A stretch of DNA of 54,200 bases from a virus. A program made the position numbers and the translations under genes. The notes under the pieces are model-generated. The model was not told where the DNA came from, did not search any database, and saw nothing but the letters and a program-made list of their open reading frames with translations. The stretch is from positions 1 through 54,200 of IMG/VR virus record IMGVR_UViG_3300025543_000035; one strand, given 5' to 3'. Each line of letters begins with the position of its first letter. Within the stretch, counting starts at the first letter, position 1. Shown one piece after another: positions 1 to 54,200 of this stretch.

Positions 1-1
1 T

Positions 2-940
2 GTTGCAATTTTTGATTATGATGTTACATCTAAGACAAATGCCCCGGCTATAGCATCGAATGGTACAATTACTAATCCTATCACTCACTTGATTTACAGT
101 CGAAGTATTTTGCCTTCATTTAGTATTGAAGTTTCACAACGAAGAAGTGATGTAGACAGCAGTACTATAGTAGACGGTTCAATAGCAGATACAAAAGACC
201 TCACACGTATCTTTAGAGGGTGTAAAGTATCTGATTTTACACTAACAACCGATAACGATGCGGCACTACGACTGTCTGTAAACTTTAATGCGGCTCTTTG
301 TTTTACTGATACAGGTCGATTAGAAACCGCTAACACAAGTACAAGTCGATATAACCCTCATCGAATGTTTGATGATACAGCGAATACCGCTATTAACCGA
401 TTGAAATCAGGTATTGGTATTGGCACACAAAAACCATTTATGTTTTACAATGGACAAATCAAAGTTGCTGGTCAAACTGTGGCTCAAGTGCATAACTTTT
501 CATTGACTGGTCAAACTGGAGTGCAAGCATTCCATACGATTAACAACACAAGTATTGCAACAGGTTCAGCCGATTCTCAAGTTCCATTCGCTGGTTCCCG
601 CAACGCTTCTATTATGGTTGAGGGACAGACCTCGTATGAAATGACTATGGAAATCGTAGTCGATGACCCAATCTTCTATCATAAGATGCGCTCACAGACT
701 GAATTTAGTGTAAATTCAGAAGGTGCTACAACCAATCAAATCATCATTGAATTTGAAAAGCAAGCAAGAGGCACTACTGCCGCTGACGCTACAGAAAAAT
801 TGGTCGTTCTCATAGACGAATACTACATTGTAGAAGCACCAATGCAAATTCCAGAAGATAAAGGTGTAATGAAGAGTACAATGAAGATTATGCCTAAAGC
901 AATTAAGGTTCTATCCCGTGATACAATTCTAAAATATTGA
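2..940 (+). CDS. Probable major tail tube protein, 5' end cut by window edge
   Basis: The reading frame is open from base 2, so the true start lies left of the window; at least 312 residues are visible. A TTG at 89 could start translation, but the 29 codons before it read on without a stop and look like the same protein. The sequence is rich in beta-strand-like segments and has no signal peptide or membrane segment. The segment FRGCKVSDFTLTTDNDAALR resembles the strand pattern of siphovirus and myovirus tail tube proteins. It lies just upstream of the tail assembly chaperones and tape measure, which is where the tail tube gene sits in tailed viruses. If correct, it polymerises into the hollow tail tube. 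A related tail structural protein is the main alternative. Confidence 0.55.
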   Translation, partial: VAIFDYDVTSKTNAPAIASNGTITNPITHLIYSRSILPSFSIEVSQRRSDVDSSTIVDGSIADTKDLTRIFRGCKVSDFTLTTDNDAALRLSVNFNAALCFTDTGRLETANTSTSRYNPHRMFDDTANTAINRLKSGIGIGTQKPFMFYNGQIKVAGQTVAQVHNFSLTGQTGVQAFHTINNTSIATGSADSQVPFAGSRNASIMVEGQTSYEMTMEIVVDDPIFYHKMRSQTEFSVNSEGATTNQIIIEFEKQARGTTAADATEKLVVLIDEYYIVEAPMQIPEDKGVMKSTMKIMPKAIKVLSRDTILKY

Positions 941-949
941 GGTGAAAGT

Positions 950-1468
950 ATGTATACATCAACAAATCAATTTCGTCGTCTTGGTATTCAAGGATATGCT
1001 GAATGGGCTTGTATGCAAAACAATGTTCCATTCGATGAAAGTGTTGTATTTACTGATATTGTTTCAGTCCACAATTGGATTATGCGACAACTAAATCCTA
1101 CTTTAGAAGTAAAAGTAGAAGAAGTACAGTCTGAACCTGTTCCTGTTCCTGTAGATGCCAATCCTTTCCCTACAGACCTACAACAATACGATTCTCTAAC
1201 CGTTGCTGAACTACGTGAACTTTGTAAAGAGCGTGGATTACCAGTATACGGCACAAAAGCCGAGATTGTTTTGCGATTAAAGCAAAATGATGAAGGTATT
1301 ATTCCCGAAGAGGAACCTGAAAGCCCTACTGATGAAGTAGCCCTTGAAGGTGAGTCGGAAGCCCCTACTGATGAAGTAGCCGCATCCAATGGAGAGGAAA
1401 CAAATGAAGAAAACATTAACGGAGAACAAGAGCCTACTACTAAGGAACGACAAAGCAACGAAGCATGA
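950..1468 (+). CDS. SAP-domain protein in the tail module
   Basis: 172 residues. The start follows a good ribosome binding site (GAGGTGA, 5 bases upstream). The N-terminal half is unrecognised. At about residues 83-118 a clear SAP motif is visible (LTVAELRELCKERGLPVYGT followed by KAEIVLRLK), a short helix-loop-helix that usually binds DNA. The C-terminus is very acidic and carries two copies of PTDEVA, encoded by near-identical 24-base repeats at about 1318-1341 and 1357-1380. The 3' end overlaps the next gene by 65 bases in another frame. It sits between the tail tube and tail assembly chaperone genes. A head-tail junction or DNA-contacting tail role is inference; only the SAP call is firm. 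Confidence 0.65.
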   Translation: MYTSTNQFRRLGIQGYAEWACMQNNVPFDESVVFTDIVSVHNWIMRQLNPTLEVKVEEVQSEPVPVPVDANPFPTDLQQYDSLTVAELRELCKERGLPVYGTKAEIVLRLKQNDEGIIPEEEPESPTDEVALEGESEAPTDEVAASNGEETNEENINGEQEPTTKERQSNEA

Positions 1469-1778
1469 AATATCTACTGATAAAAACGACCCTTCACTTT
1501 TTATGGAAGTGTGGGTAAGGGATATTTCTTATTTCGATATACAGCAATCCGTTGAAAAACTACTAAACATTACTCAAAGCGGTGGAGTAAAATTCAATCT
1601 CCAAGCCTACTGGCGATACGCTTTCTCACATTGGATAGAAAAGACAAATCCTGAACTAACCGTAAGCGAACTGCTTAATTTAAACGGTTATGTTGGCGAC
1701 CAAATTTCAAAGATTTTACCAAAACCAAATGAAATTTTGGAGGATATAACTGGAAATTTTACCAACGAGACAGAATAA
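1404..1778 (+). CDS. Tail assembly chaperone, short form (gpG-like)
   Basis: 124 residues from ATG 1404, chosen over ATG 1389 because GGAGAGG (1391-1397) sits 6 bases upstream. The protein is mostly helical with no recognisable domain. It is called by position and expression mode: directly upstream of the tape measure gene, with a second ORF in the -1 frame running from its end to the tape measure start. In lambda-like phages this arrangement encodes G and G-T, chaperones that coat the tape measure and recruit tail tube subunits; they are not in the finished virion. The stop TAA (1776-1778) lies in the loop of a hairpin that is part of the frameshift signal. Confidence 0.7.
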   Translation: MKKTLTENKSLLLRNDKATKHEISTDKNDPSLFMEVWVRDISYFDIQQSVEKLLNITQSGGVKFNLQAYWRYAFSHWIEKTNPELTVSELLNLNGYVGDQISKILPKPNEILEDITGNFTNETE

Positions 1779-2071
1779 TTGTCTCGAATTATCTTGAACG
1801 AAAAAACAAAGACCCAATTCAAAATTACGAATTACAAATACAAGAATGGGCTTACATAATATCTCAACATTACAACATATCATTAGGTGAAGTATATGAA
1901 CTGCCAAAAAGTATCTTCAAACAGTCCTTAGTATGGGCTAACATAGCAGAAGAACAGAAGCGTCAAAAGCAAATAAGACAGGAAGAAGAAAGACGACTCC
2001 AACAAAAAGCAGGAACAAGGGAAATTGTACGATTAGATTACGACTTTAATGAACTGGATGAATTACTATGA
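1404..2071 (+). CDS. Tail assembly chaperone, -1 frameshift fusion (gpGT-like)
   Basis: Ribosomes slipping back one base at A AAT TTT (1754-1760) leave the 1404 frame and read the ORF that ends at TGA 2069-2071. This gives about 222 residues: 119 from the first frame, then 103 beginning YQRDRIIVSNYLERKNK. The extension has no usable start codon near its beginning (the frame opens at 1733 after a TGA), so it is explained only as an extension. It has a charged coiled-coil-like stretch, the run EEQKRQKQIRQEEERRLQQK at about residues 176-195. Its stop overlaps the tape measure ATG (ATGA, 2068-2071), as is usual for coupled tail genes. Known family biology: the T extension binds the tape measure protein. 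Confidence 0.75.
1754..1786 (+). promoter_or_regulatory. Programmed -1 ribosomal frameshift signal
   Basis: The heptamer AAATTTT at 1754-1760 is in the correct X XXY YYZ phase for the zero frame (GGA AAT TTT ACC). After a 5-base spacer (1761-1765) comes a 7-base-pair hairpin: arm CGAGACA at 1766-1772, loop 1773-1779, arm TGTCTCG at 1780-1786. The zero-frame stop is inside the loop. Slippery heptamer, short spacer and stem together form a complete classical signal. Confidence 0.8.
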
Positions 2072-3327
2072 CCGCATTAGCCGCAATTACTTCTATGGCA
2101 CAATCTGCCAAAGCAATAGGACCTGCTTTTCAAATGGCTGGTCAAATGATGAAACAAGCCATTTCTGACTTATGGACTTGGTTTAAAACGAAATTTATCG
2201 ACCCTGTAATGAATGGAATATCAGAAATAGGTGATTTTTTTGACAAGATTATGAACCCTATTGAAACTATGAAGGAATCTTTGTTTGGAACGTTTGATAA
2301 ATCTATTGATAAAGCCGCTGTATTAGAAGAAGCAGTATTAAGTGCATTTAACAAAGAATGGGACCAAATGTTGCATTTAGATGAGCGACCTGAATGGATG
2401 GATGAGGCCACTTGGCAAGAATTACAACTACAGTCCTCGCTTATGGCCGACCAAGAATGGGATGGTATGTTAAACCTACAAGATGGTAAACCTGATTGGA
2501 TGACAAATGAACTTTGGGACACACTTAAGAAGAAAGGTAAGGATGCCGCACAACAAGAGTGGTATTCATATTTTACTCCCGATAAGGAAAAGCCTGATTG
2601 GATGGATAATACAACATGGGATGCACTAAAGGAAAAATCAGCAGGTGCGGCAAACCAAGACTGGGACACATTTCTACACCGTACAGGAGAAAAACCTGAT
2701 TGGATGACTGATGAAACTTGGGAAAACCTGAATACAAAAATAGCCACAGAAGGTGAAGAGGGTGTTAAATCAATTGAAAATGCTTGGGATGGGCTGATTA
2801 CGGACAGCGATGAACCTGAGTGGTCAAAAGAAACCTTTTGGCAAGAGGTTTCGGGTCAAATTAAAACAGAAATCGAACTTGCGTTTGAACATATAAAAGG
2901 AGAAGGACTAAAATTAGCACAAGACCTAATTAAAATGTTTACGAAACCATTTTCTATGCTCCAAAAAATGGGGGGTGGTTTTGTTGATACACTTACCGCA
3001 GATTTTGCTGGTGATTATAGTGGTCCAAGCGGTGGCGCACCCGGAATGGGTGGATTTAGTCAAGGTGGTATAGCGAGAGGTCCAGCAACAGGTTATACCG
3101 CTACTCTACACGGTGCAGAAGCAATTGTACCACTATCAGGAGGTCGTAGTATTCCAGTAGAAATGAAAGGCGGAGGCGGTGGCGGTACTGTAAACGTCGT
3201 AGTAAATGCCAGTGGTATTACAGACCGTACCGATAAGCGACAATTAGCACGAGAGATTGGTAATATGATTCAGCAAGAAATGTCAAGAAGTATCGGTGGT
3301 ACGACTATGCGGGGGCGGTATAGTTGA
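2068..3327 (+). CDS. Tape measure protein with Trp-rich repeats
   Basis: 419 residues; ATG overlaps the stop of the frameshift product. The N-terminal ~95 residues are amphipathic helix. Residues ~97-265 contain five copies of a ~34-residue unit with core (E/D)W...KPDWM..TW..L. The last ~120 residues are glycine-rich and contain SQGGIARGPATGYTATLHG followed by AEAIVPL, a signature often seen at the C-terminus of phage tape measure proteins, then a short helix. The protein sets tail length and probably crosses the tail lumen. At the usual ~0.15 nm per residue it predicts a short tail of about 60 nm. Position directly after the tail assembly chaperones supports the call. Confidence 0.8.
   Translation: MTALAAITSMAQSAKAIGPAFQMAGQMMKQAISDLWTWFKTKFIDPVMNGISEIGDFFDKIMNPIETMKESLFGTFDKSIDKAAVLEEAVLSAFNKEWDQMLHLDERPEWMDEATWQELQLQSSLMADQEWDGMLNLQDGKPDWMTNELWDTLKKKGKDAAQQEWYSYFTPDKEKPDWMDNTTWDALKEKSAGAANQDWDTFLHRTGEKPDWMTDETWENLNTKIATEGEEGVKSIENAWDGLITDSDEPEWSKETFWQEVSGQIKTEIELAFEHIKGEGLKLAQDLIKMFTKPFSMLQKMGGGFVDTLTADFAGDYSGPSGGAPGMGGFSQGGIARGPATGYTATLHGAEAIVPLSGGRSIPVEMKGGGGGGTVNVVVNASGITDRTDKRQLAREIGNMIQQEMSRSIGGTTMRGRYS
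2356..2865 (+). repeat. Five-copy Trp-rich coding repeat in tape measure gene
   Basis: Each unit is about 34 codons. Cores read ERPEWMDEATW, GKPDWMTNELW, EKPDWMDNTTW, EKPDWMTDETW and DEPEWSKETFW, each preceded about 10 residues earlier by (E/D/A)W. Copies differ in DNA sequence, so this is an old protein repeat and not a recent tandem duplication. Confidence 0.85.
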
Positions 3328-4589
3328 GTACTGGTGCGAGTATGACCCCTGTGCGTTTGGTAAGCCAAAACGGTAATACATACGCACTAAACTGTACTTC
3401 TATATCTATGGACATTGATAGAAAAGTTGTAGCAATGCCTATGCCCTTTGCAGACAGTTATCGTATAACTGCTGATTTAAATTTAACCACAAGTGTAATC
3501 ACTCTTGAAGGATATATTGTAGATAATGATGTGAGTAAAATAGATTTTACAAGAAATGCTTCTGGTTTTATCGACTTTGAAAGATTAGCAGATGGTCGTA
3601 CATTAACTACTGCAAACGACTTTGCTGAAAATATAGATTCATATTTGAGAGATGATGTAGAAAAAATTGACCAATTAAATAACCATACTCATTTTCAAAG
3701 TTTTGGATTCATTTTAGATGATGGTACGGGAGTACGTAAAAGTATAATGTTTGGTGTCATAAACGCACAATTTGTTGCTCATAATATTTCAGATTATGAT
3801 TATGTATTGAGAATACATGACGGAACAAACCCACAAACAAATGCACAAATCGCCGCTAATTTAGTTGCATTACTCAGTACATCTGCTTTTTCAAAAATAA
3901 CACCAAGTTTAGAAGTAGGGCATAAAGGTGGTGCGGGTACAAAGGTCGTTATGACATACACTAATCCTCCAAGTGTCGGAGATGGAACAGGGGATTATGA
4001 AAATAACTTCACTCCCATTTGTACAGGAAGGGCTTGGGTGACTTCTGCTAATACTCCTAAATTGTATACAAGTGCGATTACTGGTGGAATTGCTTCAAGT
4101 GCAACAAGTAATGGAAAAATGAGTGCTGGTGATACGGTACAGCAACTTACCGCCATAATTGGTAATTCTAACAATGAATGGGGTAAAGGAGAGACTGGAG
4201 GGTTTTCAGCCGCATTCAGTACTGGAAGTAGTGATTACATAAATGGTTTACAAATTCCATTTGTATCGAAAAGAAATTTAGAAGTCGGAGAAGATTCTAC
4301 TACTCGATATTTTTATTCTCTAACTGGATATGATGTAGAAGATGGAGATGATTTTACCTTTTTATCAGGGGGAACAACTACAGGAGATGATTTTGGTGGT
4401 TCTCTTGAAAAAGAAATATTTGCCGATTTTGCAAAACCAGCAGGAACAGATTTTGAACATAGGGCTAATGGAATAACATTTACAGGTATTAAGGCAATAG
4501 TAGACAAAGCGACATTTGTTCAAATGGGAGGAGAACCTAATATCTATTCATTTACTATTCTAATGTTACCAACAAACCAAGTACTATGA
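3324..4589 (+). CDS. Probable distal tail or baseplate protein
   Basis: 421 residues. The longest version starts at TTG 3324, which overlaps the tape measure stop (TTGA) and follows a G-rich stretch (GGGGGCGG); ATG 3342 is the alternative. No domain is recognised with confidence. The sequence is beta-rich, with an N-terminal part resembling a jelly-roll or Dit-like fold (VRLVSQNGNTYALNC and repeated strands) and a glycine/serine/threonine-rich middle. No signal peptide or membrane segment. Its place between the tape measure and the giant fibre gene is where siphoviruses encode the distal tail protein joining tube to tip. Function is inferred from position only. Confidence 0.45.
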   Translation: MSTGASMTPVRLVSQNGNTYALNCTSISMDIDRKVVAMPMPFADSYRITADLNLTTSVITLEGYIVDNDVSKIDFTRNASGFIDFERLADGRTLTTANDFAENIDSYLRDDVEKIDQLNNHTHFQSFGFILDDGTGVRKSIMFGVINAQFVAHNISDYDYVLRIHDGTNPQTNAQIAANLVALLSTSAFSKITPSLEVGHKGGAGTKVVMTYTNPPSVGDGTGDYENNFTPICTGRAWVTSANTPKLYTSAITGGIASSATSNGKMSAGDTVQQLTAIIGNSNNEWGKGETGGFSAAFSTGSSDYINGLQIPFVSKRNLEVGEDSTTRYFYSLTGYDVEDGDDFTFLSGGTTTGDDFGGSLEKEIFADFAKPAGTDFEHRANGITFTGIKAIVDKATFVQMGGEPNIYSFTILMLPTNQVL

Positions 4590-4598
4590 GATGATACT

Positions 4599-7500
4599 AT
4601 GGTTGCAATTGGTAGAACAAGTCATGCTTACTTCTTTGATGGAGTATCAGATTCTATCATTATACCTCAAAGTCGATTTAATAGTACGGGTGTAGAGAGA
4701 AATGACAACAAATTGCCATTATCAACCCTATCTGATATTGAATTAGAAAACACAATTGGGAGTATTTCAAATGCAGATTTCACTATTGAAGCATGGGTTA
4801 TACCAGATTGTGGTGGTATTGTAGCAAAAAGAGATGGTCAATTTACATTAGAAATAGGTACAGTAGATACTGCTGGACCTGCAAAATTTACTTTATTTAT
4901 GGAAACGGGAGTGGGAGTTCAAGCCATAGAAGTTACTTCTGCAACTCCTGAATCAAACCGCTGGAAAGGTACGGTATTCCCTTCTCAAGAATTTGGAGGA
5001 ATACATGAATCATATAATAGATTTAACACTTCAAGTTACGGAGAGGCATCGGGATTAAATTTTAAGAACAGGCCGTTGTATCACGTAGTCGGTACTTGTA
5101 TAAATAATTCAATTGAACTCTATGTCAATAATGTATTGATAGCAAAAGAAACCGTACCAGATTTTTATCGTATTTCAGACACTAATGGGCATGTATATCT
5201 TGGAGGAAAAGGTGGAGAGTTTAGAGGTGCTATTGAAAGTATACACTTTTCTAATTCAGCAGGAAGTAATATTTTTTCCAATGAAGCACCAACACTTGGA
5301 GATACAAGCACAGGAATGTACCGATTTGAAGAACCACTTGACATTGTAGAAACCGTATACACAATGAATGCTGTTACTGCGGCTTCTAATGGTTCTACAA
5401 CGACTATCACGATTGGTGCGTCTGATGCTCAAAGTTTAATTGCTAAATTAACTGGTAAAGCCTATGATAGCAGTAGTCCTACAACAGACTTTACCGCTTC
5501 ACCATACAGTATGGGTAAGTACGAAGTAAAGGATTTCTATTCTACACCGGGTACTTCTGCTACATTATCTATAGCACATACACCGTATAACTTGCTCATT
5601 AATGCTGGTTCCCTGAATCGTAATACGTTCAAGCCAAATCAAAAACCACCTGAAAGAGTGCGCTTGCATTCTATTAATGGCAGTAGTGGTGTCATTACCA
5701 TTAGTAGTATTCACGTTGATTTTGTAAATGGTACAGATGGACTACGTGGATTACTTCATTCACGAACCGCTGATATTGACAATTATTTTGTTGTTGTTGG
5801 TGCTGATTTATTGGTCGATAACGGTACAGGAAAACCGTATCAACCACCTCATTATGGAACTCAAATATTTGATAAAACAGGTCAAATGGTACTCGATGAA
5901 AGTGAAACTCAATCTCACGGATTAGTTTATTCATCAAGAATGGCTACAACGACTACTGATGCAACTAATCCATTTGCTGTAGTGTGGCCTACTACTCTCG
6001 ATGAATTGTTCCAAGTAGGGCATAGTGGCCGTCATGCATTATCTCACATTACTGGTCATGAATATATGAGAAAGTTACCTAAACCTAACGCTATGAATGT
6101 AGACCAACTCATGGATGGTTCTGCTGATTTAGTTTCTATGCATTACGATTCTTCTCAAAAGAATCTAAGAGACACTATAAAAATGAACAGTTTGATTGAT
6201 GTATACGCTGAAAATGTTCGTGGTGTAGTATCAAGCCATCTTAATAGCAGTTCTGTCGCATCGCTTGTAAATAATGGATTACCAGTAGCGGCAAGAGAAC
6301 TCATCGCTATAGGTGGTGCTGGCTTTGATGTTAGACCTTTCTTTTTGAAAGGTCCCGTTCCTAATAAGTATAACGATGAAAGTACCCGCTTGTATCACTT
6401 ACGACCAGAAAAAGAATCTCGTATTGCATTACTAAAAGTTCCTGCTTTACAATCTTCTCATGACCTTGCACCTTTTGTAGAAATACATTACAATGCAATA
6501 GATTTGACTGGTGCAAGTATGGGTATATCAGGTCCTATGCTTATGATAGAAAAAACTGTACCTGCCTGTTCTCACATTCTAAGCGGCTCTACACGGGTAT
6601 TGGATGTCATAACATCCGATTTAGCGAATACAGAACTCTATTCAGCGGGTGGGGTTGTAACATTAACTAAATTGAGTGGTAAGAGTTACGCTCTATTGAA
6701 TGACGGACATTTAGTTGGTGATAATACTGGTGGTAATGAAGTTGATAATGAACTCGATTTTAGTAATACTCCAGCGGTATATACGCCTGTGAGTGATGTT
6801 TCAGCAGAACCAGCATCACCACCAAAAGCAATAAACAAATCTCACAATTCAGGAAACCATGAATCTGTGTATCATAGATTAATTTTAACACCAAGAAGAA
6901 ATGATATTGCTACAACGTCTGCTACAAAGACAATGCGATTGAATGTTCATAAAACAAATTCTACTGCTGGTCAATTCGATATAGGAACTACAAATCTTTC
7001 TGCTCATATGTTTGAAGTCTTTGATATAATAGACAATAAAGTATCGCCTAATCTTGCCGAAGTACAATTGTTTATTCAACCTTCTAACAAGAATCGCACC
7101 AATCAATTTCATAATCTTGTGGATTTGTTTTCTGATAATGATTCATTTTGTAGATTTAATTTGTTGCAATTAATTTCTCGTGGTACGGTAAGAAGCGTCA
7201 ATGAATCGTTTGATGATTCTAATACGCAACACACAGAAGTAATCATAAGAGGAATTGGTGAAAAAGTACTTTCCCAAAATGTCAATGTTACAGGAAGCGG
7301 TTCGCCTGATTCACACGTTGTAAAGGAAATAGAACCTAACTCACCTGTAGTTACAGTAACGCTCGGAGGACCCGGACAAGGTGCTGTAAACACTAAGCCA
7401 ACCTTTGACCCTGCTACTCTCATGAGATTACCGGGTTCTACTCGCCGTATTTGTGCAGTACAAGCAGTTATAGTAACAGCAAAAGAAGGTTCTAACGCAA

Positions 7501-10500
7501 ATGTCAATACTATTACAGTACAACCATTAAACAATAATTCACCTGATATTGCTTCTTGGGGAACATACTGTTTCCCTAAGAAGGGGCGAATATATCTTGC
7601 AGATGGTGCGAGTGCTGAATATGTCAAAAAGAACGGTACAGGATTTGTATTTAGTAGCGGTACAATAGCAGATAGAACGTTTTTATCAGGCAATGGTACA
7701 GCGTATGCAACGTTTTATGAATGGGCTTTAGCAACAGGCTTGTTAGTTTCAACAGCAGGTTCAGGTGCTACTGTAACAGATGATACGTCAATTTACATTT
7801 ACAATGAAGATAACTTTACTGATGATTCTTTAGTTCAGGATGGAAGTACAGTAAACGATAGAATGTTTCAATCTATGAATGATGTAAACCATGATTATCA
7901 ATTAGGTACACAGTACTCAAGTACTCGTGCAATGGTCGAGATACCTTTCTTCCCTCAACAGTTTTTTGAGCATGAAACCGAAGGAATATTTCCGGGTCCT
8001 GATAACAGTATGAAAATTCATATTGATGCTACATACACAGCACATAGTTGGAACCCGACACCTGTTGGAAGAAGGGCTGATGATATTCAAACGGCTGATA
8101 GAAGTGCAAATTCTGCTTACACATATAATATTCATGGTAAAAATTTCGTATCATCTTCTACAATTCAACAAATTGTATATGATTCTTCTGGAAAGTTTTT
8201 CAAAATATTTGTCTCCCATCCTGAAATGTTCCCACCTGTAGACACAGGTGTTACCGAATATAGAAATTTAAAATCATTACATCGTTTTCGACGTGCATTT
8301 ATTCCTAATGGTATGTGGTGTATTTATGTCAATGACCCAAGTACTGACGGTTATCTAAAGGTATGGGAAAACGAAACAGCCACAAATAATGTTAATTCTG
8401 GTTCGTATGCAACGGGGTTCTTTGAATCGGCAATCCCTCAAACTGCTATACATATTGCTCAAGGGTATAGAAGTGAAAATTTAATCCCTCTCGATTCTGA
8501 TATGGAGACTCCATCATCTGACTTAGAAGCACGTTCTCCGTATTACTACGACAATGCGAATGTACAAACTCAAGGCGGTAATCTCGATTATGGTCTACGA
8601 CAATATGTTAGTGCAATCGAAATAAAAGAAGGACCTCTTTCTAATCCCCATGCACCTAAAATACTTTCAAAACGTGCTACATCAACTATCGTTAAAGGAA
8701 GTGATAATGGGAGTGGTACGTACTCCATTATTTTAGAAGATACGGAGAATTTTCCCGAATTAGTAGAATACAGTAGAAATTCATCTAATGAACTTTCTTT
8801 AGCAGAAGGTGATATGCTTTACATTGGTGAAGTAATCTTGAGTGATGGTACTTCCCATGAAGGGATGTATTTTGGTAAAAAGAGTTTAACAAATAATTTA
8901 GATGTTGTAAATTGGAAATGTACAACAACTTCTCTTACTTTAGAAGGTGCTACATTCAGATTAAAGAGTGCGGGTCGCTCTTTATACACTTTATCTTCAC
9001 CTGCTAATTCACTAACAGAAGAAAATACGGCTGTAACTTTCTTACCAGATTCTTCTGAGCAATGGACTATTGCCGCTAATGCAAGTGCTGATAGTACTAC
9101 TTCAATACAAATTACTCCTGCAACAGCAAATCGTTTGGCTCATGCAAATACTATTGGTATGAATATACGTAAAGATGATGAATTGTATTTTGAAGATGCA
9201 TCTGATTCTAATATAATAAAATATCTTGGAAAAGTGAGTCAAATAATTTCAAAATTTGCTGGAAGTACTACAAATACTACTATTACTTTAACAGCAAATA
9301 ACGTTAATGAAGTAACTACAGGGGATAAAATTCGATTAAGTGCGGCAAGTGTCATGGCTGTTGACTTCGATGCAATACTGAACAAAACATGGATTAACCC
9401 ATACGCACAAGGTGGTATGAGAAACGGAGATACTGTTTGGATGAATATGACTCTTAACAATCCTCATGCAGTAGAAGGTCTATTCTGTAAAAGTAGAGGT
9501 GTACTAAACGAAGGATTGGTTTGGAAGGGATTCAATGGTGGACAAGGTGCTTTAGCGACACGACCTCGTGATTCTATTCCTCTTGAAAATTTCTTGATTG
9601 GTGATACATGTGTTGAAACAGCGCAAAACTTAGTTCAACACATCAATAAGACGATAGAAATGAATTATGAGGCAATGGGTCTTAACGCATCTCAAGCACC
9701 GTCTGTAGCCTATGTAGACCCTTACTTAGCATCCAAAGGTCATGCTCGTGTATTACTGTATGATGTAGGTCATGATAGAGAATTTATTGCTTTCCATGAT
9801 TTGCATATGCAAGTACAATCAAGTGCGGCAACACCGAATATAGGATTTAATCGAAATATAGTTCATGCTGGAGGGGTAACTAAATTAGATAAATTTTTAG
9901 TTTCACATAACGGTGGCGCACCACATTACTTCACGACACAAATAGATGTAGCAAATGGCTATCCAAGTGAAAATAAATTCCTTCGTTCGACTCAACAATC
10001 TAAATTTATAGAATCGGCTTATGCTCATAATATCGCTAATCAGAATCAAGGATTGTTTAGTATTGAAAATCCTGCTACTTCTGGTAACAATGCATTTCTA
10101 AAAGGTAAAGGACACGGGCATTTTGTACATAGCGGGTACATGAATGGTTATACAGCAGATACTTTCACCGTAAGTGATAATGCTTTACCTCGTGTTGAAC
10201 CCGCAGTAGCGTCTTTGTATTGGGCTAATGAGGTACATTCAATTTCTCGTTCAATGAGTGGAAGTGAATTTGTAAGGTCGCTTAGAACACATAGAGAAAC
10301 ACAAGACCCTGTTCTTAAAACACATACATTTAGAGATGCAAGTACACTATTTGATACTCCTGATGGAACACGATGCATTTCAGCATTTTTATGTCTTAAA
10401 GGAAATAGAAACTTAGAATTAGATTTAACAAATCATGATGAATCACGTTTGAAGCATTTACCGCATTGGTCACAAATGGACTTTGTAAGAAGGTTAGTAT

Positions 10501-13500
10501 TGGATTGCGGAGAAATAGGTGTAAAAGAAGGCGTTACAGATATTGAAGCGGCTACTCGTGAACTTGTTCGTATGATTAATCAAGCGGGGGCTAAACATGG
10601 TCGAACTCAAGTACATACTATACAACAAGGTGTAGGTGATGTAGCGATTACAGGTTCTACTCACGACCCTGCACCGTGGTGGTTTACCGATGAATCATTC
10701 AATTCAAACGATAAAGGAACACATATGGGATATGTACGAGCGCATCTTGGTCGTGTGGTTGAAGATATTAACGGGAATGAAGGTTATTCCATTATTATAC
10801 ATTCTACTATTCCCGGTGCATCAGGTCGAAATTTCTGTGTGTGGCTCGACAACAGTAAAGGACAAGCATCATACAAGCCATTATTTTTGATTGGACATGG
10901 TGGAAGATTTAGAAATTTCTGGTGTCAACCTGATGAAACAAGCGGTGAAAATATGCACCCTGCGCCTATGCCTCTTAACAAGCATGGAAGGCCGTTTGCA
11001 CCTATTACATCGCTTCGTGAGTACACACTACAAGAAGAACCAGCGGAACCATTCACTAACAATCACGACGTAGCAAGACGTGATTCAGATAATGATAGCA
11101 GGACTGTACGAAATATTTCAGGACACATAGGTGCTTTAAATCATAATACAGTAAGTGATGAATCCTTTGAAATTCAAGGAGTTGCTACATCATATGTTGA
11201 AGGTCTACGAGCAGGTAAAACAGCAGTAGGACGAATTAACTTTGGTGGTTTAGTTGCATCAGGTATACCCGGCTTTGCCCCCGATGCAGGTGAATACGGA
11301 TTGGGAGTAAGAGGAGATAGAAGATTTGATTTTAAGTATGGAGAAGCAAAAATTCCCGGTGGAACTGCCCCAACTGATATTACAGCATACACAGGAAACG
11401 CTAATCCACAGAAACTACGTGAGGACAAAGTAGGTGAATCAAACTTATACGGATTTAGATTTACTGACCATTTAGGTAATAATTACGGTGTTAGATACAT
11501 TTACCGTAAATTTGGAGAAAACTTTAGCAATCAAAATACTGTTTTACCATCTACTTTAGACGATGAGATTGTAGTCTACATTAACGATGACGACGTTTCA
11601 ATGGGTGGATTTACCATTGGAGGACATATGCTTGGATATGGAGAACCGAGTGGACGTATTGATAATACCACTTTACAATTCTCAAAATGGCGAGGCAATG
11701 AATGGAGAGGTGTTTATGCACCCGAAGCAGGTGTTGATTCAATTGTTACTTGGGATGGAAGTGCAGATACGCTTACTGTGTTTTTACAAGCACCGTTTAA
11801 CACGGGAAATACTGATTTAAATAATCACCCCGATATACTTGGTTATCTCGGCTATCCAAAAACAAACGGTGTTATCCATTTACATGATACTTTTACTGGT
11901 ACAACAGCGAAGGGTTTCATTGGAAATGTATTGTCTTATGAATCAAGAACTGTAAACGATTTAACTGGGGCACATGTATTTTATGGTATACGAGGTGATG
12001 GATTTACATCATCACATCACGTAACAAGTGCATCAGCATCAAGTGCTGGTACTGTAAATGATACAAGTAAAGTACAACCTCATGCATCAAATAATGTATT
12101 TAGAGTATTGATGTCATCGAGAATAAATTGGACTACACTACTAACAGATGAAGTATTAGCGTATGCTACTATGGAAGCAATCAATCATCCCAACCCAAAT
12201 ATCGAGGAAGGTACTACTGTAGATTGTCGTCATCTCTATGCTTGTGATGGGCGTACATTAGGAGATTGGGGAGTTACAGAAGATGCTATAATCGTGCGAG
12301 CATTCAATCCACAACGTGGTTCAACTCCTTTATCTAAAATGTTTAGCGCAACAATGCATACAGACTTTGGAATACAAGCGGCTCATTTAGAGTATGGAGA
12401 ATATACAACATTGAAGCAAGTTAGTAGCACAGGAAAGCACACTTTTACAGCAAGTAACGTTTTAAATAAACCAATTAGTGATGCTGATTTAGATAAAAAC
12501 AGACAAGTAGATTGTGGATATTTACCTAAAACTATACTTCAAATTAGAACTAAGGGTAAGGGTTATCATGCAAATACAGCAACACCTGTGTTAGTCGATT
12601 CTTTTAACAATGCTATATCCACAAAAGCATGGAAAGAGAATCTGAAAGGAGAAACTTTTACTTCGATTAGTGGCGACCATATTTTACCAGCACTAAGTAA
12701 TCCTATGATTTTAGTTGACACGATTGCTACTGGAACAGATACTATGACATTAGTAGGTTCTAAAATAACAAATGCCCTCATTCCAGCAGGTCAAGAAGGA
12801 ACTTCTGTAAACAGTTTAGCAAAGAAACCATCTTATGGTGAGCGTTTACGATATTATTACCAAGAAAAACAATTTTCACTATTAGAATCTAAGAATGGTT
12901 CAAATTCATTAACAGAAATTATATGGAATGATTTGTTCTCAAACGATGATTGGGTATCAAAAATTGGTGCTAAAACCGTTTCAAATCAAGAACACGTACT
13001 CCAAAGATTTGCTGAACAACAAATCGGTGGTTATCGCTCATACGGTTCTGTGGATTCTGAACCTCTAATTTACTTCAAAGGTGGTAGAGACAGTAACGAC
13101 CATAGCGTACCACTTTACTTTGGTGGTGGATTTAGCGGCGTGGTAATGGATGTGAATGATGGTACTGAAAACGACTATTCTGATTTCTATACTCATCCAT
13201 ATTCTACAGGTCCTACTGGTACTGCTGGTATACAAAACGCCAATGAAATTTCAACTTCTTTCGCTATTGTAGATTGTAACGCAATCTTGTCCTTCTTCCC
13301 TGCTACAGCACTTTTAAATCAGCATAGAGCAAGTATCAATTCACCATTCTTCAATAGTGCAAACAGGGTTACTACTGATTTAGATAACGGAAGTTTCGCT
13401 GTTAACTCGGCATTACCAGCCCCAGTAAAAGCAAGATATACGGCTGGTACTATTTTACAAAGACCTGTACCCGTAATTTTACGAGTAGCAAATCCAAATG

Positions 13501-16500
13501 CAAGATATGACCCATCAAGTGGTGATACTGTAAGAGCGCATACAGAAACACATACAATGTTTGCAATATACGGACCCGGACAGGCTTTCCCGTTTACTGA
13601 ACAAGCATCAGCAAATTCAGATAATCAACCGCATCCCGGCTATGTAGTTACTACAGGAAACACATGGAGTAAAGTACCGTATGGATTGAACTTGCCTAAC
13701 GATATTAAAAATACGGCGAATCAATACTCACCACCTACATTAGCACATCAAAATGCAAGAAATCGTTTCCATTGGCTTTATGGTTGGAATTGGTCACCAC
13801 CACAAGGTATTCCAAACATAGGTGATGCAGGAGGTTCAGGTGTAGGTCTTATGCAAAGACCAGACCACGGTTATCATTATGGTGAACATTTTAATTATGT
13901 TGGAACTGTACATGCTAATAATATTGCCGATATGAAAAAAGCGCATCCTTACAAGCACGTAGGTGCAATGTATTACAGTATAGCGATGGGTGCTGATATG
14001 ACATTCCATATGGACGGTGGTTATCACCCCGGTGGTTCTTGGTTGGATAATCAAATGGCTTTCAACCCTTCACACCCTAAGAGTAATTATGCAATTAAAA
14101 GAGGTACAAACATAGTTCACCCTACAGCGTTTAGAGTATCGGGATTAATGGCTAAGACTATTTTAACAGGAAGTGCTGATGTTGCTTTGTCGCAAGTAGA
14201 ACCAGAATTAGTTGTAGTTGATGCTACTCGATGTCAAAACGGAGAAGAACTTGCTACTATACTTGGACAGGCTATGAATGAGTTCCCCGGAAAGAGTGCA
14301 ATAAAAGCAATGGGTGGTACATTTGCACCATCAATGGGCAATGCAATGCGTCAAGATAGATACGGGTGGATAGAATTAGATTTTACATCATATACAGTTC
14401 CGGAAGCATCAAGTGGAGATTTTGATTTAACAAGTTCGTATGTTTCAGTTAAAGCAACTGTAACAAGTGCTACACAGGCTATACTTGAACAAATACCAGC
14501 ATGTGGGTGGCTAAGAACAAGTGAAGGTGGTGCAACAGGTGTATCAGGTGCGGGAGACATCCCTTGTTATGCACCCTATCATAGTCGTGAAGTAGTTTAT
14601 CAAAGTAGTGCTTGGAGTGTTATATTCGCATTAGCACCTAATAAGCATAGTAAATTACCTGTATTTGAAGATGTTAAAGTATACGAAGATATATTGGCTG
14701 GAAGTTATGTAGCGGCTGATGATATTCCTGATTTATCAAGTGCTCCTTCAAAGTTATATGTGTGGTCAAAAGCGGGTGTTCATCGTTTTAATAATGAAAA
14801 CGAAACAGCAAGGGACCATATGACACAAGTACATTTTAGTGGTATTGTAGATGCTATAGACCGTACACGACCTATAGGTGCTATAGGATGGGCTGGAGAG
14901 CGATACTCGTACCTTAACTCACTAAAGGTTGGTACGGAAGGCTACGGTGCAGGTCTTGGTGCTTGGCATGCTAAACTTGGTTTCAGTCCATATGGTTCAA
15001 GTAATTCATGTATGACAGCATATGGGCATTTACCTCATACAAAACCGATTAAATGGTCACCCGAAGCCTCTCGATTATTGAATGGTGTAGGTGGTACTAC
15101 AACAGGTATTTCCACACCGTATACATGGAATTTAGGTTTAGCGTATAATAATTCCTACTACACAGGAAATGTCGCAGATTATGCTTCACGATATAATGAC
15201 GGTGGAAATAGCGGTCAACCTATTCATCATGATGATAATGACAGTACATCCTTTGATGTAATCAAAAATTTGCATCAACCACAGGGAGTATACAGTCGGG
15301 CATTTGTTGTAATTTCGTATGAAAGCGAATTTCCTTTGGTTGCCAAGCATGACCGAGATGGAATTACTGCTACTGGAGATTGGTTAACTGTAGTATCTAA
15401 GACAAATATAGATTCGGTATCAGCCGCAGATGCAATTAAATTTGCTGGTACTGTTCAATGGGATGAACGTATACACAATAGTGAACGTTTTACTGCACCT
15501 GCGAATGCTGGTCCTAACGTAGAAGCATTGATTGCTACTTCTGGTGATGGTTCACCACTTCCCTTTGCTAATACGGCACTTGATTCATACGTTGAAGGTG
15601 GTATAACAGTAGCACCTGTTGCTAATGATGCTTTACTTGCAAATGCAGAACCATGTTTTGCTGAAACTGGGGATTTATTCTCAGATATTGATGAGAGTCC
15701 CGGTACTGGTGATAGAAGAAACTTGAGATTGGAGTACTATCTTGCGGCTTCTCTTCCTTCTGATGGGTCGGCTGGTGCTACAAACGTTACATCGAGATAC
15801 TCTTATGGTCGAGACTTTTGGTGGGGAGATATAAATGCATACAAAGCAAATGAATATTCTCCTGCTCGTAATTTTTCAGTTGAAAACGTGGTATGGAAAC
15901 GCATGGATGGTGGTAATCTTTCACTTCCAGCAGTAAATGCTCGTGGATTAGGTGCAGTACCATTTGTTACAAGAGTGAGTAGCGACGGTACTAACGCATA
16001 CTTAACTGGTGAAAAATTACTTGGAAACAATAGATTTACCTTTGAAACAACGAATAACGCTATGTTCCCAATTATTCAAGCACAGGAAATAAGTCATCCA
16101 CAATTAGCGCAATTGCATCCAAATAGATTGCGAGATATTTTAGATATACCAAATGAAGAAATACAGTTTGAAAGTATTGAAGTTTTAGATGATACAGGAC
16201 AAGTACACTCAATAGAGGGTGGCTCACCGTTTGGAACTATAGTTCGTTCCTTTAAACAGGTATCAGATAGAACCGCAGAAGGGTTAGCACCAGCAGAAGT
16301 AGGAAGTGGTGTCGAACCGAATTTGAAAATACAATTACCTAATCCTGATTCTATACCCGGAAATATAATTATTCGTAGTGGTTTTGATAGATTACAAGCC
16401 TATCAAACAGAAACTATGGGTACAGGTGGTATGCTAAGACCCGGAATAGATTCGGACATAGATGGTATATTTACTGATACAACAGACGGACCACGATTAG

Positions 16501-19500
16501 GTCCTACATTTAGTGACCATGAGTACGACCATATTAGCCAAAATTTATCAGAAGAATTGTTCCCTGAAATGACAAGAAAGGGATGGAAATCTTCAACAAA
16601 CAATGCACCACTAAAGACCTCATACGAACTTCATGACCGTTCATTATACTTCCATGTAACAAAGAACGGTAACTCTCACACGCACCGTTACCCAACAACA
16701 TACTCACACGCTAACGGTGTTGTGAATAATGATTTAACAGGTGTATCGTTTGTTGGAACTACTTTAACTGTTAATAATGCTGTTAATGCAAATTTGTTTG
16801 TTGGTGGATTCGGCAATGCTGATTGGGTTGGGGGTGCATTGGTAAAGAAGTATCTAAGACTACACAATCCAACTACTGGAGAAAGCGGTGTAGCCTCGTT
16901 TACTAACATTGCAGGAAGTACGTTTGAAAATTGTAAAGGGGATGCAAACTTCACTTCTATGGTGGCAAGTTCAATTACTGCTTGTAAGGTCGTTCCTTCT
17001 TATTATGTACCTGCTGGAAGCAATCGCTTCTTTGCCGCAAGAAGAATGCGTGACCACGCAGAAGTGAGTGGGAACAGTCCTGATATGGCTCATTCATTGT
17101 ATCTAACTGGTGGCGGTACACAAACACCTTACGAGACATACAAAAAACCAATTCTTACACCTATGGCTGTTCCACGAATGGGTCATCACTTTGTCAATGC
17201 TTCACAGGTAATGTTACCCGGTCATTGGGCGCATCCTGCTTATCAGGGACTATACGGATTACATAGAGCAGAACGTTCAGCCTTTGTTGCTAATACAGAA
17301 AAGACACTCATTAATGATACAGCATTAGATGTTTCTACAATTCCTTCTTCTACTACTGACCAAATAACAGGATATGACCCAAGTATTACCATAGGAACTA
17401 TGACCGCTACTCCGAGTGGACCGAGTGATATTCACGGTGGTGCGTTCACGTTAATGTTTGAAACTAAGGTCAAGTATGATGGATATGGGGTTCTTGCATC
17501 TAAAGGTCAAGCAGGTGTTGTAAACTCAAAGGGTGGTCATACAATCGTATTGGAAGCCGCCGCTACGTACACCTTGAAGCATCACTTCCCTGACCCAAGT
17601 GAAGTCGGTGCTTATCAAATTGTTATTCAACCAAACATACACAAATCACAACTTATCGGATTCCATGAAAACGGACCTGCAACAGATGTACCCGTTGCAG
17701 GTGGTGCAACTGGAAGTGCAATTGAATTAACAGGACAGCAGGTTGCATTAGTTGTAGGTATACGAGAACCCGATGCAGGTACGGGTGGTTTGGGACTTGT
17801 ACTTGCCGAAGCAGTAATGGCAGATGTACGAGGGTGTGAATTATTCATTAACGAATTAATGATAGACCACGACCCTGACCACGGAAGCCAATTTACAAAC
17901 ATTCCACCACTTATGTCATACAATCCGTTGGGTGTACAATCATCAGAATCACCCGCATTCACACGTCGAAGTTTACCTTACAATCGTAGTATGTTTGCAT
18001 ATGCAACACCGGGAATAACAAGTAACATTCCGTGGTGGTCTATTGTACATGAATCAGGACCAGAAGATTCATCGGCAGATGGAATACGTCATTTGTCTAT
18101 TCATAGACTCGACAATTACTATGAGTTCTTGAGAGCAAGTGCTGGAAGTATAGGATGTCAATTAACGCTTGGTGGTTATCCTTCCAACTATCCTGACCTT
18201 TATTCTAATGTCCTTGAGAACATCAGTCTCGCACCTGTATGTACTGTAGTGAGTAAAATAGGTTCCCCTGTTACTGTAATAACTGTTGATGATGCAAGAG
18301 GATTCCCTAAAGTGCCTCATTACGGTATGAAATTAGAATACACGGATGCTGACGGTGTAAGAAGAACTCACACATATACAGAAAGAAGCGGAAATGACGC
18401 TACTTATATGAACAAACCATATCGTTTTACTATTACTGCATCAAGTAATTTTACAAATAATTTAACTGTGGGAACAAAAATTCGATTGACTCGTGCTTAT
18501 GACTTTAGACCTGCTGGTACAATTTTCAATGATACTCGTACAAGCGTTATCACGCATTCATTATTAGCAGACAATCAAGCATTCAATGGTTCAAGAGATA
18601 CCAATAGTCTGCACATGGGTGATGCGTATTTGTGTCTATGGCATCCTAATCTTGGTCGCCCTCATACATTCTATTCTGATTCTTCAAGAACGTGGTTGAA
18701 TCCACTTACTGATAGAGCCGTACTTTCAAAACCATTGAACAGTATGCCCGAACATTTTGAAACTGTACATTACCACGACGCAACATATTATGCAAGTTTA
18801 GGTCCTTTCGCATTCAATATCGCTACGCCGACTAAACCCGGTACTATACTTACTAAAGCACCATCAGGTGCAAGTACTCCTACTGCCCCTATGACTGTAA
18901 TAGGTAATGGAACAACAAATGCATTTAGCGGTACTGTTTCTCTTACTGCTAATCAAATTCTATCTCAAAATACTACTGGTTCTTTACCTGCTCTCACAGT
19001 ATCAGATTTGATAAACATTGACGATGAAACTTTTTCGATTACTGCTATAACAGGGTCGCATACAATTACTTACACTAATCCTAACGGCGGCGGTGCTCAA
19101 TCAATCCTTGCAACTGTATTTACATTAGAACGAAGTGCGGCACATACAACTATTAATTCTAATGTTAAAACTGGTGCTGATGGTTCTACATCTTCTGCAA
19201 CGCAATCAAGTGGTGCGCCATTGCTAAATCATTATTGGCCTTGTGGAAGCCGTGGTGGTCCTTTAACGAGTAGACTCGATGGGTATGGATATGTATCAGC
19301 CTCGTGGGATTATCCATTAGAATATACTTCTGATGGTCCCGTGTGGGTTGACCATGATGACGATGGTTCATACGCTGTATCATTGGGAATAACAAAATCA
19401 GTTTATGATAACTTTACAGATGCTACTTGTGATACTACAAATACAGATGCTACTGTTACAATGGATTCTACTACTAAGTTAGCAGTAGGCATGGGAGTAA

Positions 19501-21605
19501 GTGGTACAGGGATAGCAAGCGGTGCAACAGTATTATCTATCACGAATGCTACTACATTTGAATTAAGTGCTAATGCTACTGCCTCTAATTCAAATACAAC
19601 TCTCACCTTTACTCCTGTAAAAACACGTACACGGCCATTCGGTTACCGCTTTTCTCTACGTCAACCATACAACAAACCCCAATGGGCTTTGTATGGAATG
19701 AGAGCATACCGAGAAGCGAGTATTACTGGCTCTAACACTATTGCTGGTTATCAACACGGTCCTCTTGTACAGCAAGAAACTCAAACATGGACATATGCAG
19801 GTGGTTCAGGTTTGAGTAACACTACTTATCCTAATACATACGTTGGTGTTATGGAACGACAAACGAACTTTAGTGGTATGCTTGGAGTCGATAAACCAGA
19901 ATGGCAAGTACGTTATGGAAACGGTATGCGTATGACAAGAGCATTTGGATGCCCTGTACGAACATTACGTAATGCATCTACAGTAGTAAGAGATTGGTGG
20001 GGCGATGCTACTGGAAAGAGTATTGATTCAATTCATAATGCTGTAAAATACTATCTTGTTGATTGGTGGGGTAACACTCGTGGTGAAGATGTACGTCGTT
20101 ATCCTGTACGTGGGTTTGGTATCAGACCTGCATGGGACAGTAGTGATGCTTACGAGTACGATAGAGTAAGCGACAGAACTCCATATCAACGTCTATACAA
20201 TAATGGTCAACCGCTTGTTAACTTGAAAACTATAACTGATTTGACCGATTCAAATGTAGACGATGGAACAAAAGTACCAAGATTCGGTGGTCGTCTTAAC
20301 AATGTTAACAATAACGATGCTAATAATTTAGTCGATGTATTTATGCCAACACACGCTCAACGAATAGGAGACATGGGTAACGGACGAGGAGTTCGATACC
20401 CAACTGCATTTAATGAAGATTTGATTACTGATGTTGATGAACCATATCATACAACAGGTGTAGTGTTGTCACACAATACCGCTGAACCGAATACATCAGA
20501 AGGTTTGATACGAGCAAGAAATGACGTACTGCAACCTAATGAAGTTTCTCGTGGAATAAGTGCTCGACTCGGTATAGATGAAAATGGACTGTTAAAACCA
20601 GAAGCCGTAGCAAGCGATAGAGTAGAAGATTTCAGCGGTGAGACACCACACAAAGATGCTGTAAGTCGCTCAAGTCCACGTATAGGTATTGATGGTGAGA
20701 ACATAGAAGGTGTGGACGACAACATGATGGCAATCAATACCGAAGCACATAGTCTACACACAGACAGAAACGTGGGACAGCGTGTTGTTTTACAAGGTGG
20801 ATTGACCGCTGGTTCGCAAACATTAGGTAACTACGATTTGACAAGTTTAACCTTCGCTGGACAGCCACAAGGTGGTGTCATGCGTTATACACACACTTCC
20901 AACTTCAATCCTTTAGGCGGTACATATTTGGCCGAGACTCGTAATTTCTTGTCTCCTGTAAGCGACAAGGATTGGGGTGGTATAAGTGGGTCAAATAAGA
21001 CAGCGAATCCATACGAAACAAATGTTTTCGTTAGTAGCGCACAGACTAATTTTACAGATAAAAGTATTACGTTTATGCTAAGAACTGTAAGACTACTTGA
21101 CAAGCAACACGTAGAAGTTTTCAGACCTAACAACGCACTTCACTCATCATCCCCGCAATATGGTGCGAATTACTTCTCCGCTACTGGTGGAGGAAAGTAT
21201 GGTCTATTCTTGTATGAAACTACTAACGGTAGAGCAAGTTCAGGATATTATATCCGAGCAACTAATCCTGATACCAATCCTCCATATGCACCAGCCTACG
21301 TAATGAACATATCATCAAATGAAAGTGTACCAGTAAGTAAAGGACCAAAAATTATTGGAATAAGTGATACGTCGTTCGATTCTTCATTACTCAATAACGA
21401 AGTTACAAGACTTGTCATAAGTGAAAATACATTGCAACATTATCGTTCCGATGCACCGAGAAGGCGTTCTCGTATTGATAGTGATGAGAAGGTAAAGCGC
21501 ATGGACTTTACCGTACTCCCACGATTCTCACAAGCCCTGCACCCTAAAGGACATAAAGGAGATGTAACCTACAACACATCAGACCACACAGGTGATGGCT
21601 CATGA
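4599..21605 (+). CDS. Giant 5668-residue tail fibre/adhesin-like protein
   Basis: One uninterrupted frame of 17,007 bases encodes about 600 kDa, nearly a third of the window. ATG 4599 follows GAGATGAT. Residues ~1-230 form a LamG/concanavalin A-like lectin domain (YFFDGVSDSIIIPQ, FTIEAWVIPD, IELYVNNVLIAKE, HVYLGGKGGEFRGAIESIHF). A second LamG-like stretch lies at ~4280-4440. Residues ~4936-5007 hold a module common in phage structural proteins (VGMGVSGTGIASGATVLSIT). The rest is beta-rich, Asn/Gly/Thr/Ser/Tyr-rich and cysteine-poor, with many HNP/HPG/WG turns. No signal peptide or membrane helix, so it is a virion part and not a secreted protein. Position after the distal tail gene suggests a host-recognition fibre or tail-tip megaprotein. 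Confidence 0.7.
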   Translation: MVAIGRTSHAYFFDGVSDSIIIPQSRFNSTGVERNDNKLPLSTLSDIELENTIGSISNADFTIEAWVIPDCGGIVAKRDGQFTLEIGTVDTAGPAKFTLFMETGVGVQAIEVTSATPESNRWKGTVFPSQEFGGIHESYNRFNTSSYGEASGLNFKNRPLYHVVGTCINNSIELYVNNVLIAKETVPDFYRISDTNGHVYLGGKGGEFRGAIESIHFSNSAGSNIFSNEAPTLGDTSTGMYRFEEPLDIVETVYTMNAVTAASNGSTTTITIGASDAQSLIAKLTGKAYDSSSPTTDFTASPYSMGKYEVKDFYSTPGTSATLSIAHTPYNLLINAGSLNRNTFKPNQKPPERVRLHSINGSSGVITISSIHVDFVNGTDGLRGLLHSRTADIDNYFVVVGADLLVDNGTGKPYQPPHYGTQIFDKTGQMVLDESETQSHGLVYSSRMATTTTDATNPFAVVWPTTLDELFQVGHSGRHALSHITGHEYMRKLPKPNAMNVDQLMDGSADLVSMHYDSSQKNLRDTIKMNSLIDVYAENVRGVVSSHLNSSSVASLVNNGLPVAARELIAIGGAGFDVRPFFLKGPVPNKYNDESTRLYHLRPEKESRIALLKVPALQSSHDLAPFVEIHYNAIDLTGASMGISGPMLMIEKTVPACSHILSGSTRVLDVITSDLANTELYSAGGVVTLTKLSGKSYALLNDGHLVGDNTGGNEVDNELDFSNTPAVYTPVSDVSAEPASPPKAINKSHNSGNHESVYHRLILTPRRNDIATTSATKTMRLNVHKTNSTAGQFDIGTTNLSAHMFEVFDIIDNKVSPNLAEVQLFIQPSNKNRTNQFHNLVDLFSDNDSFCRFNLLQLISRGTVRSVNESFDDSNTQHTEVIIRGIGEKVLSQNVNVTGSGSPDSHVVKEIEPNSPVVTVTLGGPGQGAVNTKPTFDPATLMRLPGSTRRICAVQAVIVTAKEGSNANVNTITVQPLNNNSPDIASWGTYCFPKKGRIYLADGASAEYVKKNGTGFVFSSGTIADRTFLSGNGTAYATFYEWALATGLLVSTAGSGATVTDDTSIYIYNEDNFTDDSLVQDGSTVNDRMFQSMNDVNHDYQLGTQYSSTRAMVEIPFFPQQFFEHETEGIFPGPDNSMKIHIDATYTAHSWNPTPVGRRADDIQTADRSANSAYTYNIHGKNFVSSSTIQQIVYDSSGKFFKIFVSHPEMFPPVDTGVTEYRNLKSLHRFRRAFIPNGMWCIYVNDPSTDGYLKVWENETATNNVNSGSYATGFFESAIPQTAIHIAQGYRSENLIPLDSDMETPSSDLEARSPYYYDNANVQTQGGNLDYGLRQYVSAIEIKEGPLSNPHAPKILSKRATSTIVKGSDNGSGTYSIILEDTENFPELVEYSRNSSNELSLAEGDMLYIGEVILSDGTSHEGMYFGKKSLTNNLDVVNWKCTTTSLTLEGATFRLKSAGRSLYTLSSPANSLTEENTAVTFLPDSSEQWTIAANASADSTTSIQITPATANRLAHANTIGMNIRKDDELYFEDASDSNIIKYLGKVSQIISKFAGSTTNTTITLTANNVNEVTTGDKIRLSAASVMAVDFDAILNKTWINPYAQGGMRNGDTVWMNMTLNNPHAVEGLFCKSRGVLNEGLVWKGFNGGQGALATRPRDSIPLENFLIGDTCVETAQNLVQHINKTIEMNYEAMGLNASQAPSVAYVDPYLASKGHARVLLYDVGHDREFIAFHDLHMQVQSSAATPNIGFNRNIVHAGGVTKLDKFLVSHNGGAPHYFTTQIDVANGYPSENKFLRSTQQSKFIESAYAHNIANQNQGLFSIENPATSGNNAFLKGKGHGHFVHSGYMNGYTADTFTVSDNALPRVEPAVASLYWANEVHSISRSMSGSEFVRSLRTHRETQDPVLKTHTFRDASTLFDTPDGTRCISAFLCLKGNRNLELDLTNHDESRLKHLPHWSQMDFVRRLVLDCGEIGVKEGVTDIEAATRELVRMINQAGAKHGRTQVHTIQQGVGDVAITGSTHDPAPWWFTDESFNSNDKGTHMGYVRAHLGRVVEDINGNEGYSIIIHSTIPGASGRNFCVWLDNSKGQASYKPLFLIGHGGRFRNFWCQPDETSGENMHPAPMPLNKHGRPFAPITSLREYTLQEEPAEPFTNNHDVARRDSDNDSRTVRNISGHIGALNHNTVSDESFEIQGVATSYVEGLRAGKTAVGRINFGGLVASGIPGFAPDAGEYGLGVRGDRRFDFKYGEAKIPGGTAPTDITAYTGNANPQKLREDKVGESNLYGFRFTDHLGNNYGVRYIYRKFGENFSNQNTVLPSTLDDEIVVYINDDDVSMGGFTIGGHMLGYGEPSGRIDNTTLQFSKWRGNEWRGVYAPEAGVDSIVTWDGSADTLTVFLQAPFNTGNTDLNNHPDILGYLGYPKTNGVIHLHDTFTGTTAKGFIGNVLSYESRTVNDLTGAHVFYGIRGDGFTSSHHVTSASASSAGTVNDTSKVQPHASNNVFRVLMSSRINWTTLLTDEVLAYATMEAINHPNPNIEEGTTVDCRHLYACDGRTLGDWGVTEDAIIVRAFNPQRGSTPLSKMFSATMHTDFGIQAAHLEYGEYTTLKQVSSTGKHTFTASNVLNKPISDADLDKNRQVDCGYLPKTILQIRTKGKGYHANTATPVLVDSFNNAISTKAWKENLKGETFTSISGDHILPALSNPMILVDTIATGTDTMTLVGSKITNALIPAGQEGTSVNSLAKKPSYGERLRYYYQEKQFSLLESKNGSNSLTEIIWNDLFSNDDWVSKIGAKTVSNQEHVLQRFAEQQIGGYRSYGSVDSEPLIYFKGGRDSNDHSVPLYFGGGFSGVVMDVNDGTENDYSDFYTHPYSTGPTGTAGIQNANEISTSFAIVDCNAILSFFPATALLNQHRASINSPFFNSANRVTTDLDNGSFAVNSALPAPVKARYTAGTILQRPVPVILRVANPNARYDPSSGDTVRAHTETHTMFAIYGPGQAFPFTEQASANSDNQPHPGYVVTTGNTWSKVPYGLNLPNDIKNTANQYSPPTLAHQNARNRFHWLYGWNWSPPQGIPNIGDAGGSGVGLMQRPDHGYHYGEHFNYVGTVHANNIADMKKAHPYKHVGAMYYSIAMGADMTFHMDGGYHPGGSWLDNQMAFNPSHPKSNYAIKRGTNIVHPTAFRVSGLMAKTILTGSADVALSQVEPELVVVDATRCQNGEELATILGQAMNEFPGKSAIKAMGGTFAPSMGNAMRQDRYGWIELDFTSYTVPEASSGDFDLTSSYVSVKATVTSATQAILEQIPACGWLRTSEGGATGVSGAGDIPCYAPYHSREVVYQSSAWSVIFALAPNKHSKLPVFEDVKVYEDILAGSYVAADDIPDLSSAPSKLYVWSKAGVHRFNNENETARDHMTQVHFSGIVDAIDRTRPIGAIGWAGERYSYLNSLKVGTEGYGAGLGAWHAKLGFSPYGSSNSCMTAYGHLPHTKPIKWSPEASRLLNGVGGTTTGISTPYTWNLGLAYNNSYYTGNVADYASRYNDGGNSGQPIHHDDNDSTSFDVIKNLHQPQGVYSRAFVVISYESEFPLVAKHDRDGITATGDWLTVVSKTNIDSVSAADAIKFAGTVQWDERIHNSERFTAPANAGPNVEALIATSGDGSPLPFANTALDSYVEGGITVAPVANDALLANAEPCFAETGDLFSDIDESPGTGDRRNLRLEYYLAASLPSDGSAGATNVTSRYSYGRDFWWGDINAYKANEYSPARNFSVENVVWKRMDGGNLSLPAVNARGLGAVPFVTRVSSDGTNAYLTGEKLLGNNRFTFETTNNAMFPIIQAQEISHPQLAQLHPNRLRDILDIPNEEIQFESIEVLDDTGQVHSIEGGSPFGTIVRSFKQVSDRTAEGLAPAEVGSGVEPNLKIQLPNPDSIPGNIIIRSGFDRLQAYQTETMGTGGMLRPGIDSDIDGIFTDTTDGPRLGPTFSDHEYDHISQNLSEELFPEMTRKGWKSSTNNAPLKTSYELHDRSLYFHVTKNGNSHTHRYPTTYSHANGVVNNDLTGVSFVGTTLTVNNAVNANLFVGGFGNADWVGGALVKKYLRLHNPTTGESGVASFTNIAGSTFENCKGDANFTSMVASSITACKVVPSYYVPAGSNRFFAARRMRDHAEVSGNSPDMAHSLYLTGGGTQTPYETYKKPILTPMAVPRMGHHFVNASQVMLPGHWAHPAYQGLYGLHRAERSAFVANTEKTLINDTALDVSTIPSSTTDQITGYDPSITIGTMTATPSGPSDIHGGAFTLMFETKVKYDGYGVLASKGQAGVVNSKGGHTIVLEAAATYTLKHHFPDPSEVGAYQIVIQPNIHKSQLIGFHENGPATDVPVAGGATGSAIELTGQQVALVVGIREPDAGTGGLGLVLAEAVMADVRGCELFINELMIDHDPDHGSQFTNIPPLMSYNPLGVQSSESPAFTRRSLPYNRSMFAYATPGITSNIPWWSIVHESGPEDSSADGIRHLSIHRLDNYYEFLRASAGSIGCQLTLGGYPSNYPDLYSNVLENISLAPVCTVVSKIGSPVTVITVDDARGFPKVPHYGMKLEYTDADGVRRTHTYTERSGNDATYMNKPYRFTITASSNFTNNLTVGTKIRLTRAYDFRPAGTIFNDTRTSVITHSLLADNQAFNGSRDTNSLHMGDAYLCLWHPNLGRPHTFYSDSSRTWLNPLTDRAVLSKPLNSMPEHFETVHYHDATYYASLGPFAFNIATPTKPGTILTKAPSGASTPTAPMTVIGNGTTNAFSGTVSLTANQILSQNTTGSLPALTVSDLINIDDETFSITAITGSHTITYTNPNGGGAQSILATVFTLERSAAHTTINSNVKTGADGSTSSATQSSGAPLLNHYWPCGSRGGPLTSRLDGYGYVSASWDYPLEYTSDGPVWVDHDDDGSYAVSLGITKSVYDNFTDATCDTTNTDATVTMDSTTKLAVGMGVSGTGIASGATVLSITNATTFELSANATASNSNTTLTFTPVKTRTRPFGYRFSLRQPYNKPQWALYGMRAYREASITGSNTIAGYQHGPLVQQETQTWTYAGGSGLSNTTYPNTYVGVMERQTNFSGMLGVDKPEWQVRYGNGMRMTRAFGCPVRTLRNASTVVRDWWGDATGKSIDSIHNAVKYYLVDWWGNTRGEDVRRYPVRGFGIRPAWDSSDAYEYDRVSDRTPYQRLYNNGQPLVNLKTITDLTDSNVDDGTKVPRFGGRLNNVNNNDANNLVDVFMPTHAQRIGDMGNGRGVRYPTAFNEDLITDVDEPYHTTGVVLSHNTAEPNTSEGLIRARNDVLQPNEVSRGISARLGIDENGLLKPEAVASDRVEDFSGETPHKDAVSRSSPRIGIDGENIEGVDDNMMAINTEAHSLHTDRNVGQRVVLQGGLTAGSQTLGNYDLTSLTFAGQPQGGVMRYTHTSNFNPLGGTYLAETRNFLSPVSDKDWGGISGSNKTANPYETNVFVSSAQTNFTDKSITFMLRTVRLLDKQHVEVFRPNNALHSSSPQYGANYFSATGGGKYGLFLYETTNGRASSGYYIRATNPDTNPPYAPAYVMNISSNESVPVSKGPKIIGISDTSFDSSLLNNEVTRLVISENTLQHYRSDAPRRRSRIDSDEKVKRMDFTVLPRFSQALHPKGHKGDVTYNTSDHTGDGS

Positions 21606-21940
21606 TGGATTACGACTTTTGTGATTGTTGTACTCCTATGGAAAATGCATTTGCATTAATGAAAGCAAAAAAGAAGAGTAAACCGTTTCACGGTTACAAC
21701 CCTAACAAACATCATCGAAAAGGTGGCTTGAACGCTAAAGGTCGAGCCGCCGCTAAAAGAGAGTCTGGTGCTAATCTAAAACCTCCAGTTACTACTAAAC
21801 CCAGTAAACTGAAACCCGGCTCTAAAAAAGCAAAGCGACGTAAATCGTTTTGTGCTCGCATGGGTGGAATGAAAGGACCTACAAGTAAGAAAGGCAAACT
21901 CACACCTAAAGGGGCATCCCTTAAACGGTGGAACTGCTGA
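21602..21940 (+). CDS. Small basic protein with SFCARMGGMKG motif (DUF6321-like)
   Basis: 112 residues; the start codon overlaps the stop of the giant gene (ATGA). After an N-terminal Cys-containing segment (MMDYDFCDCC) the protein is strongly basic. It carries GGLNAKGRAAAKRESGANLK, then PGSKKAKRRKSFCARMGGMK and ends LKRWNC. I recognise this as a short family widespread in tailed phages (DUF6321-type by memory); its function is not known to me. High Lys/Arg content suggests nucleic-acid contact or packaging within the virion. The four-cysteine N-terminus plus the Cys pair near the C-terminus could bind a metal. Confidence 0.6.
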   Translation: MMDYDFCDCCTPMENAFALMKAKKKSKPFHGYNPNKHHRKGGLNAKGRAAAKRESGANLKPPVTTKPSKLKPGSKKAKRRKSFCARMGGMKGPTSKKGKLTPKGASLKRWNC

Positions 21941-23340
21941 TGACTCTTATCAAAAATACTACTACTGGTCGGTTTAACACCGATGTTAGTGAAGTCATGA
22001 GCCATGTACGTAAGCCCGTGTTTGTTGACAATGCTGTTCATCATGCTCGTGTAAGCGTACAAACTTCATCGAAGCCAAAGATTACTGTAGAAAAAAGCAA
22101 TACCCGCACACTACAGGTTATGCCTCAATCGTCATATCAGATTGTTGAGGGTGAATCAGGAGTACAGATTACACACGCTCAAACACCCGGTCATGAATAC
22201 ACTGGTAAACCATATTTTAATGGTGAAAGTTTATCTTCAAGCAACGTTCCAATCCTTCTATTCAATGAACTGCGCCCTTCCGAACGTTTAGTTCTAAAAT
22301 CTATAGAAGATAGTACAATAGGAGTTTTTGGGCATTTACAGAATATGAAAAGTCGTACTCTTGATGACATAGGATTTACCCATGATGCCGTGAAAATGGG
22401 ACAGCCTCTCGATATTGGATTGAGAACAACAGACTTAGCCATAAAATTAGCAGAATCAGTAGATACAGGTATTACAAGTATGAATATTGGTCGCCATGAA
22501 TCAGTCGTTACAAAGAAAAGAAATCACAGTACAAGATTCATTGGGCAGAATTTCAATAACACGAATTTACTTACAGCATTGCGATACATTGCAAGACACG
22601 ATGGGCGAATGGTTCTATTAGATACATTTGGAAATTTACTGTATGTACCAATTTCTTTTAGTGAAAGTACAATTGATATATCAAACTCGTATAGTTCAGG
22701 ACAAAGTAAAAATCCAATTGATAATTCAGCAAATAGAGTTACAGTACAGGGTATTCCTATGGCATTGAATGATTTGGTTATAGTAACTGTAGACGATGCG
22801 GAATCACAAACGGACGACGTGCGAGAAATATCATCACCATTCGTAGACCATACTGTACGAAATAAAAATAGTGCAAAGAGAGTTGCTCGAAAAATTCTAC
22901 GAGGTCAGTCTTTAATGAAGGGTGCTGAAACAATTTCAAACAGTTATTCTGGTTTAGGACTAAGACCCGGTATGACGGTTATTCATGAAGGTAAGAATAA
23001 AATAATTACTGAAATTAGACATCAGCCCTTTGCTATGAAAAGCGATATATCGTTAATGAATATAGACGTTGGACTTGAAGGTATTTTGCAATCGTTGAAC
23101 GAAGGATTTACTGTAGAAGCAAATAACATTAATCCTGAAAATATCTTCCAGATTACGGATGTCAATTTGGCAATGTTTGGAAAAGTAGAACTTAAAATCC
23201 ATGCTGAAATATATGAAAATAAGGTTATGAGTACCGCAATTCTTATTGGTGGTACATCGAGAGGAACAGTCGGTGGAAGGGGCGAACCTATGGGTGGAAG
23301 CAAGAGTAGCAAATTCCTTGTTGGAAGGGGTGGAGTGTAA
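21940..23340 (+). CDS. Baseplate hub / tail tip protein (gpD/gp27-like)
   Basis: 466 residues from ATG 21940, which overlaps the preceding TGA; a GTG at 21928 is in frame but less likely. The middle region (NTNLLTALRYIARHDGRMVL, then LDTFGNLLYVPISFSE) and the later segment (AKRVARKILRGQ, then LRPGMTVIHEG) match the layout of phage tail hub proteins: a beta domain, a small helix-rich insert, and a segment where a helix precedes a G-L-x-P-G-M strand. It is expected to close the tail tube tip and anchor fibres. It ends in a glycine-rich tail (GGTSRGTVGGRGEPMGGSKS). The call combines pattern and position; no enzyme motif is visible. Confidence 0.5.
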   Translation: MTLIKNTTTGRFNTDVSEVMSHVRKPVFVDNAVHHARVSVQTSSKPKITVEKSNTRTLQVMPQSSYQIVEGESGVQITHAQTPGHEYTGKPYFNGESLSSSNVPILLFNELRPSERLVLKSIEDSTIGVFGHLQNMKSRTLDDIGFTHDAVKMGQPLDIGLRTTDLAIKLAESVDTGITSMNIGRHESVVTKKRNHSTRFIGQNFNNTNLLTALRYIARHDGRMVLLDTFGNLLYVPISFSESTIDISNSYSSGQSKNPIDNSANRVTVQGIPMALNDLVIVTVDDAESQTDDVREISSPFVDHTVRNKNSAKRVARKILRGQSLMKGAETISNSYSGLGLRPGMTVIHEGKNKIITEIRHQPFAMKSDISLMNIDVGLEGILQSLNEGFTVEANNINPENIFQITDVNLAMFGKVELKIHAEIYENKVMSTAILIGGTSRGTVGGRGEPMGGSKSSKFLVGRGGV

Positions 23341-23684
23341 TGCCAATCAGTAATCACATACGCCGCCTACTCATTGAAACCATTAGAGATAACATCAATG
23401 AAGTTGTCTTGGGATTTGATGGTACACCAGCGACCAGCGACGATGGTTCAGCGGGGCGACCTGCCATCACACTCACGCCTACGGTTACGATAGTAGATGA
23501 CGGGACACTTCTAATAGAGGCGACACTTCCACACACAGAAACCTTTACTGAACCCATAAAGGAAGTATACATTCAAACAAGGGGTACAACAAGTTTTACT
23601 CCTGTAAGTAGATTCACCATTAAACCAATTACTAAAAATAATTCTAATGAAGTGAAAATTGAAATAACAATTGAGGTGGCATAA
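23340..23684 (+). CDS. Small tail-associated protein, function unknown
   Basis: 114 residues; ATG overlaps the preceding TAA (TAATG) and follows GGAGTG. The N-terminus is a helix (ISNHIRRLLIETIRDNINEV) and the rest is beta-sandwich-like, with strands PAITLTPTVTIVDDGTLLIEA and VKIEITIEVA. No known domain recognised. Wedged between the hub-like protein and the C1q-type fibre, it is probably an adaptor that attaches the fibre to the baseplate; that is inference from order alone. Confidence 0.5.
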   Translation: MPISNHIRRLLIETIRDNINEVVLGFDGTPATSDDGSAGRPAITLTPTVTIVDDGTLLIEATLPHTETFTEPIKEVYIQTRGTTSFTPVSRFTIKPITKNNSNEVKIEITIEVA

Positions 23685-26110
23685 TGACAGGTAATCCGTT
23701 ATCAGGACATACAAAAAAGAATATGACATTAACGACTCATACGAGTCTAAGCACTCCTACAATAGAAGATGGTTTATTTGATGGGGAACCAATCATCAGT
23801 CCCAGTATAACAAATGCATACGAAGGTATACATGGAAATGGAATTATCCTTGAAGAAGATACTGCTAAGGGGGATGGAGATAGAAACAATCCAATTAACT
23901 TGGCAGGTCGAGTAAATGGTGTTGCATCAAGTTCTCATTTCAGGGTAAATGTGTTAGGTGGTTACGCTGTAATAGACGGTGTAATGTTTGCCTTCGCAGG
24001 TTCAAATACAGACATAGACCTTATTTCTACAAGCGCACATAAGGCTGGTTCTCCTTCTGCACTAACTTCGGGTCAAGAAGCATTAGTAGTAATATATGTT
24101 AATTCTGATAATGATAATAATTCGATAGGGTGGGAAATGGGTTCTCCTGTTACTGCTGGTACATCATACCCACTTGCACCATCTTCATTTCTTAATTACC
24201 CTCTATCCTCATTGAATGTAAAACAATCTATTGTACTCGCTACATTGCGTTGTGTTTACGAATCAGGTTCAGGTGATTTAAACATTAAAGTAACTGAAAT
24301 AAATGATAAGAGAGTATTCATCAGACCTTCTCCTATTTATTTATCACCAGTAACATCGGGCGCAGTAGCGGCCACAGATGCTATCGAATCCCATACAGCC
24401 TTAGATAGTCTACATGGTGCTGATGAAACAGGTGCTATGTCTGCAAGTCGCTTTGGTGCTATATGGGAATCATATGGAACTGAACTATCAAGCACTACTG
24501 CGCCTGATAACGATAAGAGTGTTTTGTATTATAGTGGAACACATGCGGCTCGATTTACACGTTCAATCTTTGACCGTGTATTGACAAGCACAGCAACGAG
24601 TATAACACTCAAATCTACTGATGCTAATATTCTACTTCTAACTCCCGGTGGGAGTGCCACACTTACCACATCTGGTTCTTTCCCTGCTGGTTATATCATT
24701 GAAGTGCGAAATCTACATGCAAGTAACGCTGTAGTATTCGCTCGTGCTTCAAACTATTCTGTATCAGGAGGAACGCTTACAAGGTTCGTTTGTACTACAA
24801 GCCACGCCACTACACCCGTATTCAGCGTCTTATCAGACGACTCAATAGAAACTGTACAAATAGCAGACAATGCGGTTACAACGGCTAAGATATTAAATTC
24901 AAATGTTACCCTTGCCAAAATAGCAAACATTGCCGATGATAGAATCTTAGGAAATGTAAGCGGAGGTGCGGCGGCTCCTGCTGAATTAACCAAAGCGAAT
25001 GTATTGACTTTGCTCAATGTTGAAGATGGTGCTGATGCTACAGATACAGCCAATGTAACTGCGGCGGGTGCATTGATGGACTCAGAATTAACTGACTTAG
25101 CAGGTGTAAAAGGTGTAACAATATCTACATTGCAAGTTAAACCATCGGAAGGTGCGTTTGCTAACGGAGACAAAACCAAGTTAGATGGAATCGAAGCAAG
25201 TGCTGATGTTACAGACGCAACCAATGTTAACGCCGCAGGTGCAATAATGCACAGCGATTTGGGAACCAAAGGACAGATAGTAGTAGGAGATGGTTCAGGT
25301 GATGCAACTATACTCAGCGTCGGCACTAACAACCATGTTCTAACAGCAGATAGTTCGGAAGCATCTGGTGTTAAATGGGCGGCAACAGCGGCGGCAGGTA
25401 TAACAGCATTAACTGGTAATGTAACTGCAAGTGGTTCAGGTTCAGTAGCGGCTACTATTGCTGATGAAGCCGTAACATACGCTAAGATGCAACACGTTTC
25501 TGCTACAAGTAGAGTATTAGGAAGAATCACAAGTGGTGCGGGTGATGTTGAAGAACTCACAGGTGCTAACATCAGAACGATAGCCAACGTCGCTGATGGT
25601 GCAACGGAGTACACAGATGCTATGGCACAGGCCGCTAACGCCCCTGCTATTACAGGTAACACACTATTAGCAAACGGTAACGTAACGGCAATAGCGGCTA
25701 TTAACACTAAAGCGAAAGTAAGGGCTACAATGAGTGGGAACCTATCATACTCATCGGGTACAGTTACTTTACCATTTGACACAGAAGTGTATGATATAGG
25801 TAATGATTTTGATACATCGGCCTCGGCCAATTGCTTTGAAGCACCGAGAGATGGTTACTATTTGTTCAATGTTAATTGTTATTTTACATCTGCACCAAGT
25901 TGGTCTTTCACTTCGCTTTACAAAGATACAGGAAGCGGGTACGCTATTATGTTGAGAGGTCCGAGTTCAAATGGATTAAAAGAATTAGTATCATCAGTAT
26001 TCAAATTAGACGCAGGTGATAAAGTTCAAGCAAGAATTACAGCAGCATCAAGCGGTACAGTAGGTAATTTAGACACAATCACTTACTTTGTAGTACAGGA
26101 GATGGTATGA
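23684..26110 (+). CDS. Tail fibre with phage-type repeats and C-terminal C1q-like domain
   Basis: 808 residues; TAATG overlap with the preceding stop and a good site (GAGGTGG) upstream. Residues ~1-240 form an N-terminal attachment region (GRVNGVASSSHFRVNVLGGY). Residues ~400-680 carry Ala/Gly/Asp-rich repeats of the kind found in marine phage fibres (VEDGADATDTANVTAAGALM, KTKLDGIEASADVTDATNVN, VATIADEAVTYAKM-type units). The last ~120 residues look like a C1q/TNF-like trimer (EAPRDGYYLFNVNCYF, then LDAGDKVQARI and TYFVVQEMV). This is a typical receptor-binding tip. The repeats resemble bacteriophage fibres, suggesting exchange between archaeal and bacterial viruses. Confidence 0.7.
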   Translation: MTGNPLSGHTKKNMTLTTHTSLSTPTIEDGLFDGEPIISPSITNAYEGIHGNGIILEEDTAKGDGDRNNPINLAGRVNGVASSSHFRVNVLGGYAVIDGVMFAFAGSNTDIDLISTSAHKAGSPSALTSGQEALVVIYVNSDNDNNSIGWEMGSPVTAGTSYPLAPSSFLNYPLSSLNVKQSIVLATLRCVYESGSGDLNIKVTEINDKRVFIRPSPIYLSPVTSGAVAATDAIESHTALDSLHGADETGAMSASRFGAIWESYGTELSSTTAPDNDKSVLYYSGTHAARFTRSIFDRVLTSTATSITLKSTDANILLLTPGGSATLTTSGSFPAGYIIEVRNLHASNAVVFARASNYSVSGGTLTRFVCTTSHATTPVFSVLSDDSIETVQIADNAVTTAKILNSNVTLAKIANIADDRILGNVSGGAAAPAELTKANVLTLLNVEDGADATDTANVTAAGALMDSELTDLAGVKGVTISTLQVKPSEGAFANGDKTKLDGIEASADVTDATNVNAAGAIMHSDLGTKGQIVVGDGSGDATILSVGTNNHVLTADSSEASGVKWAATAAAGITALTGNVTASGSGSVAATIADEAVTYAKMQHVSATSRVLGRITSGAGDVEELTGANIRTIANVADGATEYTDAMAQAANAPAITGNTLLANGNVTAIAAINTKAKVRATMSGNLSYSSGTVTLPFDTEVYDIGNDFDTSASANCFEAPRDGYYLFNVNCYFTSAPSWSFTSLYKDTGSGYAIMLRGPSSNGLKELVSSVFKLDAGDKVQARITAASSGTVGNLDTITYFVVQEMV

Positions 26111-26277
26111 TGAATATAACAGTACAACAATTAACAACAGCAATGCATAATGCGGGTTTCACTCAATTTGATTATCCTACACATTGCATGGTATTCACTA
26201 ATGGTTCTATTGACATGAGTGAGTGGCCGAGTAGTTGGGGTACACCGCCTACACAAGCCGTCATAAACAGTTGGTAA
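26107..26277 (+). CDS. Small ORF after the tail fibre
   Basis: 56 residues beginning MMNITVQQLTTAMHNAG and ending AVINSW. ATG overlaps the fibre stop (ATGATGA). It has no membrane segment or known motif; the N-terminal half is helical and the C-terminal half Trp/Pro-rich (WPSSWGTPP). It continues the tightly coupled tail operon, so translation is likely. Function unknown. Small proteins in this place are often fibre chaperones or lysis accessories, but nothing here tests that. Confidence 0.5.
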   Translation: MMNITVQQLTTAMHNAGFTQFDYPTHCMVFTNGSIDMSEWPSSWGTPPTQAVINSW

Positions 26278-26278
26278 T

Positions 26279-26353
26279 ATGACAATTTTTATCCTTTTCT
26301 TGATAGCGTTTATAGCAGGTTTTGTTGCTACATGGCTTGCTACTGTTGACTAA
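26279..26353 (+). CDS. 24-residue single-membrane-segment peptide
   Basis: ATG 26279 begins two bases after the previous stop. The peptide MTIFILFLIAFIAGFVATWL plus ATVD is one hydrophobic helix of about 20 residues with a short acidic tail. It is the last gene of the plus-strand operon and its end overlaps the end of the convergent minus-strand gene by 14 bases. A role as a mini-holin or membrane-lysis peptide fits its late-operon position, but that is speculation. No obvious Shine-Dalgarno site, so it would depend on coupling. It may not be a gene. Confidence 0.4.
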   Translation: MTIFILFLIAFIAGFVATWLATVD

Positions 26354-26510
26354 AGGATGAATCAATCCAAAACGCACCGCACTCTTTGCATTGAAAGAGA
26401 TGAATACGCTTATTTTCACCGTCAAGGTATCTCGCTGTTAGGCGATGCGGAATATGCCAATGCGTACACTTACGACATTTGACCTTTAATCGGTCAATCA
26501 ATCGTCCCAT
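26340..26510 (-). CDS. Small zinc-ribbon protein
   Basis: 56 residues starting MGRLIDRLKVKCRKCTHWHI. Two CxxC knuckles (CRKC at 12-15 and CKEC at 41-44) are spaced like a zinc ribbon. The ATG follows the chaperonin stop directly (TAGATG), so it is the last gene of the helicase-exonuclease-chaperonin operon. Zinc ribbons of this size in viruses usually bind nucleic acid or act as transcription adaptors; the exact role is unknown. Its 3' end overlaps that of the plus-strand membrane peptide. Confidence 0.65.
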   Translation of the reverse strand: MGRLIDRLKVKCRKCTHWHIPHRLTARYLDGENKRIHLFQCKECGAFWIDSSFSQQ

Positions 26511-28031
26511 CTATTCCATGCCTCGACGTGCTATGATGTCATCAATACGTAGGATAGCATTCGTAACCTCCGCCGCACTCAATACTGCTTGTCGTACAAG
26601 TTCTACAGGCTCGATAACACCGAGCGCAAGAACGTCGCATACACCACCGTTCTCAACATCAGGACCAACAGAAGTCTTACCTTCCATCAGTTGGTGTCTC
26701 ATTTCAAGAATCGTATCGAGTGGGTCTTGACCAGCATTCTCAGCGATAGTCGCAGGAATACTCTCTAAAGCATCTGCAAAGGCTTCGATAGCCATCTGCG
26801 CTCGACCACCTACTTGAGCCGCATGGTTGCGTAGATAGACAGCCATACGAGCGTATGCGTTACCTGCACCAACAACAATCCTGTCATTTGCCATGACCAA
26901 TGATACAACACCAAGTGCGTCATCAAACCCACGCTCAACTTCTTCAAGTGTATGAGAGGTCGCACCACGTAGTACAAGTGTCGCTTCCTTACTTTCACCA
27001 GTATTATTAGAAACAAACAGATGCCATACATCGTTGTGCTTCTCTCTTGTAATATTTGTTGAAGTGTATGATGAGATGTCATCAACGGTTTGGAAGATAA
27101 CGCTATCAGTAGCACGTTTTAGCGCACGTATAACCGATTCAGGGGTACGACGTACAGCCATGATTCCATGCTTCTTGAGGAAGGCACATACGTGGTCATT
27201 TACGCTATCACGTACAAAGACTATACCATGCTTATTATCGAATGCTTCCACGATACGCTTTGCATTTGAAATCAAATCAGCCTTACCTGCGGATTTGTAT
27301 GATGAATATGATGAAGCATCAATCTGAACCTGTACATTCTCTTCATTCTTTTCAACATCGAGTCCTGTATTAATGAGCATGAAATGACGATAGGATTCCT
27401 TTTCATCCTCTACTTCAAGCACGAAGTCCTTGTTGACAATCACACCACCAAAGAGGTATGAGTCATCAAGTGAGCCACCCGGAAACGATACTACACGAAC
27501 TGATTCAGCACTTCCTGCTTGTTCAACAGCAGACACACATAGTTCTGATACCTTGTCGAGAGCGTTTTCAAGAGTCTTACCAGTAATCGCAGTACGTGCA
27601 ATCTTAAGGTATTCTTCTCTTCCTTCGGCTAACATAGCAACCTCATTACTTAGGTATGTAGTTGCCATGAGAGATGCCTCATGATACCCACGACAGATGA
27701 CGTTGGGGTGTAGACCACGAGCGAAGAGAGATTCTGTGTTACCGAGTAACGCACCTGCTAATACGACAGTACTTGTTGTACCATCGTAGCATAGGTTCTC
27801 TTGTGTCTTTGCTACTTCTGCAATCATCTTACCACCGGGATGTGATACGTCTACTTCACGTAGAATGGTTGCGCCATCGTTTGTTACGATGACGTTTCCA
27901 TGCCCGTCTACGAGCATCTTATCCATACCCATTGGTCCTAACGTGGACTTCACGGTATCGGCAATTGTACGTGCCGCACGTATGTTCATCTGTTGTGCAT
28001 TTGTTCTTCCTAAGTCCTGTTCTTTACTCAT
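26511..28031 (-). CDS. Group II chaperonin (thermosome subunit)
   Basis: 506 residues from ATG 28031, preferred over ATG 28043 because GGTGA precedes it by 5 bases. Near-full length for the family (~520-550). Visible motifs: LGPMGMDKML (31-40), NDGATIL (51-57), YDGTTS (82-87), EEVERGFDDAL, a late block AIEAFADALESIPATIAENA followed by GQDPLD, and near the C-terminus LRIDDII. Both catalytic aspartates are kept (D83 and the FDDAL Asp), so ATPase activity is plausible. It would form a double-ring folding chamber with a built-in lid in the cytoplasm. Oddity: the near-invariant GDGTT reads YDGTT. Likely taken from an archaeal host; it may fold virion proteins, possibly working with host subunits. 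Confidence 0.95.
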   Translation of the reverse strand: MSKEQDLGRTNAQQMNIRAARTIADTVKSTLGPMGMDKMLVDGHGNVIVTNDGATILREVDVSHPGGKMIAEVAKTQENLCYDGTTSTVVLAGALLGNTESLFARGLHPNVICRGYHEASLMATTYLSNEVAMLAEGREEYLKIARTAITGKTLENALDKVSELCVSAVEQAGSAESVRVVSFPGGSLDDSYLFGGVIVNKDFVLEVEDEKESYRHFMLINTGLDVEKNEENVQVQIDASSYSSYKSAGKADLISNAKRIVEAFDNKHGIVFVRDSVNDHVCAFLKKHGIMAVRRTPESVIRALKRATDSVIFQTVDDISSYTSTNITREKHNDVWHLFVSNNTGESKEATLVLRGATSHTLEEVERGFDDALGVVSLVMANDRIVVGAGNAYARMAVYLRNHAAQVGGRAQMAIEAFADALESIPATIAENAGQDPLDTILEMRHQLMEGKTSVGPDVENGGVCDVLALGVIEPVELVRQAVLSAAEVTNAILRIDDIIARRGME

Positions 28032-28036
28032 GTTGT

Positions 28037-28639
28037 TCACCATTTTACTTCTATGTCTACTAATTCTCCCGTGTCTACTGCACGAGAACGAACGTAGCCT
28101 TCGCTCTTACCAAATTGGTATAAGTCATATGTAAGTTGAGCATCGCTTAAGCAATACTTAGCCACCTCATCATATTTCCCTTGCCTCCATGCTTTAGGCG
28201 CATCCTCGCTGTTCATAAGTTTGTTGTCGCTTAAGGTATGTTTAACCAGTTCTTTGAGGCTGGTCATGACTTTCTGTTGTGTCATAGCCGCTTTATTGAC
28301 GAGGTTCTTTGTATCAATGACGCTTTCTGTTTTCAGCATATCACCTGCTGTCCAACAGTCCAATGCATCCCGTAATACAGGGAGGTCGAATGCTTTGATG
28401 TTATGACCGATAATGATACCGCCCTTCTTGACGTGTGCATCTAAGTCATCACCTAATGTACGAGGGTGTAGTGCCTTTACCGTAGCATCAACAGACAATG
28501 ATTTGTTACAGTAGATGTTTCCATCCTCTCCGTTCCATGTAGCCACTACTGTAGGCTCGAAGGATGCGGTCTTATCCCATCCCCCTATTTCCCAAGAGTA
28601 GTTACCCGTTTCAATATCTAATGCCATTATGTCACTCAT
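28037..28639 (-). CDS. DEDDy 3'-5' exonuclease (DnaQ/PolB-exo-like)
   Basis: 200 residues from ATG 28639, which follows AAGGTGA; the GTG 9 bases upstream is part of that site. All RNase H-fold exonuclease motifs are visible: ExoI D8-x-E10 (ALDIETG), ExoII N80..D85 (GHNIKAFDLP) and ExoIII Y162xxxD166 (YCLSD). It removes nucleotides from 3' ends using two metal ions. As PolB in the same virus has its own exonuclease domain, this stand-alone enzyme may serve recombination or degrade host DNA. It overlaps the end of the upstream ATPase gene by 8 bases, and the chaperonin follows directly. Confidence 0.85.
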   Translation of the reverse strand: MSDIMALDIETGNYSWEIGGWDKTASFEPTVVATWNGEDGNIYCNKSLSVDATVKALHPRTLGDDLDAHVKKGGIIIGHNIKAFDLPVLRDALDCWTAGDMLKTESVIDTKNLVNKAAMTQQKVMTSLKELVKHTLSDNKLMNSEDAPKAWRQGKYDEVAKYCLSDAQLTYDLYQFGKSEGYVRSRAVDTGELVDIEVKW

Positions 28640-30035
28640 TCTTTTCACCTTTTCTTCTGTAGTACATTCTTCCTGAACTCTTCTTTCGATTGAATAATTT
28701 CGCCGAGTAATCCTTGAAGTGCCGTTGCGCTGTACTCTTGCTTACACCTGTGTTAGACATATACATATTCCATATACTCATCTGTAATCTCCAACCATCA
28801 CCCTCATCATCAATCTCGTATGGGGCGCATGATTTGTATGCTTTGAGCATGTCATCGTGAATCTTTCCTTCCTTAGCCTTGCTTCCATTGATTTCAACAG
28901 AATCCTCAAGCCAAGCGATGAGGTTTTGGAATAGGTCAATGAGAATCTCGTGAGCCATATCTACGTGTTCAGCAGTAATCACCCACTTCTCATCAAGGAT
29001 AGCCATGTGAGTAGCGAAGATACCTAAGTAGTTCTCAACAGCAGGGGTGAACGAAGCAACGATTTCAGACATGCTTGCATCCATGTTGCGTAGCAAGTCG
29101 TATATCTCATCAGACGCTTGATACAATGCTGTATCGAAGTCAGGCGCAGGGGTGAACATAGTCCACATCTTTTCCTGTACCAAATCCTCTCTTTCATCTT
29201 CGGATAGTTCATCCCATTGGGTGAATGTTATCTCACCCATATCGAGTAGACGGTCCCGCATTCTCTTCTCGCTTGTTCTGAAATAATCATACAGGTCATC
29301 CTTTGTGTAATCAATTGTTTTGGATTGTTTGAAGAACGTACCAAGCCTACGTGTACTCACTTCTTGTCTTGCATCCATGTCCCAATGCGCCCAGTAAAGC
29401 AGTACACGTTGGAAGATACCCTTTGTCAGTACGTAGTCCTTGACACCCTTCGGTGGGTACGTGGTAATCCATAGAGACACCATAGAAGGACACTCAACCT
29501 TGTTGCCCTTCATGTGCTTAACGAGAGTGTTGTTCCCGCTTCCTACAGGGTTACACGCTGTTTGAAGATACAATACAGTCTCTTGACTGTGCTTGTTTGG
29601 AGTGAGTAGAATAGAACCTTCATCGAAGTTGATACCCTTACGACCTGCGAGCAAACCCGGTACTGTCTCCACCTCATCCGTAGGCTTCCCATGCTCATCC
29701 AATATCTGCTGTGTAGAGCCTATCAGTCCTGCGTCTGTACCTGATGCAAACAACTCGATTGGAATACCAACATTTTCCATAATGTCTCCAACGAAGTTCC
29801 ATGCAATGGATTTACCAGTCCTTGACGGCTGAATCCAAAAGACGTGAACACGAGGGTCGAGGTGGGTATCACCAGTCGGAATACGAACATATGGTAATGC
29901 AAGTTGTCCTTGAATGTAAAAGAATGACAGTAGACCCGGTATCTCATTCTTCATTGATGTTCTTGAGAAGTGCGTAAGATACGCATCCAAAATTGGAAAC
30001 TTCTGTACTGCTCTATATTCCTTTACTGATGTCAT
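28632..30035 (-). CDS. P-loop ATPase, probable replicative helicase-like protein
   Basis: 467 residues from ATG 30035; the longer in-frame start would run through the promoter. Walker A-like PSRTGKS (70-76) lacks the first glycine of the usual GxxxxGKS. Walker B is INFDEGSILL (135-144). The layout resembles the DUF3987-type P-loop ATPases found in plasmids and viruses. The last ~70 residues look like a winged helix (SNTGVSKSTAQRHFKDYSAK). It is the first gene after the TATA promoter at 30051-30070 and is co-transcribed with the exonuclease and chaperonin. No MCM or DnaB-like helicase was seen elsewhere in the window, so this may be the replication helicase. The exact family is uncertain. Confidence 0.6.
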   Translation of the reverse strand: MTSVKEYRAVQKFPILDAYLTHFSRTSMKNEIPGLLSFFYIQGQLALPYVRIPTGDTHLDPRVHVFWIQPSRTGKSIAWNFVGDIMENVGIPIELFASGTDAGLIGSTQQILDEHGKPTDEVETVPGLLAGRKGINFDEGSILLTPNKHSQETVLYLQTACNPVGSGNNTLVKHMKGNKVECPSMVSLWITTYPPKGVKDYVLTKGIFQRVLLYWAHWDMDARQEVSTRRLGTFFKQSKTIDYTKDDLYDYFRTSEKRMRDRLLDMGEITFTQWDELSEDEREDLVQEKMWTMFTPAPDFDTALYQASDEIYDLLRNMDASMSEIVASFTPAVENYLGIFATHMAILDEKWVITAEHVDMAHEILIDLFQNLIAWLEDSVEINGSKAKEGKIHDDMLKAYKSCAPYEIDDEGDGWRLQMSIWNMYMSNTGVSKSTAQRHFKDYSAKLFNRKKSSGRMYYRRKGEKNE

Positions 30036-30050
30036 AATTCCACAACCTTT

Positions 30051-30070
30051 TTCTCTTTGCCGATTTATAA
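30051..30070 (-). promoter_or_regulatory. Archaeal TATA promoter with shared extension (copy 6)
   Basis: The minus strand reads TTATAAATCGGCAAAGAGAA, ending 16 bases before ATG 30035. It drives helicase, exonuclease, chaperonin and zinc ribbon. A start site ~25 bases downstream of the TATA box would leave almost no leader. The preceding gene's stop (30073-30075) sits right beside it. Confidence 0.8.
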
Positions 30071-30072
30071 GG

Positions 30073-30771
30073 CTATACCTTTTTTCTTCTTGCTTGGCGT
30101 ACCTCTTCTTCACTTGTTAATACTTTAACGAGTAAACTACGTCGGGTGTCGCCCAACCCTTTTACCTTCTTTAGTGATTCAGGGAATACCATTTCTTCGA
30201 TACTGCCGCATTGTTCTAACAAGCGTTCAGCAATCTCCCTCCCAATGGAGGGTACAGCCAACAGCATATCCAAACGGATGTCATTAGACGAGACACGGCG
30301 TAGTGCGTGTGCGCCATGCTTGCTCGCTGGCTTGTGGAGTTTGTCATGTAGTTTCACTACAAACATTGCCGCCTCACTTAGATTAGGCGTGTAGAATACT
30401 TGGCACTCAAAGTCAGACATAACTCTCGCTATCGTACCCATGAGTTCATTTTGTATTCGTGAATATGTAACCTTCTTACCATTCTTCTTTGCCATCGCAA
30501 CGTACTTGTCAATGGACCCGTGAACGACTAAGAAGAATCGCTCGTAGTTGGCATCCATGTTATCGAGTTGTCGCCATAGATGACCGTTGTGTGATGATTG
30601 GAATAGGTCGCCAATACTCTTCGCTTCTACAAGCGCACCACCGAGTAAGTAGTCTCCAACAAGTAATGGCTTACGGACTATGTTCAGTCCCGCCTTCGTT
30701 GCTCGTCGCTCTATGGACTCGCATAGGCTTCCTCTCTCGTTGCTATCAATTATCAAATCAGGCTTAGGCAT
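30073..30771 (-). CDS. XPF/ERCC4-type structure-specific endonuclease
   Basis: 232 residues. The N-terminal nuclease domain shows LIIDSNERG (6-14), GDY (39-41) and VEAKSIGDL (48-56), matching the ERCC4 order of D-x-R-E, GDY and ERKxxxD. The core Arg of ERK is replaced by Ala here. The C-terminal part has a helix-hairpin-helix pair (LLAVPSIGREIAERLLEQCG, then VKGLGDTRRSL). XPF/Hef/Mus81 proteins cut branched DNA such as forks and flaps, so this enzyme probably resolves replication or recombination intermediates. TAATG overlap with the upstream zinc protein. It closes the long PCNA-PolB-primase operon, ending just before the next promoter. Confidence 0.9.
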   Translation of the reverse strand: MPKPDLIIDSNERGSLCESIERRATKAGLNIVRKPLLVGDYLLGGALVEAKSIGDLFQSSHNGHLWRQLDNMDANYERFFLVVHGSIDKYVAMAKKNGKKVTYSRIQNELMGTIARVMSDFECQVFYTPNLSEAAMFVVKLHDKLHKPASKHGAHALRRVSSNDIRLDMLLAVPSIGREIAERLLEQCGSIEEMVFPESLKKVKGLGDTRRSLLVKVLTSEEEVRQARRKKV

Positions 30772-31013
30772 TACTCTTCCTCCTCTATTGGTATGTTATG
30801 TTTAATGTGATTCACACAGTAGACACTCCGTTGTGTGCGTAACTGTTTACATCTTCTCTTTCCACCACTCGTAAGTGATTTGCATTGATACTTCTTTCTC
30901 ACTTCTTCTTTTTGTTTACAGACGTAGCATATACGTAGATAACCATCAAAGTATCTATCGGGCTTTACTGTCCCTCTATACTGCCCACAAACGCTACACG
31001 GTACAGATGGCAT
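30771..31013 (-). CDS. Small protein with two zinc-binding clusters
   Basis: 80 residues from ATG 31013; GTG 31016 overlaps the primase stop and is an alternative start. The N-terminal knuckles CSVC and CYVC form a ribbon. A second cluster follows (C..C then YCVNHIKH). Basic between clusters (KKYQCKSLTSGGKRRCKQLR). The second part, with an RC-K-x-L-x-x-x-x-x-x-YC-x-x-H pattern, resembles the short treble-clef modules found in phage nucleases, but no catalytic residues are visible. Sits between primase and ERCC4 nuclease genes with overlaps at both ends. Nucleic-acid binding is likely; function unknown. Confidence 0.6.
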   Translation of the reverse strand: MPSVPCSVCGQYRGTVKPDRYFDGYLRICYVCKQKEEVRKKYQCKSLTSGGKRRCKQLRTQRSVYCVNHIKHNIPIEEEE

Positions 31014-32101
31014 CACATTACCCCCGTTCCGTCATGATAATTACACTTTCCAACACATAGACCTTCTTGGTAAAGTGTGGTACAGGAAGCATGAGTATGC
31101 CCCGCTTTGACAATATGAGTAACTCGCATAGCGGTATAATCACGGTCAAAGTCCACCCAGTTCTGCTGAGAACATATGTCAACAATGGATGGAACATGAG
31201 TCAATCGTTCTTCTTCTGTTACCTTCCAAGCAGGGAAGAACATTCTGAATCTATCGGCAAGGAATGACACGAAGTGATACCTTGCTCTATCAGTAGGGTT
31301 ACCACCATTCATCGCCGCTTGCGCTAAACATGGTAAGATATGTATGTCATCATACGACACAGTAGGTAAATCGACAGGCTTGATGTCTGTCATTGTCATC
31401 AATGGGCTTTGTATAATTTCAAAGTTAAGTCGTTCTCCACCCATACTAACGTAACCGGTATGTGGAACCATCGCCTTATCCATCAGACCATCATACGTTA
31501 GTGTAGTGAGTTCTTCACTTGTTAGTGGTATAGTCCAGCAATCTCTCTTTGCATTGAACGAGTTGGGTATACGTATCATACCACTTGTATCGAACGCTAC
31601 TGTAGGGTCGTTACAGCGGAAAGGACTCAAGACCTTCTCCCACTTGTTGATGAGTACTCTCCCTGAATACTTTACTCGTGAAAGTTCAGAACCATCGGCG
31701 GGTTCAATAGTTTCTGAAAGAGGAACCCATACGTGAAATCCTCCACCAGTAAACCATACGAAGTGTTCAATGTTGTTATTGGATAGGTGTCGGTGTAGAC
31801 TGATTACTTCGGAGTGTGGTATCTCAAAAGGTACATCAACACCACGATTCTTGAAATCCTTACAGTCGAAGTCCATTACAAAGTGGTGGATTCGTGGAGT
31901 GTTGTAATCAACACGATGATGCTTAGGGGCTTGTGTTTCATTGTAACCATAAGCCGTGAAGTATACGTTACCGCTTCCGTTCTTTCCACGCCAATACTGC
32001 TGTAGTTCATCGCTGTCCTTTACAATTCGTCGCCACCCACGTTCACCATTAGCAGGTAACTCCAAGACCTCTCTTGGAAAGTCAATAGGTACGAACGGCA
32101 T
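31013..32101 (-). CDS. Archaeo-eukaryotic primase fused to a PriL-type Fe-S domain
   Basis: 362 residues; ATG 32101 follows GGTGATTAC. Catalytic domain: D77-x-D79 (VMDFDC), TGGGFHVWV (118-126, the SGxGxHxxV motif), and D171..R177-x-P-x-S181 (IRIPNSFN). The C-terminal part matches the large-subunit domain: PC258 (ILPCLAQAA), then a helical stretch, then C340, C349 and C353 (SCTTLYQEGLCVGKC). Four cysteines in this order hold the 4Fe-4S cluster in archaeal and eukaryotic PriL. One chain therefore supplies both halves of the host primase. It makes primers for PolB on both strands. Co-transcribed with PolB and PCNA. Confidence 0.9.
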   Translation of the reverse strand: MPFVPIDFPREVLELPANGERGWRRIVKDSDELQQYWRGKNGSGNVYFTAYGYNETQAPKHHRVDYNTPRIHHFVMDFDCKDFKNRGVDVPFEIPHSEVISLHRHLSNNNIEHFVWFTGGGFHVWVPLSETIEPADGSELSRVKYSGRVLINKWEKVLSPFRCNDPTVAFDTSGMIRIPNSFNAKRDCWTIPLTSEELTTLTYDGLMDKAMVPHTGYVSMGGERLNFEIIQSPLMTMTDIKPVDLPTVSYDDIHILPCLAQAAMNGGNPTDRARYHFVSFLADRFRMFFPAWKVTEEERLTHVPSIVDICSQQNWVDFDRDYTAMRVTHIVKAGHTHASCTTLYQEGLCVGKCNYHDGTGVM

Positions 32102-32105
32102 GTAA

Positions 32106-32408
32106 TCACCGGAATGCTCGTAGGAAGTCGTCTAAGTCTTGTTTCAATTTTTCCATTGTTTCTACAATCTCATTATCCATCAGATAACGTGCGTGTATAG
32201 TATAGAGAATATCGAGAGGACCAACCGTATCAGGGAAGTCTGTCTCTTCATCTAACCATGAATCAATCGTGGTTTGTCTGTATGATGTACGAATGAAAGG
32301 AACCCTGTTAGGTAAGTTACCATTCTCTTTGACTATGATTCTTATCGAATAGTCATTATCTAAAAATTCCTCTAAGAAACGTTGTATTGCTAATCCTTGT
32401 GCTTTCAT
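32106..32408 (-). CDS. Conserved-looking protein of unknown function
   Basis: 100 residues. ATG 32408 has a strong site (GGAGGAGATATA before it). Mixed alpha/beta with a helical C-terminus (IVETMEKLKQDLDDFLRAFR). No motif recognised. Encoded between the primase and the Cas4-like nuclease, overlapping the latter's stop by one base, so it is probably a small partner in the replication-recombination operon. No function is proposed. Confidence 0.6.
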   Translation of the reverse strand: MKAQGLAIQRFLEEFLDNDYSIRIIVKENGNLPNRVPFIRTSYRQTTIDSWLDEETDFPDTVGPLDILYTIHARYLMDNEIVETMEKLKQDLDDFLRAFR

Positions 32409-33424
32409 TATATCTCCTCCTTTATGTTGTCTAAGTAGTCATCGGTGAGCGACCAAAATTCACAGTCGCTTTTGTAATCACACCAATTGCATTTTAGTGT
32501 CTGTTCCTCCATTGGAACTCCTTGTTTCAATCTTCCTAAGAACGGCTCAGGTGGAAACTCCATGTTCAGATGAGCCTTTACTAACTTGACGAGATTGTTT
32601 TCTACGCTACGCATAGCCAACTTCCCCTTCTTATCAGTAGCAGACTCATAGTGCAACTTCGCACCAGTCCCGCCTTCTATGCCCCCACCCGGAAACTCCC
32701 ATCCCCAATGGGTGATAGGGAGTAGTTCATGGTGTGGACTGTTTTCCAACATCATCTTGTAGAATGCCATCTCCTTACGCATGTTTCCCGGCTTGCTACT
32801 GTTGTACTTACCAGTCTTTAATTCCATCAAGGCAAAGCCGTTCTCTTCGCTTTTGAAGAGTGTATCAATGAATCCTGATAGATGAACAGGAATAGGCTCA
32901 TCATCAACGATGACATACCTATTGCCATGAATGTTTGACTCTACGCCTACAGGTCGCCAGTCCTTACCCTTAGTAGCGAGTAACCGTCTGAACTGCCAAT
33001 CAAGCCATTGTTGAATCTGTTCCTCCTCACCGAACTCATACGGTTCAGGAGGGGTGGGCGCAGATGATAGGAAGAGTTCTCTCGCAGTATCTATATCATC
33101 TGTACGTAGTATCTCACTCTCCTGTTGGCTTGTGAAGTTACCCCAAAACCATTCCATGAGGTCGTGGACATTCAATCCACGAGTGTGATAATAACGGCTC
33201 TCGCTTCGTAGTCCCTTGAACTTCTCAAGATAGTATTGTTGTGGACACCAGCCGAATGTACCTATGCTGGACTTTGTAATACGGAGAATCTTGTCTTGGT
33301 CCTCCTTTGGATTCCATGCGTATGTACTACGCTTGTACCAGTCCACTTCTTCTGTGTGACCTGTCTCCTCCCCATACTCGTCTATCAATTGGCGACTATC
33401 ATCACCAGTAGGATTCCATCTCAA
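32408..33424 (-). CDS. Cas4/RecB-like PD-(D/E)XK nuclease with Fe-S cysteines
   Basis: 338 residues if started at TTG 33424, which overlaps the upstream stop (TTGA) and follows GGAGATGA; an in-frame ATG at 33502 would overlap the neighbour by 82 bases. Domain signs: SSIGTFGWCPQQYYLE near the start (first cluster Cys), GFIDTLFKSEENGFALMELK plus TGK (the D..ExK catalytic core), a QxxxY-like helix (MAFYKMML), and CNWCDYKSDCEF near the end (three more cysteines). This is the Cas4/AddB-like layout: a 4Fe-4S cluster with a nuclease. It probably resects DNA ends for recombination in replication; no cas genes are nearby, so it is not part of CRISPR. Confidence 0.85.
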   Translation of the reverse strand: MRWNPTGDDSRQLIDEYGEETGHTEEVDWYKRSTYAWNPKEDQDKILRITKSSIGTFGWCPQQYYLEKFKGLRSESRYYHTRGLNVHDLMEWFWGNFTSQQESEILRTDDIDTARELFLSSAPTPPEPYEFGEEEQIQQWLDWQFRRLLATKGKDWRPVGVESNIHGNRYVIVDDEPIPVHLSGFIDTLFKSEENGFALMELKTGKYNSSKPGNMRKEMAFYKMMLENSPHHELLPITHWGWEFPGGGIEGGTGAKLHYESATDKKGKLAMRSVENNLVKLVKAHLNMEFPPEPFLGRLKQGVPMEEQTLKCNWCDYKSDCEFWSLTDDYLDNIKEEI

Positions 33425-33609
33425 TCTTTCATCTCCATCTCGATAAGTTTCTGTAGGTATACGGCTAAGTCCATTGCTTCTTCTTGTGCGTGTATGAGCC
33501 ACTTAAGACGAGATAGTTTCTCATCCTCCATACTCACCCCGTACTTTGCAAGGCCGACCTGTGCTCGTTGTTGTATCTTCTCGCATACTTCATCTTCTAT
33601 TCTACTCAT
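33421..33609 (-). CDS. MazG-like small phage protein
   Basis: 62 residues; ATG 33609 follows GGAAGTGATAAG. The segment QRAQVGLAKYG, then SRLKWLIHAQEEAMDLAVYL matches a short family common in phages with an EEAxDxAVYL helix, related to the all-alpha MazG/dUTPase-like nucleotide pyrophosphohydrolases. The EExxD set could bind a metal and act on a nucleotide, but the protein is shorter than typical MazG enzymes (~100 residues). Probably a nucleotide-pool enzyme; activity is unproven. Confidence 0.6.
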   Translation of the reverse strand: MSRIEDEVCEKIQQRAQVGLAKYGVSMEDEKLSRLKWLIHAQEEAMDLAVYLQKLIEMEMKD

Positions 33610-33613
33610 CTTA

Positions 33614-34018
33614 TCACTTCCATATGTGTCTTAGTTTGTTCTTCGGGTCAAGTATCTTTATCGAATCAATTGTCTTATCCTCTAAAGTAATTATCCGTGA
33701 ATTGATTGTAGCCATCCTTGAGTCAACCATTGTCTTAACATCGACTTCCAAATCACCATCTCTCCGTCGCTCGATTTCATCTATCTTTGTCGATACTTCG
33801 GCTTGTACGATAGTACCTATGTATGATATTTTACTCTCTAAAGTAGCCAAGCGGTCCTCGATTGCTTGCATACCATTCTGAATATTGGTGAACACCTTTG
33901 TCATCTGAGCAGTAAACGTCCTCTTATCTCTACAGTCAAAACACAATTTGTTTGGGTCTGTATTCGTGGAAGGAGTGAATACCCCTGAGCATACTATGCA
34001 CTTCTTTTCAAGGGTCAT
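33614..34018 (-). CDS. Zinc-ribbon plus coiled-coil protein
   Basis: 134 residues from ATG 34018, chosen because GGTGA lies 5 bases upstream. N-terminal CIVC...CFDC zinc ribbon (about residues 7-33), then a long helical region with heptad-like pattern (MQAIEDRLATLESKISYIGT and MVDSRMATINSRIITLEDKT). Likely a rod-shaped oligomer carrying a metal knuckle. Function unknown; it sits in the replication operon among other small zinc proteins. Confidence 0.6.
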   Translation of the reverse strand: MTLEKKCIVCSGVFTPSTNTDPNKLCFDCRDKRTFTAQMTKVFTNIQNGMQAIEDRLATLESKISYIGTIVQAEVSTKIDEIERRRDGDLEVDVKTMVDSRMATINSRIITLEDKTIDSIKILDPKNKLRHIWK

Positions 34019-34241
34019 CGTATTCACCATCCTCGATTAGTGATGCAATACTCATTGTCTCCATTGCTGTACAGATTTGTACAAGCACCTTCGTGAGAGT
34101 GAGCCTCATTTGCATTCTGCTGTTATCTTCTTTCATTGCATCTACAATACCCTTCACCGCTACATCTAATGTATCGAGTGTGTGTAAAGCGGATTCTCTT
34201 AATCGTTCTATATTGACTAATAACCTCTTCATTTCTTTCAT
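34008..34241 (-). CDS. Small helical protein, function unknown
   Basis: 77 residues, almost wholly helical (VNIERLRESALHTLDTLDVA, SRMQMRLTLTKVLVQICTAM) with an acidic end. ATG 34241 follows GGGGGAAT. It overlaps the previous stop by one base and the next gene's start by 11 bases. No motif recognised. A helical oligomer is likely. Confidence 0.55.
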   Translation of the reverse strand: MKEMKRLLVNIERLRESALHTLDTLDVAVKGIVDAMKEDNSRMQMRLTLTKVLVQICTAMETMSIASLIEDGEYDDP

Positions 34242-34474
34242 TATATATTCCCCCTGTATTTTCTTCGCTTGTTATTGAACCCAATGCTCTCGGTAACCTC
34301 TCGGTTCTCCTTCTCGAAATCATATAATCGTTTCTGATTCGTAGGAGTCATATCGAAAAACTCATTTAGTTTCGTTTGTCGCATGACCTTTCCACCGCAG
34401 TTACAGCAATACTTTACTGATGAATTTACTGTCGGCGTTTCTTGTACCTTTTTCCAAAATTTCCATTTACTCAT
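34241..34474 (-). CDS. Small basic protein with one Cys knuckle
   Basis: 77 residues from ATG 34474, following GAGTGATTAAA (the GTG three codons upstream belongs to this site). The segment CCNCGGK resembles half of a zinc ribbon. The following LNEFFDMTPTNQ resembles LNDFFELKAG in the next upstream gene, also just after a CxxC, so the two neighbours may be diverged copies. The C-terminus is basic (NNKRRKYRG). Function unknown. Confidence 0.55.
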   Translation of the reverse strand: MSKWKFWKKVQETPTVNSSVKYCCNCGGKVMRQTKLNEFFDMTPTNQKRLYDFEKENREVTESIGFNNKRRKYRGNI

Positions 34475-34479
34475 TTTAA

Positions 34480-34701
34480 TCACTCATTGTTTTTTCTAAA
34501 GTCTGATTGGGCGCATATCCAAGTGAAACAATTTTCACACAGATAATGCGTTATCTCGCCAGCCTTAAGTTCAAAGAAATCATTCAAACCCTTCGTAGGG
34601 CAAAGAGAACATTGCATGGGAATATCTGTAGTCTTATGTATAAACTTTTTATTTTTCGCCGCATCTGTATGTGTCCAATCCTTTTTCATTTTCATTACCA
34701 T
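34480..34701 (-). CDS. Small zinc-ribbon protein next to PolB
   Basis: 73 residues; ATG 34701 overlaps the polymerase stop. Two knuckles, CSLC and CENC, about 25 residues apart, with LNDFFEL between them. No ribosome binding site stands out, so translation is probably coupled to PolB; ATG 34695 is another possible start. Nucleic-acid or protein adaptor function is likely for the fold, but unknown here. Confidence 0.55.
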   Translation of the reverse strand: MVMKMKKDWTHTDAAKNKKFIHKTTDIPMQCSLCPTKGLNDFFELKAGEITHYLCENCFTWICAQSDFRKNNE

Positions 34702-37115
34702 CCATATTTTTTAGGAACTCTCATTGCTGTTACTGCATCCAAATCCCAGTTGAGGGTTTCGTATACTGATTTGATTTTTGAACGCACCCACTTCTCTACT
34801 ACAGTAGACCAGTCGATGTCGTAATCCTCAAGTTGATTTACATTCTCGTATGCTATTACATTGGTGAGAGGTTGCCCTTCGGGTACACCGTTTATGAATA
34901 CCCACTTGATACTGTCTCCCTTGTTGAAGTCAGTCTTGAGGTATTGGTTAGAGTATCTCGCCGCCTTAGCAGGGTTGGGTACAACCTTGTCGTACTCATG
35001 TAGTTTCTTATTTATGCGACCACTTGAAGCAATCTCATCAACAGACTTACCACCTTTGTACAGATTCGTAACAGCGGGTCTAACATTGTTGTATACCTCA
35101 TTCTCATCAGCACCAGTAGCAATCAACTCGAATGCTGATGAAAGAATCTCCTTCGTTACCGCAGGGGCATTGGATGCCTTAAGTGAGTAACCAGTTACTT
35201 TCATCTTACCTTTATCTTCCAAAGGCCATGATATGAGTCCGAAGTTTCTGTTCTTCGTATTGGCAGTAAACCAGTATGGGAAGAACGCTTCAAACTCGAC
35301 ATCGAGATACGCCAAGTTCAATTCATTCTGTGAGATACCTGTAAGCGTTTCACATAGAGGGTGTGCATCATCAAAGGGTACTTGCACATACACGGAGTCT
35401 GTGTGTCCTGCAAGAGCCTTGTAGCCACGCTTCTCACACTCATCTACGAGCATGGTGATAGACTTACGACCAAGATATGTAATGGATGATGCAATGGCAT
35501 AACTACTCCATTGACCGCCAACCTTACGGCTTCCTGTCATTCCATAGAGAGCGTTTACTGCAACCTTTACAGCCATCTGTAACATGTTATAACCGAGTTT
35601 CTCATCAGCATCAGTTGCTTCTTTCATCAATGTCTTGTATTGCTTTCTCAAAGCAAGCAGTTCCTTGACAACCTTCGGGAACAGTCCCTCCCTTGATTGG
35701 TCCCAATGGAATGTACCACCAGTACCATGAATGTATGTACCATCCTTCTCTCGCTTAGGAGGTATGTTGAGTGTAAGTATTCCTTCCCCACCCTCATCAA
35801 CGAGGGTCGTCCAACACAGGTTAGCGGAGAGAATAATGTTAGGATATAGAGAAGCGAAATCCATGAGAGCAACGTTCTCATGACGACCCGGTACAGGTTG
35901 CATAACCCATGCCGCTTCTAATTCAGGTCGTTCTTGTATGTATGATGAGGGGGCTTTGAGTTCGGTACGTCGTCCTATCAATCCTCTAAAGTATCGGGTA
36001 ACCTTGTGTGTGCTTCCAAACTGCACACCACAGACTTTCTGCAATGCTAAGTGGAAATTAGTACAGTTAAGTTTGTCATCACAATCACGCAAGAGTGTTG
36101 TATCAAGGAGACAGTAATCTACGAAATCTTCCCAATGTTCAGTCCAACCATTGAACACAGTCATACCTTCAATGTCGTTTGTTAGTTTACCTTCAAATCC
36201 AAGTTCCTTAGCGAACCAATCGAGTTTACGAGATTGTGCTTGCCCTTTACCAGACTTCTGCCATATGCCCTCAAAGCCACTCCCATCAGTCCATTGAGCC
36301 GCAGTATCAAACACCAGTCGCCCCTTGATAGGTTGACGTGTACTCTTGTACCCACTCCCATCTTTAGGAGGTGCAACGAATATGTTGAGTGGTGACATGC
36401 GCCCACGTTCAGTACCGAGCCTTCGATGTAGATGTGGTAAGTCAGCCCAATGACCTGCGTGTGCAATGAGAATATCAGGGTCACGTTTCTCAAGGAATTT
36501 CAAGAAAGCATCGTGCATCTCCACTTCGGAAGGATAGATATAGAGTGTGTATTCTTCATCTCGCACAGTTCTGTATCTTGCACTTACGATGTGTGTCGGA
36601 TGAGGACAATTGGTTTTCTCTTCATCAGCCCACGCAAAGACAACAGGAGTACGAAGGTCGCTATCCACTACAGCCATGACTGTTGTAAAGTCGTCATCAT
36701 CGTTTGGGTTCCATTCAAGGTCGAAGTACCACTTACGAGGATGGAAGTCAGGTATCTCATCAGGATAGTTTGTTAGAAGAATCTGGTCAAGATAATTGAC
36801 ATCAGCCTCGTATGTCCAACGTGGACACTTATCCTTTAACTCCCAAAGTAAGTTGGGATGTGATACTGTAACCTTCCATAGATTCTGATTGTGTAATCCC
36901 TTTGCTGAAATGTCATAATGTATTTCAGCACCGAGTCTTTGAATGCGACGTAGTACATGAGTAGGGGATGCTTGGTCAACCCAACAGAAGGGTTGTACAT
37001 AGTCATCATCCTCACTCATGATGTATCGCTCATGCAATACACCATCAGCACCCCTGCGCCTCTCGTAGAGGATAGGAGGGTCCGATGGGGATTCGGAGAA
37101 CCAATCAATTATCAT
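34695..37115 (-). CDS. Family B DNA polymerase
   Basis: 806 residues; ATG overlaps the PCNA stop (ATGA). Proofreading domain: FDLEW at ~130 (ExoI), IAHAGHWADLPHL (ExoII, with His replacing the usual Asn), YCLLD (ExoIII). Polymerase domain: motif A DFASLYPNII at ~417, motif B QMAVKVAVNALYG at ~520, motif C AGHTDS at ~569. The usual YGDTDS is therefore changed at two positions: the metal-binding Asp of TDS is kept, but the first Asp is His. This is the viral replicase, probably working with the PCNA-like clamp encoded just upstream, the RFC subunit and the fused primase. Length fits archaeal and viral PolB. Confidence 0.95.
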   Translation of the reverse strand: MIIDWFSESPSDPPILYERRRGADGVLHERYIMSEDDDYVQPFCWVDQASPTHVLRRIQRLGAEIHYDISAKGLHNQNLWKVTVSHPNLLWELKDKCPRWTYEADVNYLDQILLTNYPDEIPDFHPRKWYFDLEWNPNDDDDFTTVMAVVDSDLRTPVVFAWADEEKTNCPHPTHIVSARYRTVRDEEYTLYIYPSEVEMHDAFLKFLEKRDPDILIAHAGHWADLPHLHRRLGTERGRMSPLNIFVAPPKDGSGYKSTRQPIKGRLVFDTAAQWTDGSGFEGIWQKSGKGQAQSRKLDWFAKELGFEGKLTNDIEGMTVFNGWTEHWEDFVDYCLLDTTLLRDCDDKLNCTNFHLALQKVCGVQFGSTHKVTRYFRGLIGRRTELKAPSSYIQERPELEAAWVMQPVPGRHENVALMDFASLYPNIILSANLCWTTLVDEGGEGILTLNIPPKREKDGTYIHGTGGTFHWDQSREGLFPKVVKELLALRKQYKTLMKEATDADEKLGYNMLQMAVKVAVNALYGMTGSRKVGGQWSSYAIASSITYLGRKSITMLVDECEKRGYKALAGHTDSVYVQVPFDDAHPLCETLTGISQNELNLAYLDVEFEAFFPYWFTANTKNRNFGLISWPLEDKGKMKVTGYSLKASNAPAVTKEILSSAFELIATGADENEVYNNVRPAVTNLYKGGKSVDEIASSGRINKKLHEYDKVVPNPAKAARYSNQYLKTDFNKGDSIKWVFINGVPEGQPLTNVIAYENVNQLEDYDIDWSTVVEKWVRSKIKSVYETLNWDLDAVTAMRVPKKYGW

Positions 37116-37867
37116 TCATCTCCCTCATCTATAATCACAAGTAAAGTATTGTCTTGGTCGAAGATAATCGGTGTACCATCACCCATGTGGAATCGTGCTT
37201 GCTCGTCATCCAAGAACTGTAGGCAAGCAGGTAACCAATCACCAAAGTATGATTGTACTGTAGCCGAGGGACCATCGGTATCGCTGATAGATAATGTAGT
37301 GAACAGGCGACCACTCGCCGCTTTACCTGCTACAATACCAAACTCTTCCTCACCACAATGAACACGCAGTTTGAACTGTGAGTCATCAGATACGAGTGTA
37401 CGCATACCCGCCAATGAAATCAAATCCTTAGTCTCAAATAGTGTTCCATGAGCCGTTAATGGACTCTTGTAAAACGTAGTGAAGTTATCACCAATGCATG
37501 AATTAATTACTTTACTCATTGCATTAACTTTAGCATGGGACTCAATCTCATCAGTACTCGGTATCTGCAATCGGTTACCACCTGCATCAATGTGTAGTGG
37601 CTTGACAGGAGATACTTGTCGAAGTGTTATATCATCCTGCTTACTTGCTTTCAAGAACTTAAGGAACTTCTCAAGCATTGCAATGTGAATGATGCCCTCT
37701 TCTTCTATGTCTGATACGACAAGACGCTTGCGTAGATAGTAATTAGCATACGCTACTTGTACAGTCATGTGTATACCTGAACAGTTGATACGAAGGTCCT
37801 CAATACCTTTGGTGAAACCACTAAGGAACTTCATCAAATCGCTTCGGTCTACTGTTATCTTAGTCAT
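37112..37867 (-). CDS. PCNA-like sliding clamp
   Basis: 251 residues, the usual PCNA length. Sequence is divergent, but the layout fits two repeated beta-alpha-beta domains: helix DRSDLMKFLSGFTKGIEDLR, an interdomain region around HIDAGGNRLQIPSTDEIE, and the C-terminal GTPIIFDQDNTLLVIIDEGD strand pair. Placed directly upstream of PolB and first in an operon with its own TATA promoter. A trimeric ring would tether PolB to DNA and be loaded by RFC. The call rests on length, context and loose pattern; structure prediction should confirm the fold. Confidence 0.65.
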   Translation of the reverse strand: MTKITVDRSDLMKFLSGFTKGIEDLRINCSGIHMTVQVAYANYYLRKRLVVSDIEEEGIIHIAMLEKFLKFLKASKQDDITLRQVSPVKPLHIDAGGNRLQIPSTDEIESHAKVNAMSKVINSCIGDNFTTFYKSPLTAHGTLFETKDLISLAGMRTLVSDDSQFKLRVHCGEEEFGIVAGKAASGRLFTTLSISDTDGPSATVQSYFGDWLPACLQFLDDEQARFHMGDGTPIIFDQDNTLLVIIDEGDE

Positions 37868-37880
37868 ACTATCAACTCTT

Positions 37881-37900
37881 TTCTCTTTGCCGATTTATAA
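37881..37900 (-). promoter_or_regulatory. Archaeal TATA promoter with shared extension (copy 5)
   Basis: Minus strand TTATAAATCGGCAAAGAGAA, ending 13 bases before ATG 37867 of the clamp gene. It drives the 7.8-kb clamp-polymerase-primase-nuclease operon. A TTGAT element just before the ATG may serve as a weak ribosome site. Confidence 0.8.
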
Positions 37901-38032
37901 AGGTGGAAAGGAAGAGGGAGGATAAAGTGATAGAAAACCCCTGTCATGGCTGGAACACCACAAGTCGGAATGAATTTCCCCCTTATTACTTGACAAACTT
38001 TCCCCAATACCTAACATGCAAAAGGTATTGAA
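37901..38032. other. Longest intergenic gap in the replication region
   Basis: About 130 bases between the PCNA promoter and the RadA-like stop carry no ORF. They hold a G/A-rich stretch on the plus strand (37901-37925), two TTTCCCC tracts (about 37974-37981 and 37999-38005) and a hairpin at the left gene end. This is the only non-coding stretch over 100 bases in the replication region. An origin or control region is possible; no clear archaeal origin box was found. Confidence 0.3.
38005..38030 (-). terminator. Hairpin just after the RadA-like gene
   Basis: Perfect 7-base-pair inverted repeat: CAATACC at 38005-38011 and GGTATTG at 38024-38030, with a 12-base loop. It begins 2 bases after the stop codon (38033-38035). 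It could end the RFC-SSB-RadA operon or stabilise its mRNA. There is no T-tract typical of archaeal termination, so an operator role is also possible. Confidence 0.4.
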
Positions 38033-38998
38033 TCACAAACTCCCATCGTATAATTCAGGGAGGCCGAACCATTCAGGCTCGCCATCAGGACGTGTAGTGA
38101 ATACCTTTCTTCGCTTGTCTTGAAGTTCAGGATTCATCTTCGCCTTAGAGAATTTGACATAGTAGTGCATCGCTAACAACTCACCATCTTCATCGAGTTC
38201 TTCTTCCTTCTCGGTAAGTAGGATGGTCGGTAAGTAGTTGTTCGTTCGCTTCTCCCAATCGGGTACAAAACGCTTGTTGGGTCCATAGAAGTCCTTAGTT
38301 GCCATGTGGGTTTCCCATATGACCTTAACACCAAGTCGAACTAAATCACGAGACAATGCTGTGAGTTGGTGGAACCGTGTGTTACGGATAGCCCATGTCG
38401 CTTGCTTCTCAACCTTTGCTGAACCGCTTCCGTCTGCCGCATCAATGGCATCGTTAGACAAACCTAAGTCCACGATACGCATGTTGTTGGCACATATCTC
38501 CAACCATGAATCAACACCGCTAATGATGACACCCCATACAGGGTTGCCCTTTGTTGCTTGGTCATGTACATACTTCATGATGTCCATGACACGCTGGTGA
38601 GTAGCGGGATAGTTGTAAGCAGTACGGTCATTGACCGCCATTGCCCACGGGTTCCATGATACGATGTTGTCCTCTTCTGTGTGTAATGCGGAAGCAAGCA
38701 TTGCTACTCCCATATCAAAGTCGAGTACGTGTAGTTTAGCGTTGGGGTCTTTGGTTGTATCTTTGGCAAACCAATCGAGCATGATACCCGACTTACATGT
38801 GCCATCAAATCCAGCCACTCCGATGAAGTCGTAGCGTTGCGCCTTAGCCTTCTCCATCATTGTTTGCTCGGCTCGTAGGTGAGCGAACGGGTCATCATTA
38901 CTGACAGCCGCCGTTGCTTTCGCTTGTACCTTCGCCTTCGCCTTCGCTTCTTTTTCTTCGTTCTTAATTTCTGTTACTGTTGTTCCAAATCCTGACAT
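38033..38998 (-). CDS. RecA/RadA-superfamily ATPase (Sak4-like)
   Basis: 321 residues from ATG 38998, with a strong GGAGGA site. A charged low-complexity head (about residues 15-30, Lys/Ala/Glu) precedes the ATPase core. Walker A reads GFDGTCKS (63-70): a Cys replaces the Gly before Lys. Walker B is VWGVIISGVDSW (154-165), and KVIWETHMATKDF fits the L1/sensor strand. The compact core and the missing N-terminal helix-hairpin-helix domain suggest a Sak4-type phage recombinase and not cellular RadA. It probably supports strand annealing or exchange during replication; the OB-fold protein upstream would be its partner. Confidence 0.7.
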   Translation of the reverse strand: MSGFGTTVTEIKNEEKEAKAKAKVQAKATAAVSNDDPFAHLRAEQTMMEKAKAQRYDFIGVAGFDGTCKSGIMLDWFAKDTTKDPNAKLHVLDFDMGVAMLASALHTEEDNIVSWNPWAMAVNDRTAYNYPATHQRVMDIMKYVHDQATKGNPVWGVIISGVDSWLEICANNMRIVDLGLSNDAIDAADGSGSAKVEKQATWAIRNTRFHQLTALSRDLVRLGVKVIWETHMATKDFYGPNKRFVPDWEKRTNNYLPTILLTEKEEELDEDGELLAMHYYVKFSKAKMNPELQDKRRKVFTTRPDGEPEWFGLPELYDGSL

Positions 38999-39000
38999 AT

Positions 39001-39123
39001 TTATTCCTCCTTTTTTGTCCTCTTCTCTTGGCAAGTGTCACAAAGTATTTTGTAAATGTCATCAATTACAGACTTACAGTTAGGACATACACCTTTTGCT
39101 TCAAAGAAACCGAAATCAGTCAA
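39001..39123 (-). CDS. 40-residue zinc-ribbon protein
   Basis: TTG 39123 is the likely start: it overlaps the end of the upstream gene and AGGAG lies 9 bases before it; a longer frame from ATG 39183 would overlap that gene by 68 bases. The product has CPNC and CDTC knuckles about 16 residues apart and a basic/acidic tail (CQEKRTKKEE). Sits between the OB-fold protein and the RadA-like ATPase. A nucleic-acid-binding accessory is probable. Confidence 0.5.
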   Translation of the reverse strand: MTDFGFFEAKGVCPNCKSVIDDIYKILCDTCQEKRTKKEE

Positions 39124-40441
39124 ATTGACCAACTCCTGTATCGCCACCAGTTGCTCGTTGTCGGCTACGTCGTGGGTCTGCAAAGACCCCCATGACGCTT
39201 ATCTTAGGAGACACAATACCATTGTATTCCTTCATACCTAAACGACCAAAGACAAGTACTGTAGAGCGTTCAGCGTATTCAAACGCCTCCTCACCCCATC
39301 CTGCTACGAACGGTTGAGTAAGGTTACCCACCGCACCTGCAATCCAGCATTGTACATCACCAGTAATACTACTTGATAGTGTCATAGAATAGTTGTAACC
39401 TTCGGGGTCAAAGTCGCTTTCACGAGGCTCGCTGTTGAGCGATGTAACCAATCCCCTTGTGATAACCAACGGACCCCATTGACGACGCTCGCCACCAATG
39501 TCTCCGCTTTGCTTACCACGTTCATACGCATCATCCAATTCATCAATTGGTACGTAGTACTCATGGAAAGCAGGTAATGTCCAAAACTTTGAAGGTTGAA
39601 GTAGAGGGCGTACATCTTCGGGAAGGAACTCATCTGTGTATTCAATCTCAAAGTTACTGTAAACACCGAGTACATCTTTGAATGCTTCTCTTGCGTTATC
39701 CTTTGGAGGTACGACTTGTATCTTACAAGGGCGACCCTGTTGGATATTGAGTTCCGTGAGTTCATTTGTCAAGTCAACACGCCATAGAGACACCTTGTTG
39801 TTCTTGACCAGTTGTTCTTCCTCATGTCCGAGGAAGTATGCGTATCGACCCATGCGTTTGTATGGCGCAGGGTCGCCGTTGTATGAGGTAAGACAGACCC
39901 AATCACTTCCTGATTGTAGTCCATAAGGTGGGTTCTCATCACTCGATGCTTCAAGTTTCTTGACACCATCCTTTGTGTGTAAAGACCATACTGTACCGGT
40001 CTTTTCATATGCACCAAGACGACCACTTCCGATTGCTTCGGATGGGTCATCTGCATACAACTTGAGATTGCTTTGTACAATGTTAGCGAGTCTGTCTCGC
40101 TTACGGTCTTGTACACCTAAGAATGAACCAACCCATGTGGAGAGGTTCTTACTACTTCCACCGCTTTGCTTGCGAGTTTCAGTAAACACTTGTTCAGCCC
40201 AATCGACCAACAAATCTTCATCTTCATCAGCAGGGGAGTCGCAACCATAATGCGTTGTAATGTACTCAAGGTACATCTTCTTTGCATCTTCTATTGTCTT
40301 GTTTGTGCGCTCTGCATAAGCACCCAAACGAAGCATTACTCCTTTGGGTAACCCATCCTCGCTCGCTTCTGCCTGTACAGCACCAAAGCCACTTCCTGTA
40401 TCTTCTACGTTTTCGTATTCATCTTCTTCTTTCCATGTCAT
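39116..40441 (-). CDS. Probable OB-fold single-stranded DNA-binding protein (RPA-like)
   Basis: 441 residues from ATG 40441, preceded by GGTGATTAAG. The acidic N-terminus is followed by helical and mixed regions. The C-terminal ~130 residues read like an OB-fold: WGPLVITRGLVTSL, YSMTLSSSITGDVQCWIAG, then STVLVFGRLGMKEYNGIVSP ending with KISVMGVFADP. That strand order, with the V-x-G-R-L-x-x-K-x-x-x-G turn, is typical of RPA and other single-strand binders. The position between RFC and RadA-like genes supports a role coating single strands during replication. No zinc finger is seen, unlike RPA41-type proteins. Confidence 0.5.
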   Translation of the reverse strand: MTWKEEDEYENVEDTGSGFGAVQAEASEDGLPKGVMLRLGAYAERTNKTIEDAKKMYLEYITTHYGCDSPADEDEDLLVDWAEQVFTETRKQSGGSSKNLSTWVGSFLGVQDRKRDRLANIVQSNLKLYADDPSEAIGSGRLGAYEKTGTVWSLHTKDGVKKLEASSDENPPYGLQSGSDWVCLTSYNGDPAPYKRMGRYAYFLGHEEEQLVKNNKVSLWRVDLTNELTELNIQQGRPCKIQVVPPKDNAREAFKDVLGVYSNFEIEYTDEFLPEDVRPLLQPSKFWTLPAFHEYYVPIDELDDAYERGKQSGDIGGERRQWGPLVITRGLVTSLNSEPRESDFDPEGYNYSMTLSSSITGDVQCWIAGAVGNLTQPFVAGWGEEAFEYAERSTVLVFGRLGMKEYNGIVSPKISVMGVFADPRRSRQRATGGDTGVGQFD

Positions 40442-40446
40442 CTTAA

Positions 40447-40623
40447 TCACCAATCTTTCAATATTTTTTGTTCTATTTCTTTTGTTACTTCATACGCCTT
40501 GTCTACAGCAAAGACAACATCATCTTCTCCCGTAGTAATCAAAGCGTGGAATATGATACTCATCATGAGGCAACGTGTTGCGTCTGCGCCCTTGTCGAGT
40601 GCGGGTTTGAAATCAAAACTCAT
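40447..40623 (-). CDS. Small helical protein, function unknown
   Basis: 58 residues from ATG 40623 (MSFDFKPALDKGADATRCLM), with GAGGTGAT upstream. Helical throughout. It looks like the small phage proteins that may mimic or bind DNA-handling enzymes, but no motif is recognised. It overlaps the end of the upstream gene by 4 bases (ATGA). Confidence 0.55.
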   Translation of the reverse strand: MSFDFKPALDKGADATRCLMMSIIFHALITTGEDDVVFAVDKAYEVTKEIEQKILKDW

Positions 40624-40820
40624 TGATTCATCACCTCTTTGCATTTATCAACTATGTGTCCTACGCCCCATCTTTTACCTAAATGTTCAGCAAGTTCAAG
40701 AACATCATCTGGAGAAAAATTGTAATCCTCCGTTAATGCCGCTTCCATTGCCCATTCCATGTTGCGTTCAATTTCCATACCGAATAAATAGTATGTTAGT
40801 TCATCATATTTGTCTTTCAT
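40620..40820 (-). CDS. Small acidic helical protein, function unknown
   Basis: 66 residues beginning MKDKYDELTYYLFGMEIERN. Predicted all-helical with a net negative charge. It overlaps the RFC gene by 4 bases (ATGA), so it is translated with the clamp loader. No motif recognised; a clamp-loader or replication accessory is possible from context alone. Confidence 0.55.
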   Translation of the reverse strand: MKDKYDELTYYLFGMEIERNMEWAMEAALTEDYNFSPDDVLELAEHLGKRWGVGHIVDKCKEVMNQ

Positions 40821-41746
40821 TTATTTTCCAACTCCTTCTTTAGCCTTGCAACGAACACGTCTACATACGACTCATCGCTTCCTATGAAATCATGAACGAT
40901 TTCCATCATCTGACCCCATACAAATATGATACTGAATGCTGTCTCCGCATCCTTGTCAAAGAACTTAGAGACATACCTGTGAACGTTGTACATGAATTGA
41001 GTGCGCCCTGATAGATTATTCAATCGCTCATGTAGGCTTTCACGTAGGTCATTGAATTTGTTGTTCGATACATCTTCCCACCAGTTGTGTCCATCAGAAG
41101 CATTCTCTATGTGGTCAAGTGCATCAGGTGAACGCTTTAGTGAGGTAAGATAGTTTACACTCTCACGTAGGTCGCCATCAAAGGATTCGACAAGAGCAGG
41201 ATAATTCTTCACCCATTCAGTCGGAAGGAAATCAAGGCGAGAAAGATGCTTCGCACCCTCACTTCCCCCTACTCTTTCAAATGTATAGGTTCGACATCGA
41301 CTCTTGATAGCGTCGTGTATCTTACCCCCATCGTTCGCAGTAAGGATGAAGATGACCCGATTAGCATACTGTTCCATAATTCCACGTAGCGTCTGTTGAG
41401 CAGGTATAGTAAAGCCATCAAATTCGTCAAGAACTATTACCTTGATGTCCGTACCTATGCCCTTCAATCGACAGAACAATTTGAGTTCATCACGAACATA
41501 GTTGATACCACGTTCATCACTCGCATTCGTCCAAAGAAGATTCATACCGTTTCTATTCGCACCGAGAACTGTATTTGCGAGCACATTAGCCGCACTTGTC
41601 TTACCAGTACCCGGAGGTCCTAAGTAAAGTACAGCAGGTGGGTACTCGTTGGTTTCAACCCAATGACGCATATCATCACAGAATTGCTTGTTCCCAACGA
41701 TGTCATCCACTTTTTGTGGTCGTAGTTGTTCGTTCCAATTGCTCAT
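40817..41746 (-). CDS. Clamp loader, RFC small-subunit type AAA+ ATPase
   Basis: 309 residues from ATG 41746; a longer in-frame ORF would include the promoter. Walker A GPPGTGKTS (43-51), Walker B VIVLDEFDG (103-111), sensor 1 TAN (136-138) and the diagnostic SRC box (149-151, KSRC) are present, with a WNEQLRPQKVDDIVG start typical of RFC. The C-terminal third is divergent. RFC opens and loads the sliding clamp with ATP. No large RFC subunit was seen in the window, so it may form a homo-oligomer or borrow the host large subunit. First gene after its own TATA promoter. Confidence 0.95.
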   Translation of the reverse strand: MSNWNEQLRPQKVDDIVGNKQFCDDMRHWVETNEYPPAVLYLGPPGTGKTSAANVLANTVLGANRNGMNLLWTNASDERGINYVRDELKLFCRLKGIGTDIKVIVLDEFDGFTIPAQQTLRGIMEQYANRVIFILTANDGGKIHDAIKSRCRTYTFERVGGSEGAKHLSRLDFLPTEWVKNYPALVESFDGDLRESVNYLTSLKRSPDALDHIENASDGHNWWEDVSNNKFNDLRESLHERLNNLSGRTQFMYNVHRYVSKFFDKDAETAFSIIFVWGQMMEIVHDFIGSDESYVDVFVARLKKELENK

Positions 41747-41760
41747 CTTTCTCACTCTTA

Positions 41761-41780
41761 TTCTCTTTGCCGATTTATAA
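41761..41780 (-). promoter_or_regulatory. Archaeal TATA promoter with shared extension (copy 4)
   Basis: Minus strand TTATAAATCGGCAAAGAGAA, ending 14 bases before the RFC ATG at 41746; then AAGAGTGAGAAAG forms the leader. The TAA stop of the upstream gene (41775-41777) is itself part of this TATA box. Confidence 0.85.
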
Positions 41781-42146
41781 AGGAGAGGCCAAATCATACT
41801 TCTCCGCCCACTCTACGAATGCCTCCATTGACTTCGTTGGTATTGGGTTCTCTATGGTGAACAGCATCTTATCGTACTGCATGTAATTGCTCAATAGGTT
41901 ACCACCGTAGAATGCAATGACATCCATCCACTCCTGTATTTTCTTCTTAGATGATACAGGTAACGCTGGAAGGTTGTTACTTGTTGTGAATAAGCGTACT
42001 AACTTCTCTTCGTTGTCGCTTGAGTACTTGATGAATATCTTACGGCGTAGTCTAAAACCTATACCGACATGAGTTTTCTCCATGTGGACATGGAACCTTA
42101 GTTTAGCGAGCACTATACCCAATCCTACATCTTCCCACTTAGTCAT
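41775..42146 (-). CDS. Unknown protein ending in the RFC promoter
   Basis: 123 residues. The N-terminal half is beta-rich and basic (VLAKLRFHVHMEKTHVGIGF, LRRKIFIKYSS); the C-terminal half is helical. The last codons and stop form the TATA box for the RFC operon. It overlaps the upstream gene by 8 bases. No known family recognised. Together with the preceding gene it may form one functional unit. Confidence 0.55.
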   Translation of the reverse strand: MTKWEDVGLGIVLAKLRFHVHMEKTHVGIGFRLRRKIFIKYSSDNEEKLVRLFTTSNNLPALPVSSKKKIQEWMDVIAFYGGNLLSNYMQYDKMLFTIENPIPTKSMEAFVEWAEKYDLASPL

Positions 42147-43338
42147 CGTTTACCACCGCCAAGTAATCTACTAACTCGTCTACGTCTGATAGACCTGCAT
42201 CGAGTACAACTGTATTGAATCTAAAGTGCCACTCCTTAGAAGGCGACCAAGTGTATTCTACTTTCACCACGAAAGTATCAGAAATCGGCTCGCTGGTATT
42301 TTTGACTGTAGGTGTAATACCTATGCGTCTTAATGCGTAATCAAGTTCAAACACATTCTCTTCGACTGTAAACATATTCATGTCTACAACATCAATACCA
42401 TCCCTGAAACCAATGTTGAACTCCCATGTACCGTTCACGTTTCTATAATGTGTAACTTGTGCTTGAAGGGAAATCGTACCACTCGTCTTGAGATAGTACT
42501 CCCCCTCATGGAATATGATGAACCCACCCTTTGGATAATGGTGGAGTAGTTGTTGTGATTCTTCCCATGATGTAGGCATGGGTTCCTTGTACGATGAAAA
42601 CGGCATGTCATGTTTGACGTTGTGTAATCTGTATGTCCCTAAAGGATTTGACCAACACCACATCAGGGGGGTATCGTCTGGTACTTGAGGTGTGAGTTCA
42701 AAATCAAGCACACCCGTTCTCTTCTTCGCAATCCCCTGCTTAAGTTGGACAAGCGTAGTGCAATCCTGTACGAACCAAAAGGTGTCGCAGGATTCGTCAG
42801 TCCATATCTGTAGTGGTGTATACGCCGCATCCTCTAATACGGAATCAGAAATACCCGAATAAATTGAATTGATATAAAATTCCATAGACTTACTTTCATG
42901 ATTAAACTGTTGTTTTAGCCACTTGACCATTCTGTATCTATAAGGTGACCACTTGTAATTCAATGCCCAAGACCAAAACACTTGACCCTCTATAACAGTC
43001 ATAGCGTTGCATAGGTTGAGCACCCAATCGTCTTGTGATTCACTTGCATTGTGTGCTAATGTCATGAGTTCCTTGACTGTGTAGCCTTTACTTTGACCTC
43101 CCGATTCCCATGTCAAGACTTCCGCTAATGGTTTCCCATTGGTAACATCATCGAGATGCTCAACAAAACAACCGCATTCTTTTGCTAACTGTACTTTCAC
43201 CATTCTCGTAGACATGGCAATACGCTTAGAACTATCGAGAAAGGACCACATAAGGTGAGCCTCTTCCTTAGTAAGTTCTTCTTTACTCAACCTCGTTGGC
43301 ATCTTTGAAAGAAGAGAGCACAAGCGCATAAACTTCAT
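42139..43338 (-). CDS. Unknown protein; possible degenerate DNA ligase relative
   Basis: 399 residues; ATG overlaps the preceding stop (ATGA). No confident domain. The middle of the N-terminal half (DDWVLNLCNAMTVIEGQVFW and SPYRYRMVKWLKQQF) is loosely like the helical DNA-binding domain of ATP-dependent ligases. The C-terminal ~110 residues (GTWEFNIGFRDGIDVVDMNM ... FVVKVEYTW ... EWHFRFNTVVLDAGLSDVDE) are loosely like a ligase OB domain. The KxDG nucleotidyl-transfer lysine is absent, so ligase activity is not expected if this is right. The match is by eye and weak; treat as hypothetical. Confidence 0.5.
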   Translation of the reverse strand: MKFMRLCSLLSKMPTRLSKEELTKEEAHLMWSFLDSSKRIAMSTRMVKVQLAKECGCFVEHLDDVTNGKPLAEVLTWESGGQSKGYTVKELMTLAHNASESQDDWVLNLCNAMTVIEGQVFWSWALNYKWSPYRYRMVKWLKQQFNHESKSMEFYINSIYSGISDSVLEDAAYTPLQIWTDESCDTFWFVQDCTTLVQLKQGIAKKRTGVLDFELTPQVPDDTPLMWCWSNPLGTYRLHNVKHDMPFSSYKEPMPTSWEESQQLLHHYPKGGFIIFHEGEYYLKTSGTISLQAQVTHYRNVNGTWEFNIGFRDGIDVVDMNMFTVEENVFELDYALRRIGITPTVKNTSEPISDTFVVKVEYTWSPSKEWHFRFNTVVLDAGLSDVDELVDYLAVVNDD

Positions 43339-43661
43339 CTGTGTACCCCCAAGTAAATTTCATCTGTATCTGTTATCTTAAATTCTAACCAACCATTACC
43401 ATACTCTTCGTTGGAATATAATGAACCATGTTTATCCTCTCTTTCCTTCGTGAAATGATATGTATCAGGATGTAGTGTATCGCTCACTATGAGATAACAA
43501 CCTTCATGTAGAGCACGACGTGCATGAAGCGCACTTACTTTACGAAGTAATTTATGTATTACTTCCGTCATCGTGAAAGAAACGTTTTGACCTTGAAGTG
43601 AACCATCGACAAATTGCCATGTTCTATTCTTCTGTTGCCACTTTAGGAGATACGCTTTCAT
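43335..43661 (-). CDS. Small protein of unknown function
   Basis: 108 residues from ATG 43661 (MKAYLLKWQQKNRTWQFVDG), preceded by AGAGGTCG. It overlaps the end of the PC4-like gene by 38 bases. The composition is mixed, with an RRALHEGCYLIVSDTLHPDT segment. No family recognised. Confidence 0.5.
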   Translation of the reverse strand: MKAYLLKWQQKNRTWQFVDGSLQGQNVSFTMTEVIHKLLRKVSALHARRALHEGCYLIVSDTLHPDTYHFTKEREDKHGSLYSNEEYGNGWLEFKITDTDEIYLGVHR

Positions 43662-43941
43662 GTTCAACGACCTCTTTTCTTCTTTCTTCTTGTTCAACGC
43701 TGTTGTCTATATGGTCGAGCATTTCCGCTAATACGGGCATGAGTTCACGTAGTTGGTCAGGAGTGATTCTCACTCCTTCACGGGTGTGTGTATATCCTTC
43801 ATCACTACGACGAAGCATACGAATATCGACCCAGTTTCTTCCTCTATGCTTTACCCACGCTGTACGGACTTTACCTTTACCGCCGCCCCACTTGACTGTC
43901 TTACCATCCTGTACCAAATAATCACGTTCAAACGTGGTCAT
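43624..43941 (-). CDS. PC4/Sub1-like transcription coactivator
   Basis: 105 residues. The segment at 29-73 (WVKHRGRNWVDIRMLRR ... REGVRITPDQLRELMPVLAE) matches the PC4 core: beta strands, V-D-I-R, then K/R-G-V/I-x-L/I-x-P-x-Q-x-x-x-L helix. PC4 binds single-stranded DNA and melted promoters as a dimer and is found in viruses and phages. It may help open viral promoters or protect replication intermediates. The C-terminal tail is acidic (EQEERRKEVVEHE). Confidence 0.8.
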   Translation of the reverse strand: MTTFERDYLVQDGKTVKWGGGKGKVRTAWVKHRGRNWVDIRMLRRSDEGYTHTREGVRITPDQLRELMPVLAEMLDHIDNSVEQEERRKEVVEHESVSPKVATEE

Positions 43942-44687
43942 TCTTCTTCCTCGTTAGGTAAATGCGTTCTTACTACTAAGCATCCCCACAACCACGGAGG
44001 TACTCGTTCACCCTCATAGGTTTCTCCGAGTACGCAAAACATTGAATCCTTGTCGTTCAAGGGTTTTCCTTTGAACATACCTGATTCTGCGAGGTCTTTG
44101 TTTTGCATTCGTGTCAACGCTGTATATCGTGCTGTCATGTTTGTGAATTGCATGAAGAGTTCATCTCCTGCTAATACGTGATAGTCATCAGGTTCCATTG
44201 CTACATCAGCCTCACATGACGGACATGTGATGTGACATCTCCATAGTTGAAGAGGGGCTGATTGACCATTATCGAGTTGCGCTTCAATGGTTTCTACATA
44301 CTCATCAGTTCTATTTTCGAGTTCAAAGTTTGCCAAAGGTTCTCCACAATCACACTTCCAACCCATTGCCAATTCTTGCTTCTGTTGGTAATGCATCTCC
44401 GCTTGCGAGGAGGGGTCAAGAGGTGGAGTGATGGTTTCAAAACCATCAGGGGTTGCTATTTCATACCCCACCGCACTCATCAATACAATCATTTTGTTGT
44501 GGTAATCCTTTGAGTCAGGATGTTCATACATTGACATCAATGACCATGTTTTCTCATCTGTTTTCATGTACTGTACACCAGTACCATCGGGCGACCATAC
44601 ACCGTTTACGGGTATGGAATCGAAGTGTTGTTCTGCCCATGTAAGTAGTTCTGCTTCGGGTTGCCAATCTGTCTGTTCGTTGTTCAT
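43938..44687 (-). CDS. Zinc-ribbon protein of unknown function
   Basis: 249 residues from ATG 44687, with AGGTGAG upstream. A metal site is formed by CDC (WKCDCGEPLA) and CPSC (HITCPSCEADV), about 40 residues apart. N-terminal part is Trp-rich and acidic. The start overlaps nothing, and the end overlaps the PC4 start by 4 bases. Function unknown; possibly a transcription or nucleic-acid adaptor like the other ribbons in this cluster. Confidence 0.55.
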   Translation of the reverse strand: MNNEQTDWQPEAELLTWAEQHFDSIPVNGVWSPDGTGVQYMKTDEKTWSLMSMYEHPDSKDYHNKMIVLMSAVGYEIATPDGFETITPPLDPSSQAEMHYQQKQELAMGWKCDCGEPLANFELENRTDEYVETIEAQLDNGQSAPLQLWRCHITCPSCEADVAMEPDDYHVLAGDELFMQFTNMTARYTALTRMQNKDLAESGMFKGKPLNDKDSMFCVLGETYEGERVPPWLWGCLVVRTHLPNEEEE

Positions 44688-44702
44688 TTGTCTCACCTGT
44701 GG

Positions 44703-44942
44703 TCACTCGTCATTGTCCTGTTTATTATTCCTTTTGATTTTGTATACTGAAAATATCTCACAATGTGTACATGGTACAAGTACCAAGTCATGTGCATCAA
44801 GGAAGTGCATGTCCATGTGTTCTGCACCACAAACATCGCATACCCCTTCACCTTCTACTGTGTAGAGGACTTTCAAATCGCCCCCTTCAAGCCTGATGGC
44901 ATTGTTGAGAACCATATCAGTTGCTCGTTTAACGATGGTCAA
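44703..44942 (-). CDS. Small zinc-ribbon protein
   Basis: 79 residues from TTG 44942, which overlaps the DUF932 stop (TTGA) and follows GGAGATGA; a longer frame to 44969 would overlap more. It has CDVC and CTHC knuckles about 24 residues apart around HMDMHFLDAHDLV. Nucleic-acid-binding is likely. Confidence 0.55.
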   Translation of the reverse strand: MTIVKRATDMVLNNAIRLEGGDLKVLYTVEGEGVCDVCGAEHMDMHFLDAHDLVLVPCTHCEIFSVYKIKRNNKQDNDE

Positions 44943-45970
44943 ACCGTCATCTCCATTGCCAAGTCCCAAGCCTTCTGCTTACGTCGTGCGAAAGGACCAA
45001 AGATTGCTGATTCAGTAGCCTTGATACTCTTCTCGCCGTTGCGTAGTGTAGTAGCGTGATGGTCAAAGTATTCGGTTGCCGCATTGTATGCCGCCCATGC
45101 TGTACCTTCCATGTCTCCAATAAGATTCTTCTGTGTCGCAAGAAGCGATACTACCTTGTTGAGTTTGTTACGGGTACGGGTGTCGTCTGAAATCTCGCCA
45201 TTCTCTTCACGCTTGAGGCCGAGTGTATCTACGAAGTATTCCTTCATGTCATCCAATTCCATCTCGACAGTCAATAGTGATTCGGCTTTATCGCCCCATG
45301 TAATGAAGTCCTGATTCATGATACCCAACGACTCCCTTGCCTCATCAACAGCATTGCCAAGTTTACTTGTGTGTCGCTTACTCATTACTGTAGTCGCATT
45401 ACTTAGAGCGAGTGAGAGTGTGTTTTGACATACCACACGAATAGGTGTGGGTAAGAACTTAACCGCACCTGTACCATCGTGGTTGTTCGTGATAAGGAAG
45501 TATTGCTCAATAGGGTCTTGCCCATTGATGAGAATGGTTTCGGGCATCTTCGCCAATACCCATACCTTCTCACCGTTACCGAGCGCACCTGCTACTTCGA
45601 TGGTCGCCTCTTGAGTTTGAAGAATCTCATCCATGAATGAGAATGCATCTGCATTCTGCAATGCTGTCCATACTTTACCTACTGATTTACCGTTACGAGT
45701 GAGTGGGATAAGCCCATCATCACTCTCACGGAATACACCAAAGGTATTCGGTACAGGTTTAGATGCTTCGATAGAGAAGTGTTCGTGATTGGAAAGTTCG
45801 CTATAGAATAACGGTTTCTTAACCACTTGCCAATTTAGATTTGCCTTGACTAATGCATCATGAGATGTCATCAGACCGCTTACGTTTGTTCCCAGTCCAT
45901 GCCACGGAGTACTCCCCGCCCATGCTGTCATGTGTTGCCCTGTTTCTGTTACTGCTATATTGTGTGCCAT
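44939..45970 (-). CDS. DUF932 phage/plasmid-like protein
   Basis: 343 residues from ATG 45970, with GGAGGAATAGAT upstream. The N-terminal signature TPWHGLGTNV and the following pattern of alternating strands and helices match the phage/plasmid protein family DUF932 (TIGR03299 type by memory). These are widespread in tailed phages and plasmids and look like DNA-related proteins, but the biochemical role is not established. Unusually well conserved for this region. It lies in the operon with the amino-methyltransferase and the PC4-like gene. Confidence 0.8.
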   Translation of the reverse strand: MAHNIAVTETGQHMTAWAGSTPWHGLGTNVSGLMTSHDALVKANLNWQVVKKPLFYSELSNHEHFSIEASKPVPNTFGVFRESDDGLIPLTRNGKSVGKVWTALQNADAFSFMDEILQTQEATIEVAGALGNGEKVWVLAKMPETILINGQDPIEQYFLITNNHDGTGAVKFLPTPIRVVCQNTLSLALSNATTVMSKRHTSKLGNAVDEARESLGIMNQDFITWGDKAESLLTVEMELDDMKEYFVDTLGLKREENGEISDDTRTRNKLNKVVSLLATQKNLIGDMEGTAWAAYNAATEYFDHHATTLRNGEKSIKATESAIFGPFARRKQKAWDLAMEMTV

Positions 45971-45972
45971 AT

Positions 45973-46299
45973 CTATTCCTCCTTCGTTTTCTTCGTCAAT
46001 TTGCCAATTATTCCATGTTTTCTCATCCACCGTTTGTGATTTCTTTCATTAACTATTTTTGCCACAGGCTCATATAGTTCTTCACAAAACTCTTCTTGGG
46101 TAATACTTGCACTATTGAAATCCCAAACCCAAACACTTCCATATTGTAATATATGCTTAGGCTGTTCATAACCTGCTAATCCATATTGTACAACTATGTC
46201 GAATAAGGACTCGGTTTCTTCACCTCCCCCATGATTTATTCGCTCGTATTCATATTCAAGCACTAACCTCATCATCTCATCGTCAGTTCTTTTCCTCAT
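45973..46299 (-). CDS. Unknown protein
   Basis: 108 residues. ATG overlaps the methyltransferase stop (ATGA). An acidic helical start (DDEMMRLVLEYEYERINHGG) is followed by a beta-containing core and a basic tail (RNHKRWMRKHGIIGKLTKKT). No family recognised. The basic tail could contact DNA. Two bases separate it from the DUF932 start. Confidence 0.55.
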   Translation of the reverse strand: MRKRTDDEMMRLVLEYEYERINHGGGEETESLFDIVVQYGLAGYEQPKHILQYGSVWVWDFNSASITQEEFCEELYEPVAKIVNERNHKRWMRKHGIIGKLTKKTKEE

Positions 46300-47006
46300 T
46301 CTTTCGTCCTCCTCATGGCTTCGACTTCCTCACAGTATGTTTTGGACAAGTCTATACCTATGCCCTTGCGATTCATTTTCTCTGCACACTTGGGAACAGA
46401 ACCCGAACCCATCATAGGGTCAAGAACAATCATTCCTTCTTCACTGAACGATTCAATACACCTACGCACCAACTCTTCGGGGAATGCACAGGGATGGTCT
46501 TTATTGCGAGATGGCGGTATTCTCCACACTGAAAGGTATTTAGCGCAGTCTTTATTCCAATAGAAGCCTTTCGCCTTCTTTCCGAGGACATACAAATCCT
46601 CCTCGACCCGATAGAATCTAACGGGATTGAATGCCTGCATACCGCACCTATCCCATGTTATGCGCTGGCGATAAACCATATCCGACTTCAAAATCCACTC
46701 AAGAGGAGACTTAACTTCAAAGTTGAAGATGCGGTCTTTATGGTTGTAAATCATTGTTCCCGTTGGCTTGAGGACTCTATGACATTCATTCAAAAAGCGT
46801 ATTTGCCAATCCTCATATTCTTCATCAGTCATTTTATCATCATAAGAGTCATAGACGATGTTGGTTCTTCTCCAATAGTCTGCCTTTGCCTTCTGCGTGC
46901 GTCTGTTTCGCCAATTGTTATAGGGCGGAGATGTTATGATTAAATCAATAGAAGAATCTTCAAAGTCCTTCAAGACTTCTATACAATCGCCGTTAATTAT
47001 TCTCAT
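46296..47006 (-). CDS. Beta-class DNA amino-methyltransferase (N6-adenine or N4-cytosine)
   Basis: 236 residues from ATG 47006, with GGAGGAATAGAT upstream. Catalytic motif IV TSPPYN (25-30) comes before the AdoMet-binding motif DPMMGSGS (196-203), the order of beta-class enzymes. TSPPYN allows either target base. No restriction endonuclease gene is adjacent, so it is an orphan enzyme, probably protecting viral DNA from host restriction or marking it for packaging or expression. The recognition sequence cannot be read from the protein. Confidence 0.9.
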   Translation of the reverse strand: MRIINGDCIEVLKDFEDSSIDLIITSPPYNNWRNRRTQKAKADYWRRTNIVYDSYDDKMTDEEYEDWQIRFLNECHRVLKPTGTMIYNHKDRIFNFEVKSPLEWILKSDMVYRQRITWDRCGMQAFNPVRFYRVEEDLYVLGKKAKGFYWNKDCAKYLSVWRIPPSRNKDHPCAFPEELVRRCIESFSEEGMIVLDPMMGSGSVPKCAEKMNRKGIGIDLSKTYCEEVEAMRRTKE

Positions 47007-47008
47007 AT

Positions 47009-47230
47009 CTATTCCTCCTGTTCTTCCTGTTCTGCTAATTCTGCAATCCATCCTCGTTGTAGTGAGCAAGCGACACCATACGTAATCTGGTATCGTTCGT
47101 AGAAGTCATCAGCCGCTTCCCAACCACAGACATCAACCATCATCTCTATGTCTGTTCTGTCCCATTCTTCCATACCTACCGGTGCTATAAAGCAAGCAAG
47201 TTTTGTCATGCTCTTGTAACTCCATCCCAT
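47009..47230 (-). CDS. Small protein of unknown function
   Basis: 73 residues from ATG 47230 (MGWSYKSMTKLACF), behind GGAGGAATGAAT; an in-frame ATG 6 bases earlier lies within that site. It contains WEAADDFYERYQITYG and ends in an acidic tail (ELAEQEEQEE). The stop is inside the leader of the methyltransferase gene. Function unknown. Confidence 0.5.
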   Translation of the reverse strand: MGWSYKSMTKLACFIAPVGMEEWDRTDIEMMVDVCGWEAADDFYERYQITYGVACSLQRGWIAELAEQEEQEE

Positions 47231-47232
47231 AT

Positions 47233-47397
47233 TCATTCCTCCAATTCTATTTGAACTTCTTCCGCATCGAATAGGAACTTATCGAATGGTTCACCGAATA
47301 ATGAGTGTACCACCCATAACTTCTCTTCGAGTTCGTCTTTATCTTCTGCTTCTATTTCACCTGTGTATGTTATTGTTACTGTATATGTTTTCTTCAT
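47233..47397 (-). CDS. 54-residue protein of unknown function
   Basis: Encodes MKKTYTVTITYTGEIEAEDK through EEVQIELEE. ATG overlaps the preceding stop by 4 bases (ATGA), and its own end overlaps the upstream in-frame ATG (47236-47234) of the next gene. Two beta strands flank a helix, a ferredoxin-like outline seen in small phage proteins. No known family. Confidence 0.55.
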   Translation of the reverse strand: MKKTYTVTITYTGEIEAEDKDELEEKLWVVHSLFGEPFDKFLFDAEEVQIELEE

Positions 47398-47594
47398 TCT
47401 GTCAACCCCTCTACGTGTTGTTGGGTAAGTATCTCTTCGACGTATGATTCTAATTTCTCGGCCATTACTCTATACTCTTTTGCCAAGTCAGTCGCCCTGT
47501 CTTTGAACTCTTCACGAGTCATGTGAACAACGTCACCCGTAATGACATCGTTCAATTCCCTGTATTCCTGTGTTAATATATCTAAATAATCCAT
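47394..47594 (-). CDS. Small helical protein, first gene of a promoter-led operon
   Basis: 66 residues; ATG 47594 follows AAAGGTGATTTAAG. Nearly all helix, acidic (TREEFKDRATDLAKEYRVMA). It is the first gene after the TATA promoter at 47610, leading the operon with the methyltransferase, DUF932 and PC4-like genes. First genes of viral operons are often host regulators, but nothing supports a specific role here. Confidence 0.6.
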   Translation of the reverse strand: MDYLDILTQEYRELNDVITGDVVHMTREEFKDRATDLAKEYRVMAEKLESYVEEILTQQHVEGLTE

Positions 47595-47609
47595 CTTAAA
47601 TCACCTTTA

Positions 47610-47629
47610 TTCTCTTTGCCGATTTATAA
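47610..47629 (-). promoter_or_regulatory. Archaeal TATA promoter with shared extension (copy 3)
   Basis: Minus strand TTATAAATCGGCAAAGAGAA, with TATA to ATG 47594 about 35 bases. The leader contains AAAGGTGAT. It drives the operon from 47594 down to 41775. Confidence 0.85.
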
Positions 47630-47637
47630 AGGAGTGG

Positions 47638-48039
47638 TCAAACCACATGCCCCTCGTCATCATAATCTATTCTTTCGTTGTCGTAGATGATACCATAGTC
47701 ATCTAATGTTTCGCCCTCAAAGACTGGTCTGTGCCTTGTACCGTAATGATACATGGCCGACCATACCTTAGTACAAGCATCGTAGAAATCATTGTCAGGT
47801 ATCGAGTTCTTGAAATTAGGATAGTCAATGTTTTCCACATAGTTCACCATAAATTCTGCAACCTCTTCCATGTGGATGTCTGCCCTGTAAGGGTAATCCG
47901 CATCGGGGTCTGTGTAGACATCAGCCGCAGGGAACTGGTCAACAATATGACACTCTTTCCTTGCCCTCACCAAAAGATGGTTAGGTATTTTCAAATGCTT
48001 GACAATACTAAGCCACCCATCACTCGTTGCTATCCACAC
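47638..48039 (-). CDS. Conserved phage-type protein of unknown function
   Basis: 133 residues from GTG 48039, with GGAGAGGAT upstream. The stretch from SIVKH through LLVRARKECHIVDQFPAADV to NIDYPNFKNSI and KVWSAMYHY follows a pattern I recognise as widespread in phages and actinobacteria (LLVRAR ... YRA ... IDYPNFK ... VW), with no known function. The acidic, metal-rich-looking residues (D/H/E) might bind a ligand. Overlaps the upstream gene by 20 bases. It ends just before the promoter at 47610. Confidence 0.7.
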   Translation of the reverse strand: MWIATSDGWLSIVKHLKIPNHLLVRARKECHIVDQFPAADVYTDPDADYPYRADIHMEEVAEFMVNYVENIDYPNFKNSIPDNDFYDACTKVWSAMYHYGTRHRPVFEGETLDDYGIIYDNERIDYDDEGHVV

Positions 48040-48271
48040 GGTTATCCTCTCCTATAATCATCTCAATGCCTTTGAACTCCCACACTTCAAACCAAATTGA
48101 TTTACAGTTCTTACAAGCCACGTCTATTGACCCACTCATGAAACTACTTCGGTATGTTATGTCGTCGCTTCCGCAGGAAGGGCAATGCACCGCTTCCTCT
48201 TGCTTTTGTTGTGAAAGTATAATTTCACATAGTTGTTTTTTCGTATTCTTCATTAGTTGTTTTTCGTTCAT
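48020..48271 (-). CDS. Zinc-ribbon protein
   Basis: 83 residues from ATG 48271 behind GGAGGAATGGGA. Contains CPSCGSDDITYRSSF and CKNC knuckles ~23 residues apart, a classical zinc-ribbon layout resembling transcription-factor ribbons. The N-terminal part is a basic helix. It may bind nucleic acid or RNA polymerase. Function unknown. Confidence 0.6.
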   Translation of the reverse strand: MNEKQLMKNTKKQLCEIILSQQKQEEAVHCPSCGSDDITYRSSFMSGSIDVACKNCKSIWFEVWEFKGIEMIIGEDNRVDSNE

Positions 48272-48444
48272 TCCCATTCCTCCATTGCTTCTGTAAAGAT
48301 AGAAACTAATCCAGCCTTTTGAATATCAGACGTACAGTTGTCGTACAGTCTTTCAGCCATAGTCTCAATCATTTCACCTATACTTTCTTCGCTGGCTTGC
48401 TTTAGCCATTTATTCATTTCTCTCATCAGTATACTATAATACAT
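48268..48444 (-). CDS. Small helical protein, first gene of a three-gene operon
   Basis: 58 residues from ATG 48444 (MYYSILMREMNKWLKQASEE), with GGTGATTAAG upstream; the GTG three codons earlier is part of this site. Wholly helical. It is led by the TATA promoter at 48459 and overlaps the next gene by 4 bases. Function unknown. Confidence 0.55.
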   Translation of the reverse strand: MYYSILMREMNKWLKQASEESIGEMIETMAERLYDNCTSDIQKAGLVSIFTEAMEEWE

Positions 48445-48458
48445 CTTAATCACCTTTT

Positions 48459-48478
48459 TTCTCTTTGCTGATTTATAA
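48459..48478 (-). promoter_or_regulatory. Archaeal TATA promoter with shared extension (copy 2)
   Basis: The minus strand carries the same element with one change (CAGCAAAGAGAA instead of CGGCAAAGAGAA). The TAA stop of the upstream C5-methyltransferase gene (48473-48475) lies within the TATA box. Confidence 0.8.
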
Positions 48479-49129
48479 GTCTACAATTCCCCATTGGTCA
48501 GCCATTGCATCTGCAATGCCTTGAAATGTTATACTTCTCACGTTAGCCCGTTCCTTCGGCGGGAGTTTAGCCGCCTCTACGTACCACGCTGGCATAGACT
48601 TACCACTCTTGAATACGGTTCTCGGTTGAGGCTCGACTACGTTAGTAGGTACGAGAGGGTCAAGACCCTTCAACCAAAACCCTGTACGCTTTTCAAATGG
48701 GTCACCAAACTGGTACGGGTGAATGTATTGATTCGGTTTCCTGAATCGTGTTGACATGATGCCAACAGGATTCTCAACCACTATCTTTGGAATGTCTGCA
48801 TTGATGAGTTTCATGAAGAACTCAACCGCCTCTTCACGTTGTTCTCTCCTGTTCGGGAAACGTGGATGAGGTCTGCGTTCTTCTACAGGAAGATGCTTGT
48901 CATCGGGATGGTAATACCATTTGTTACCTGTAACTGTAAGGTATGTACATGGTGGGTGGGCAATCATCAAGTCCCACCCCTTGTCGATAACATCAAAGAT
49001 GTCGCCCTGAAAATGATACGGCGAGTCATCTAAGGCAGGTTGAATGTCGCAAGACCATGCATCATGTCCCTTTGCTCGGAATGCCTCTCGCACTCGACCA
49101 CTATATTCACAGGCTACAAGTACTCTCAT
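48473..49129 (-). CDS. C5-cytosine DNA methyltransferase-like protein
   Basis: 218 residues. N-terminus MRVLVACEYSGRVREAFRAK matches the short, phage-type C5-methyltransferase relatives. AHPPCTYL supplies the catalytic Cys (61), and ENPVG the later motif. The protein is much shorter than typical Dcm enzymes (about 350-400 residues), so it may be a modified-base enzyme or a divergent methylase lacking a full target-recognition domain. Likely role: protecting or marking viral DNA. It overlaps the phosphatase gene by 4 bases, and its stop is part of the promoter at 48459. Confidence 0.75.
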   Translation of the reverse strand: MRVLVACEYSGRVREAFRAKGHDAWSCDIQPALDDSPYHFQGDIFDVIDKGWDLMIAHPPCTYLTVTGNKWYYHPDDKHLPVEERRPHPRFPNRREQREEAVEFFMKLINADIPKIVVENPVGIMSTRFRKPNQYIHPYQFGDPFEKRTGFWLKGLDPLVPTNVVEPQPRTVFKSGKSMPAWYVEAAKLPPKERANVRSITFQGIADAMADQWGIVDL

Positions 49130-49605
49130 ACTTTCACCGTTCTTCTTTCGTAAATCGTATTGAAAACGTTCTCATAGAGTGTTAGGTTTGATGCTACTTT
49201 CTCTTTGAAAATATCTCCAATCTTCGGGCGTAATAATGCCATCGTATCGGTTACACTATCCGTATCGTAATCATCCCAACCCATTTCAGCAATCAAAATA
49301 CGCAAGACAATGTAAGCCACGCCTCCTGTACGGTCCCGTCCATGTACACAATGGAGTAAGACATCCTTACCTTCATCGAGTAAACGAAGCACTAACTCCG
49401 ATGCATGTTGCCAAATGTTCGGGTCGTCGCTATGCGCTCGAAAGTAGTAGTGATGTCGCTCTTGTTTATCGCTATCAATAAAGCGAGGTGGGTAACGACA
49501 CAACGTAACAACCGTGTGTTTAGGTTCGAGTGTATCTCGGAAATCTTCAAGGTCGCACATGGTGAGCGACGAACCATTCCCAAATGTAAATGATTTATTT
49601 TCCAT
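49126..49605 (-). CDS. Tyrosine/dual-specificity phosphatase-like protein
   Basis: 159 residues from ATG 49605, behind GGAGGAATGAAC. The signature LLHCVHGRDRTGG has the exact HC(X5)R active site (C86, R92) of cysteine-based phosphatases; the segment TVVTLCRYPPRF lies where the N-terminal strand is expected. The general-acid Asp is probably in HSDDPN (59-64). Substrate could be phosphoprotein, RNA 5' end or phospholipid; family members vary. Its possible partner is the kinase-like gene at 52286-52960. Confidence 0.8.
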   Translation of the reverse strand: MENKSFTFGNGSSLTMCDLEDFRDTLEPKHTVVTLCRYPPRFIDSDKQERHHYYFRAHSDDPNIWQHASELVLRLLDEGKDVLLHCVHGRDRTGGVAYIVLRILIAEMGWDDYDTDSVTDTMALLRPKIGDIFKEKVASNLTLYENVFNTIYERRTVKV

Positions 49606-49607
49606 GT

Positions 49608-49886
49608 TCATTCCTCCTCTTCACGTAGGAATGCGAAATCATCTTCCGACCAATTATCAGTCTCCGTGAATTTATGGAATCGAGATATGCCGCACCTATC
49701 ACATTGCATGTGAACTAAGTAACCGTAGTCCATCGTATGTGTTTCCACGATAAGCCAATTATGAGCATCTTCTTTACAGATGGTTGTATTGTAAAGTGAC
49801 CGTTCAAACTCTTCTAAGAGACTCATTCTCTCTTTCACTTCTTCTAACTGCTTCGCTATTTTCTTTTTTTCTTCGTCTATTTTCAT
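49608..49886 (-). CDS. Coiled-coil plus zinc-knuckle protein
   Basis: 92 residues. N-terminal basic/acidic coiled coil (KIAKQLEEVKERMSLLEEFE), then a metal-binding segment with C, H, CDRC (residues ~37-72). The start overlaps the previous gene by 4 bases. Function unknown; fits the series of small metal-binding proteins in this region. Confidence 0.55.
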   Translation of the reverse strand: MKIDEEKKKIAKQLEEVKERMSLLEEFERSLYNTTICKEDAHNWLIVETHTMDYGYLVHMQCDRCGISRFHKFTETDNWSEDDFAFLREEEE

Positions 49887-49987
49887 TCTTTCATCTCCTT
49901 ACAACATTCTTCTGCATCGTTCTTGTCGGGGAAGCCACGACCACAGTTGCCGCATTGCCATTCGCTGAATAGGTATGCGTCGGTCAT
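49883..49987 (-). CDS. 34-residue Cys-rich mini-protein
   Basis: Starts ATG 49987 behind GGAGGTGACGGC and encodes MTDAYLFSEWQCGNCGRGF, then PDKNDAEECCKEMKE. CGNC and a CC pair suggest one zinc site. Its start lies in the first of four identical 20-base junction repeats; its end overlaps the next start by 4 bases. The coding status rests on the strong ribosome site and coupling. Confidence 0.5.
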   Translation of the reverse strand: MTDAYLFSEWQCGNCGRGFPDKNDAEECCKEMKE

Positions 49988-50003
49988 GCCGTCACCTCCA
50001 CGC
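49984..50003 (-). repeat. Gene-junction repeat, copy 1 (VEVTA/start)
   Basis: Plus strand TCATGCCGTCACCTCCACGC. On the minus strand it encodes VEVTA-stop and supplies GGAGGTGA plus the ATG of the next gene. Confidence 0.85.
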
Positions 50004-50079
50004 AATCACACGATTGGCGAGATAATACAATCCAACCACATGCTATACATTCAACATAAAAATCCTCTTCTTCACTCAC
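49984..50079 (-). CDS. 31-residue Cys-rich mini-protein ending VEVTA
   Basis: Starts at GTG 50079 (overlapping the previous TGA) behind GGAGGTGACGGC and encodes MSEEEDFYVECIACGWIVLS, then RQSCDCVEVTA. Four cysteines (CIAC, CDC) suggest a zinc site. It begins and ends in junction repeats, like a cassette. Function unknown. Confidence 0.5.
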   Translation of the reverse strand: MSEEEDFYVECIACGWIVLSRQSCDCVEVTA

Positions 50080-50095
50080 GCCGTCACCTCCACGC
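50076..50095 (-). repeat. Gene-junction repeat, copy 2
   Basis: TCACGCCGTCACCTCCACGC; the next start is GTG instead of ATG. One base differs from copy 1. Confidence 0.85.
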
Positions 50096-50309
50096 CTCGT
50101 AGTTTTTCTTTCGTTTCGTCAATCTTGTTTTGAATAGCCTGTTTGTATTTCACTATACCTTCCTCCGTTATGCGATTCTCTAAATCCTTTATCCTTTGTC
50201 GTAATTGAAATCTCTTAACACTCGCTCGGACTTTCTCTCTCCCTTCGGGAGTAGCCTTGTATCGTTTGTTTGCTTCCGCTTTCTTCTCTTTGCTACTGTA
50301 TGCCATCAC
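50076..50309 (-). CDS. Small basic helical protein ending VEVTA
   Basis: 77 residues from GTG 50309 (or 76 from ATG 50306), with GGAGGTGACGGC upstream. Very helical and basic (KKAEANKRYKATPEGREKVR and VKRFQLRQRIKDLENRI). The N-terminal pattern KKAEANKRYKATPEGREK resembles a short module found beside HNH and DNA-binding domains in phage proteins; no nuclease motif is present. The C-terminal VEVTA is encoded by the shared junction repeat. Confidence 0.55.
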   Translation of the reverse strand: MMAYSSKEKKAEANKRYKATPEGREKVRASVKRFQLRQRIKDLENRITEEGIVKYKQAIQNKIDETKEKLRGVEVTA

Positions 50310-50325
50310 GCCGTCACCTCCACGC
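50306..50325 (-). repeat. Gene-junction repeat, copy 3
   Basis: TCACGCCGTCACCTCCACGC; identical to copy 2 over 20 bases; next start GTG. Confidence 0.85.
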
Positions 50326-50467
50326 TTCTGTCGGGATGATTGTTTATTTCTTCCAAGTGTTCCTTGAGCATACCGTGAGTTAATGAAAGGTCTTCAAGTA
50401 TTCGTTGTATCTGTTCCATCGCCACTTCGTAGCCTTCTGCTAATCCATCCATGTATGTTTTATTCAC
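50306..50467 (-). CDS. Small acidic protein ending VEVTA
   Basis: 53 residues from GTG 50467, which overlaps the TGA of the upstream gene, with GGAGGTGACGGC before it. Reads MNKTYMDGLAEGYEVAMEQI, then RILEDLSLTHGMLKEHLEEI, then NNHPDRSVEVTA. A longer frame to 50521 would run through the junction repeat. Helical; unknown function. Confidence 0.5.
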   Translation of the reverse strand: MNKTYMDGLAEGYEVAMEQIQRILEDLSLTHGMLKEHLEEINNHPDRSVEVTA

Positions 50468-50483
50468 GCCGTCACCTCCACGC
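50464..50483 (-). repeat. Gene-junction repeat, copy 4
   Basis: TCACGCCGTCACCTCCACGC; identical to copies 2 and 3; next start GTG. Confidence 0.85.
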
Positions 50484-51015
50484 CTTGCCACCAGTCGGGG
50501 GCAGGTGTTCCCTTCTCCCACTTGGCGAACTGTTTGGAATGGTAATAGCGACGGTATGCTTCGATAGCAAACTTAGGATAAGCATGGTACACAACCTCGC
50601 CATCGACAGGTTCAGGTCTGTACTCATCGGGCATAGCCAGTGCGAATGGTGTGAAGTCACCCATAGGTATGAGAAGAATCATCTTTAGCATTGTATGAAT
50701 CGGACCGTGACATGCGTGAACATCTACATTGTTGAAACGACGGTCATATTCTCGCAGTAATTCAACACCGTGTAAAGCAAGCCAACCAAAGTTATCACGA
50801 GAATCTCCCGCCCATACTGTGCATGGATGATGAGCGTAGCCACCCTTGTAGGGCTTACCTGCTTTGGTGAGGGGCATCTGCTCATCAGTTGCACCATGCC
50901 TACGCAGGGCTGATGCCATCATCTGTGCGACCTCGACGCACATCTTTGGAACATGCTTGTCGCAATGCATTCGTGCCGCAGTAATTGGGTTTCTATCTAA
51001 TACAAATATGTTCAT
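50464..51015 (-). CDS. Conserved phage protein, pyrimidine-dimer glycosylase-like by family name
   Basis: 183 residues; ATG 51015 follows GGAGGAAGAGGA. The start MNIFVLDRNPITAARMHCDK followed by HVPKMCVEVAQMMASALRRH and HPCTVWAGDSRDNFGWL matches a family common in tailed phages. I recall it as sometimes annotated as a pyrimidine dimer DNA glycosylase; that activity is unconfirmed here. It ends in VEVTA from the junction repeat. A DNA-repair or modification role is plausible in this context. Confidence 0.6.
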   Translation of the reverse strand: MNIFVLDRNPITAARMHCDKHVPKMCVEVAQMMASALRRHGATDEQMPLTKAGKPYKGGYAHHPCTVWAGDSRDNFGWLALHGVELLREYDRRFNNVDVHACHGPIHTMLKMILLIPMGDFTPFALAMPDEYRPEPVDGEVVYHAYPKFAIEAYRRYYHSKQFAKWEKGTPAPDWWQGVEVTA

Positions 51016-51164
51016 TCCTCTTCCTCCATCATTGTAAGATAATGTGTAATGGTATCAAGTGCTTCACTCCACAAACACATCTCTATCTCACAAAGTTGTT
51101 GAGCCTCTATGAGTTCAGCCATTGTCATGTCCTTTGCGGAGTTGCGTACGTCATCAGCACTCAT
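51012..51164 (-). CDS. 50-residue helical protein
   Basis: Starts ATG 51164, sharing the A of the upstream TAA (TAATG), and encodes MSADDVRNSAKDMTMAELIE through LTMMEEEE. Helical, acidic, with two Cys. It overlaps the start of the next gene by 4 bases. Coupling on both sides supports translation; function unknown. Confidence 0.5.
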   Translation of the reverse strand: MSADDVRNSAKDMTMAELIEAQQLCEIEMCLWSEALDTITHYLTMMEEEE

Positions 51165-51436
51165 TATTCTTCACCTTCGTCAGACATCGCTTCTAATCGC
51201 CATACTGTGTCGTGTCCTGCGATGGTACACACCATGAGGTGTTCAGGCTTCCACCCATTTTCAATTAAGTATTCAAGATTGAACTCAGGCGCACTTGATG
51301 AGTACATGACGAAGCCCCCGCTTGGAGGTTCAATCATGTCACGCATCGCCCACACTACGCTCTCGGCAATGTAGTAGTCGTCGTCGTGTTCTATTTCATA
51401 TTCCTTTTCTTCTGTTACTTCTATTGTAATTATCAT
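51164..51436 (-). CDS. Small acidic protein
   Basis: 90 residues, strongly acidic N-terminus (TIEVTEEKEYEIEHDDDYYI). The beta-rich middle (GGFVMYSSSAPEFNLEYLIE) is followed by a Trp-containing end. Start overlaps the preceding stop by 4 bases. Could mimic DNA charge, as some phage inhibitors do, but that is untested. No family recognised. Confidence 0.5.
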   Translation of the reverse strand: MIITIEVTEEKEYEIEHDDDYYIAESVVWAMRDMIEPPSGGFVMYSSSAPEFNLEYLIENGWKPEHLMVCTIAGHDTVWRLEAMSDEGEE

Positions 51437-51759
51437 TCTGATTCCTCCCCTGCTGTAAAGTGGAAAAATTGGTCGATGATAGTCCTCGCACGATGCAACT
51501 CTTCATCAGACAGACTGTATTCATAATGGAACTCATCAGCGTTGTAAGCGGTATACTCCGCCGCCCGTGTAAGGTATTGCTTTACACGCTTCTTAGATTC
51601 TAATTCCTCATCATAAATATCCCATCTATGTATCGCATGTGCCAACATTTCAGCACACCTATCCAAGTCCCACACTACGGGGTTCATTGGTATTTTCATC
51701 ATGATTGTATCATTCGTTCGTTCCGCAGGAACCCATGCTCTACCGTAACTTATACCCAT
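51433..51759 (-). CDS. Unknown helical protein
   Basis: 108 residues, beginning MGISYGRAWVPAERTNDTIM. Rich in aromatic and acidic residues in its second half (YTAYNADEFHYEYSLSDEEL). Two bases separate it from the next gene upstream. No motif recognised. Confidence 0.5.
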   Translation of the reverse strand: MGISYGRAWVPAERTNDTIMMKIPMNPVVWDLDRCAEMLAHAIHRWDIYDEELESKKRVKQYLTRAAEYTAYNADEFHYEYSLSDEELHRARTIIDQFFHFTAGEESE

Positions 51760-51761
51760 GA

Positions 51762-52223
51762 TTATCCCACCCTGTATATGTAGTACACCGTTCTATCGAC
51801 TTGTATCTGAATCTCTTCACCATCATACGTTGAGAGGAAATGCCCTCGACTATCAGATGATACTGCGTCATCAACAAAGGCATCGAAGTCTTTTATCATC
51901 GCTGTGATTACTTCGTTAGGAGAATCAAGTTTGGTGTTTTGAATTTGTTTGATTGTGTCACTATCCACACCAGTGTGTGCTTGGAGAAACGTTGGACTGA
52001 ATGCCCATACAGTTTCTTCAATGTATTCACGTACTGCTTCGTCAGCCTCTTCATCTGTGTAGACAAGGTAATCATTATCAATGTAGCCTTCCACATCTTC
52101 AAAGTCAATACTATCGAGATGGTGTGCAAGTGCCAATACCTTTGGCATATCATGTTGGTCACACATTTCTGTTGCATTGTCCCATACTCTATCTTTCATG
52201 TTGCTTGTTGTTATACTATCCAT
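51762..52223 (-). CDS. Conserved phage-type protein of unknown function
   Basis: 153 residues; ATG 52223 follows GGAAGTGAAAAT. The C-terminal signature SRGHFLSTYDGEEIQ ... YYIYRVG matches a recurrent phage family (RGHxLxxYDGEE ... YYIYR), function unknown to me. The N-terminal half is helical and acidic (DNDYLVYTDEEADEAVREYI). First gene of its operon, driven by the TATA promoter at 52251. Confidence 0.65.
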   Translation of the reverse strand: MDSITTSNMKDRVWDNATEMCDQHDMPKVLALAHHLDSIDFEDVEGYIDNDYLVYTDEEADEAVREYIEETVWAFSPTFLQAHTGVDSDTIKQIQNTKLDSPNEVITAMIKDFDAFVDDAVSSDSRGHFLSTYDGEEIQIQVDRTVYYIYRVG

Positions 52224-52250
52224 ATTTTCACTTCCTTGCTTTCACTCTTA

Positions 52251-52270
52251 TTCTCTTTGCCGATTTATAA
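52251..52270 (-). promoter_or_regulatory. Archaeal TATA promoter with shared extension (copy 1)
   Basis: Minus strand TTATAAATCGGCAAAGAGAA, followed by AAGAGTGAAAGCAAGGAAGTG. Distance to ATG 52223 is about 47 bases, longer than the other copies, leaving room for a true leader with its ribosome site. Confidence 0.85.
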
Positions 52271-52285
52271 AGGAGAGTTGCCGAA

Positions 52286-52960
52286 TCAAGCAACTCGTTG
52301 TGCAACATCTTGTATTCGCTGTTGCATAATGTTACGGGTATCAGGGTTGCGTATCGCATTCAATGCTTGTGTCATTGCATCCTCTCCCCCGTAAGTATCA
52401 AAGGAACGGCCTAAGTCCTGTTCCGTGATGTGTCCTAATGCTCTTGGGTTCTTCTCTCGTAGTGTATCGAGTTCACCTACTGATGTACCAAAGGCTGAAC
52501 CTTTGGGTGCGCCTTGCGCTCGGAAAGGACCTGCGCCCCCTACGTCCACGTAGGAGAGTTCCCCTGTCGGTCTGCGTAGTGCGTTGTCGTTATGCATACC
52601 AAGCATATCCCAATTGCTGATTGTTGCATGAGGCACGAAGTCCTGTGTGAGTTGTTGTCTATCTCTACTTACATTCATGGGTAAAGCATCTTCTTCAAAG
52701 CGGGTTAGCATTGTTGGTTGCCCCTGTATGTTCTGTAGTTGTGCTTCGGGTACTGGTACGCCGAGTTCATTGAGATATTGATTCATGTCGAATTCATTGA
52801 GTATGTGCTGTGGGTGTGCGCCTCGCTTACCGACAAAGGAACCTTGTTCTGTATCGAATCGCCTCGCCCCTGTCGAACCGCCGAGTGGAGTACCCCTATT
52901 GTTTTGAATGAAAGCAAATGCTTCATCCATTGGATTCCCCATGAAAGTATCACGCACCAT
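52286..52960 (-). CDS. Kinase-like (HipA/PI3K-fold) protein
   Basis: 224 residues. The order of motifs suggests an atypical protein-kinase fold: K45 in SFVGKRG (ATP-binding Lys), E56 in NEFDMNQYLNELGVPVPE, then the catalytic loop NWDMLGMHNDN (116-126) and D139-V-GG (metal site). This N-W-D-x-x-G-x-x-x-D-N ... D-x-G-G pattern is known in a phage family related to HipA and phosphoinositide kinases, often linked to virion or MuF-type proteins. Function is not established; a virion or early-acting kinase is possible. The phosphatase at 49126 may counter it. Confidence 0.5.
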   Translation of the reverse strand: MVRDTFMGNPMDEAFAFIQNNRGTPLGGSTGARRFDTEQGSFVGKRGAHPQHILNEFDMNQYLNELGVPVPEAQLQNIQGQPTMLTRFEEDALPMNVSRDRQQLTQDFVPHATISNWDMLGMHNDNALRRPTGELSYVDVGGAGPFRAQGAPKGSAFGTSVGELDTLREKNPRALGHITEQDLGRSFDTYGGEDAMTQALNAIRNPDTRNIMQQRIQDVAQRVA

Positions 52961-52966
52961 CTTGTA

Positions 52967-53554
52967 TTATACTTCTTCGTCTGTAGGGAAGTAAACGTCA
53001 TTTGGTTTGTTACCTATGACATCTGATAATGGTACATTCATTTGTTTAGCAATGCCCTCAAGATATTCTTTGGCATTGTTGTGAATCTCTACAACCTTTG
53101 GAGGTCGTTGATATGGGAAGGGTTCATCTTCGGGTATCAGTCCATCTAACTGTCCATCCACGAAAGCGGCGTATACGTTTTCAAAGACATACCCATCCTT
53201 GTCTAAGATGTCCCAATCCCAATTTTCCACCTTTGCATAGACTGATTTGTTACTCACATACATTGCTAATGGAATTAATGAAACCCATGATACAGGAACA
53301 TCGAATGTTTCAGCAATGTGCTCATATAATGCGTGTCCAATTAACCTTTTATCATAAGGGGTATCGAATATGAAGTCAGATTGTGCGGCGTACATCGTGT
53401 GATAATATGCCTTCTCTTCTGTGAGTTTGAGTAGATTACCCTTGAGTTTTTCAAAGAGCAGTATTGCCTTTGATAATTCTTCATGTTCAATCTTGTCTAA
53501 CGCTTTTAGCGAGACATACAGTTTACTTATCTTCTCTTCTAATATCCATTTCAT
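52967..53554 (-). CDS. Unknown protein
   Basis: 195 residues. N-terminal coiled coil (KISKLYVSLKALDKIEHEEL, AILLFEKLKGNLLKLTEEKA), then a mixed domain with conserved-looking Trp, Asp and Pro residues (VENWDWDILDKDGYVFENVY). No family recognised. The 3' end is near the kinase-like gene with a 6-base gap; the start overlaps the tandem repeat gene's stop. Confidence 0.5.
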   Translation of the reverse strand: MKWILEEKISKLYVSLKALDKIEHEELSKAILLFEKLKGNLLKLTEEKAYYHTMYAAQSDFIFDTPYDKRLIGHALYEHIAETFDVPVSWVSLIPLAMYVSNKSVYAKVENWDWDILDKDGYVFENVYAAFVDGQLDGLIPEDEPFPYQRPPKVVEIHNNAKEYLEGIAKQMNVPLSDVIGNKPNDVYFPTDEEV

Positions 53555-53814
53555 TCAATCATCTCCTTCAACCAATGCTTCCATGTATCAAGCCAATACT
53601 CAATATCTTCTTCGGGCTTTGAGAACTTCATGTCGTCAAGCATCATCTTCATTCCTTTACGCAACCGCTTGACTTCGGCTAAGAGAATTGGTGCGTCGGC
53701 CATAAGTTCTGCATCAGCATTATTGTTAGCCGACTGTATGGACATAGCCGAGCCATCGGCCTTTCGCCAACCCTTAGCAGGTGTATGTCCTACATATTTG
53801 TCTGTGTCAATCAT
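53551..53814 (-). CDS. Ea22-like small phage protein, copy A
   Basis: 87 residues: MIDTDKYVGHTPAKGW then NADAELMADAPILLAEVKRL. The pattern of an N-terminal TP-x-x-W segment followed by a D-A-x-L-x-x-x-A-P-x-L-L-A-E-V-x-R-L-R helix is common in phages (Ea22-type, function unknown). It is a tandem relative of the next gene, with the same first residues and shared DNA across the start. Ends ...KEMIE. Confidence 0.6.
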   Translation of the reverse strand: MIDTDKYVGHTPAKGWRKADGSAMSIQSANNNADAELMADAPILLAEVKRLRKGMKMMLDDMKFSKPEEDIEYWLDTWKHWLKEMIE

Positions 53815-53826
53815 TCAATCACCTTC
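53777..53826 (-). repeat. Diverged direct repeat over gene start, copy A
   Basis: About 45-50 bases (5' end GCAGGTGTATGTCC on plus) covering the start of gene copy A and the end of copy B. The second copy is at 54061-54110. A 25-base core is identical. It marks a tandem duplication. Confidence 0.7.
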
Positions 53827-54098
53827 TTCAATTCGCTTCGCCAAAATCTCCAATCCTCATCCATGTCTGTAACAATACCAGCAATTATTCCACGCAACCG
53901 CTTGACTTCTGCTAAGAGAAGTGGTGCGTCTGTGATGAGTTGTGCGTTGGCTATCTGTCCGTCATCATTATTCTCATAACCAAGGGGTTTCCCATTCGGG
54001 CCAACAAGACCCGTCTGTATCTGTCCATGACGGGGAAAATCATAATCCGCTTTCCACGGCGCAGGTGTGTGTCCTTCGTATTTGTCTGTGTCAATCAT
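53811..54098 (-). CDS. Ea22-like small phage protein, copy B
   Basis: 95 residues: MIDTDKYEGHTPAPWKADY ... ANAQLITDAPLLLAEVKRLR. Same family as copy A. The middle differs (glycine-rich QTGLVGPNGKPLG, absent from A), so the two have diverged after duplication. ATGA overlap with copy A. Ends ...KKVIE. Confidence 0.6.
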   Translation of the reverse strand: MIDTDKYEGHTPAPWKADYDFPRHGQIQTGLVGPNGKPLGYENNDDGQIANAQLITDAPLLLAEVKRLRGIIAGIVTDMDEDWRFWRSELKKVIE

Positions 54099-54110
54099 TC
54101 AATCATCACC
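54061..54110 (-). repeat. Diverged direct repeat over gene start, copy B
   Basis: Pairs with 53777-53826; differs at a few positions in the GHTPA coding region. Covers the start of gene copy B and the end of the partial edge gene. Confidence 0.7.
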
Positions 54111-54200
54111 TTCCATTCGCTTTGTTCTTCATTGCCGTACTTCACCATAACACGATGGCCTTTTTCAAGCATCCATGTTTCACAGTCTTCGTAACAACGA
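54095..54200 (-). CDS. Partial gene at right edge
   Basis: The last 34 codons of a gene that starts beyond the window: CYEDCETWMLEKGHRVMV, then KYGNEEQSEWKVMIE, stop overlapping the next ATG (ATGA). It ends MIE like copies A and B, but its visible part does not share the family pattern. Function unknown. Confidence 0.6.
   Translation of the reverse strand, partial: RCYEDCETWMLEKGHRVMVKYGNEEQSEWKVMIE

Follow-up and report, generated by a model that had tools for sequence, protein, structure and literature searches.

Four copies of one 20-nt sequence lie between minus-strand genes of a 54-kb magrovirus-like contig, and each copy ends one gene and begins the next. Why should otherwise unrelated small genes be joined by the same sequence? 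The original prediction, made for the 54,200-nt stretch analysed here (hereafter the window), offered two answers: that the repeat is a homologous seam at which genes are inserted and lost while translation stays coupled, or that the residues VEVTA that it encodes are a shared C-terminal tag. The joins behind phage mosaicism have usually long since decayed by the time they are observed, and it is an old question whether short homology guides them or whether they form at random and are then selected.

The sense-strand sequence of the seam is GCGTGGAGGTGACGGC[G/A]TGA. All four predicted copies were found where they had been placed, at 49984, 50076, 50306 and 50464, the first of these with one mismatch; the window contains no further copy at up to three mismatches, and none of 100 dinucleotide shuffles of the window yielded a match. 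Read on the minus strand, the seam is GC GTG GAG GTG ACG GC[G/A] TGA, which is V-E-V-T-A-stop of the upstream gene. Within it lies GGAGGTGA, a full archaeal Shine-Dalgarno site 4 nt before the start of the next gene, and at every window seam the GTG or ATG start of that gene overlaps the TGA of the previous one. The copy at 49984 differs solely in having A as the first base of its start codon (ATG for GTG), which is silent in both frames. The predicted combination of VEVTA-stop, ribosome site and start codon in each repeat is also what the translated genes contain, with C-termini of ...WWQGVEVTA (183 aa), ...DRSVEVTA (53 aa), ...LRGVEVTA (77 aa) and ...CDCVEVTA (31 aa). ORFs of 31-183 residues had correctly been described as joined by a common module; a fifth gene, of 34 aa, starts at the 49984 copy and ends without a seam. 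The array thus reads anchor (183 aa), seam, 53 aa, seam, 77 aa, seam, 31 aa, seam, 34 aa, ordinary genes. The features are as follows.

50464 to 51015, minus strand: anchor gene, 183 aa, pyrimidine-dimer DNA glycosylase-like (PF03013; Pfam E 1.7e-6)
50464 to 50483, minus strand: seam 1, exact, anchor to cassette 1
50306 to 50467, minus strand: cassette 1, 53 aa, GTG start within seam 1; a relative occurs in L021 with other neighbours
50306 to 50325, minus strand: seam 2, exact
50076 to 50309, minus strand: cassette 2, 77 aa; relatives only in seam contigs L384 and L385
50076 to 50095, minus strand: seam 3, exact
49984 to 50079, minus strand: cassette 3, 31 aa, a mini-protein with CxxC
49984 to 50003, minus strand: seam 4, ATG variant
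49883 to 49987, minus strand: terminal cassette, 34 aa, with a zinc-ribbon-like cysteine pattern; start in seam 4, end without a seam (...CCKEMKE)
49608 to 49886, minus strand: first post-array gene, 92 aa, with a non-seam ribosome site
32408 to 33502, minus strand: PDDEXK (RecB/Cas4-like) exonuclease, candidate recombination gene; the family is present in 17 of 17 seam-bearing records tested
30073 to 30771, minus strand: ERCC4/XPF-type nuclease, second candidate recombination gene

Cassette 1 has 53 aa when read from the seam GTG (50306-50467); the mechanically called 71-aa ORF at 50306-50521 extends it upstream. The last seven residues of the anchor (QGVEVTA) derive from the joining sequence, and most seamless anchor homologues align only as far as residue ~175-176. 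The anchor gene is present in about 50 fetched loci and, without a seam, in many more distant relatives.

The three genes by which a magrovirus can be recognised, encoding a B-family DNA polymerase (DNA_pol_B, 1.6e-45), an archaeal-type chaperonin (Cpn60_TCP1, 1.6e-121) and a clamp-loader type AAA ATPase, are all present in the window contig, and together with the PDDEXK and ERCC4 nucleases they form a set that we take to be magrovirus genes. Magroviruses are tailed dsDNA viruses of Marine Group II archaea, which are among the most abundant archaea of the ocean. The closest named polymerases among the matches listed are those of haloarchaeal tailed viruses, at about 23%, and an array nearly identical to that of the window occurs in L068.

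Other features of the window include a single open frame of 5668 aa (4599-21605, plus strand) and, within a coding region at 2488-2739, three diverged direct repeats of 48 nt, spaced at a period of 102 nt. A promoter-like element with the minus-strand sense TTTATAAATCGGCAAAGAGAA and an archaeal TATA-like core stands ahead of minus-strand gene runs, with copies at 30042, 37872, 41752, 47601, 48451 and 52242. Another repeated stop-start junction, of sense GGAGATGATTGAATGA, lies between tandem paralogous genes at 53551-53569, 53811-53829 and 54095-54113, with a variant at 49883-49901, and is possibly a second, weaker seam; AAGGAGATGATTGAATGA occurs in 51 IMG/VR stretches, several of which are the same magrovirus contigs, and some carry two.

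Had the 20-mer been found only once in relatives, the idea of a seam would have lost its footing. The exact sequence is present in 65 IMG/VR loci, many with 2-4 copies, and extra copies at 1-5 mismatches lie nearby; its ACAGC variant was found 16 times in IMG/VR, and a control 20-mer with the same Shine-Dalgarno site and permuted flanks was found in a single locus. Exactly one in-frame ORF, running from the start to the stop of the next seam, makes up 116 of 126 unique inter-seam intervals. NTGA, almost always ATGA or GTGA, ends 183 of the 188 array seams; GCGTG precedes the core in 117 and ACGGC closes the seam in 143. Because the search demanded the core GAGGTGA, it is these flanks, rather than the invariance of the core, that constitute evidence, and because the loci were gathered partly by exact 20-mer search, the apparent conservation of the seam is inflated. 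A scan with the 16-mer GGAGGTGACGGCRTGA supplied only a few extra loci, the matches listed being mostly unrelated single ones. In the genome-contig scan, the matches listed were scattered single hits in unrelated, often GC-rich bacteria, and no cellular seam array was among them. Four Poseidoniales/Euryarchaeota MAG contigs (L280, L334, L341 and L363) carry an identical single-copy, non-array junction (CGGTGGAGGTGACGGC; CGGTGGAGGTGACGGCATGA) that resembles the viral seam; CGGTGGAGGTGACGGCATGA has the same upstream sequence in all four, and could be a host gene pair.

We compared 179 unique seams column by column. In pairs that share only the downstream cassette, identity rises from background ahead of position 1 to about 0.9-1.0 at position 21 and beyond; in pairs that share only the upstream gene, it is 0.94-1.0 across positions 1-12 and at background from position 21. 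Identity therefore switches within positions 5-20. Positions 1-4 accompany the upstream gene, which together with the switch profile places the crossovers within GGAGGTGACGGCRTG; position 17 carries G or A at random, a difference silent in both frames. Individual pairs of contigs behave in the same way, with about 95-100% identity up to a seam and background beyond it. L017 and L049, for example, are 98.5% identical over 800 nt after the seam and 39% identical over the 25 nt before it, and L022 differs from L017 by a 391-bp insertion of two cassettes with a seam at each end. As read from the sequences themselves, the anatomy of the array, the exchange of cassettes and the switch inside GGAGGTGACGGCRTG are apparent.

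Gain and loss at the seams, which the original prediction had singled out as a check, can be followed at the site between the anchor and the clamp loader, where the same two flanking genes enclose zero, one or more cassettes. The site consists of one seam and no cassette in L034, L045 and L178; it holds one cassette (107, 266 or 329 bp) in L067, L010 and L091, and other cassettes in L044, L033 and L009. Among these loci, identity of the clamp-loader DNA is mostly 88-98% (L009 is more distant, at about 71-88%), whereas that of the anchors, where a long alignment is possible, is mostly about 70-80%, indicating that the seam divides different histories. High-identity segments in the seam-bearing loci have 119 sharp ends, of which 30 fall in seams; as seams cover 1.4% of the sequence, the enrichment is about 18-fold. 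A further 45 fall at non-seam overlapping junctions, which cover about 4% per sequence and are also enriched. We conclude that exchange at gene boundaries is general in these viruses, and that the seam probably raises it without being its sole cause. With identity switching at the seam, empty and filled sites, and enriched mosaic boundaries, a seam for gene insertion and loss is well borne out.

The genes that lie between the copies are unrelated to one another, as had been anticipated, and their neighbours change almost at random. Across 59 arrays with 186 seam junctions, clustering gave 133 gene families. At least two upstream partners were found for 35 of the 37 families that stand behind a seam in at least two loci, and at least two downstream partners for 28 of the 30 recurrent families in front of a seam. 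The seams join 166 distinct gene pairs, compared with 176.6 expected under random pairing; gene order in the arrays is close to random. In a protein-based test comparing seams with non-seam overlapping junctions of the same loci, the gene downstream of the same upstream gene was conserved in 1 of 118 seam pairs and in 121 of 375 non-seam pairs, and with the anchor as the upstream gene the next gene was conserved in 7 of 940 seam pairs, all of these being counts of related pairs that are phylogenetically non-independent. When the downstream gene was held constant, the neighbour was conserved in 9 of 61 pairs at seams and 120 of 621 elsewhere, which does not separate seams from other junctions. 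A version of the test using ungapped nucleotide windows was dropped, since it was confounded by indels at gene ends. Among the genes that move as seam cassettes is a DNA methylase (PF01555, about 248 aa; L033 195-938, and L066).

The terminal cassette of the window bears on how a gene may acquire a seam. Its end is GAATGTTGTAAGGAG|ATGAAAGAATGA, with a non-seam ribosome site (GTTGTAAGGAG|ATGAAAGAATGA). This cassette also occurs in L014, L022 and L032, where it ends in a seam; in the latter two the end is GAATGTTGTAAGGAG|GTGACGGC (GTTGTAAGGAG|GTGACGGC), after which another cassette begins. These few sequences suggest that a join inside the shared Shine-Dalgarno core would convert one type of end to the other.

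If selection acted on VEVTA as a C-terminal tag, say for degradation or targeting, the identity of the DNA would follow from the peptide, and 120 of the 188 array seams do encode VEVTA. However, the first residue of the tail varies freely (W, L, M, E, K or P), T and A vary too (VEVKA, VEVTE, VEVKE, VEVSA, VEVTV), and the terminal cassette of the window has no such tail. The silent third base of ACG has undergone about 25 changes, against about 31 at three neighbouring non-silent sites, so that constraint on the peptide, and hence conservation of the VEVTA codons where the repeat drifts, is at most weak. The 'EV' is the Shine-Dalgarno site read in frame. We therefore consider a tag very improbable and conclude that the tail is a by-product, mostly of reading the Shine-Dalgarno site in frame, for which a selected peptide is not needed. 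Still harder to credit is the suggestion that the arrays are assembly chimaeras formed at a short repeat. Every contig is metagenomic, but recurrence of the same arrays in independent datasets (window/L068, L016/L037, L024/L053, L028/L052 and L059/L064) speaks against chimaeras, as does the repeat length of 20 bp, much shorter than ordinary reads.

A different account would have the seam arise repeatedly by convergence, as the best Shine-Dalgarno and stop-start for the host, with illegitimate recombination making the joins and selection keeping those at gene ends. The core GGAGGTGA is the complement of the archaeal anti-Shine-Dalgarno, boundaries are enriched at non-seam overlapping junctions as well, and the Poseidoniales MAG contigs have a similar single junction, all of which fit convergence. 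We nevertheless regard it as unlikely, given that GCGT before the core and CGGC after it are kept in most seams although neither is Shine-Dalgarno, that permuting the flanks reduces 65 loci to 1, that ribosome sites vary at the other overlapping junctions of the same loci, and that, behind a given gene, neighbours turn over far more at seams. Precise in-frame cassettes, tandem arrays beside a fixed anchor, empty sites and near-random order would also be expected if a putative recombinase read the seam as an att-like site, in an analogue of the integron. Against this, neither tyrosine recombinase (PF00589; 0 of 17, with 14 of 14 controls positive) nor serine recombinase (PF00239; controls positive) was detected in 17 array-bearing records of up to 109 kb, although these records may be fragments, which makes the absence weak evidence. 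Moreover, the seam is asymmetric and the four window seams show no folding advantage over shuffles (z -0.4 to 1.2, RNA parameters), its first four bases go with the upstream cassette, and a join is also possible at the GGAG common to the seam and the non-seam site. Site-specific recombination thus seems more doubtful than convergence.

We favour a dual-purpose seam, a translation signal that also provides 16-20 bp of homology at which recombination inserts, deletes and replaces cassettes, and give this reading a probability of about 0.78. As a translation signal, the seam contains the final codons and TGA stop of one gene, the Shine-Dalgarno site, and the overlapping GTG or ATG start of the next; because stop, Shine-Dalgarno and start all lie in the seam, a cassette would keep its frame and its ribosome site wherever it lands. 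Genes downstream of seams are probably translationally coupled, judging from this anatomy. As DNA, the seam is a stretch of homology common to otherwise unrelated small genes, and recombination between seams, whether in co-infecting viruses or among the copies of a single genome, would insert, delete or replace cassettes, perhaps using the viral PDDEXK/ERCC4 nucleases or host enzymes. Rad51/RecA, RecT and ERF had no match in the 17 array-bearing records, again possibly fragments, with working positive controls, and the seam had no Rfam match. With no recombinase detected, no supported fold and no Rfam match, homologous or annealing recombination over 12-20 bp is the best reading, and base-pairing between seams presumably drives the exchange. 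A bolder form of the dual-purpose reading, to which we give somewhat less than even odds, is that the ribosome-binding seam has itself been selected as the recombination site of a recombinase-free cassette platform. Such a platform would be an open, integron-like pool of mini-genes that any gene could enter by one crossover in the Shine-Dalgarno core, as is suggested by the terminal cassette, with its seam end in L022 and L032 and its non-seam end in the window.

Viruses of abundant marine archaea swap, gain and lose small genes at seams, in integron-like arrays in which no integron enzyme was detected. The many joins are recent, and a single identifiable sequence marks them. The arrays point to an exchanged pool of more than 100 mostly tiny, unannotated families, many of them cysteine-rich and one a DNA methylase. 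The cassettes are probably accessory host-interaction genes, and the pool is a promising source of host-takeover and counter-defence proteins.

Our search, with most subscription journals outside it, found no description of a seam array, and the available part of a magrovirus survey (PMC10160649) contains no mention of recombination, cassettes, mosaicism, repeats or Shine-Dalgarno. Four known systems invite comparison, the first three within the available parts of their sources. In the lambda nin region (Kroger and Hobom 1982, via PMC8022706), small non-essential genes are joined by ATGA overlaps. Seam arrays share with it the tight packing of small genes, the ATGA stop-start overlap, gene content that differs among relatives and exchange of genes at a boundary sequence; unlike nin, which is described there by the ATGA overlap only, they have a common 20-nt seam with Shine-Dalgarno and flanks and, in an archaeal virus, hold as many as 7 cassettes from a set of over 100 families. 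In T4-like phages, PeSL regulatory cassettes mediate modular shuffling (Arbiol 2010, Comeau 2014, via PMC4503421), and are likewise repeated regulatory sequences between genes. They consist, however, of an early promoter and a stem-loop terminator, whereas the seam, of about 20 nt, is translational and fully coding, with no supported fold. SAS repeats, at the ribosome sites of many unrelated non-structural genes in cluster K mycobacteriophages (PMC3203893), resemble the seam as short asymmetric repeats near start codons that are conserved beyond the Shine-Dalgarno site, in the seam at columns 1-4 and 13-16; the two work alike, without a claim to common ancestry. The seam differs from the SAS consensus GGGATAGGAGCCC and its virus is not a mycobacteriophage, and SAS repeats are dispersed, with no exchange described in the available part, whereas seams stand in tandem arrays, and comparison of relatives shows exchange at them. 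Integron cassette arrays, which occur in archaea (PMC9668308) and in phages (PMC9892861), are similar in their tandem, small, single-ORF cassettes at a fixed site and in their near-random order. Neither an integrase nor attC-like hairpin sites were detected in the seam arrays, where cassettes are held together instead by a coding join that carries the ribosome site.
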